Shown here: one piece after another, positions 1-32,306 of the stretch | Layout of the letters: every line of letters starts with the position of its first letter | Numbering within the stretch: the stretch's first letter is position 1 | DNA from: Mesorhizobium sp. | GTDB taxonomy: Bacteria; Pseudomonadota; Alphaproteobacteria; Rhizobiales; Rhizobiaceae | Reading direction: 5' to 3' | NCBI GenBank assembly: GCA_004020545.1 | Contig: SAQE01000064.1 | Location: 1-32,306, forward strand | DNA length: 32,306 bases | The notes under the pieces: model-generated | Database searches by the model: none | Told to the model about the DNA's origin: nothing | What the model saw: the letters and a program-made list of their open reading frames with translations, nothing else | Translations under genes and position numbers: made by a program

Positions 1-747
1 CGCGCTCGCGAGCGGCTTCATAACCCGCAGCTACACCACCTGATGGGACACGACCGTATGCCTTCCGGCGAAATTTTTTTGGCTAATAAAATCAATTGGT
101 TATTATGCCCATAAACAATCGAGTGGGAATGACGGATACAAACGGCGGCAATAGCGTAGTTTCGGCGGTGATTTTCGCCGCCCTATGAATTGCCTTCGTG
201 GCTATGTCTGGCTCCCACTCGACTGGTAATCTCCATCTCCGATCTGGCACACCCGATCTGCGCCCATGTCCCAGATCGAGTAAACTGCTTTCAAATGGTG
301 GGAGGGCTGTGGCGTAGAACGGCGTGCACAAAGGCGTGTCTGCTTTGCGCCCGATCTCGGTCGTAGAGATCAGCCTTGCCGCCGCCCGAAAGCGAACATC
401 GTCTGCGACAACACTGGAGGTCATGGTTGCGCCATCTCCGGGCCTTCGGCGCCGCAATCCTACCTGCCGGAATCGCGAGCAGACATTCAGCTGAAGCTCA
501 AAAACGGCGGCGGCGAACGGAACTGGTTGTCGCTGAGTGTTTCATCGCTACATGCATTCCGGTCCGCAGAGGGGCGTTCCGCTCCTGGTGAAGCCGCACT
601 AGGCCACGCCAACGGTCGCCCGGCGACGCGCGCCGGCTGGCCAGAATGGATAGCCGCCGGGGTAACGTCCGGCCTGCGGATCAGTGACTCTGGACGAAAG
701 GAGCACGCGAGCTCCCGAAACGGCGTGGCCAGCGCAAGTGCATCTCA
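1..747. other. No supported gene; degenerate DNA
   Basis: I see no convincing gene here. Reading frames on both strands are open for up to about 120 codons but show no family motif and have arginine/serine-rich compositions typical of non-coding frames in GC-rich DNA. An AT-rich patch lies near positions 75-115. The stretch may be decayed coding DNA, since remnants of a protease and transposases follow directly. Confidence 0.5.
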
Positions 748-955
748 CGGCGCTGCGCAGCAGCATGAGCTCGCCGATGTTTTCGATGGTGACGTAGCCG
801 ACCAACCGACCCACGGCATCCACGACGCCGACGGCAGGTGCAGCTCCATTCTTCAGGGGCTCGAGCGCCTTGATGAGCTTCTCGTGGTCGCGAACCACCG
901 GAATACTTGCGGCCATTGCCTCGATCACAGGGGTCTGACCGCCGCGCTGCTGCAG
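748..955 (-). pseudogene. CBS-domain remnant of an M50 (site-2 type) metalloprotease
   Basis: The minus-strand frame reads about 70 residues resembling a CBS repeat: a TPVIEAM segment, a VVRDHEKLIKALEPLK helix, then AVGVVDAVGRLVGYVTIENIGE. The final VGYVTIENIGE pattern is typical of the second CBS repeat at the C-terminus of rhizobial M50 zinc proteases. The catalytic HEXXH membrane domain is absent. Downstream the frame continues into unrelated arginine-rich sequence, so this is a fragment and not a functional gene. M50-CBS proteases often occur in stress islands with FtsH and universal stress proteins, like those at the other end of this window. The family assignment is from recalled motifs only. 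Confidence 0.55.
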
Positions 956-1070
956 ACCGGCGCACGGCATGTGCACAACCCATGCCGAGGTCATCAACGC
1001 CGATCTTCTCGCTTTCGTTAAGGGTTAGGGGAAGCGTAGCGCCTGGTCATCCGTTGGCGGCAACACGGGT

Positions 1071-1385
1071 CTGGGGTCGCAGTTCACCAGCTTCGCTTTC
1101 ACGGCCACGCTCAAGGACGCCCGGGATCCCCATTTCCATGAACGGGCGGGCCGCTGGATGGACAACGTCTTTGTCGAGCGGCCTTAGCGCAGCCTCAAAT
1201 AGTGCGTCTTCCTCAATGCCTTCGAAACAGGCAGCGAGCCCGCAACGGCATCGGTTCCTAGATCGATCATTACAACCGGCGACGCCTGCACTCGACCTTC
1301 GGCGGCAGGATACCCGACGAGGTCTATGCTGCGGCAAAAAACGACGGAGAAACTGGCTGCGCAAAGCAGAGCCGGATCCACATTA
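1071..1385 (+). pseudogene. IS3-family transposase (OrfB) C-terminal remnant
   Basis: Spread over more than one plus-strand frame are typical IS3 OrfB C-terminal blocks: GSQFTS, a GRWMDNVFVER block containing the last catalytic acidic residue region, FLNAFETGSE, and YNRRRLHSTFGGRIPDEVYAAAK. The frame is interrupted by stops (after DNVFVER and again within the next ten codons) and by at least one frameshift around 1230-1270. The N-terminal part and OrfA are missing. This is an inactive scar. I could not define terminal inverted repeats or target duplications. Confidence 0.8.
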
Positions 1386-1490
1386 GCCAGGCCGCCAGAC
1401 AGCCTCCGGGTCCACCAGAGACCCACCTTGCATACTGCGCTAGTTAATCGAACATTCTTAAACCGCCACAGTTAGCGAATGTCGGTATCG

Positions 1491-1514
1491 GTGGTTGCGT
1501 GTCCCCGCAACCAC
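1491..1514. terminator. Perfect 9-bp hairpin
   Basis: GTGGTTGCG (1491-1499) pairs perfectly with CGCAACCAC (1506-1514) across a 6-base loop, followed by TTTCTT on the plus strand. It could be a factor-independent terminator for something reading rightward, but the only coding trace upstream is the IS3 remnant, so its present role is unclear. Confidence 0.4.
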
Positions 1515-1532
1515 TTTCTTCATAAATCCATA

Positions 1533-1566
1533 GCCGTCCCGATCTGATCAATCGGGGCGGTTCTTT
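1533..1566 (+). terminator. Hairpin plus short T-rich tail, terminator-like
   Basis: An 11-bp stem with two G-U wobbles (GCCGTCCCGAT at 1533-1543, ATCGGGGCGGT at 1551-1561) encloses a 7-base loop and runs into TTCTTT. It lies 180 bases before the MBL hydrolase gene. It probably isolates that gene from readthrough, or is left from a deleted upstream gene. Confidence 0.45.
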
Positions 1567-1748
1567 GCGTTTGCGAGGAACGCCGACTTTCATCTCCGGT
1601 CGTCGCTCTCCTCGATGCGCCGAGATTCCCGGCGACACGTTCGACTGTGTAGCCGTGATGCGCGTCCCCATAGCCTATTCGGACCGGCCGGCGGAACGAA
1701 CGGCACGTGTCCTGAATTTTGGAGGATGCAACTCTTGCCTTCCCTATC

Positions 1749-2750
1749 ATGACTCTTCTCGTCCAGCCGCGCCTGGTGAATGAGCCGTTCTCCGACCCTG
1801 GGCTGCTTCTCGATTTCCGCTTAGGCAGTAGGGCAATCCTCTTTGACCTCGGCGATCTGTCGGCGCTTGCGCCACGTGAGATCCTGCGCGTTTCGCACGT
1901 GTTCGTGTCGCACATGCACATGGATCACTTCAGCGGGTTCGATCGCCTGCTCGGGGTGTCGCTCTACCGTGACAAGCAGGTCCATATCATCGGCCCGCCG
2001 GGACTGGCGGATGCCGCTGAGGCCAAGCTGCGGGCCTACACGTGGAATCTCCTCAACGAGCAGTCGCAGGACTTTACGATCTTCGCCTCTGATTGGACGG
2101 AAGAAGGCTTTGCCACTGCAGCCGCCTTTCGGGCGCGCAGGGCTTTCGCGCGGGAGAATTGGCAGAACCCGGACACTCAGTTCCCCCTGGACGATCCGGA
2201 GTTCACGATCGAAGCCGTCACGCTCGATCATGGGATTCCTTGCCTGGCCTTCGCCTTCCAGGAAAAGCTGCGGGTCAACGTGCACAGGTCGCGTCTGGAA
2301 GAGCTTGGTCTTCCTGTCGGACCTTGGCTCACAAACGCCAAGCGGGCGGTGCGACGCGGCGCTGATGCGGCCACGGAGTTCACGCCGATTGCAGGCAGGA
2401 AGGTAACGCTTGGGGAACTGCTGCGGGATCGGGCGCTGGTCTGTGGGCCGGGTCAACGCATCGCCTATGCAACCGATTTAGCCTTCGGTCCAGAGAACGT
2501 CACGCGTCTCTCTAAGTTGGTGCGCGGCGCCGATCAGCTTTTCATCGAAGCCGGATTCCTGGAGGAAGACCGAGACCTCGCGGCGTCGAAGAAGCATCTG
2601 ACCGCCGCGCAGGCAGGCGCGATCGCCAGGCAAGCCGGTGCTATCTGCGCCCACCAGATACACCTTTCGCCTCGGTATCTCGGACGTGAGGACGAGCTGC
2701 GGACCGAATTCGAAGCCGGATTTCTCGGAGGTTCCGTGACAGCGAGCTAA
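1749..2750 (+). CDS. MBL-fold metallo-hydrolase, RNase Z-like
   Basis: This 333-residue protein has the metallo-beta-lactamase fold signature SHMHMDHFSG near residues 54-63, which supplies the two-zinc HxHxDH site. Further hallmarks are a TLDHGIP block, an AYATDLAF block with the bridging aspartate, and a C-terminal AHQIHLSPRY histidine block. This order resembles ribonuclease Z and related phosphodiesterases, but the central region is divergent, so tRNA 3' processing is not assured. An ATG at 1749 is chosen. An in-frame TTG at 1719 would add ten residues but overlaps the only GGAGG, and no good ribosome site sits just before 1749. The gene stands alone, with transposon scars upstream and a convergent gene 96 bases downstream. 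Confidence 0.85.
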   Translation: MTLLVQPRLVNEPFSDPGLLLDFRLGSRAILFDLGDLSALAPREILRVSHVFVSHMHMDHFSGFDRLLGVSLYRDKQVHIIGPPGLADAAEAKLRAYTWNLLNEQSQDFTIFASDWTEEGFATAAAFRARRAFARENWQNPDTQFPLDDPEFTIEAVTLDHGIPCLAFAFQEKLRVNVHRSRLEELGLPVGPWLTNAKRAVRRGADAATEFTPIAGRKVTLGELLRDRALVCGPGQRIAYATDLAFGPENVTRLSKLVRGADQLFIEAGFLEEDRDLAASKKHLTAAQAGAIARQAGAICAHQIHLSPRYLGREDELRTEFEAGFLGGSVTAS

Positions 2751-2846
2751 GGCTCGTTCCCCTTGTAAGGCCCCGACTAAGAACAAACTCAGCCAGAATG
2801 CGGCCCAGGTCCGACTAGAGCATGAGGCCGTAGGTTCCTGGTGACG

Positions 2847-3986
2847 CTAATCTATGCGGGGTATCGCATCTTCTGCGTACTTTCCCGCGGCCATAGCAGG
2901 CGGCAGAATGGGGTTTGTGCTGTGCCAGGTAGGAGTCCACCGATCAGGCAAATTTCCCCACATGTTGAGTTGTCCCAGAGCATCGAACAGCCCGAGGTAC
3001 TGATAATAGCTCACCCCATCGACATTCGTCGCGATCGGACAGCCAAGTGTCACAACACGAAGTGCATGGGTCCGCTCCGGAGCTAACGACCGGATCGCGT
3101 TCCCGATCTGCAGTGCTCCCTTGCTATGTCCGACCAAAAGCTTGAATGGCGCCTCCCGATAGGCGAGGAGCGCGTGCAATACATCCGACGAACCTGAGCC
3201 TCGACGAAAGACCGGCGCGCCGTGGACGGTCTTGGCGTCACGCGTCGAAGCCGATAATCGGCGGCCAATGCTGGCGGTTTGCGGCGCGACATTCGCTAGG
3301 CTGTTTTGGATCAAGCTCTTGGCATGCAAATAGTCGTAGAGGCCGAAACCAAACCAACCACCAAGCGCCTGAAGAATGACGTCCGCCATGCCGTATCCCG
3401 GCACGATGGCGAGGACGGGCTTTTCGAGCGCAAGCGAGATGTCCCACGCGAGCGCCGCACTTCCAAGCGCCGAGCTCCCGACTCCCGTGATTGTCGCAAT
3501 CTCAACGTCGCGCGTTTCCTGGTAGGGCGAGGAGAGGAACAACTCTACGTTCGTGTATTTGTGCACGTAAGGCGCTGTCGTCGCATCTATGAGCAGGAGC
3601 GAGCCCTCCGGGTTAGTGAGGGCGTCGAACTGGACTATGCGAGAGGGGGCCTTTTCGCCACGAGCGCTCATGGGAGCGTCCTTTTCTGTGAGTTGGGCGG
3701 TCAGGGTCGGCACATCATAGAAAATGGCGTCGAGCGCCGTGTTGAACAAACGACAGGCCCGGATGGCAGGCTCAATGAACTGAGGCGGCGGCTCAAACAA
3801 ATTGAGAAAGGTCAGCTCCGACTGGGTCGGCAGGTTGTCGCCGATCGGCATGATCAAGCCCTCGTCACAATCTCCATCGAACCTTACCATTGTCTCTGTT
3901 GCGGTGCAGCATAAATTGGGATTCGATTGCGGGAAATCAGATGGCGAGGGGCCATCATCAGATGGCTTTCGGCTGGAGCCAAACAT
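2847..3986 (-). CDS. Alpha/beta-hydrolase-like protein of unknown function
   Basis: This is a protein of about 379 residues from the ATG at 3986. Later ATGs at 3890 and 3851 are also possible, and 3851 has a GAGGG about nine bases upstream. The recognisable element is a nucleophile elbow, LLVGHSKGAL, with the candidate catalytic serine near residue 288, preceded by a strand-helix-rich region and followed by VVTLGCPI, as in lipase/PHA-depolymerase-like folds. A histidine in WTPTWHST near residue 355 could complete a triad. The N-terminal 100 residues are low in recognisable motifs. There is no signal peptide. The open frame continues upstream into the IS66 remnant, so that extension is not part of the gene. 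The neighbours give no pathway clue and I do not recognise the family. Confidence 0.65.
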   Translation of the reverse strand: MFGSSRKPSDDGPSPSDFPQSNPNLCCTATETMVRFDGDCDEGLIMPIGDNLPTQSELTFLNLFEPPPQFIEPAIRACRLFNTALDAIFYDVPTLTAQLTEKDAPMSARGEKAPSRIVQFDALTNPEGSLLLIDATTAPYVHKYTNVELFLSSPYQETRDVEIATITGVGSSALGSAALAWDISLALEKPVLAIVPGYGMADVILQALGGWFGFGLYDYLHAKSLIQNSLANVAPQTASIGRRLSASTRDAKTVHGAPVFRRGSGSSDVLHALLAYREAPFKLLVGHSKGALQIGNAIRSLAPERTHALRVVTLGCPIATNVDGVSYYQYLGLFDALGQLNMWGNLPDRWTPTWHSTNPILPPAMAAGKYAEDAIPRID

Positions 3987-4070
3987 CGACGCTTCTGGAT
4001 CTGATGCTGTCGAACTGCTAGTGAAATCGTAGCGAAGTTCTTCAGGAAAGCAAGATTTACTTGTAGAAAC

Positions 4071-4343
4071 ACATCGAGATCGACTCCAATACCGTCGAGC
4101 GGTCGATCCGCCCTCGCGCTCAACCGGAAGAACGCCCTCTTTGCCGGCTCTGACGGCGGCGCCGAGCATTGGGCGGTGATCGCTTCGCTGATCGAAACCT
4201 GCAAGCTGAACAACGTCGAGCCGCTCGGTTACCTAGCCGACGTGCTCACGAGGATCGTCAACGGCCACCCGAATAGCCAGCTAAACGAGCTCCTCCCTTG
4301 GGCCTACATCACACGGCAGCCTGTCCTCGGCACCGCAACCTGA
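4071..4343 (+). pseudogene. IS66-family transposase (TnpC) C-terminal remnant
   Basis: The plus strand encodes EIDSNTVERSIRP, then after a one-base frameshift near 4113 LNRKNALFAGSDGGAEHW, followed by ETCKLNNVEPLGYLADVLTRI and NGHPNSQLNELLPWAY, ending at TGA 4341-4343. These are the signature C-terminal blocks of IS66 TnpC. The rest of the element (tnpA, tnpB, most of tnpC) is absent. It separates the 5' end of the hydrolase-like gene from the Nudix gene, so an insertion followed by deletion may have removed DNA between them. Confidence 0.85.
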
Positions 4344-4386
4344 GAACAGGTAGCACGGTCGACTGGATCAGTCTCAGCCCCAACAT

Positions 4387-5172
4387 TCAGCCGCAATTGC
4401 CGAGCAGCAACGGGGCGACTTTTCGCAGAAGCGCGCTGCTTTGGCAGAAGCTCCACGTCGCCGGACCGCCAAGCTCCTTGACGGCAGAGTCGTCTACCAC
4501 GGACTCTAAGGTCACGAGGTGGAACGAATGTGCTTCCCGTGCATCCTTCGCTTTGCCCACATGGCGCAACATTTCATGCCCCGGAATGTTCAAAACCAGC
4601 ATGACAGTTGCTTCCGGGTGGCAGTAGTGTGGGTCATATCCGATGCCGAGCAGCAGGGACGCAGATCGATCAACTTCAACCTCGCCTGTTTCTTCTCTTA
4701 GCTCCCGTTCCGCCTCAGCAAACAGATCTATCGGACCATCTTCGTCTTGCGCGTCGGCATACCCGCCGACGAAGTACAGAGCCCCGGGATTCTGCTCGGC
4801 ATCGAGCGCTCGTTTCGTAACGAGCACATGTCCATCATTGCTGAGAGCCACAATCGTGATACCCATCGGATCGGCGCGGCTGGCATTCGGGAAGCGGCCT
4901 TCAAATCCAGGATCCCTGCTTGCCACGTATGCCGAGAAGGCGGTGCGCTGGAATCGCAGATCGATGTGACCGTCACTCACTATCACGGAATGCAGGCGAA
5001 CAAGCGAGCCGTCGAAAGCCTTGGGATGACTATCCTGGAACCTATTCCAGGTTTCCTGCCGATACTTTTCAATCTGATCAGGAAACGAGAATGCTCCAAA
5101 AACATTGGCGGTAACTTGGTCGGGCCGAAAGGCACCGGATGTCAGGAGCTTACTGCGTGTGTCCGTAGGCAT
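4387..5172 (-). CDS. Nudix hydrolase
   Basis: This 261-residue protein carries a Nudix motif whose second half, RELREETGEV, is canonical, supplying the glutamates that bind magnesium. The first half is stretched: about twenty residues lie between the GGY glycines and the RELREE segment instead of about fourteen. Nudix enzymes split nucleoside diphosphates linked to another moiety; the substrate here cannot be told. Upstream strands (MGITIVALS and VLVTKRA) fit the fold. The ATG at 5172 is chosen because AGAGGA lies six bases before it; an upstream in-frame extension to 5316 lacks this support. The gene is isolated, with an IS66 scar just past its stop and over 700 gene-free bases upstream. Confidence 0.85.
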   Translation of the reverse strand: MPTDTRSKLLTSGAFRPDQVTANVFGAFSFPDQIEKYRQETWNRFQDSHPKAFDGSLVRLHSVIVSDGHIDLRFQRTAFSAYVASRDPGFEGRFPNASRADPMGITIVALSNDGHVLVTKRALDAEQNPGALYFVGGYADAQDEDGPIDLFAEAERELREETGEVEVDRSASLLLGIGYDPHYCHPEATVMLVLNIPGHEMLRHVGKAKDAREAHSFHLVTLESVVDDSAVKELGGPATWSFCQSSALLRKVAPLLLGNCG

Positions 5173-5911
5173 AGTTGATCCTCTTGTGCCACCCCGGTGC
5201 TCATTCCAGCGCAGGTTCTCGACATTTATCAGATCGACCACGGCAGGATCGCAAATGGCCAAGCGAATAGTTAGGTCTCCTGCCCTGGGCTTACACCCTT
5301 GCGTCCGACCTCTCACACCGTGGCCTGTAGACGCGCGGTTACCGTCTTGTTGCTTGCGTCGAAGCTCTTCCTGCCTGACAAGCTGATGGCGGTTGCGGGA
5401 GTAGCGATCGTCCGGGAAAGAGACTTTCGCGATGCGATCAGCACGGAAAGAACGATAGTTCTAACGCAGTCGTAGCGCCCCCGGCAACAAACCGCCGACC
5501 GGCTTCCGCGCCGCCGCCTGATTATGCTCACCCAGTCGGTCGCGATCGCGCTCGCAGTTTACTACCGGGCGGTCATGGTGCTGGGGGAGGAGCGCCGATC
5601 CGGGCCATTCTAGCGGTGGTGGCGGGGCCCGGCCGACGCGCGGGCACATCCACGCGGTCGTCAGGACGCCGAATGGCAACGACGGCAAGGAACTTGCTGC
5701 GCCAGCACCACGAAGCACACGCCCATGATCCAGGGTCGGCCACCGCCAACCGTTCGGAATAAGAGTTGCTCGACATCGTACCCAAAGGCTCAACGAAACA
5801 TGAACTTCCGAGTCGGAACGCTTGAGAGGGAAGAGGATTCCAATTGACTATTCGGGGGTTAACCTGTCGCGTCCCCTCGACCCGGCTCCCTCGCATGTTC
5901 CGCCAACTGCT
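5173..5911. other. Gene-free stretch of about 740 bases
   Basis: No supported gene. Minus-strand frames up to 110 codons are open but proline/arginine-rich and motif-free. A short plus-strand frame around 5350-5460 (containing LMAVAGVAIVRERDF) has a protein-like composition and may be a decayed C-terminus, but I cannot assign it. The promoter of the Nudix gene should lie in the first 100 bases, although no clear boxes were found. Confidence 0.45.
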
Positions 5912-6595
5912 TCAATTGCTCGGCTTACCCGCACTGCAATGCTGCTGGATGAAGTCCGACAGGAAGGTTGAAGCGTGAACGCACCTCCGATGCACAGCGA
6001 TCGCCTGAGGCACTTTCGAGAATGTCCCCTCAACAACGCGGAAACCTGGATTCTCTTCGCAGAAACGTGAAAGGGACTCGGTCAAGCCCGCGGCCGCATC
6101 GCACTGGGAGGATACAAGCATGTCCAGGGCGGAGGCGGGATTTTCGGTATGGAGGAGGATTGCATTTCTAACCTGTCGCTCAAGCTGCTTTGTATACGCA
6201 GCGGTTTTGGAGGCGGCAATGCGCACCCCTTCGACGTCGACATGCCCCACGCTGCCTAGCGGGCTACTGTCTGACACCAGAAAGCTGGCGGTTACCGTGG
6301 TATAGGGGGGCGAGAAGGAGAACCTGTCGGCACGTGACGGATCGGAAGCAATGAATGCAACGTCCCACTCGTTGCCTTCGGCAGCCGCAAGAATGTCAGC
6401 GGCCGATCCGTATCGAACCAGCGACAAACAGCAGTCGAGTTCTGCCGCAAGTGCGATCGCGATCTGCGCGCTCGGCCCTGTTAGAACGCCTGTCACTGGA
6501 TCGAGTTGGACAAGTGCGGCATTCGACATGTTGACCGCCGCTCTGATGACTCCCGTCGGTGCGATTTCAGTGAGGAGTTCATCACGTTCCGGCAT
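5912..6595 (-). CDS. Signal-less SBP family 3 (periplasmic-binding-fold) protein
   Basis: This 227-residue protein shows the bacterial extracellular solute-binding protein family 3 pattern: GVIRAAVNMSNAAL at the start, GPSAQIAIALAAEL, a WDVAFIASDPSRADRFSFSPPY block near the first lobe end, then a second lobe with a TESLSRF segment. It has no signal peptide from its ATG at 6595, which has AAGGAA nine bases upstream overlapping the end of the aldolase gene. The last gene of the leftward catabolic operon, it is only four bases past the aldolase stop. A cytosolic SBP-fold protein may be a ligand sensor or an enzyme; cyclohexadienyl dehydratases use this fold. It is distinct from the secreted binding protein at 12315. 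Confidence 0.75.
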   Translation of the reverse strand: MPERDELLTEIAPTGVIRAAVNMSNAALVQLDPVTGVLTGPSAQIAIALAAELDCCLSLVRYGSAADILAAAEGNEWDVAFIASDPSRADRFSFSPPYTTVTASFLVSDSSPLGSVGHVDVEGVRIAASKTAAYTKQLERQVRNAILLHTENPASALDMLVSSQCDAAAGLTESLSRFCEENPGFRVVEGTFSKVPQAIAVHRRCVHASTFLSDFIQQHCSAGKPSN

Positions 6596-6599
6596 CGCG

Positions 6600-7373
6600 C
6601 TACGTTCCTTGCGATGCAAATCGTGCCGCGAGTGCTTCCGATCCCCTCGCCAGAACAGCGACATCGACACCAACGGCAGTAAATAGTGTTCCCAGTGAGA
6701 TGCACCGTGCCGCGAACTTCTCATCCGGGGTAAGAATGCCCGCAGGCTTGCCCAACGCTTTCAGGCGTTCAATCGCGTCGACGATTGCATCGACCACCTC
6801 CGGGTGGCTCGGTTGGCCCCTGTGTCCGAAACTCGCTGCAAGGTCTGCCGGTCCTACGAATACGCCATCCACTCCCTCTACCGAGGCAATCGACTCGAGG
6901 TTGCCAAGCGCTTCCCGCGTCTCAACTTGCAGCAACAGGCAAATTTCCCGTTCCGAATTTTGCGCATAGTGCGCAACTCGGCCGAAACGAGTGGCGCGCG
7001 TCAGGGCAGAAACACCACGAATTCCATCCGGAGGATATCGCACGGCCGCGACTGCGGCCTTCGCCTCTTCCGCGTTCTGAACGTAGGGAATGAGCAGTGT
7101 CTGAACGCCAATATCCAGGAAACGTTTGATGAGAACGGGGTCGTTGATGGCCGGGCGGACGACTGGGGAAACGTCGTATGGTGCGACCGCTTGCAATTGT
7201 GGCAGGACGGTCAGAACGTCACCCGGAGAATGTTCCGTGTCGAACAGGAGCCAATCGAAACCTGAAGGCGCGACGATTTCCGCGGCGTAGTTTCCCGGCA
7301 GGCCACACCACAGGCCGATCTGACTTTGACCAGCAAGGAGCTTCCGCTTGAACCGATTGACAGGATGTTCCAT
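6600..7373 (-). CDS. HpcH/HpaI-family aldolase (4-hydroxy-2-oxoheptanedioate aldolase-like)
   Basis: This 257-residue class II pyruvate aldolase cleaves 4-hydroxy-2-oxo acids to pyruvate and an aldehyde. The residues known from E. coli HpaI are all present with a small offset: the base in FDTEHSP (His48), Arg73 in VVRP, and the metal ligands Glu151 (QVET) and Asp177 (VGPADLA). Length matches the family. The start at 7373 has GAGGTG four bases upstream, and the gene begins nine bases past the hydratase stop, which suggests coupled translation. In this operon it should finish the lower pathway after the hydratase. The true substrate (C7 diacid or another 4-hydroxy-2-oxo acid) is not decided by sequence. 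Confidence 0.9.
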
Positions 7374-7381
7374 CTGGCACC

Positions 7382-8164
7382 TCACACGAACGACACGCCG
7401 ATGGAGCCAACAGGGCCATAGTCGGCCTGGATGACATCACCTTTCGCGATATCGACAGGACGCGTGAAGGAGCCGGCCAGGACTATTTGTCCCTTCTTCA
7501 GGCCACCGCCCACAGCATGAAGTTTGTTGACCAGCCACGCGATGCCGGCTGCCGGATGTCCCATGATCGCCGCCGACACGCCCGATTCCTCGATGATGCC
7601 GTTCTTGGAAAGAGTCGCTCCGACCCAACGGATATCGATGTCCATCGGGCGAATTATACGGCCGCCAACGACGAGGGCGCCGAAGGCTGCGTTGTCCGCA
7701 ATGGTGTCGGTGATCGCTCGAGGGACTTCGGTCCGGTAGTCGATAATCTCGAGCGCCGGGACAACGAACTCGGTCGCGCGCATGACGTCATAGATCCTGG
7801 TGCCGGGCCCGACGAGATCCTCACCCATAACAAAGGCCAGCTCGACCTCGAGGCGCGGCTTGATAAACAAGTCAGCCCTGATCTGCGCTCCGTCGTTGTA
7901 AAGCGCATCGTCAAGAATGCAGCCGTAGTCCGGCTCCGTCATTTTCGAAGCCATCTGCATGGCGCGTGACGTCAGGCCGATCTTATGCCCGACGATCCGT
8001 GCGCCCTTGGCCACCCTCGCCTCCGCCCATAAAGCCTGAATCCGGTAGGCGTCCTCGAGTTCGAGGTTCGGGTAGGTCTCGCTAGGTTGAATGATCGGCT
8101 TCCGCTCGATTTCAGCTTTGAGCAGCGCGTCTGCCGCGGCCCGGCGTTCTTCTTCGGTGATCAT
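7382..8164 (-). CDS. HpaH-like 2-oxo-hept-4-ene-1,7-dioate / 2-oxopent-4-enoate hydratase
   Basis: This 260-residue member of the fumarylacetoacetase-like hydratase group adds water to 2-oxo-4-enoates, giving the 4-hydroxy-2-oxo acids used by the next enzyme in the operon. The metal site glutamates fall at Glu106 and Glu108 (RLEVELAF) and Glu139 (PALEIIDYR), the same positions as in the E. coli enzyme. KIGLTS and the closing GSFTRP and [13 protein letters not shown] blocks are also typical. The ATG at 8164 is used. It sits 24 bases after the dioxygenase stop, in the same transcript. It could act on the six-, seven- or five-carbon substrate; HpaH is the closest remembered match. Confidence 0.9.
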
Positions 8165-8188
8165 ATCGTTTGCTCTGCTGATCGTGAT

Positions 8189-9082
8189 TTATTTGATCGG
8201 GGGACGCGGCAAAACGGCTTCGCCGGGCTCCATGACATAGGTGTAGTCGAGCGAGAACCACGGACCAGGAATATCCGCTTCGGTCGGATGGGGCTCCTCA
8301 TGACGAATGAAGTCGCCGGTCAAGGCTGCCGTGACACCGAACTGAACATCGGAGTCGATGTTCGGGTCGCTGGGGTCGAAGACCTGGGAAATCAGCGTCT
8401 TGTATCCATGCTTGAAGATCAGTGCGTGCAGGTGCGCTGGTCGGTACGGATGGCGTCCCTGAGCTTTGAGCAGGCGTCCGACCACGCCATCGACCGGTAT
8501 CGGATACCCGACCATCTTGACGGTCCTGAACCAGAACCGACCTTGCTCGTCGGTCATGAATTTGCCGCGCAAGTTCATCTCGGCCTGGTCCGGGTCCTGG
8601 TTTTCATAAAGACCGACGGGAGATGCATGCCAGACGTCCACTTCGGCGCCGGCAATTGGCTTACCGTCGCGGTCAACGACCTTGGCATGCACGAACAAGG
8701 GAGTGCCCGGCGTCTCGGATCGGATGATCGACCCGCCATTTTCGACTCGCGGAGAGTTGAGGCGCCAGAATGGGCCCAACAGCGACTGGGAGGTCTCAGT
8801 CTGTCCTCTGTCGCCATTGTTCAGCAGGCAGACGAGTGAAGACACGCCAAGAGAACCGGCCATCAGCACAAACTCGTTGTGGTGATCAGTATGCAGCTTC
8901 CCGATCTCATTCAGCATGGCTGTCGCCTCCCGAAACTCGACCTCCGTCAGTCGAACCTCGCGCACGAAGGCATGAAGATGCGTGACCATCGCCACGAGGA
9001 TTTCTCGCAGGCGGGGGTCTTCAGTGCGATTCATCACAGCGAGGACGGCTGGGGTCAGATCGCTTGCAGTTTTGATCACCAT
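8189..9082 (-). CDS. Intradiol ring-cleavage dioxygenase, hydroxyquinol/catechol 1,2-dioxygenase type
   Basis: This 297-residue protein has the N-terminal dimerisation helices of catechol-type intradiol dioxygenases (residues 1-100, with TDHHNEFVL) and the C-terminal catalytic beta-sandwich. The non-haem Fe(III) ligands are visible: Tyr159 (VGLYENQD), Tyr193 (VGYPIP), His217 and His219 (YRPAHLHAL). The spacing is very close to hydroxyquinol 1,2-dioxygenases, which open 1,2,4-trihydroxybenzene to maleylacetate. The start at 9082 has GGAGG eight bases upstream. It is the first gene of the leftward operon, behind a TTGACA promoter with a palindromic operator. Having meta-pathway-type enzymes downstream, with no extradiol dioxygenase in the window, is odd, and its real substrate is open. 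Confidence 0.9.
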   Translation of the reverse strand: MVIKTASDLTPAVLAVMNRTEDPRLREILVAMVTHLHAFVREVRLTEVEFREATAMLNEIGKLHTDHHNEFVLMAGSLGVSSLVCLLNNGDRGQTETSQSLLGPFWRLNSPRVENGGSIIRSETPGTPLFVHAKVVDRDGKPIAGAEVDVWHASPVGLYENQDPDQAEMNLRGKFMTDEQGRFWFRTVKMVGYPIPVDGVVGRLLKAQGRHPYRPAHLHALIFKHGYKTLISQVFDPSDPNIDSDVQFGVTAALTGDFIRHEEPHPTEADIPGPWFSLDYTYVMEPGEAVLPRPPIK

Positions 9083-9105
9083 GTGGGCTACCTCCCGATT
9101 TCCCC

Positions 9106-9134
9106 GACTATCCAAATAATCGATTATCTGTCAA
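9106..9134 (-). promoter_or_regulatory. Promoter of the leftward catabolic operon
   Basis: On the minus strand TTGACA (9134-9129) is a perfect -35 box, followed after 17 bases by ATAGTC (9111-9106), a weak -10. The start codon of the dioxygenase lies at 9082. The palindrome at 9116-9127 sits between the two boxes, a typical repressor position. Confidence 0.5.
9116..9127. promoter_or_regulatory. Palindromic operator candidate (left)
   Basis: ATAATCGATTAT is a perfect 12-base palindrome inside the leftward promoter. Its ATAATCG half recurs at 9283-9289 next to the rightward -35 box. The divergent GntR-family gene is the natural candidate to bind it. Confidence 0.55.
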
Positions 9135-9273
9135 GGCCGCCGCCGTGCATTCTCGCGGCTCCGAGAAGCCGAGAGGAACAGGATTTCGACATACAGTGCA
9201 TTGATTTGATTATGTTTTGTTTTCATAAAAGAAGCTAAGGCTTGGTTTTTTTGCAAATTTCAGCGCACTCAAG

Positions 9274-9300
9274 TTGACAGGAATAATCGTTTATTATATT
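9274..9300 (+). promoter_or_regulatory. Promoter of the rightward gntR operon
   Basis: TTGACA at 9274-9279 is a perfect -35 box. An AT-rich -10 candidate, TATATT at 9295-9300, follows at 15 bases, slightly short, with alternative registers nearby. The regulator start codon is at 9340. The inverted repeat 9283-9297 overlaps the spacer, suggesting autoregulation. Confidence 0.55.
9283..9297. promoter_or_regulatory. Inverted-repeat operator candidate (right)
   Basis: ATAATCGTTTATTAT has ATAAT/ATTAT arms and shares its ATAATCG half with the palindrome at 9116-9127. A further CGATTAG half-site lies at 9310-9316. The element starts three bases after the -35 box, as the left one starts one base after its own. 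Confidence 0.5.
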
Positions 9301-9339
9301 GATCATCGACGATTAGTTCGGGGAGCCTTGGGAGGAACA

Positions 9340-10077
9340 ATGGTACCGCATGACGACGGCGCATTTGCTCCGACGACAGAAGATGCTCCATCGTCTTCTG
9401 GCTTTCTCGATGACGGCAAAAACACAATTGGGAGCCAGCTTGCATCCCGTCTCCGTGAGGCGATCATCTCCGGCGAGCTTCAGGCCGGCAGCAAGATCAA
9501 TCTCGACAAGGCGCGCAAGACGTTCAACGTGAGCCTCAGTCCGCTGCGTGAAGGGTTGGCGCGGCTGATATCGGACGGTCTAGTGGAGTTCGAGGACAAT
9601 CGCGGCTACCGCGTTTCATCAATTTCCTTGGCCAATCTGGAAGAGATCACCACCCTGCGCGAAGAGTTTGAAGTCTTTGCGCTTCGCGAGTCCATGCGGC
9701 TCGGCGATGTGGAGTGGGAGGGCAACGTCATGCGCGCGCTGCATCGCCTTAACCGCACCGAGCGCGACGCGGCTCGGCCGGAGACACTGGAGCGCTGGGA
9801 AGAGCTCCACCGCGAATTTCATCTGACACTCATCTCTGGCTGCGGGAAGCCGATCCTGCTCCATTTCTGCAGCCTGCTGCTTAATCTTAACGACCGTTAT
9901 CGCCGGGTGTTTCTGACCCGCACGTCGGGTGACCGCAACGTCAGCCAGGAGCATAGTGAGATCGCTCAAGGAGCCGTCGCGCGGGATCTGGACTATGCGT
10001 GCGATATGTTGCGTCAGCATATCCACCGCACGGGAACCAACCTGCGCAATCACCTCGCGACAAAGGGGACCTTGTGA
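9340..10077 (+). CDS. GntR-family regulator with FCD ligand-binding domain
   Basis: This 245-residue regulator has an N-terminal winged helix (about residues 28-95: IGSQLASRLREAIISGEL, then FNVSLSPLREGLARLISDGLVEF and a wing at NRGYRVSSI). A helical FCD domain follows (about 100-235) with the usual histidine/acid metal-site pattern (HREFH, EHSEI, RQHIHRTG). FCD regulators sense small carboxylates and usually repress neighbouring catabolic genes. The start at 9340 has GGAGG six bases upstream. The stop overlaps the ATG of the next gene by one base (TGATG), so regulator and pathway are translationally coupled. It likely controls both divergent operons through the ATAATCG repeats; the inducer is inferred to be a quinate/shikimate-type acid or aromatic intermediate. 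Confidence 0.9.
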   Translation: MVPHDDGAFAPTTEDAPSSSGFLDDGKNTIGSQLASRLREAIISGELQAGSKINLDKARKTFNVSLSPLREGLARLISDGLVEFEDNRGYRVSSISLANLEEITTLREEFEVFALRESMRLGDVEWEGNVMRALHRLNRTERDAARPETLERWEELHREFHLTLISGCGKPILLHFCSLLLNLNDRYRRVFLTRTSGDRNVSQEHSEIAQGAVARDLDYACDMLRQHIHRTGTNLRNHLATKGTL

Positions 10078-10898
10078 TGACCGTCGCGACGCCAAGACCG
10101 GGCCTTGAACTGGGCGTGGCGCATTTTTCATCCATCGCGCTGCCGCCCAAGGAATTCGCCGTGATAGCTGCTCGGGCGGGTTTTGCGTCGATAGGGCTGC
10201 GTCTGCACCCCGCCTTTCCCGGAGCCCCTTTCTACGAGTTGCCGGTGGGCAGCCACAGTGCCCAGGAGTTCAAGACAGTTGCCGATGGCGAAGGCATCAA
10301 AGTGTTTGATATCGAGTTCTTCGTGATAGACGAGAGCTTCGTTGCTGCCTCCCATGAGGCGACCGTGGCAGCCGCTGCGACCATAGGTGCGCGCCGGCTG
10401 AGTGTTTGCGGCGATGATCGAGACGGCGGCCGTCTTGCTACAAACCTGTCTGAGTTTTGCGCCCTCGCGGCGCGATATGGCATGTCAGTCGACGTCGAAA
10501 ACATGGGCTGGCGGACGGTAAGGACCTTTCGCGATAGCGTAGCGGTCTTGAATGCCTGCGGAGCAGAGAACGCCGGTGCCCTTGTTGACGGGATTCACTT
10601 CTTCCGAAACGGAGCCTCGATCGACGAGCTTCGCGCAAATGCAGGGAAGGTAAAACACGTCCAGCTTTGCGACGTCCGCGGTCCTGCGCCCAAAACATCG
10701 GACGCAATGATCGCCGAGGCGAGAAGCGGCAGGTTCGCTCCTGGAGAAGGCGAACTCCCATTGAAGGACCTCTGTGCGGTAACCGAATACGGCGCTGCTA
10801 TCTCGGTCGAAGTGCCACTCGTCGGGTCGGTCGACCCGGAGGCACATTTAAAACATCTGCATGCCAGCGCACTGGGAATTTTGAAACCGGATCACTGA
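10077..10898 (+). CDS. Xylose-isomerase-like TIM-barrel protein, possible 3-dehydroshikimate dehydratase
   Basis: This 273-residue protein belongs to the AP-endonuclease-2/sugar phosphate isomerase TIM-barrel family. Metal-site residues typical of the fold are visible on successive strands: DIEFFVID, the glutamate in VDVENM, Asp/His in ALVDGIHFF, the histidine in KHVQLCD, and the glutamate in ISVEVPL. The same fold contains 3-dehydroshikimate dehydratases, inosose dehydratase and hydroxypyruvate isomerase. Its position between a catabolic regulator and a cluster containing dehydroquinase and shikimate-dehydrogenase homologues makes conversion of dehydroshikimate to protocatechuate the leading idea. 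That rests on context; sequence alone does not exclude an epimerase role. The ATG overlaps the regulator stop. Confidence 0.8.
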   Translation: MTVATPRPGLELGVAHFSSIALPPKEFAVIAARAGFASIGLRLHPAFPGAPFYELPVGSHSAQEFKTVADGEGIKVFDIEFFVIDESFVAASHEATVAAAATIGARRLSVCGDDRDGGRLATNLSEFCALAARYGMSVDVENMGWRTVRTFRDSVAVLNACGAENAGALVDGIHFFRNGASIDELRANAGKVKHVQLCDVRGPAPKTSDAMIAEARSGRFAPGEGELPLKDLCAVTEYGAAISVEVPLVGSVDPEAHLKHLHASALGILKPDH

Positions 10899-10944
10899 TC
10901 CGGCGCCGACGCGGCTTAGGCCGGTCAGGAGGAGGAAGTCTTAC

Positions 10945-11613
10945 ATGCGGTATACGTTCGATTTCGGTGCGGTCCTCGACCGCGCCCCGGAATTGCTATG
11001 GGGTTCGCTTGGAACGCTTGGCCTTGCGTTAGCTGGGATGCTCCTCGCACTCGTCATCGGGATCCTGGGCGTCGTTGCAAGGAGTTCCAAGAGCGAGATC
11101 ACGCGGGCTGCGGTGATCGTGTTCGTCGAGGTTGTGCGTAATACGCCATTCCTGGTGCAGATCTTCTTCATATATTTTGCCCTTCCTCTCATGGGCATCC
11201 GCCTCAATCCGACCGTCACGGCGATCATTGCCCTCGGCATCAATGGTGGGGCCTACGCAATCGAGATCATCCGAGGCGGGATCGAGAGCGTTTCGCGCGG
11301 CCAGATCGAGGCAGGTTTCGCACTTGGTCTTCACAAGGCGGACGTCTTCCGGCTCATCGTGCTCAAGCCGGCGCTGCGGGCGATTTATCCCTCGCTCACA
11401 AGCCAGTTCATCATGCTGACACTGACAACGTCTGTCTGCACGTCGATCGCCGCCTACGAGCTGACCTCGGCCGCTCAGCGCATTGAGTCTGACACCTTCC
11501 GCAGCTTCGAAGTCTATTTCACGGTGACCGCTATCTACCTGGTCATCTCAAGCCTGATGATGGGCCTCTTTGCGCTCATTTCTCGCCACTACTTCAACTA
11601 CCCGACGCGATAG
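10945..11613 (+). CDS. Polar amino-acid-type ABC transporter permease (HisM/GlnP family)
   Basis: This 222-residue inner-membrane protein has about five hydrophobic segments and the cytoplasmic EAA loop (QIEAGFALGLHKADVFRLIVL) that docks on the ATPase. The motif VEVVRNTPFLVQIFFIYFALP is characteristic of the His/Glu/Gln permease family. The start has GGAGGAGG upstream. It is the first of two dissimilar permeases, which should form a heterodimeric channel. In this operon the cargo is more likely a carboxylated cyclitol or aromatic precursor than an amino acid; that is inference from the neighbours. Confidence 0.92.
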   Translation: MRYTFDFGAVLDRAPELLWGSLGTLGLALAGMLLALVIGILGVVARSSKSEITRAAVIVFVEVVRNTPFLVQIFFIYFALPLMGIRLNPTVTAIIALGINGGAYAIEIIRGGIESVSRGQIEAGFALGLHKADVFRLIVLKPALRAIYPSLTSQFIMLTLTTSVCTSIAAYELTSAAQRIESDTFRSFEVYFTVTAIYLVISSLMMGLFALISRHYFNYPTR

Positions 11614-11622
11614 GAAGCAGCC

Positions 11623-12273
11623 ATGGGTCCCATCGGAGAAGATCAATTTTTCTTTTTGATGCAGGGTTTGAAATGGACCGTGCTGCTTGCGATCGTGGGC
11701 TTCATCGGTGGGGGGATATTCGGAATCCTGATCGCGCTCCTGCGCACCTCGAAGAACAAGGTCGCCCGGACGATCACCGCAGGGTATATCGGCGTCTTCC
11801 AGGGCACACCCCTTCTAATGCAGCTCTTCGTTGTCTATTACGGCGTTGCGCTGTTGGGCATCGACGTTAACGCGTGGATCGCGGTCGCAGTCGCCTTCAC
11901 GCTCCATGCCAGCGCCTTCCTGGGCGAGATCTGGCGCGGCTCCATCGAGGCTGTGCCGAAGGGCCAGACGGAAGCCGCCAACGCCCTCGGTCTGCATTAT
12001 GTCTCGCGGATGAAAGACGTCATTCTGCCGCAGGCCCTGAAAATTTCGATGCCGGCCACGATCGGCTTCCTTGTCCAGCTCACCAAGGGCACGTCGCTGG
12101 CAGCAATCGTCGGCTTCATTGAACTGACTCGCGCCGGCCAGATCATTTCAAACCAGACCTATCGTCCGCTGCTCGTCTTCGGGATTGTCGGTGCAATCTA
12201 CTTCATCATTTGCTGGCCGCTCTCCCATGCGGGAAGTGGCCTCGAAAAACGGATGGCGAAAGCTGCCCGCTAA
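11623..12273 (+). CDS. Polar amino-acid-type ABC transporter permease, second subunit
   Basis: This 216-residue membrane protein is homologous to the preceding permease: GVFQGTPLLMQLFVVYYG in the first third, an EAA loop QTEAANALGLHYVSRMKDVIL, and a following QALKISMPATIGFLVQLTKGTSL segment. It begins nine bases after the previous stop, so the two are co-translated. Together with the binding protein and ATPase downstream it makes a complete importer. Confidence 0.92.
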   Translation: MGPIGEDQFFFLMQGLKWTVLLAIVGFIGGGIFGILIALLRTSKNKVARTITAGYIGVFQGTPLLMQLFVVYYGVALLGIDVNAWIAVAVAFTLHASAFLGEIWRGSIEAVPKGQTEAANALGLHYVSRMKDVILPQALKISMPATIGFLVQLTKGTSLAAIVGFIELTRAGQIISNQTYRPLLVFGIVGAIYFIICWPLSHAGSGLEKRMAKAAR

Positions 12274-12314
12274 CCGCTTCGCTCGAAGCAAAACTCTTGA
12301 GGAGGAGAATAAGC

Positions 12315-13139
12315 ATGCATAACAGTCGTAGGATTTTTCTCGGACTTGCACTGGCAACTATTGCCTTCGCAACCGTTGGTACTGCCGCCGCCTCTGCGGC
12401 AACTGTAGAGGAAATCAAGGCAAAGGGCACGCTCGTGGTCGGCATCCAGGGCGACAATGCGCCATGGGGGTTCGTCAACACAAGCGGCGTGCAGGACGGC
12501 TTCGACGCTGACGTCGCCAACCTTTTTGCCAAGGAATTAGGCGTGAAGGTTCAATTCCAGCCGCTCGCCGTTGCCAACCGAATTCCGGCGCTTACCACCG
12601 GCAAAGTCGACATCCTGTTCGCAACGATGGCGATGACGGAAGAACGCGCGAAAGCAATTCAATACAGCAAGCCTTACGCCGCCAACACGATTTCGCTTTA
12701 TGCTGCCAAGTCCGACACGGTTACGAAGCCTGAAGACGTTGCCGGATGGGAGATCGGCGTTCCGAAATCCAGTTCGCAGGACAAGGCAGTAACGAACGCC
12801 GTCGGATCCACCGCAACGGTTCGCCGCTTTGATGACGACGCCGCAACCATCCAGGCTCTGGTCTCCGGACAGGTAAAGGCGGTTGGCGGCAACCAGTTCT
12901 ATGGTCAGCGTCTGGATGCGGCGAGTGCCGGCACGTACGAGCGCAAGATTAACTTTTTGACGACCTACAACGGCGTCGGAACCCGTCTCGGCGAGAAGGA
13001 CTGGAACGAAGCCGTCAACGCCTTCATCGACAAGATCAAGGCCAATGGTGAGCTTGCCGCCATCACGAAGAAGTGGATGGCGATCGATCTGCCGCAGTTC
13101 CCGGAATCCATTCCGAACATCCCGTTCACCGTGAAGTAA
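12315..13139 (+). CDS. Secreted solute-binding protein of the ABC importer (SBP family 3)
   Basis: This 274-residue protein has a clear signal peptide (basic start, hydrophobic core, cleavage expected after ASA near residue 28). The mature SBP3 domain follows: [55 protein letters not shown], then the second lobe. It captures the substrate in the periplasm. The start at 12315 has GAGGAGGAG upstream, the strongest ribosome site in the operon, fitting the need for excess binding protein. An upstream in-frame extension lies inside the permease gene and is not coding here. The ligand is unknown. Confidence 0.93.
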
Positions 13140-13158
13140 AGCCCAAATGGAGGGTTCC

Positions 13159-13920
13159 GTGCTCAATTCAGCAAAAGATCAACCGACGCTGATTTCCCTT
13201 GAGGACGTGCAGAAGTGGTACGGCACTTTCCATGCCTTGAAATCCATCAGTCTGTCGGTTCGCAAAGGCGAAAAAATCGTCCTCTGCGGGCCGTCAGGCT
13301 CCGGGAAATCAACGTTAATCCGCTGCATCAATGCCCTCGAAACGATCGAGGAAGGCAAGATCGTCGTCGAGGGTCAGGTACTGGACGGAAGCACCAAATC
13401 CATCGATGCTGTACGTCGCGAAGTGGGAATGGTCTTCCAGAGCTTCAATCTCTTCCCCCACATAACCGTACTTCAGAACTGTACCCTCGCCCCAATGCGT
13501 GTTCGAGGCACAAGCCACGCTGACGCAGAGCGACTGGCTCGAAAATATCTCGAGCGCGTTCGAATCCTTGACCAGGCGGACAAATATCCCGCGCAGCTGT
13601 CGGGCGGACAACAACAACGCGTCGCCATCGCCCGCGCGCTCTGCATGGAGCCGAAGGTCATGCTCTTCGACGAACCGACCTCTGCCCTCGATCCCGAAAT
13701 GGTGAAAGAGGTGCTCGACACCATGATCGGGCTCGCCCGTGACGGCATGACGATGATCTGTGTCACGCACGAAATGGGGTTTGCCCGTCAGGTCGCTGAC
13801 CGCGTCATCTTCATGGACTCCGGAGAAATCGTCGAAGAGGCCGAACCGGAGGTCTTCTTCCAGTCTCCCGAGCACCAGCGCACGAAAACCTTCCTCGGTG
13901 AAATCCTGGCCCATCACTGA
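13159..13920 (+). CDS. ABC transporter ATP-binding subunit (GlnQ/HisP family)
   Basis: This 253-residue ATPase has all motifs in order: Walker A GPSGSGKS (about residues 44-51), a Q-loop in [11 protein letters not shown], the signature [15 protein letters not shown], Walker [13 protein letters not shown], and the switch histidine in VTHEMGFA. It powers the two permeases upstream. I chose the GTG at 13159 because GGAGG sits five bases before it. An ATG at 13147 would add four residues but contains that GGAGG within its own codons. The gene follows the binding-protein gene by about 20 bases. Confidence 0.93.
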
Positions 13921-13932
13921 CTTTCGCAAGCG

Positions 13933-14799
13933 ATGCCAATGCACGACAAGAAATTCCTCGTGGGACTGATCGGTGCCGACATCCAAATGTCAAAGTCCCC
14001 GGCCCTCCACGAAACGGAGGGGCGACGCCAAGGCCTTGATTACCGTTACGAGCTTCTCGACTTCGCCGAGCGAGGCCTTCCCGCCTCCGCGCTGCCGGAC
14101 CTCCTAGACGAGGAAGAGCAGCGCGGTTTTGCCGGCAGCAACATTACACATCCGTGCAAGCAGACGGTGATCGCCCACCTCAATCGCCTTTCCGAGGATG
14201 CAAAGATGCTCGGTGCGGTCAACACCGTGGTCTTCCGCAACGGCGAAAGGATCGGCCACAACACTGATTGGTACGGTTTCTACGAGAATTTCCAGCGCGG
14301 CCTTCCGGACGTCGCGAAGTCGCATGCCGTCCTGCTTGGCGCCGGCGGTGCCGGTGTCGCCGTGGCGCATGCCGCCATCAAGCTCGGTATTGAGAGATTA
14401 TCGATCTTTGACCAGGATGCAAAACGGGCAGAAACCTTAGCTCGGCAGTTGAACGATCGGTTCTTGAGGGATTGCGCGCGTGCCACGACGAATGTCGGCA
14501 GCGCCCTGCGCTCCGCGGACGGCCTCATCCACGCGACGCCGACGGGTATGAAGAGCCATCCTGGTTTGCCGATCGATCCGGAATGGCTTCTGCCACGGCA
14601 TTGGGTCGCCGACATTGTCTATATGCCGCTCGTCACAGAGCTCCTTGCTCTCGCCGAAAGAAAAGGCTGCCGGACCCTTCGGGGCGGCGGCATGACCGTC
14701 TACCAGGCAGCAGCGGCTTTCGAATTGTTCACCGGGATAGCACCCGACGCAGAGCGCATGTCCCGTCACTTTATGGACCTATGCCGCCTGTCCGCTTGA
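13933..14799 (+). CDS. Quinate/shikimate dehydrogenase-like enzyme (AroE superfamily)
   Basis: This 288-residue oxidoreductase has SKSPALHE (substrate serines, residues 20-27), SNITHPCKQ with the catalytic lysine near 76, AVNTVV, HNTDW with the catalytic aspartate near 112, and the dinucleotide loop GAGGAG (136-141). The block after the second strand reads LSIFDQDAKRA; an aspartate there, instead of the NRT of biosynthetic AroE, suggests NAD and not NADP use, as in catabolic quinate/shikimate dehydrogenases. It starts 12 bases after the ATPase stop. The likely role is oxidation of quinate to dehydroquinate and/or shikimate to dehydroshikimate. It is unlikely to be the housekeeping aroE because of its operon. 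Confidence 0.88.
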   Translation: MPMHDKKFLVGLIGADIQMSKSPALHETEGRRQGLDYRYELLDFAERGLPASALPDLLDEEEQRGFAGSNITHPCKQTVIAHLNRLSEDAKMLGAVNTVVFRNGERIGHNTDWYGFYENFQRGLPDVAKSHAVLLGAGGAGVAVAHAAIKLGIERLSIFDQDAKRAETLARQLNDRFLRDCARATTNVGSALRSADGLIHATPTGMKSHPGLPIDPEWLLPRHWVADIVYMPLVTELLALAERKGCRTLRGGGMTVYQAAAAFELFTGIAPDAERMSRHFMDLCRLSA

Positions 14800-14813
14800 T
14801 GGGGAGATCCCAA

Positions 14814-15182
14814 ATGCCGCATATCATCATCGATTATAGCAGGGGCGCAGGCGAGCATGTAGCCATGGACCGACTGACGCTGACCGTGCATCGCTGCGTT
14901 CGCGATGGCGGCCTTGTGAAACCTTCCGCCGTGCGCACGCTTGCGCGGGAGGCGACATACTCCTGCGTGGGCGATGAACATGTCGATCATCATTTCATCC
15001 AAATCATCGTGCGGATGGCACCGGGTCGTACTGCAGAGACCAAGCAGAAGCTTCTTACTGCCGTTCTCGAGGCCGCGCGGACGATCGCCGCGCCTGCTCT
15101 CGATGCTGGAAGGCTCGGCTTGCGCGCAGATCTCTACGAGTCGGACCCTGATTTTGCTGTTCAAGCAATCGCGTTCGTCTGA
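14814..15182 (+). CDS. HpaF-like 5-carboxymethyl-2-hydroxymuconate isomerase (tautomerase)
   Basis: This 122-residue protein begins MPHIIIDYS. After removal of Met the N-terminal proline becomes the catalytic base of the tautomerase superfamily, and the length and the HFIQIIVRMAPGR core fit the CHMI branch. It isomerises 2-hydroxymuconate-type products. The ATG at 14814 has GGGGAG seven bases upstream and must be the start, because the proline has to follow Met directly. An upstream in-frame extension overlaps the dehydrogenase gene and is spurious. Together with the HpaH- and HpaI-like genes of the divergent operon it gives three consecutive meta-pathway activities. Confidence 0.82.
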   Translation: MPHIIIDYSRGAGEHVAMDRLTLTVHRCVRDGGLVKPSAVRTLAREATYSCVGDEHVDHHFIQIIVRMAPGRTAETKQKLLTAVLEAARTIAAPALDAGRLGLRADLYESDPDFAVQAIAFV

Positions 15183-15215
15183 CCAGAACAGCGTGCTCAA
15201 GAAGGACACTATACT

Positions 15216-15665
15216 ATGAGCCTGATCTACGTTCTCAATGGACCAAACCTCAATCTGCTTGGCAAACGCCAGCCACATATCTACGGGCATGAAACGCTCG
15301 CAGACGTAGAGGCGGACTGCCGCAAGCTGGCAGCCGAACTCGGCCATGAAATCCGCTTTCATCAGAGCAACCGGGAATACGAGATCATCGATTGGATTCA
15401 TGAGGCGCGCGAGGACGGTGCGGGCATCGTCATCAATCCGGCGGCCTTCACCCATACCTCACTCGCCATCCTTGACGCTCTGAACACATTTGAAGGGCCT
15501 GTGATCGAGATCCACATCTCCAATGTGCACAAGCGCGAAAGCTTCCGACACCATTCGTTCGTTTCGCACCGCGCGGACGGCGTCATTTGCGGCCTTGGAA
15601 CGGAAGGATACCAGCTTGCCATCCGACGCGCGGCGACAATGATCAAGGCGGCGGGCAAGGGCTGA
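15216..15665 (+). CDS. aroQ: Type II 3-dehydroquinate dehydratase
   Basis: This 149-residue enzyme interconverts 3-dehydroquinate and 3-dehydroshikimate. Family features are complete: [12 protein letters not shown] at the start, the flexible active-site loop with Arg18 and Tyr23 (HIYG), [27 protein letters not shown] with Asn74 and His80, [11 protein letters not shown] with His100, and a following Arg111. The usual REPEIYG of the loop reads RQPHIYG here. Being in a catabolic operon, it is probably the degradative isoenzyme and not the biosynthetic one. Starts 33 bases after the tautomerase gene. Confidence 0.93.
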
Positions 15666-15672
15666 GGAGACC

Positions 15673-16710
15673 ATGACCCAACGGGTTAAGCTGGCCGTAG
15701 TTGGGGCAGGCCTCATCGGTAAGCGCCATATTCAGCACGTCCTGGCCGAGCCCTCGGCGCAACTCAGTGCCGTGGTCGATCCCACGCCGGTTGGCGAGAC
15801 CATTGCCAAGGAAGCCAGCGTGAAGTGGTTTCCAAGCTTCGCGGACATGATTGCCGCAGACCGACCTGATGGGATCATCGTGGCTACGCCCAACCCGGCT
15901 CACGTCCAGAACGGGTTGGAAGCCGTTGAAGCCGGCATTCCCGCACTCATCGAGAAGCCTATCGCCGACGACATTATATCCGGGGAAAAGCTGATCGCAG
16001 CGGCTGAGGCAAAAGGTGTTCCTCTTTTGACCGGTCATCACCGCCGACACAATCCGGTGATGCAGAAGGCAAAGGAAATCATCGAAAGCGGAAAGCTCGG
16101 CCGCGTTCTTGTTGCCAATGCGATGTTCTGGCTATTCAAACCCGACGACTACTTCGACATCTCGTGGCGTCGTGAGCGCGGTGCGGGGCCGGTTTTCCTC
16201 AATCTCATCCACGATGTCGATAATCTGCGCTACCTTTTCGGCGATGTGGCTGCGGTTCAGGCACGCGAGTCCAACGCGGTGCGCGGCAACGCAGTTGAGG
16301 AAACGGCTGTGATCCTGATTGAGTTCAAGAATGGAGTGTTGGGAACTGCGACAGTCTCGGACGCGGTGGTCGCACCGTGGAGCTGGGAGATGACAACCGG
16401 AGAGAATCCGGCTTACCCCAAAACCGAGCAATCCTGTTACATGATCGGAGGAACGCACGGGTCGCTGGCTGTTCCGTCGCTCGAGGTCTGGCGCAATCCT
16501 GGTAAACGGAGTTGGTGGGAACCATTTGACCAAACGCGTATCGAGGTCGACGACGAGGACCCGCTCGTTCTGCAGATCAGGCAATTCTGCAAGGTGATCC
16601 GCGGAGACGAACCGCCGCTTGTCAGCGGGTGTGAGGGGCTCAAAACCTTGAGGGTAGTCGATGCGGTAAAACGCTCGGCGGCAACGGGAGAACGTATCGA
16701 GTTGAACTGA
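15673..16710 (+). CDS. Gfo/Idh/MocA-family NAD(P)-dependent oxidoreductase
   Basis: This 345-residue protein has an N-terminal Rossmann fold (VVGAGLIGKRH, residues 9-19), the IEKPIAD motif with the conserved lysine, and the C-terminal substrate domain with GHHRRHNP and LIHDVDNLRYLFGD. Family members oxidise cyclitols, sugars and related polyols. As last gene of the operon, starting eight bases after aroQ, it could oxidise an alternative entry substrate (a quinate or shikimate isomer, or an inositol-like acid) into the pathway. No sequence motif fixes the substrate. There is no obvious terminator just after its stop. Confidence 0.88.
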   Translation: MTQRVKLAVVGAGLIGKRHIQHVLAEPSAQLSAVVDPTPVGETIAKEASVKWFPSFADMIAADRPDGIIVATPNPAHVQNGLEAVEAGIPALIEKPIADDIISGEKLIAAAEAKGVPLLTGHHRRHNPVMQKAKEIIESGKLGRVLVANAMFWLFKPDDYFDISWRRERGAGPVFLNLIHDVDNLRYLFGDVAAVQARESNAVRGNAVEETAVILIEFKNGVLGTATVSDAVVAPWSWEMTTGENPAYPKTEQSCYMIGGTHGSLAVPSLEVWRNPGKRSWWEPFDQTRIEVDDEDPLVLQIRQFCKVIRGDEPPLVSGCEGLKTLRVVDAVKRSAATGERIELN

Positions 16711-16953
16711 CGCCTGAGTAATGTGACCGCCTGCTCGCCCTTCGCGTCTCCTTGCATCCGATGCGATGAGAACGCCGGCTCAACTCCGATGTTAGGCATC
16801 GCGCTTCTGGCGGAGGAAATCGTCGCCGCCGCTCTGTCTTCGCCGCCATCGAAACGCGCCTGCTTCGGCAAGACGCAACGCTTCATCGAATTTCTGGGTG
16901 ACTGCTTGAAGCCGACTTAAGGCAGAAATCAACGTCCCCCTTGACGTACCTTT
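16711..16953. other. Gene-poor spacer
   Basis: I see no recognisable gene. The plus-strand frame 16723-16920 is open but has no motif, and no hairpin with a T-tract was found to end the operon. Confidence 0.4.
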
Positions 16954-17052
16954 ATGGACCGGATCTTTGCGGCGGCCAAAGCCGTGCTCGAACAAGACGG
17001 AATCTCGGGAGTCACCATCCGCAAGGTGGCGCAGAGCGCGCAGATGTCGACG
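16954..17052 (+). pseudogene. TetR-family regulator N-terminal remnant
   Basis: About 33 residues match the start of a TetR DNA-binding domain: IFAAAKAVLEQDGISG, then VTIRKVAQSAQMS, which is helix 1 to the recognition helix. The expected ...YxHFxxK continuation is lost and the frame runs into unrelated DNA at about 17050. No ligand domain follows. It is a broken gene end fused to the next remnant. Confidence 0.6.
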
Positions 17053-17069
17053 ATGTCGCCCCGATGCCG

Positions 17070-17425
17070 CGAACGGGGCCATGCTAGCAGGTGTGCCGGC
17101 GGGCGACTTCGGCATCGACGGCTAACAGCATGCGCGAATGGCCATCATGCGCGGCGTCGAAAACGAATTCGCCATGATGCGTCCCGCACACCATGGCCTG
17201 GTGATCGCCAGCGATGCGCAAGGCCGTGTCGTCGCCATGAAGGAGGTTGCGCCGACTGGCCTGACCATGGTGGTCACGGACCTTTCGCTCGGCCCCGGGC
17301 CGACGCTTTACACGCGGATCGGCGATCTCTTCGCGAGGTTGTGCGTCGCCTCAACACTTTCGATCGCCATTCTCTCGATGTTGAAACGTCGGCGCGCAGT
17401 CACGGCTGTCCCTGCGCAGGCCTGA
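17070..17425 (+). pseudogene. Apolipoprotein N-acyltransferase/nitrilase-like C-terminal remnant
   Basis: The plus-strand frame reads AGVPAGDFGIDG, then an in-frame TAA at 17123-17125, then QHARMAIMRGVENEFAMMRP, HGLVIASDAQGRVVA and GPTLYTRIGDLFA. This is the pattern of the C-terminal carbon-nitrogen-hydrolase region of Lnt-like proteins, where xxRGVENGFAxxR and SDxxGRxVA are typical. The normal Trp/Ile codon at the stop is destroyed and the N-terminal membrane segments and catalytic residues are missing. It is a pseudogene, unrelated to its neighbours. Confidence 0.6.
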
Positions 17426-17832
17426 TGCCGCCACCGGTTGCACGAGGTTCGGAGATCGAACCGACCCTTAAACTTGCTGGTCCCGTGATCGTCGACAGGA
17501 CGTTGAACGCTCGCGCAGTCGCTGGATCAGCCGACCTGCTCGACGGTCAACGCGCCTTTGAGGAGCGGCTTCAAAAGCGACTTTGCTGAGACCGAATGAG
17601 CGTGATCCATCGATCCAGGGTCCAAATGATCGTATTGATTTAGTCGGTTATGACGGTATTTTATTGGAGGGTTTGATTCGACCTCCGCCGTTCAAGGTGC
17701 CCGCGAAATGGCCGATAGGTGTCGATAGCTCACAGAATTTTTTCTGTCCGACCGTTGCCAAAAACCCAGTAAAATCAACGGGCTAACTTTTTGACAGCCT
17801 GATTTCCGGCGCTGGGAACGGCGAAGGCCACC
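17426..17832. other. Gene-free stretch before the integrase remnant
   Basis: No supported gene. The region 17620-17800 is more AT-rich than the surroundings. I looked for a tRNA 3' end as an attachment site for the integrase and saw none. Confidence 0.4.
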
Positions 17833-18285
17833 TTGCTGACGGACACGGCGCTTAAACATCTGAAATCTAAGGCAAAAGATTACAGGATCGCGGACCGTGA
17901 CGGTATGTACGTCCTGGTCAAAAGCTCGGGCGCGCTGACCTTCCGGTACGACTACCGAATGAACGGCCGTCGCGAGACCCGTGACGCTCGGCCAATACGG
18001 GCCTGACGGCATGACACTCGCCAGAGAATTGTGTCTGGATGCGCGTCGCATGGTGGGGGAGGGAATCTCGCCCGCGCAGGAGAGGCAGCGACAGAAGCGC
18101 CGCCTGAAGGAAGCCAAGAGCTTCGGTGAGTTCGGCGAGCGCTGGTTCAAGGAAGCGCGGATGGCCGACAGTACACCTGCCATGCGCCGGGCGACCGGCG
18201 ACTGGCGCAATCCGGCCCAACGCATCGGGATCCGGTTGACCATCGCCTTGCGTATGGCTGTTTCTGTCGACGCAACTATCGTCTA
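17833..18285 (+). pseudogene. Tyrosine integrase (P4-type) N-terminal remnant, frameshifted
   Basis: The first frame reads LLTDTALKHLKSKAKDY, then ADRDGMYVLVKSSG and LTFRYDYRMNGRRET, the DUF4102 arm-binding domain of P4-like integrases. A single-base frameshift near 17980 moves the continuation TLGQYGPDGMTLAREL, then ISPAQERQRQKRRL and FGEFGERWF, to the next frame. The catalytic domain with R-H-R-Y is absent; the frame ends at 18285 after about 150 codons. It marks the left border of the stress-gene block that begins immediately after it. Confidence 0.82.
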
Positions 18286-18903
18286 ATTCCGTTGGCCGTT
18301 CTGCAGCCCGGGCGGTTCCGTAAAGGGCTGGCCAAGGTGAACGGACTGAGGCGGCAGGGCGCCAGAGGTTGAGAAGGGCTCCACTGGCGAAACCTCGCCG
18401 CCCGCGGGCACAGCGCCATCCGGGAACTGCTGTGCGGCCATTTCCTGCGTCCACACGGCGAGGACACTTTGCTGGGTTGCCTCGGCAACGATGCAGTAGC
18501 CTCTGGGGTCGAGGATCGAAAGCACGGCGTGATCGTCGTTTCGCGCCAGGCGGAAGGCGCGGTCGACCACGTCAAGGCAGGCGGCCAATTGCCGGGCGTC
18601 TGCAAGGCGAGTGTTGCGCAGCATGTCGGAAAGTCGGAAAGCCTCGAGGCCCCGCTCGGCGATGTTTGTTCCCTTTCGACCCAGCTCGAAGAAGACGCTG
18701 ACGACAGGGAGCATGCCGCGGATCGAAGCGTAGATTGCCATGGCCTCCTGCGGATTGCAGGCGGCCAGATGCGGCGAGTCAGGCAGACCTGGTTCCGCCG
18801 ACGGAACGAGCCCCAGCGAATGGGCGACCTCATGTTCCAGCCATTGCCGCACTTCCGGCGGAGCGGTTCGGATCTGTTCGGGGCTTAAGGTGATACCGAC
18901 CAT
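18283..18903 (-). CDS. Conserved hypothetical protein (206 residues)
   Basis: I do not recognise a named domain. The N-terminus (ITLSPEQIRTAPPEVRQWLEHEV) looks helical and regulatory-protein-like, and the middle contains two amphipathic helical stretches (LPVVSVFFELGRKG, LADARQLAACLDVVDRAFRLAR). The C-terminal 50 residues are proline/glutamine-rich and probably disordered. No signal peptide or membrane segment. The ATG at 18903 has GGGAG eight bases upstream. A near-perfect FNR-type box lies 64 bases before the start, putting the gene with the downstream stress block. Its 3' end overlaps the integrase remnant by a few bases. Confidence 0.7.
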   Translation of the reverse strand: MVGITLSPEQIRTAPPEVRQWLEHEVAHSLGLVPSAEPGLPDSPHLAACNPQEAMAIYASIRGMLPVVSVFFELGRKGTNIAERGLEAFRLSDMLRNTRLADARQLAACLDVVDRAFRLARNDDHAVLSILDPRGYCIVAEATQQSVLAVWTQEMAAQQFPDGAVPAGGEVSPVEPFSTSGALPPQSVHLGQPFTEPPGLQNGQRN

Positions 18904-18960
18904 TTTGGCGTCTCCCGTTGTCTGCTTGCAGCATCAAGACAGCTTGGGGGCGCAACGACC

Positions 18961-18974
18961 TTGATCCGTGTCAA
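18961..18974. promoter_or_regulatory. FNR/FixK-type box, 9 of 10
   Basis: TTGATccgtGTCAA differs at one position from TTGAT-N4-ATCAA. Its centre lies 64 bases before the 206-residue gene on the minus strand. Confidence 0.6.
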
Positions 18975-19023
18975 GTCCGGCAGGAGGAGCCCAGCCGAAC
19001 CGGGGGCCACCTGGGTGCTCAGT

Positions 19024-19239
19024 TCACAAAAGCGAGAAATGCGAACCCAGGAAGACGAGGAACTGGCCGGTGATCAGGGGAACTCTCAAGACGGGGCCGG
19101 CCTCTCCGCTGCCCTGGACTGGTTGTCCGCGCACGCACGGATGCGCCTTCAGCACATCCCTCCAGATGGTTGGAAAATCCGATCCCTTGCTTCTTTCGGC
19201 GTTGCACGTATCGACAAGCCTCGCGACGGCTATTCTCAT
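19024..19239 (-). CDS. Small conserved hypothetical protein (71 residues)
   Basis: The protein begins MRIAVARLVDTCNAERSKG, continues with FPTIWRDVLKAHP and ends with a hydrophobic VLRVPLITGQFLVFLG segment. Composition and codon use look like a real gene, and I recall similar short proteins in rhizobial genomes but no function. The ATG at 19239 is preferred over an in-frame TTG three bases earlier; GAGG lies about 12 bases upstream. A perfect FNR-type box is centred 68 bases before the start. Confidence 0.6.
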   Translation of the reverse strand: MRIAVARLVDTCNAERSKGSDFPTIWRDVLKAHPCVRGQPVQGSGEAGPVLRVPLITGQFLVFLGSHFSLL

Positions 19240-19300
19240 CAAGCAGAGTTACCTCAAATGCGTCGTTGCAGGACATATGACTGAATATGACGGGAAGAAT

Positions 19301-19314
19301 TTGATTTCGATCAA
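19301..19314. promoter_or_regulatory. FNR/FixK-type box, perfect
   Basis: TTGATttcgATCAA matches the consensus at all ten positions and is centred 68 bases upstream of the 71-residue gene. Confidence 0.7.
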
Positions 19315-19331
19315 TGCATCGAAAAGAACCC

Positions 19332-19541
19332 TCATAACGGCACCCACGCATTTCCTTCCTTGCGGTAGCGGTGCTTCACCGCGGCCCATGCGACCCGGTG
19401 GGCGATTTCCTCTCGCTTCTGCCCGCGGTCCGCATATTCGTCCCAGGCGTTGTTGAAGGCAGCGCGATAGATTTCCCTCGCATGAAGCGGGAGATATTCG
19501 CTGATTGGCGGCGGAAGGTCCGTGATCGAGGCATATGGCAT
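19332..19541 (-). CDS. chaB: ChaB-family protein
   Basis: This 69-residue protein matches the ChaB fold along its length: MPYASITDLPPPI, LPLHAREIYRAAFNNAWDEY, a charged turn, and EEIAHRVAWAAVKHRYRK. In enterobacteria chaB lies beside the cation antiporter gene chaA and was named a regulator of it, but no antiporter gene is present here, so the role is open. Single-gene ChaB proteins occur in rhizobial stress clusters. The start at 19541 has only a weak ribosome site. A half-conserved FNR box lies 81 bases upstream. Confidence 0.88.
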   Translation of the reverse strand: MPYASITDLPPPISEYLPLHAREIYRAAFNNAWDEYADRGQKREEIAHRVAWAAVKHRYRKEGNAWVPL

Positions 19542-19615
19542 TGTTGCGCTTTCTTATTGAGGGGCCGGTGCGGGTCATCGCTAACGACATCTAAGGACTG
19601 CTGTAAGCGCAAGCT

Positions 19616-19629
19616 TTGATTCCGCGCAA
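19616..19629. promoter_or_regulatory. Degenerate FNR/FixK-type box, 8 of 10
   Basis: TTGATtccgCGCAA keeps the left half and the CAA of the right half. It is centred 81 bases upstream of chaB. Weak on its own; supported by the series of similar sites nearby. Confidence 0.35.
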
Positions 19630-19747
19630 AGACGGACCTAGGCGGCCAGGGCAGTCTGGCGGGTGACGGTCGTCGGCGTTGGGGGTTGGCTGTGGCCCGA
19701 TCCGGGCCTGCTGGCGGCAGTGCGACGATCGGCCGTCACAAGGAAAC

Positions 19748-19784
19748 GGCCGGCGCCTTCATTGGGTGGGGGAAGGCGCCGGCC
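19748..19784. terminator. Perfect 13-bp inverted repeat
   Basis: GGCCGGCGCCTTC (19748-19760) and GAAGGCGCCGGCC (19772-19784) flank an 11-base loop. On the minus strand the stem is followed by GTTTCC, only a weak T-run. It lies about 125 bases past the stop of the 58-residue minus-strand gene and may end that transcript. It could instead be a dispersed extragenic repeat. Confidence 0.5.
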
Positions 19785-19908
19785 TGGCGGAGCGCGCATG
19801 GGTTGGGTAAACGCGCACCGATTTCATTGGGTCTCCCGACCGTGTGAATTCGTAGCTCTGGGGCCGAAGACGGGCCGTTGGCCTGTCAGTCAGTTCGATG
19901 ACGCAGAT

Positions 19909-20085
19909 TCATTTCCCAGCGTCCTCGCGCGGGGTGATTTGCATTCCCAGAGCATTCTCGGCCGTCTGGAAAGACGTTTTCGCTTCGGCCGCATGCGTGG
20001 CGACGATCGTGTCGCCGTTCATCTCCTTCACCCGGCAAGCCTTGACGCCACCCTGACTGGGGCACTCGGAATTGCTGTGTGTCAC
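19909..20085 (-). CDS. Small hypothetical protein (58 residues), coupled to upstream gene
   Basis: A GTG start at 20085 overlaps the stop of the 80-residue gene in the classic GTGA arrangement, and the frame runs 58 codons to TGA at 19911-19909. The product has two cysteines near the start (SECPSQGGVKAC) and a helical VATHAAEAKTSFQTAENALGMQI segment. It has no recognised domain. The overlap and the good codon use are the reasons to call it. Confidence 0.5.
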   Translation of the reverse strand: MTHSNSECPSQGGVKACRVKEMNGDTIVATHAAEAKTSFQTAENALGMQITPREDAGK

Positions 20086-20324
20086 AAGCTTGTTCCGTTA
20101 CGCCATTGACGCCAATGCGTAGGCTGCACCACCACGGGCCTCTCCGTGTCGGAGGCTATCCACCTCGATCCTTCCCGACGGCACGGGAACCTCAAAGCGG
20201 CAACCTTGCCCTCTTCAATTACCGCCAACTGGAGGTCGAGACCGAAAGGCGCACTATCTATTGTTATCCAACTGTTCACTTCGGCCCCACCGATTGAGCA
20301 CTCATCTATCCATGTGGATGACAC
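20082..20324 (-). CDS. Small hypothetical protein (80 residues)
   Basis: The product contains FGLDLQLAVIEEGKVAALRFPCRREGS followed by a basic, tryptophan-rich C-terminus ending WRQWRNGTSL. The beta-strand-like centre suggests a compact globular protein. The GTG at 20324 is the first start in frame; I see no convincing ribosome site, so the true N-terminus is uncertain. No family recognised. It overlaps the 58-residue gene by four bases, so the pair is probably one transcript. Confidence 0.55.
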   Translation of the reverse strand: MSSTWIDECSIGGAEVNSWITIDSAPFGLDLQLAVIEEGKVAALRFPCRREGSRWIASDTERPVVVQPTHWRQWRNGTSL

Positions 20325-20366
20325 GAAAACACTTACATAAGTTGGTATCTCGGCTGCTGCGCTCTG

Positions 20367-20600
20367 ATGGAAGAGAAAGACAAGTTCGCCCGGCTATCGG
20401 AGCTTCTGGACATCCTGGACCAGAACTTCTTCCGGATTGGCGACCCCGCAGTTGAACAGAGGGCCAGAGTTAACCGTCTGCAATCGGATGGCAACGACAC
20501 AGTTCTCGCGCGACGACACCTTGCGAATCTCGAAGACCTCTACGAGCTGTTCCTCCTGACAAGACGAATCGTTTCTAACGATACTGAGCGTCGGGCCTGA
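20367..20600 (+). CDS. Small hypothetical protein (77 residues)
   Basis: A mostly helical, charged protein (MEEKDKFARLSELLDILDQNFF, then two further helices around ARRHLANLEDLYELFLLTRR). The leucine-rich heptad spacing could support a coiled coil or dimer. No signal peptide, no known domain. It is divergent from the 80-residue gene and convergent with the Crp/Fnr gene. Ribosome site weak. Confidence 0.5.
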   Translation: MEEKDKFARLSELLDILDQNFFRIGDPAVEQRARVNRLQSDGNDTVLARRHLANLEDLYELFLLTRRIVSNDTERRA

Positions 20601-20607
20601 TCCAAGA

Positions 20608-20628
20608 CGAAGCTGGACGACAGCTTCG
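20608..20628. terminator. Hairpin between convergent genes
   Basis: CGAAGCTG (20608-20615) and CAGCTTCG (20621-20628) form a perfect 8-bp stem with a 5-base loop, placed between the stop of the plus-strand 77-residue gene and the stop of the minus-strand regulator. No T-tract follows on either strand, so a bidirectional terminator is only likely. Confidence 0.4.
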
Positions 20629-20630
20629 CC

Positions 20631-21380
20631 CTACGCGAACAGGTAGGCCGGATCGAACTCCGCCAGGTCACGAAGCCGCTGCGGCTGCAGGATCTCAAGA
20701 TGGTGCCTGTGAAGCCTGATCAAGCCGTCCCTGCGAAGTTGCTGAAGAACGCGATTCACGTGGACACCGCTCATCCCCGTTGCGTCGGCTATTACTTCGT
20801 GAGTCAACGGCAGATCGAAGGAGTGATCTCCCACCAGTTCGACGCGTCGAAGCCGCGCATGCAACTCACAAAACAGGTGAGCGAGGTGTGTGGCCTTGTC
20901 GTGCCGTCCCATATAGGCAAGCCATATCCGCAACGTTGATTGTTCGATGAGGGCGATGTTGAGAAAGGCGCTGGCAAGCCTGGGATGAGCCACCGTGGCG
21001 GCGGCGAGAGCCGAGCGGTTGAGCAGCGTGACGCTGGCTGACGTGAGCGCGGTCACTCGGCCAACGGAACCGTGCCCCAATGCCGACAAGTCGCAAGGAT
21101 CGCCGACGACAAGGAAGTCCGTTATCTGCCGCGAGCCGTCCTTGAACGAGATCGAGCGCGCGGCCCAACCGTCCGTCATAACGTGAAGATGTGATGGGCA
21201 CTTGTCGGAGTCAAAGATCGTTTCGCCGCGGCCATAGGTCTTGATGCCCGTAACCGTGCTGGCCAGGGCATCTCGGTCCGCGCTGACAAGCGGCGCGCCA
21301 CGCACACGGGTGATCAAAGCGTCCAGCGACAAGGGATATCTCTCTTCGAAGTCACGAAAGCAGCCGGGGACCGGAAGCAT
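20631..21380 (-). CDS. Crp/Fnr-family transcriptional regulator
   Basis: This 249-residue protein has an N-terminal cyclic-nucleotide-binding-type beta-roll (about residues 35-125: KTYGRGETIFDSD, HVMTDGWAARSI, ITDFLVVGDPCDL) and a C-terminal winged helix (about 165-235: LTHEVIADATGMSGVHVNRVLQQLRRDGLI). Cysteines are scattered and do not form the iron-sulfur pattern of Fnr. Aligned to Fnr, the recognition-helix E-SR residues read V, N, R, so TTGAT recognition by this protein is doubtful. The ATG at 21380 is used; an upstream TTG adds three codons. A 9-of-10 FNR-type box sits 44 bases before the start, so another FixK/Fnr may control it. Confidence 0.88.
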   Translation of the reverse strand: MLPVPGCFRDFEERYPLSLDALITRVRGAPLVSADRDALASTVTGIKTYGRGETIFDSDKCPSHLHVMTDGWAARSISFKDGSRQITDFLVVGDPCDLSALGHGSVGRVTALTSASVTLLNRSALAAATVAHPRLASAFLNIALIEQSTLRIWLAYMGRHDKATHLAHLFCELHARLRRVELVGDHSFDLPLTHEVIADATGMSGVHVNRVLQQLRRDGLIRLHRHHLEILQPQRLRDLAEFDPAYLFA

Positions 21381-21417
21381 CGGACACAATCATTGCCACT
21401 GGTCGGGTGAGCGGTAC

Positions 21418-21431
21418 TTGACAGGGATCAA
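21418..21431. promoter_or_regulatory. FNR/FixK-type box, 9 of 10
   Basis: TTGACagggATCAA, one mismatch, is centred 44 bases before the Crp/Fnr gene on the minus strand. Confidence 0.55.
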
Positions 21432-21510
21432 ACTCGTCCTGCCCAGGCGGTCTCTGCTAGCCGAAGCCATCGCCCGTTATTGCGCACTGCGCCCAGTGTT
21501 TCCTGCAATT

Positions 21511-21524
21511 TTGATCTTGGACAA
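21511..21524. promoter_or_regulatory. Degenerate FNR/FixK-type box, 8 of 10
   Basis: TTGATcttgGACAA is centred 71 bases upstream of the lipoprotein gene. Two right-half mismatches, but the distance fits the rest of the series. Confidence 0.4.
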
Positions 21525-21588
21525 AGCGAATGCTCATGCGGGCTGTCAAAAGCACTCCTGTTTATGACTATTCGTCAGGAGCGGACCA

Positions 21589-21792
21589 ATGAAAACTATT
21601 ATCATCGCATCGCTAAGCTTGGTGCTTGCCGGCTGCGTCAATGAAAGTCGTGAGGTCTCCGTCCCAGGTCACGCCTACAAGACCGAACGCGGATGCAAGC
21701 GCCACGAAAGCCCGTCGAAATTCGATCCTAACTGCGATTGCCCCTCGAAGGGTTACAAGGATTTCAAGCAGCCGATACCGTGTCCGCTGTAA
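21589..21792 (+). CDS. Small secreted lipoprotein
   Basis: The 67-residue precursor has a short basic start, a hydrophobic core and the lipobox LAGC with Cys at position 16, so a mature lipoprotein of 52 residues is expected. The mature part holds three more cysteines in a C-x(n)-CDC-type cluster (RGCKRHE, DPNCDCPSKGY, PIPCPL), possibly a disulfide or metal site. The ATG at 21589 has AGGAG eight bases before it. I know no named family. Divergent from the Crp/Fnr gene, with an FNR-type box 71 bases upstream. Confidence 0.72.
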   Translation: MKTIIIASLSLVLAGCVNESREVSVPGHAYKTERGCKRHESPSKFDPNCDCPSKGYKDFKQPIPCPL

Positions 21793-21990
21793 CGAAAGGG
21801 GGGCCTGCAGAATGCATAAATGCGCGGGCTTCCTTGTTTCAGCCACGCTCAATAGATCTGAAGATGGTGCAGGAGGCTTTCTACCACCTTCGCCATCAAA
21901 GTTCTTGCGCTGAGCGGGGGCCTGTGCCCGTCGCGGGGCGCGGCACAGAGGCATGGTGTCTGTGTTGACGCGGATCAAGTCGCGCGCAAG
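21793..21990. other. Spacer without supported gene
   Basis: Nothing recognisable. Short frames here have no motif; a trace resembling the start of the CheB remnant may extend into its last 60 bases. Confidence 0.4.
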
Positions 21991-22123
21991 ACAAGTTTCG
22001 CAACCGGACCGTCGATCTCCTGTTCACGTCGGTCGCCATGCACGCGCGGACCCGCGCTATTGGCGTCGTGCTGCGAGGCGCTTTGAGCGACAGGTCGCGC
22101 GGCCTTGCCGAAATCCACCTAGC
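21991..22123 (+). pseudogene. CheB-type methylesterase remnant
   Basis: The frame reads RTVDLLFTSVAMHARTRAIGVVLRGALSDRSRGLAEIH, corresponding to the VDxLFxSVA and GVVLSGxLxDGxxGLxxI blocks of CheB methylesterase domains. The catalytic GxSxGG region upstream is absent, the key glycines and the aspartate context are altered, and the frame continues into unrelated sequence. It is a scar from an unrelated gene. Confidence 0.6.
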
Positions 22124-22395
22124 GGCGCGCCTAGCAGACACAGCGGCCTCTTGCATCGTCAAACGCGGACGCGCCCAAGATCGACGCAGATTAGTGGCGC
22201 GCCTGGCGCGATGGCGGTGACCTGGACCGACACGGACCAGAGGATGCTCCTTCAGGCAGCCGATCAAACTCCGCAACCTGACAGCGACAGCCGGTTGGTT
22301 TCGATCAGCAGATCGGTTTCTTGCAGCAAGGAAGCGTCCATCGGTCACTCGAATTGAGCCGCGCACCTTGTGTTCGCGACAAACCCTGGCACTCC

Positions 22396-22409
22396 TTGAC
22401 TTCGCTCAA
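22396..22409. promoter_or_regulatory. Degenerate FNR/FixK-type box, 8 of 10
   Basis: TTGACttcgCTCAA is centred 107 bases before the ftsH-like start codon, the longest spacing of the series. Confidence 0.35.
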
Positions 22410-22509
22410 AGTCGGAACGGCGAGCCGCGGATAGGCTCCTAACGCGGCCGAGAAGCACCGACGCCTGCTGACCCGCCACCAGAACAGTACAATTCCGCCG
22501 GAGGCGGGC

Positions 22510-24342
22510 ATGGACAAGAAGCATAGTTTCAACATCGGCTATTTCATCCTCGCGCTGGTCCTGATGGGCCTGTTTCAGGTCTGGCTTGGCTGGCGGGATG
22601 TCGCGCAGCTCTCCTACAGCGACGTCATGCGGCTGGTCGGGGAGGGCAAGGTCGCCTCCGTGACGCTGACTGAAACGACAATCCAGGGCCAGTTCAGGGA
22701 CCCACAGGACGGCAAAAGCGTCTTCGTCGCCGCACGCGTCGATCCGGCATCAGCCGAAGCCTTCGAGAAGGCCGGCGTGAAGGTATCAGGCGGCACCGAC
22801 AGCAATTGGCTGACCACCATCCTGTCATGGATCCTGCCGGCGCTGATCTTCTTCGGCCTCTGGATGTTTCTTTTCCGCGGCTTCGCCGAACGGCAAGGCA
22901 TGGGCGGATTGATCAACATAGGCAAGTCCAAGGCCAAGATCTATGTCGAGAGACAGACCGGCGTGACCTTCGACGACGTCGCCGGCGTCGACGAAGCCAA
23001 ACTCGAGCTCAAGGAAATCGTCTCCTTCCTGAAGGACAAGGACAAATATGGCCGGCTTGGCGCGCGGATCCCCAAGGGCACTCTCCTGGTGGGGCCGCCC
23101 GGCACCGGCAAGACTCTGATGGCGCGCGCGGTGGCGGGCGAGGCGGGCGTACCCTTCTTCTCGATCTCGGGTTCCGAGTTCGTCGAGATGTTCGTCGGTG
23201 TGGGCGCGGCACGCGTTCGAGATCTTTTCGAGCAGGCAAGGCAGGCCGCGCCATGCATCATCTTCATCGACGAGCTGGACGCGCTCGGGCGAGCACGCAG
23301 CCCTTTCGCGGGCTACGGTGGGGCTGACGAGAAGGAGCAGACGCTCAACCAGCTCCTGTCGGAGCTGGACGGGTTCGATCCTCGCATTGGCATCGTGCTT
23401 CTTGCCGCCACCAATCGGCCGGAAATCCTTGATCCGGCGCTTACCCGCGCGGGGCGCTTCGATCGCCAGGTGGTGATCGACAGGCCTGACCGGAAGGGAC
23501 GCGAGGCCATCCTCAAGGTCCATGTTCGCAGCGTTGCGGTGGCGCCCAGCGTGGACATCGGCGAGGTGGCAGGCATCACGCCGGGGTTCACCGGCGCGGA
23601 CCTCGCCAATCTCGTCAACGAGGCCGCGATCTTCGCCACCCGGCGCAACGCCGACAAGGTGACGATGGATGACTTCACCAACGCTGTGGAGCGTATCGTC
23701 GCCGGTTCCGAGCGCAAGAGCAGGCTGCTTAATCCGGCGGAGCGTGAGAGGGTCGCCTATCACGAAATGGGGCATGCGCTTGCCGCGGCTGCGCTTGTCA
23801 AAACAGATCCCGTGCACAAGGTGTCGATCATCCCGCGCTCGATCGGCGCGCTCGGCTACACCATGCAGCGCCCGACCGACGACCGGTTCCTGATCACCCA
23901 AGGGGAATTGAGGGAGCGGATGATCGCCCTTCTGGCAGGCCGGGCGGCGGAGGATATCGTCTATGGCGAGGTCTCGACCGGGGCAGCCGACGATCTGGCC
24001 AAAGCAACGGATGTGGCACGCCAGAGCGTCACGCGGTTCGGCATGAGCCCTTCCGTGGGACAGGCCGTCCTCGAGGAACAGAAGCAGCAATGGCTGGGAG
24101 ACGGGTCGCTGAACAAGCGCGACTATTCCGAGGCCACTGCCCGTGAAGTCGATCTCGCAGTTCGCCAGATGCTGGACGATGCCTACGCGGCGGCGCAGGA
24201 TCTGCTCAGATCCCGGATAGCCGACCTCAAGGCAGGCGCCAGTCTGCTTCTCAAACATGAGACCATCACCCCTGACGATTTCCCGCCGCTGCGGCGCGCC
24301 ACGCCGATTGTGGCCGCGACCGGAAAGACGGTGTCGGCGTGA
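22510..24342 (+). CDS. ftsH: Accessory ATP-dependent zinc metalloprotease FtsH
   Basis: This 610-residue membrane AAA protease has two transmembrane segments (about 9-27 and 103-123) around a small periplasmic domain. The AAA module has Walker A GPPGTGKT (195-202), pore motif FVG (228-230), Walker [10 protein letters not shown] (250-258) and a second region of homology with [11 protein letters not shown] and RAGRFDR. The peptidase site is YHEMGHAL (418-422 being the HEXXH) with a later zinc aspartate in [12 protein letters not shown]. Usual housekeeping FtsH reads HEAGH; the Met variant and shorter length suggest a specialised paralogue. It stands alone downstream of a weak FNR-type box and degrades damaged or unassembled membrane proteins in known homologues. 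Confidence 0.93.
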
Positions 24343-24390
24343 CATATCACCTGACCCGCCGGCGGGCGGTGGGCGCAATCCCCTTGGCAT

Positions 24391-24404
24391 TTGATCACGA
24401 TCAA
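24391..24404. promoter_or_regulatory. FNR/FixK-type box, perfect
   Basis: TTGATcacgATCAA is a perfect match centred 80 bases before the BON-domain gene, which heads the BON-XRE-prs operon. Confidence 0.72.
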
Positions 24405-24477
24405 CGTCGTCGCGTGAAACAGGAGTCAGAGTTTTTCATCAAGCAAAGCGGTGTCCCTGAAACGGCGAGGTGGAAAA

Positions 24478-25128
24478 ATGAGTGACAGCACATTGAGGCA
24501 AGACATCATCGATGAGCTGGATTTCGAGCCCAGCATCGATGCCGCTGACATTGGCGTGGCCGTCGACAATGGTGTTGTGACGCTGAGCGGTCACGTCCCG
24601 ACCTATGCTCAGAAGGTCAAGGTCGAGGAGGTCGTGCGAAGCGTCAAGGGCGTCAAGGCCATCGCGCAGGAGATGGAAGTGCGTCCCTTCGGCACCCACA
24701 AGACCGCCGATGACGAGATCGCCAAGCGCGCCGTCAATACGATCGGCTGGAACACGTCGATCCCAAGTGGCGCGGTGCAGATCCAAGTGCAGGACGGTTG
24801 GGTCAAGCTCACCGGCAAGGTCGAATGGCAATACCAGAAGACCGCGGCGGAAGGCGCCGTGCGTCACCTCGCCGGCGTCGTGGGCGTCAGCAACCACGTC
24901 GAGATCAAGCCGAAGCCGTCGACCTGCGATATCAAGAAGCGGATCGAGGATGCGCTGAAGCGAAACGCGGAGCTCGAGGCGCAGGAGATCAAGGTCAACG
25001 TCCTCGACAATGGCGCGGTGAGGCTCGAAGGTCGGGTGCATGCCTGGTCGGAACGCAGGGCCGCCGAGCGCGCCGCCTGGTCGGCCGCCGGCGTCAGGAC
25101 GGTCGAAGACCGGATCACCATCGGCTGA
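24478..25128 (+). CDS. BON-domain protein with three repeats
   Basis: This 216-residue protein consists of three BON modules (about residues 4-70, 79-145 and 149-216), each with the VxDGxVxLxGxV strand and the closing GVxxVxxxI strand. No signal peptide is present, so it is cytoplasmic, unlike OsmY. BON domains are thought to bind membranes or surfaces; triple cytoplasmic versions are common in rhizobial stress clusters. The start at 24478 has GAGGTGG upstream; an extension to 24451 is not needed. It leads an operon with the XRE-like gene (28 bases on) and the PRPP synthetase gene. Confidence 0.88.
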   Translation: MSDSTLRQDIIDELDFEPSIDAADIGVAVDNGVVTLSGHVPTYAQKVKVEEVVRSVKGVKAIAQEMEVRPFGTHKTADDEIAKRAVNTIGWNTSIPSGAVQIQVQDGWVKLTGKVEWQYQKTAAEGAVRHLAGVVGVSNHVEIKPKPSTCDIKKRIEDALKRNAELEAQEIKVNVLDNGAVRLEGRVHAWSERRAAERAAWSAAGVRTVEDRITIG

Positions 25129-25156
25129 CTGCCCGCCGGATAAGGTAGCGTCGACC

Positions 25157-25462
25157 ATGCCGATAACACCTCAACAGTGCCAGACCGGGCGAGCGCTGGC
25201 GAAAATCGACCGCGAAGAACTGGCGGCCGAAGTCGGCGGACTTCCGGATGTGATTGAAGCATACGAGACAGGGCTCGCCATCCTCGATGGCGAGCTCGCG
25301 AAGTTGGTTCAACATTCTCTCGAGAACCTTGGCGTGGAGTTCCTTCCCGAGGAGGATGGCTTTGGCGTGGGCGTCCGGCTCAAAGTCGATCGCGCCGGGA
25401 CCAGGCAAATCGGCAGTTGGGAAGCGGAAGGCGGGCGCGTCGCGGAAGATGACGTCCCGTGA
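25157..25462 (+). CDS. Short XRE-like helix-turn-helix protein
   Basis: This 101-residue protein begins ITPQQCQTGRALAKIDREELAAEVGGLPDVIEAYETG, the pattern of the small XRE-type repressors found in rhizobia, and continues SLENLGVEFLPEEDGFGVGVRLK, their usual short C-terminal tail. Some recognition-helix positions are unusual (GGLPDVIEAYE), so DNA binding may be weak or altered. It sits between the BON and PRPP synthetase genes in one transcript. It may regulate this operon or act as a stress adaptor; that is inference. Confidence 0.7.
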   Translation: MPITPQQCQTGRALAKIDREELAAEVGGLPDVIEAYETGLAILDGELAKLVQHSLENLGVEFLPEEDGFGVGVRLKVDRAGTRQIGSWEAEGGRVAEDDVP

Positions 25463-25483
25463 CGTGGCATCGGAGAGATAGAT

Positions 25484-26461
25484 ATGCGCTTGTTTGCCTT
25501 GAGGGAAACCGGTCAGTTGGGTCAGGACGTCGCGCGAGTTCTGGGAATTGAACTCGATCCCCACGAGGAGCGCGATTTCGAGGATGGCGAGCACAAGGCG
25601 AGACCTCTCGTAAGCGTTCGCGGCGAGGACGTGTACGTTGTCCATAGCCTCGCAGGTGGGCTTGGGTCGTCCCCCAACGACAAGCTTCTCAAGCTTCTCT
25701 TCTTCATTGCGACGTGTCGTGAAAACGGCGCCGCGCGAGTCACGGCAATCGCGCCCTATCTTGCCTATGCGCGTAAGGAACGACAGACCAAAGCGCGTGA
25801 CCCCGTGAGCACGCGCTATGTGGCGCAGCTTTTCGAGGCCGTCGGCACCGACTGCCTGGTCACGCTCGACGTCCACAATTTCGCGGCATTTCAAAACGCC
25901 TTCCGCTGTCGAACGCTCCATCTCGATTCGGGTGCCCTCCTTCAGCCCATGGTGCGCGAACTGGCCGGTGCCGAGCCCATTGTGGTGTTCTCTCCCGACG
26001 GCGGAGGCGTGAAGCGCGCACAGTTGGCTAAGGAAAGGTGCGAGGCGGCAATGGCCAATGAAGTGGGATTCGGTTTCATGGAGAAGCGGCGGAGCCGAGG
26101 GGTCGTCTCAGGAGATCTGTTTGCAGGCGATGTGGACGGAAAGGTTGTCTTCCTCATCGACGATATGATCAGCACCGGCGGCACGATGCTGAGGGCCGCG
26201 CGCGCCTGCCGGGAACGCGGCGCAAAGCAAGTTTACGCCATAGCCACACACGGTCTGTTCAGCAAAGGGGCGGAAGCCCTGTTCACGGACCCGGCCATCG
26301 GGCGCATCGTCGTCACGGACAGCGTGGCGTCGGCGTCGAAGGAGGGAGCCGGCCGCAAAGCCAAACTGCAGGTTTTATCGGCCGCACCGCTGATCGCCGA
26401 GGCGATCAAGCGCCTGCACGGGAACGGCTCAACGTCCGAACTGGTGGGGATACAAGGCTGA
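25484..26461 (+). CDS. prs: Ribose-phosphate pyrophosphokinase (PRPP synthetase) paralogue
   Basis: This 325-residue enzyme makes PRPP from ribose 5-phosphate and ATP. Visible blocks are APYLAYARKERQTKARDPVST (ATP-binding region), TLDVHNFAAFQNAF, the flexible loop EKRRSRGVVSGDL, and the PRPP-binding loop VVFLIDDMISTGGTM. It differs from housekeeping Prs at several of these (for example DMISTGG for DMIDTAG) and is slightly longer, so it is a divergent paralogue. It is the third gene of the BON operon. The 3' end overlaps the convergent kinase gene by 56 bases. A phosphoribosyltransferase remnant at the right edge of the window would consume its product. Confidence 0.9.
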   Translation: MRLFALRETGQLGQDVARVLGIELDPHEERDFEDGEHKARPLVSVRGEDVYVVHSLAGGLGSSPNDKLLKLLFFIATCRENGAARVTAIAPYLAYARKERQTKARDPVSTRYVAQLFEAVGTDCLVTLDVHNFAAFQNAFRCRTLHLDSGALLQPMVRELAGAEPIVVFSPDGGGVKRAQLAKERCEAAMANEVGFGFMEKRRSRGVVSGDLFAGDVDGKVVFLIDDMISTGGTMLRAARACRERGAKQVYAIATHGLFSKGAEALFTDPAIGRIVVTDSVASASKEGAGRKAKLQVLSAAPLIAEAIKRLHGNGSTSELVGIQG

Positions 26462-27446
26462 GTTCGCCCTCCGCGGCGGCGATGTAGGAGCGCGCCAGGC
26501 GCGGCCACCTTTCGGATTCACGCACAACCGGATCCAGCAGATGCGCCAGACAAAGCCGCGCCCGAAGCAACATCCGGAACGCACCGTAGAAAGCCAGGAC
26601 TTCATCGTCGGGCCGACCGCCAAGACGCGCCATAAGCGAATCGAGCAAAACCGGACGGACCCAGCGCGCGCCAAGCATAGCGCATTCCAGGCCCAGATAG
26701 TTGATCTCGTCATAGGGATCGATGATCCGCAGGGACCGATCGAATTCGAGGCAGTCTATGACCTGCATCGGCGTGCCGATGTGCACGTGCTCTGGCCGCA
26801 GGTCGCCATGTCCCTCGACAATGCGGGCCGCCTTGATGCGAGCCTTGATGCTCGGGATTAGCTGCGTAAAGCGTATGTCGGCGACGTCAAGTACGGGCAG
26901 GGCGGCATCCGAGACACCGAGCATCGGCTGACCCAGGATGGCTCGATTGACGGCCTGCTCCCTGATGAGACTTTCGAGGTAAAGATTGCCGTCGTCGACC
27001 TCCGGCCGGGAGCCTGAGTAGAAGCCGGCCATCAGCTTGCCCACATTGCGAATGTCTCCCTCGGTCACAACGCCTTCGCGGAGCCTGACATCCAGCGAGT
27101 CGGCTCGAGGCAGCCGTTTCATCTCGACCAGAAAGTCGACTGCACGTCCTCGTCCCGAAAGGTTGAGGCTTCCGTCCTTGGTGCATCGCAGCGGGATAAC
27201 GGAACAATAGGTATCGGCCGCAAGCCGCCTGTTCAGCCGCAGTTCCTCCTCGCAGAAGAACCGGCGCCGGCCGAGCGTGCTGAAGTCGAGGAAAGGATAT
27301 CGGACCGGCTTCTTCAGCTTGTAGGCCCGGTCCTCGGTCAGAAAGACCCAGGACATGTGTGTTTCCCGAGCCTCAACAAAGGATGCGGCATGAGGATACG
27401 ACCCTGCATCGCTCAGGAAGCGTACCTTTGCCGCCAGATCGATCAT
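26406..27446 (-). CDS. Aminoglycoside-phosphotransferase-like kinase (COG2187 N-terminal type)
   Basis: This 346-residue protein has the APH/protein-kinase-like fold: AYKLKKPV (ATP-anchoring lysine), the catalytic loop VEGHGDLRPEHVH, and the metal-binding block IDCLEFDRSLR followed by DPYDEINYL. It matches the N-terminal half of two-domain kinase/AAA proteins but lacks the ATP-binding second half. The substrate is unknown. The ATG at 27446 has AAGGG eight bases upstream. The gene is divergent from the helix-hairpin-helix gene with a shared perfect FNR-type box between them, and its end overlaps prs. Confidence 0.85.
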   Translation of the reverse strand: MIDLAAKVRFLSDAGSYPHAASFVEARETHMSWVFLTEDRAYKLKKPVRYPFLDFSTLGRRRFFCEEELRLNRRLAADTYCSVIPLRCTKDGSLNLSGRGRAVDFLVEMKRLPRADSLDVRLREGVVTEGDIRNVGKLMAGFYSGSRPEVDDGNLYLESLIREQAVNRAILGQPMLGVSDAALPVLDVADIRFTQLIPSIKARIKAARIVEGHGDLRPEHVHIGTPMQVIDCLEFDRSLRIIDPYDEINYLGLECAMLGARWVRPVLLDSLMARLGGRPDDEVLAFYGAFRMLLRARLCLAHLLDPVVRESERWPRLARSYIAAAEGELSLVSPPVRTLSRSRAGA

Positions 27447-27512
27447 CGACAATCACCCTTGCAATCACTCACGCAATACATCGAACAGATCGACCAAACA
27501 GCGCAGCGCGCC

Positions 27513-27526
27513 TTGATGCGTATCAA
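27513..27526. promoter_or_regulatory. FNR/FixK-type box, perfect, in a divergent promoter region
   Basis: TTGATgcgtATCAA lies midway in the 141-base divergent region, 68 bases from the rightward start and about 73 from the leftward start, so it could drive both genes. Confidence 0.7.
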
Positions 27527-27587
27527 CGAATCCGGCGCTTGTTCGCGTATTGTGCCCTGTCGGACCGATCCGACGAGGTGCTTCAGG

Positions 27588-28505
27588 ATGGCCATTCAGA
27601 CCGGCATTAAGACTGACCCCGCAACGACTATCGTTTCCCAAAGCCTGCCGGCCATCAATTTGCTGATCGCAGGCAGGCTGCGTGACTACGCCGATCTCTT
27701 GACCCAGCAAGGCGAGGATGGATTTCGAGCCAGAGCCTTTCAGCGTGCGGCGGCTATGATCTCGGCGCTCGATCGCCCGGTCGATCAGATTCTCGCGCAG
27801 GAGGGCCGCGAGGGATTGATCGCGCTGCCCGCCGTCGGAACGGGTATCGCCAGCGCGATTGCCGAGATGGTCACCACCGGGCGCTGGTCGCAAATGGACA
27901 GGCTGCGGGGAGACCTTGCGCCGGAGGTTCTGTTCCGGAGCATCCCAGGCATCGGCGCGAAGTTGGCCGACCGCCTTGCCAAGGATGGCCAGATCGAGAG
28001 CCTGGAGGAGCTCGAACAAGCCGTTCGGTTCGGCAAGGTTGCTGTAAGGGGCATCGGGCCGCGACGCCGGCGGATGATCGCCGCAGCCATTGCGGAACGC
28101 CTCGGACGGCCGATTTTCGTTTCCGAGACCGCGGTCGCTCGCCCGCCTGTCGCTATGCTTCTGCAGGTGGACCGGATGTATCGCGAGCGCGCGGCCGCGG
28201 GGCAATTGCGCAAGATAGCGCCGAAGCGTTTCAATCCCACCGGCGATGCCTGGCTACCCATTCTGCATGCCCGTCATGGCGACTGGCATTTCACCGCTCT
28301 GTTTTCAAACACACAGCTCGCGCACCAACTCGGCAAAACGTCCGACTGGGTCGTCATCTACTATCACAAGGACGGCCAGCTTGACGGCCGGTGCACAGTA
28401 GTCACGGTCACGCGCGGGCCATCGCTCGGGCAGCGCGTCGTCCGCGGACGAGAGAGCATTGAGGACGAAAAGGAGATATCGGATGAAACACGGAATCGGA
28501 AGTGA
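27588..28505 (+). CDS. PolX-like helix-hairpin-helix DNA-binding protein without polymerase domain
   Basis: This 305-residue protein starts with the helical 8-kDa-like domain of family X polymerases (DYADLLTQQGEDGFRARAFQ) and three helix-hairpin-helix motifs (LPAVGTGIASAI about 80-91, IPGIGAKLADRL about 119-130, VRGIGPRRRRMI about 153-164). The polymerase palm and PHP domain are absent. The C-terminal domain (RKIAPKRFNP, TALFSNTQLAHQLG, DWVVIYYHKDG) is a separate conserved module of unknown role. The protein probably binds structured or damaged DNA. The start at 27588 has GAGG nine bases upstream. Its end overlaps the next gene by 23 bases. Confidence 0.85.
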   Translation: MAIQTGIKTDPATTIVSQSLPAINLLIAGRLRDYADLLTQQGEDGFRARAFQRAAAMISALDRPVDQILAQEGREGLIALPAVGTGIASAIAEMVTTGRWSQMDRLRGDLAPEVLFRSIPGIGAKLADRLAKDGQIESLEELEQAVRFGKVAVRGIGPRRRRMIAAAIAERLGRPIFVSETAVARPPVAMLLQVDRMYRERAAAGQLRKIAPKRFNPTGDAWLPILHARHGDWHFTALFSNTQLAHQLGKTSDWVVIYYHKDGQLDGRCTVVTVTRGPSLGQRVVRGRESIEDEKEISDETRNRK

Positions 28506-28908
28506 CGATGCCGAGACGCCTGAGCTGACAGTTCCCGTCCGAAAAGTCTGCTTCATAGTCGCCAAGGCCCGTGAGTTCGACGTCAAGGTTGCCGTCACCG
28601 AGCCGGACGCGGGATCCAATCCCACGGACGACAATGAGATTGCGGTGCTTCAGGACCATGATGACGATCCTGTGCGTGAAGAGCTTGGTTCGCTGATCTC
28701 GGAGCTCTCTATCGACGAGCAGATCGACCTCGTGGCGTTGATGTGGCTCGGCCGGGATGACGGTGAGGCGGCCGATTGGGAGGAGGTCCGCCAGCAGGCC
28801 GCCTACGCTCACAACAAACACACGGCCGGCTATCTCTGCGGCAACCCGCTTCTCGGCGATCACCTCGAGGCGGGCCTTGACGCTATTGGTCTGTCCTGTG
28901 GCGACTAG
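28483..28908 (+). CDS. DUF3775 domain protein
   Basis: This 141-residue acidic protein matches DUF3775: an N-terminal VRKVCFIVAKAREFDVK helix, a run of acidic residues, then ELSIDEQIDLVALMWLGRDDG and a C-terminal TAGYLCGNPLLGDHLEAGLDAIG block. The family is found in alphaproteobacteria and has no known function. The ATG at 28483 has GGAG seven bases upstream, and the gene overlaps the preceding one, so both are co-translated. Confidence 0.85.
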   Translation: MKHGIGSDDAETPELTVPVRKVCFIVAKAREFDVKVAVTEPDAGSNPTDDNEIAVLQDHDDDPVREELGSLISELSIDEQIDLVALMWLGRDDGEAADWEEVRQQAAYAHNKHTAGYLCGNPLLGDHLEAGLDAIGLSCGD

Positions 28909-28932
28909 CATGCAGCGCCGCCGATCCGCCCA

Positions 28933-28946
28933 TTGACCAGGATCAA
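28933..28946. promoter_or_regulatory. FNR/FixK-type box, 9 of 10
   Basis: TTGACcaggATCAA, one mismatch, is centred 71 bases before the 84-residue gene. Confidence 0.6.
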
Positions 28947-29010
28947 AGCTCTTCCAGCGAGTTGCCCTTATGGGTTGTGGCGACGCGGTCCGGGTGGCGA
29001 AGGGGGATTC

Positions 29011-29265
29011 GTGGAACTCACATATCGGGCAGTACAAGAACGGCTTCGCGCCGTGGGAGTCGTCATGAGCAAGAGAGGCGATGTCGTGCGCATCAACTTC
29101 TTCGGCGGGCTGGAAGACACCGCTTCCTATTTCACGAGCCTGCGAGAGGCTCTGGACATGGGGCTGCAAATGGGCAATCGGGCGAACTCCGGTCTGTCGC
29201 CGACGAAGTGGGTCCAGTCCAACACTTCTGAAGTGAAGCGATATCGGCCTCGCCAGAGACCTTGA
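29011..29265 (+). CDS. Small conserved hypothetical protein (84 residues)
   Basis: The product reads ELTYRAVQERLRAVG, VVRINFFGGLEDTASYFTSL and EALDMGLQMGNR, a short alpha-beta fold, then a basic tail. I do not know a named family. The GTG at 29011 is chosen because AAGGGGG lies six bases before it. An ATG at 29065 is an alternative and an earlier start at 28933 would overlap the FNR-type box. The stop codon overlaps the next FNR-type box, which serves the following gene. Confidence 0.65.
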   Translation: MELTYRAVQERLRAVGVVMSKRGDVVRINFFGGLEDTASYFTSLREALDMGLQMGNRANSGLSPTKWVQSNTSEVKRYRPRQRP

Positions 29266-29275
29266 TGTATATCAA
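29262..29275. promoter_or_regulatory. FNR/FixK-type box, perfect
   Basis: TTGATgtatATCAA is centred 60 bases before the universal stress protein gene and overlaps the TGA stop of the 84-residue gene. Confidence 0.75.
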
Positions 29276-29328
29276 AGCGGGTGCCTTCCGGCCGTGTTGA
29301 TCTGTCAGAGGCTTTATGGAGTTCGGAC

Positions 29329-30156
29329 ATGATCTACACGACAATACTGGTCCAGCTCGACATTGATGCGCCGGCAACGCCTCGCCTGATTTTCGCGCAG
29401 GAGATCGCGAGGAAATTCGAGGCGGATCTTATCGCCGTGACAGCGGGCGAGGCTTCCGCGTTGATGTCACCTAGCGAATCCTCGCTGGCTGCGGCTGAGG
29501 TTTTGCGTCAGCGAACCCTTGAGCTCGAGGATCGTATCAAGGCCCTAAAGGAGGAATTCCTCGCTGTCCTTGGCAACAACGAGCGTGCCTCTTGGCGCGC
29601 CGAACTTGGCGATCCCACGCGCGCTGTCGCGCTGCACGCGCGAGCGGCCGATCTGGTGATCACCGGCGCGCCCTTTGCCGCCACCGCCGGAGACTTCCAG
29701 AGGACTGTCGATCCGGGAGCGCTGATCCTTTCCGCAGGGAGGCCGGTTCTGTTTGCGGCCAACGACCTCCGCGCCTTCAAAGGTGAAAGGGTCATGGTGG
29801 CCTGGAAGGATTGTCGCGAGTCGCGACGAGCGGTGGTCGATGCGATGCCTTTCTTGCGCAATGCAAAGGAGGTGACCGTTTTCAGCGCTGCCGAACAAGG
29901 GAAGGCCGCTGCGCGAGATGGCGCGGCGGACGTGGTGCGGTTCCTGATGAAGCACGGTGTGAAGGCGACATCCCAAGTAATGGAAGGCGACGGACTGTCG
30001 GCGGGCGAGTCTATCACCGTCGAGGCCGATCACATCGGAGCCGATCTCATTGTGGCCGGTGGCTACGGGCACAGCCGGTTCCGCGAATGGGCGTTCGGGG
30101 GCGCGACCCGATCAATCCTCCATGCGGGGTCGTTCCATAGGTTGCTTTCGAACTGA
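29329..30156 (+). CDS. Tandem universal stress protein (UspA family)
   Basis: This 275-residue protein holds two Usp domains. The C-terminal one has the ATP-binding GGYGHSRFREWAFGGATRSIL motif; the N-terminal copy (TILVQLDIDAPA, then TGAPFAATAGDF) is degenerate. Universal stress proteins are cytosolic and are often induced by low oxygen, in keeping with the perfect FNR-type box upstream. The start at 29329 has GGAG seven bases before it. Confidence 0.9.
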   Translation: MIYTTILVQLDIDAPATPRLIFAQEIARKFEADLIAVTAGEASALMSPSESSLAAAEVLRQRTLELEDRIKALKEEFLAVLGNNERASWRAELGDPTRAVALHARAADLVITGAPFAATAGDFQRTVDPGALILSAGRPVLFAANDLRAFKGERVMVAWKDCRESRRAVVDAMPFLRNAKEVTVFSAAEQGKAAARDGAADVVRFLMKHGVKATSQVMEGDGLSAGESITVEADHIGADLIVAGGYGHSRFREWAFGGATRSILHAGSFHRLLSN

Positions 30157-30273
30157 AGAGCCATGGAACCGGGCATGCCAATCAGCGTACCATCGAAGGA
30201 GACGAGGCCTATGCAGCTTTTGGCATCCTGGCGGATCCGTCCTTACCGGTCCTGATGTCGCATTAGGCGTACG

Positions 30274-31884
30274 ATGTTGGATCGCGATCAGGATCCCGTT
30301 TTGCGCTTTCATGGCGCGACGCGTTGCGTGACCGGATCCTGTTACGAGATCGAAACGCCGCACTGGCGGATCTTGGTCGATTGCGGTTTGTTTCAGGGTT
30401 CGAAATCCGAGCGGGAACTGAACTACGGTGCATTCCCATTTCCACCGGATGCGATCGACGCCGTCATACTGACCCACGCGCATATCGACCACAGCGGTCT
30501 CCTGCCTAAGCTGGTCAGGCAAGGCTTCCGCGGACCGATCTACGCAACTGCCGCAACGATCGATCTTTGCTCCGTCATGTTGCCGGACGCCGCGCATATC
30601 CAGGAAACGGAAGTGGACCATCTCAATCGCCGCAACGCCCAGCGCGGCAGGCCGCTGGTCGAGCCTATCTACCGCCAGGAAGATGCGGCCGCGTGCATGC
30701 CTCTGTTTCGCAATGCGGCTTATGGCGACTGGACGACCGTGGCCAAGGGGCTACGGGTCCGCTTCTGGAATGCAGGCCATCTGCTCGGCTCCTCGTCAGT
30801 TGAGCTGGAGATCGATGGAGGTCGGCGCACGCCGATGCACATCGTGTTTTCGGGCGACATAGGTCCGGGGCACAAACTGCTGCAAACCGATCCGCAGGGG
30901 CCTGTCGGAGTTGACTATCTCATCTGCGAAGCGACCTATGGCAACCGGGATCGCCCCGACGTTTCGCCTGACCAGCGACGCTCGATGCTCGGCGACGTCG
31001 TGCGCGGCGCCGCACGGGCCAACGGCCCCCTGATCGTGCCCTCCTTCGCCGTCGAGCGGACGCAGGAGTTGCTGGTTGATCTTTATCTGCTCATGAAAAC
31101 CGGCGAGGTTCCGAGCGCTCCCGTATTCGTCGACTCGCCGTTGGCCACGCGCGCAAGCGCCATATTCGAGAGACATGCCAAGGAGATCGAGCAAGGCGAG
31201 GTGCTGTGCCAGGCTTTGACTTCAGCCGAACTGCGGTTCACCGACACCGTGGAGCAGAGCAAGGCGATCAATCGCCTGACAGGCTTCTTCGTGGTGGTAG
31301 CCGCCAGCGGCATGTGCGATGCGGGGCGCATACGCCATCATCTCAAGGCTAACCTTTGGCGCAAGAACGCCACCGTCATGATGGCCGGATATCAGGTCCA
31401 GGGTTCGCTCGGCAGAATTCTTCTGGATGGCGCCCGGCGTGTGCGTATCCAGGGCGAGGAGATAGATGTCAGGGCGAACATCACCCTGTTCGATCTATAC
31501 TCCGGTCATGCGGATGCTGCTGAGCTCCTGGCCTGGATCCTCGCTCGCGGCCCCGTCGGGCAATCGATATTTCTGACCCATGGCGAAGAGGAAGGTCTTG
31601 CAGGACTTGGAGAGCGTCTCAAGGGATTTTTTCCTGAAGGCAAGATCATCAAGCCGCAGCTCGATGACGCGTTCCGATTGAGCTCGGGCGGCTGTTTGCC
31701 AGTCGATATCAACCATGCTCGCAGATTGAAGCCGGAGAGCGTCGGCCGTCTCGACTGGCACAACGATCTCTCGCGGCTTTTGCTAGATGTGAGCGAGGCT
31801 GTGAACTCGGCGGCGGACGAACGCGGTCGAGCCGCGATCATCAGACGAATGCAGCGAGCGCTTGCTGCCCCGCGCCCTGACTAG
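30274..31884 (+). CDS. MBL-fold beta-CASP nuclease
   Basis: This 536-residue protein has an MBL domain with GATRCVTGSCYEIE, LVDCGLFQG and HAHIDHSG (two-zinc site), NAGHLLGSSSVEL, and FSGDIGPG. The beta-CASP insertion follows (VPSFAVERTQELL, DSPLATRAS, ASGMCDAGRIRHHL), then YSGHADAAELL and THGEEEGLAGL. These are the features of CPSF73-like RNA-processing nucleases; the C-terminal 80 residues extend beyond the usual 450. No FNR-type box is seen in the 117-base gap upstream, and it may be transcribed with the stress protein gene. It could cleave RNA during stress. Confidence 0.88.
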   Translation: MLDRDQDPVLRFHGATRCVTGSCYEIETPHWRILVDCGLFQGSKSERELNYGAFPFPPDAIDAVILTHAHIDHSGLLPKLVRQGFRGPIYATAATIDLCSVMLPDAAHIQETEVDHLNRRNAQRGRPLVEPIYRQEDAAACMPLFRNAAYGDWTTVAKGLRVRFWNAGHLLGSSSVELEIDGGRRTPMHIVFSGDIGPGHKLLQTDPQGPVGVDYLICEATYGNRDRPDVSPDQRRSMLGDVVRGAARANGPLIVPSFAVERTQELLVDLYLLMKTGEVPSAPVFVDSPLATRASAIFERHAKEIEQGEVLCQALTSAELRFTDTVEQSKAINRLTGFFVVVAASGMCDAGRIRHHLKANLWRKNATVMMAGYQVQGSLGRILLDGARRVRIQGEEIDVRANITLFDLYSGHADAAELLAWILARGPVGQSIFLTHGEEEGLAGLGERLKGFFPEGKIIKPQLDDAFRLSSGGCLPVDINHARRLKPESVGRLDWHNDLSRLLLDVSEAVNSAADERGRAAIIRRMQRALAAPRPD

Positions 31885-32066
31885 AACCTGCAGATGACAC
31901 CAGCCGGATCGCACGCTGCTCGGCATGGCGCTCGAAGTGCTCTGCCACCCGATGCTGGCACGTCTAGCGGGCGGGAGGTCGTCATTGTCTATCTGCTGCT
32001 TGGGGATACGTAGAAGGCCCTGATCTAACTCGTCTTGCCTTCCTATTTCTCGGCACCGGCTTGTTG
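31885..32066. other. Convergent intergenic spacer
   Basis: Between two convergent genes. No gene and no clear hairpin with a T-tract were found. Confidence 0.4.
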
Positions 32067-32306
32067 TCATGACCTGTTTGCAGCGTGCGCGGCGGACCGC
32101 CTTCTGCCGTTGGCGTTACGGCGTGCCTGAGCAGCGAGAGCCATGATGTCGAGGACCTCACTATCGGAGAGCTGCGGGAAGTTGACGTAGTAATAGCTGA
32201 GCGCGGGGAAGCGGGCAGGCTGACTGAGACAGATGAGCAAATCCGCTTCTTGCGCAAGTTCGGCTGCGGTGTCCGCGGGCGCCACTGGAATTGCGACGAC
32301 GATTTG
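32067..32306 (-). CDS. Phosphoribosyltransferase, C-terminal part, runs off the window
   Basis: Only the last 79 residues are present; the start lies beyond the right edge. The visible part reads QIVVAIPVAPADTAAEL, then DLLICLSQPARF and SYYYVNFPQLSDSEVLDIM, matching the end of the phosphoribosyltransferase proteins whose VAVPVAPPxT and WYxxFxQVSDEEV blocks are conserved. The PRPP-binding loop would be upstream, outside the window. It pairs logically with the prs paralogue. Confidence 0.72.
   Translation of the reverse strand, partial: QIVVAIPVAPADTAAELAQEADLLICLSQPARFPALSYYYVNFPQLSDSEVLDIMALAAQARRNANGRRRSAAHAANRS

What the first reader, a model, noticed from the sequence alone, without database searches (positions are those of the whole stretch)
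18961..29275. Ten FixK/FNR-type boxes punctuate a 10-kb stress island
Seen: TTGAT-N4-ATCAA-type sites at 18961, 19301, 19616, 21418, 21511, 22396, 24391, 27513, 28933 and 29262; four are perfect (19301, 24391, 27513, 29262). Each precedes a gene or divergent pair by 44-107 bases, mostly 60-80. A perfect ten-base match is expected about 0.01 times in 12 kb of random sequence. None was noticed before the other genes of the window. Established: this is the binding motif of Fnr/FixK in rhizobia. Inference: the block is a coherent low-oxygen regulon, including several genes of unknown function.
Basis: partly seen in the sequence, partly recalled or inferred. Interest (0 to 1): 0.82.

Follow-up and report, generated by a model that had tools for sequence, protein, structure and literature searches.

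The report
Low-oxygen survival gene island
A cluster of stress and unknown genes in a soil bacterium of the Mesorhizobium group carries, in front of most of its transcription units, the docking site of a low-oxygen activator, and relatives keep these sites, so the cluster is very likely a low-oxygen survival programme of a known general kind that includes some uncharacterised proteins.

Summary
All ten listed strings are present. Eight strong TTGAY-N4-RTCAA sites lie in 18961-29275 and none elsewhere in the window, against 0.12 expected by shuffling and 0.12 by genome density. Corrections: 19616 scores as background; 21965 was missed and sits beside a broken cheB fragment; 21511 and 22396 are weak but conserved. 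A -10-like element peaks where class II FNR activation puts it, in 56 own-genome sites. The genome encodes at least three FnrN-like and one FixK-like regulator; the island's own Crp/Fnr protein looks like a target. This is a member of a known kind (FixK/FnrN regulons; Burkholderia lxa locus). Newer pieces: a conserved uncharacterised 71-aa protein, and a Pol-X-like protein with no polymerase match that has the box in Mesorhizobium, Burkholderia and one Sulfitobacter. No expression data were available for this strain.

The parts
18961..18974 (-). FixK/FNR box TTGACACGGATCAA (read on -), upstream of UnkA
   Evidence: matrix 18.9; box at 61-65 bp before the start in 12 of 12 relatives
18283..18903 (-). 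UnkA, 206 aa, no Pfam or NCBIfam match
19301..19314 (-). FixK/FNR box (perfect) for the 71-aa protein, 3' of chaB
   Evidence: same place in relatives
19027..19239 (-). conserved 71-aa protein (start 19239); dN/dS 0.07-0.20 against four relatives and the own-genome paralogue
   Evidence: no Pfam match; model pLDDT 91.5
19332..19541 (-). ChaB family protein
   Evidence: PF06150 E 6e-20
   Evidence: matrix 4.2
20631..21389 (-). Crp/Fnr-family regulator, recognition helix VHVNR, no CxxC cysteines; start codon uncertain
   Evidence: 4 of 146 genus genomes, own included
21418..21431 (-). FixK/FNR box before the Crp/Fnr gene
   Evidence: matrix 18.3; strong box 22-70 bp before the extrapolated start in 3 of 3 relatives
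21511..21524 (+). weak box before the small lipoprotein gene
   Evidence: matrix 12.7; identical in L001 and L005, absent in L077
21589..21792 (+). putative 67-aa lipoprotein
   Evidence: no Pfam match; orthologues in L001, L005
   Evidence: matrix 20.4
21990..22214 (+). cheB methylesterase fragment (profile 94-148 of 174)
   Evidence: PF01339 E 5.8e-7
22396..22409 (+). weak box before ftsH
   Evidence: matrix 11.1; same weak form in L067 and near ftsH in L089 (10.4)
22510..24342 (+). FtsH membrane protease
   Evidence: TIGR01241 742 bits, cut-off 600
24391..24404 (+). FixK/FNR box (perfect) before the BON operon
   Evidence: matrix 21.0; BON orthologues 8 of 9
24478..25128 (+). protein with three BON domains
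   Evidence: PF04972 E 1.4e-47, three stretches
25157..25462 (+). 101-aa protein, no family above a cut-off
25484..26461 (+). ribose-phosphate pyrophosphokinase, third gene after box 24391; box of its own in 9 of 12 relatives
   Evidence: TIGR01251 252 bits, cut-off 113
26406..27446 (-). APH-like protein (HGDLRPEH motif; family name recalled), 346 aa, no Pfam match
   Evidence: box in 12 of 12 relatives
27513..27526 (.). FixK/FNR box (perfect) shared by the divergent APH-like and HHH genes
   Evidence: matrix 20.0; a box in the same place in L001, L002, L005, L067
27588..28505 (+). HHH protein: Pol-X-like N-terminal half without a polymerase match
   Evidence: PF14716 E 2.3e-16; PolX over residues 41-184
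28483..28908 (+). DUF3775 protein, co-transcribed with HHH (inferred)
   Evidence: PF12616 E 1e-27
28933..28946 (+). FixK/FNR box after DUF3775
   Evidence: matrix 19.8
29065..29265 (+). 66-aa ORF between the two boxes; reality uncertain
   Evidence: no Pfam match; no hit in the 18 loci
29262..29275 (+). FixK/FNR box (perfect) before usp
   Evidence: matrix 20.9; Usp family 18 of 19
29329..30156 (+). universal stress protein
   Evidence: PF00582 33.7 bits, cut-off 24
30274..31884 (+). MBL/beta-CASP hydrolase, no box of its own, possibly downstream of usp
   Evidence: PF10996 and PF07521; no box in 2 of 2 relatives

Best explanation
The stretch 18.3-31.9 kb is a low-oxygen survival island. Under microoxia an Fnr/FixK-type dimer (one of the FnrN-like proteins or the FixK-like protein encoded on other contigs) binds TTGAY-N4-RTCAA boxes centred about 41.5 bp before the transcription start and activates RNA polymerase as a class II activator. 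About nine transcription units are switched on together: UnkA, the 71-aa protein, the Crp/Fnr-family regulator, the lipoprotein, ftsH (both of these last from weak boxes), BON-101aa-prs, APH-like, HHH-DUF3775 and usp(-MBL). The products most likely preserve membrane and protein quality (FtsH, BON, Usp), the PRPP pool and DNA while growth is halted; the Crp/Fnr protein may relay the signal to a second tier. Shown here: the boxes, their enrichment, their conservation with the genes, and the -10 spacing. Inferred: which regulator acts, induction by low oxygen, operon structure, and the physiological role.
For: Enrichment: 8 strong sites against 0.12 expected by shuffles of the window and 0.12 by genome density over the block. 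Conservation outside the window, matrix score 15 or more within 160 bp: HHH 15 of 15, APH-like 12 of 12, Usp family (paralogues included) 18 of 19, BON 8 of 9, FtsH 7 of 8, PRPP synthetase 9 of 12; shuffles of the same upstream stretches reach 15 in at most 0.2%. UnkA 12 of 12 at 61-65 bp, 71-aa protein 23 of 23 loci at 66-73 bp. Boxes persist though gene order is shuffled. A -10-like hexamer peaks at +29 from the box centre: first of 55 offsets, z 4.9, in 56 own-genome sites read both ways, and above 200 shuffles in 90 box-gene pairs that are not independent. Other box-associated genes in the genome include GroEL, a radical-SAM protein read by eye as HemN, an S30AE hibernation-type factor and an ABC protein read by eye as CydD. 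Regulators: FnrL/FnrN-like on C117, C44, C33 with CxxC...C and E-T-V-S-R, FixK-like on C117. In print: a R. leguminosarum anaerobox gene is induced about 50-fold in microaerobiosis, FnrN-dependently (PMC11784457, abstract and passages); B. diazoefficiens PRPP synthetase, an MBL hydrolase and several Usp proteins are induced in microoxia (PMC6515984, passages).
Against: No expression or binding data for this strain. ChaB (0 of 5, 2 of 7 relatives have a strong and 3 an intermediate box), DUF3775 (0 of 12), the MBL gene (0 of 2) and the 101-aa gene (0 of 2) have no box of their own, so their membership rests on co-transcription. In the closest relatives ftsH has only weak or distant boxes (scores 10.4-15.0 in L067, L111, L112, L113, L114). 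Eight of the nine PRPP-synthetase boxes lie 40 bp from the start codon, too close for class II unless the message is leaderless; they may serve the divergent HHH gene. Of 48 sites elsewhere in the genome, 19 fall inside an ORF of a crude ORF call, so not every box-like site marks a promoter. A fixed box plus TANNNT pattern finds 5 places genome-wide and none in the window. In B. diazoefficiens the PRPP synthetase and its MBL neighbour are not marked in the column I take to be FixK2 targets. Outside Mesorhizobium the HHH gene often lacks a box: 1 of 13 genome-contig loci has a strong one and 5 of 8 named-record loci. The window copy is eroded in places, so some boxes may drive nothing.
Confidence: 0.86

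Rival explanations
1. The boxes are read by an NO- or nitrite-responsive Crp/Fnr regulator (NnrR/DNR type), which uses a similar palindrome, so the island answers denitrification intermediates rather than oxygen itself.
For: The genome has 15 places with HTH_Crp_2 above cut-off, of which only five were classified here; a relative of the 71-aa gene lies beside nnrS and nitrate reductase genes with a box on a Mesorhizobium plasmid.
Against: Three FnrN-like and one FixK-like regulators with the E-T-V-S-R helix are present, and box-associated genes include chaperone, hibernation and (by eye) haem genes. That NnrR and FixK sites resemble each other is recalled.
Confidence: 0.08
2. The Crp/Fnr protein encoded inside the island (20631-21389) is its own local activator and reads the boxes.
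For: It lies inside the island and a strong box stands in front of its gene here and in 3 of 3 relatives.
Against: Its recognition helix reads VHVNR, not the E-T-V-S-R of the FnrN/FixK-like proteins, and it lacks the N-terminal CxxC cysteines. Only 4 of 146 genus genomes, own included, hold it at E 1e-40, while relatives without it (for example G013, G086, G090) keep boxes before the same genes.
Confidence: 0.04
3. The boxes are relics or chance palindromes in a decaying genomic island with no present regulatory role.
For: A broken integrase at 17833-18286, missing ABC/Nramp genes and a cheB fragment show erosion; 19616 and perhaps 21965 fit this view.
Against: Conserved boxes, spacing and -10 position next to intact genes.
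Confidence: 0.02

Closest known systems
FixK/FnrN (anaerobox) regulons of rhizobia
   Same: TTGAT-N4-ATCAA boxes (PMC7888657, passage; PMC11784457, abstract and passages), class II spacing, FnrN- and FixK-like genes in the genome, Usp and chaperone-type targets.
   Different: The targets named in the passages seen are mainly respiration, haem and hydrogenase genes; here the island is stress, PRPP, Pol-X-like and unknown genes. No nitrogen-fixation gene was identified in the 10-kb block.
[quoted passage not shown]
   Same: Contiguous low-oxygen island with six Usp proteins, a BON protein and a metallo-beta-lactamase-fold protein, tied to persistence at low oxygen, with an Anr/FixK-type regulator suggested (PMC6127331, passages).
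   Different: Larger (50 genes), another class of bacteria, other metabolic genes. Gene-by-gene orthology was not tested here.
Usp-Hsp20-GroEL-glucokinase-PRPP synthetase plasmid islands of Sinorhizobium fredii pSF45436d, Ensifer adhaerens pCTYH.Ch1_2 and R. leguminosarum pRL22b4
   Same: APH-like gene convergent with prs in all three, as in the window; HHH, DUF3775 and ChaB in Ensifer; BON and FtsH in R. leguminosarum; FixK/FNR boxes before several units.
   Different: Carry Hsp20, GroEL and glucokinase that are not in this window; neither the 71-aa protein (only a Mesorhizobium plasmid matches) nor UnkA (no match in the plasmid collection).

Membership tests
FixK/FnrN (anaerobox) regulon | TTGAY-N4-RTCAA boxes above chance | tested here: met
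FixK/FnrN (anaerobox) regulon | boxes conserved upstream of orthologues | tested here: met
   exceptions ChaB, DUF3775, MBL, 101-aa gene, and only weak boxes for ftsH in close relatives
FixK/FnrN (anaerobox) regulon | class II promoter spacing, box centre near -41.5 | tested here: met
   as an average: -10-like peak at +29 from the centre; single window promoters match only loosely and start sites are not mapped
FixK/FnrN (anaerobox) regulon | FixK or FnrN encoded in the genome | tested here: met
   FnrL or FixK models are best hits, below NCBIfam's equivalog cut-offs; cysteine and helix motifs read by eye
FixK/FnrN (anaerobox) regulon | low-oxygen induction lost in regulator mutants | not testable with these tools
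   needs mutants and RNA-seq
FixK/FnrN proper (for the local protein 20631-21389) | E-T-V-S-R-type recognition helix | tested here: not met
   VHVNR in the translation; that these residues set the specificity is recalled
lxa locus of Burkholderia | gene-for-gene orthology with BCAM0275-BCAM0323 | not tested
   only gene types compared,
DNA polymerase X (for HHH 27588-28505) | N-terminal lyase/HHH region | tested here: met
   residues 41-184 align to PolX 20-156
DNA polymerase X (for HHH 27588-28505) | nucleotidyltransferase (polymerase) domain | tested here: inconclusive
   no polymerase Pfam domain; in the 60 of 71 rows shown no best stretch goes beyond residue 184; the structure was not predicted

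The most novel reading that the evidence does not exclude
The island defines a conserved low-oxygen dormancy module with new protein families: a 71-aa folded protein that has a FixK/FNR box 66-73 bp upstream in all 23 related loci examined, and a polymerase-less Pol X relative under FNR control from rhizobia to Burkholderia, together acting on DNA or nucleotide maintenance in non-growing microoxic cells and bacteroids.
Probability: 0.25. Interest if true: 0.62.

Novelty: new member of a known kind. Interest (0 to 1): 0.45.

Why it matters
It turns a set of unknown rhizobial genes into a testable regulon: the boxed genes come with a predicted start site and activator. The Pol-X-like protein and the 71-aa protein are candidates for how microoxic, non-growing cells keep DNA and proteins intact, which bears on bacteroid survival in legume nodules and on the related Burkholderia low-oxygen response (two 'DNA polymerase family X' genes and FtsH are listed as raised in micro-oxia in strain H111, PMC3759415, passages; whether either is the HHH orthologue was not established).

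Tried and rejected

Limits: the matrix came from 48 of the 73 TTGAY-N4-RTCAA sites outside the window. In one search one spurious 27% BON row was dropped and the window's own rows were left out. The 23 loci of the 71-aa gene are 6 and 17; left out are the rows that are the window itself (L082, L086, L100) and L071, which holds only the C-terminal part. They include the paralogue on contig C33 (L105), whose box was among the matrix sites, and more than one locus from two genomes. Further copies with a box in L116 and L122 are not in the 23. The 12 UnkA relatives count the split gene of G117 (L096, L099) once; a fragment in L068 with a box is not counted. Regulators: of the 15 places above cut-off my motif script showed proteins for five (L037, L038, L041, L042, L043); the window's own was read; the others are unclassified. 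HHH records: 12; 8 were read, Ensifer (there HHH follows DUF3775, with a box 112 bp before DUF3775), 3 not read.
Full report
What the window is. The window is a whole 32,306-bp contig (C149) of a 6.99-Mb genome in 188 contigs. The closest loci are titled Mesorhizobium sp. (L001, L005) and their match places agree with genomes of the window's own genus (G086, G090), so the host is taken to be Mesorhizobium; this is inference.

Check of the observation. All ten strings exist. Four perfect palindromes stand against none in 100 shuffles; eight TTGAY-N4-RTCAA sites in the window stand against 0.12. In the genome there are 27 perfect sites with a reversed-pattern control of 0 and 81 relaxed sites with a control of 7. 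The 10.3-kb block holds 8 of the 81; the expectation from length is 0.12. A matrix from 48 other sites in the genome separates eight strong sites (18.3-21.0), two intermediate ones (21511, 22396) and the background (7.5 or less), where 19616 falls. Four other contig stretches are also dense: 9 sites on C33 (2-14.3 kb), 15 on C140, 6 on C100 (1.5-22.9 kb), 5 on C117 (2.9-18.9 kb), so with this window 43 of the 81 sites sit in five clusters. Of the 48 sites looked at outside the window, 19 fall inside an ORF of a crude ORF call, so a box-like site alone does not prove a promoter.

What the boxes belong to. Gene content comes from Pfam and NCBIfam scans and translation: UnkA (no family), a 71-aa protein, ChaB, a Crp/Fnr-family regulator, a small putative lipoprotein, FtsH, a triple-BON protein, a 101-aa protein, ribose-phosphate pyrophosphokinase, an APH-like protein, an HHH protein related to the N-terminal half of DNA polymerase X, DUF3775, Usp and an MBL/beta-CASP hydrolase. 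The box at 19301 lies 3' of chaB; the ORF it faces is the 71-aa frame at 19027-19239 (-). That frame is conserved in related genomes with dN/dS 0.07-0.20 between the window copy and four relatives plus the own-genome paralogue, and it gives a confident model (mean pLDDT 91.5).

Conservation test. Of 146 genus genomes (own included), 36 have a match to the HHH protein at E 1e-10; the weak ones are about 30% identical and mostly lie in long frames of PolX size, and the clear relatives (over 60% identity, best E 6e-65 or better) number 16 besides the window's genome. Loci were taken for 15 of these (the other, G018, is split at contig ends). Gene order is shuffled among them, but boxes stay with genes. 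In the 160 bp before each orthologue, a score of 15 or more is reached by HHH 15 of 15, APH-like 12 of 12, Usp family with paralogues 18 of 19, BON 8 of 9, FtsH 7 of 8, PRPP synthetase 9 of 12, UnkA 2 of 2, 71-aa protein 6 of 6, but ChaB 0 of 5, DUF3775 0 of 12, MBL 0 of 2, the 101-aa gene 0 of 2 and the lipoprotein 0 of 3 (2 of 3 at 10 or more); shuffles reach 15 in at most 0.2%. A wider set gives UnkA 12 of 12 relatives at 61-65 bp and, with the six above, 71-aa protein 23 of 23 loci at 66-73 bp, down to about 35% protein identity and into other genera of the family. The two weak sites are conserved as weak sites: 21511 is identical in L001 and L005, 22396 has the same CTCAA half in L067. 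Against the simple picture: in the closest relatives ftsH has only weak or more distant boxes (10.4-15.0), and eight of the nine PRPP-synthetase boxes are 40 bp from the start codon, which suits the divergent HHH gene better.

Promoter geometry. Aligned on the box, a TATAAT-like hexamer peaks with its first base 29 nt after the box centre. In 56 own-genome sites read both ways this offset ranks first of 55, z 4.9; in 90 box-gene pairs of the window and relatives, which are not independent, its mean score is 2.26 against a maximum of 1.73 in 200 shuffles. With a -10 element at -12 to -7 this puts the box centre at -41.5, the class II position. Individual window promoters match the hexamer only loosely, and a fixed box plus TANNNT pattern finds none of them.

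Who reads the boxes. The genome has at least three FnrN-like proteins (C117, C44, C33) with CxxC...C cysteines and the E-T-V-S-R helix and one FixK-like protein (C117) without the cysteines; most of the other Crp-family places were not classified. FnrN and FixK are said to recognise very similar sites, with no group-specific changes in the DNA-contacting residues (PMC4999443, passages). The island's own Crp/Fnr protein has VHVNR and no such cysteines, occurs in 4 of 146 genomes, and is itself preceded by a box in 3 of 3 relatives; it is best read as a target.

Beyond the genus. S. fredii, Ensifer adhaerens and R. leguminosarum plasmids carry overlapping gene sets with boxes before several units. 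The HHH homologue has a strong box 62-101 bp before a possible start in 3 of 4 Burkholderia loci and in Sulfitobacter SK012; in the fourth, B. stagnalis, the box is there but its distance depends on the start codon. Cupriavidus KK10, Rhizobium WYJ-E13 and Gemmatirosa have none near the start, and only 1 of 13 genome-contig loci outside the genus set has a strong one (Devosia, L015; a second Sulfitobacter, L012, has none). Published Burkholderia data list FtsH, Usp proteins and two 'DNA polymerase family X' genes as raised in micro-oxia (PMC3759415, passages).

Erosion of this copy. Some relatives hold ABC-transporter and Nramp genes between ftsH and chaB (L109, L113, L114). Here that stretch holds other genes and a short piece that reads by eye as fragments of the two, beside a cheB fragment. 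A split integrase N-terminus lies to the left.

Verdict. The island is a new member of a known kind; its interest lies in the conserved unknown genes it ties to low oxygen. Confidence was lowered by 0.01 on re-reading because of the ftsH and prs exceptions.

Noticed in passing
17833-18286: N-terminus of a phage-type integrase (Arm-DNA-bind_3) split between two frames, just left of the island: a broken integrase.
   Followed up: partly
21890-22366: Apparent deletion scar where some relatives have ABC-transporter and Nramp genes, plus a cheB fragment.
   Followed up: partly
30274-31884: MBL/beta-CASP protein whose best NCBIfam hits, below cut-off, are type VII CRISPR Cas14 and archaeal aCPSF1; a relative lies beside a usp-like gene in L076.
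   Followed up: no
L018 (contig C33) 12868-13080: Second copy of the 71-aa gene (79% identical) with its own box, beside a usp gene.
   Followed up: partly
L122 9001-9198: A 71-aa relative near nnrS and nitrate reductase genes on a Mesorhizobium sp. B2-1-8 plasmid, with a box upstream.
   Followed up: partly
L023 4295-4849: Ribosome-hibernation-type S30AE protein fused to a cold-shock domain, behind FixK/FNR boxes.
   Followed up: no
32066-32306: The contig ends inside a gene read by eye as a phosphoribosyltransferase-like C-terminus.
   Followed up: no
8189-9115: Intradiol (catechol-type) dioxygenase in the left, box-free half of the window.
   Followed up: no
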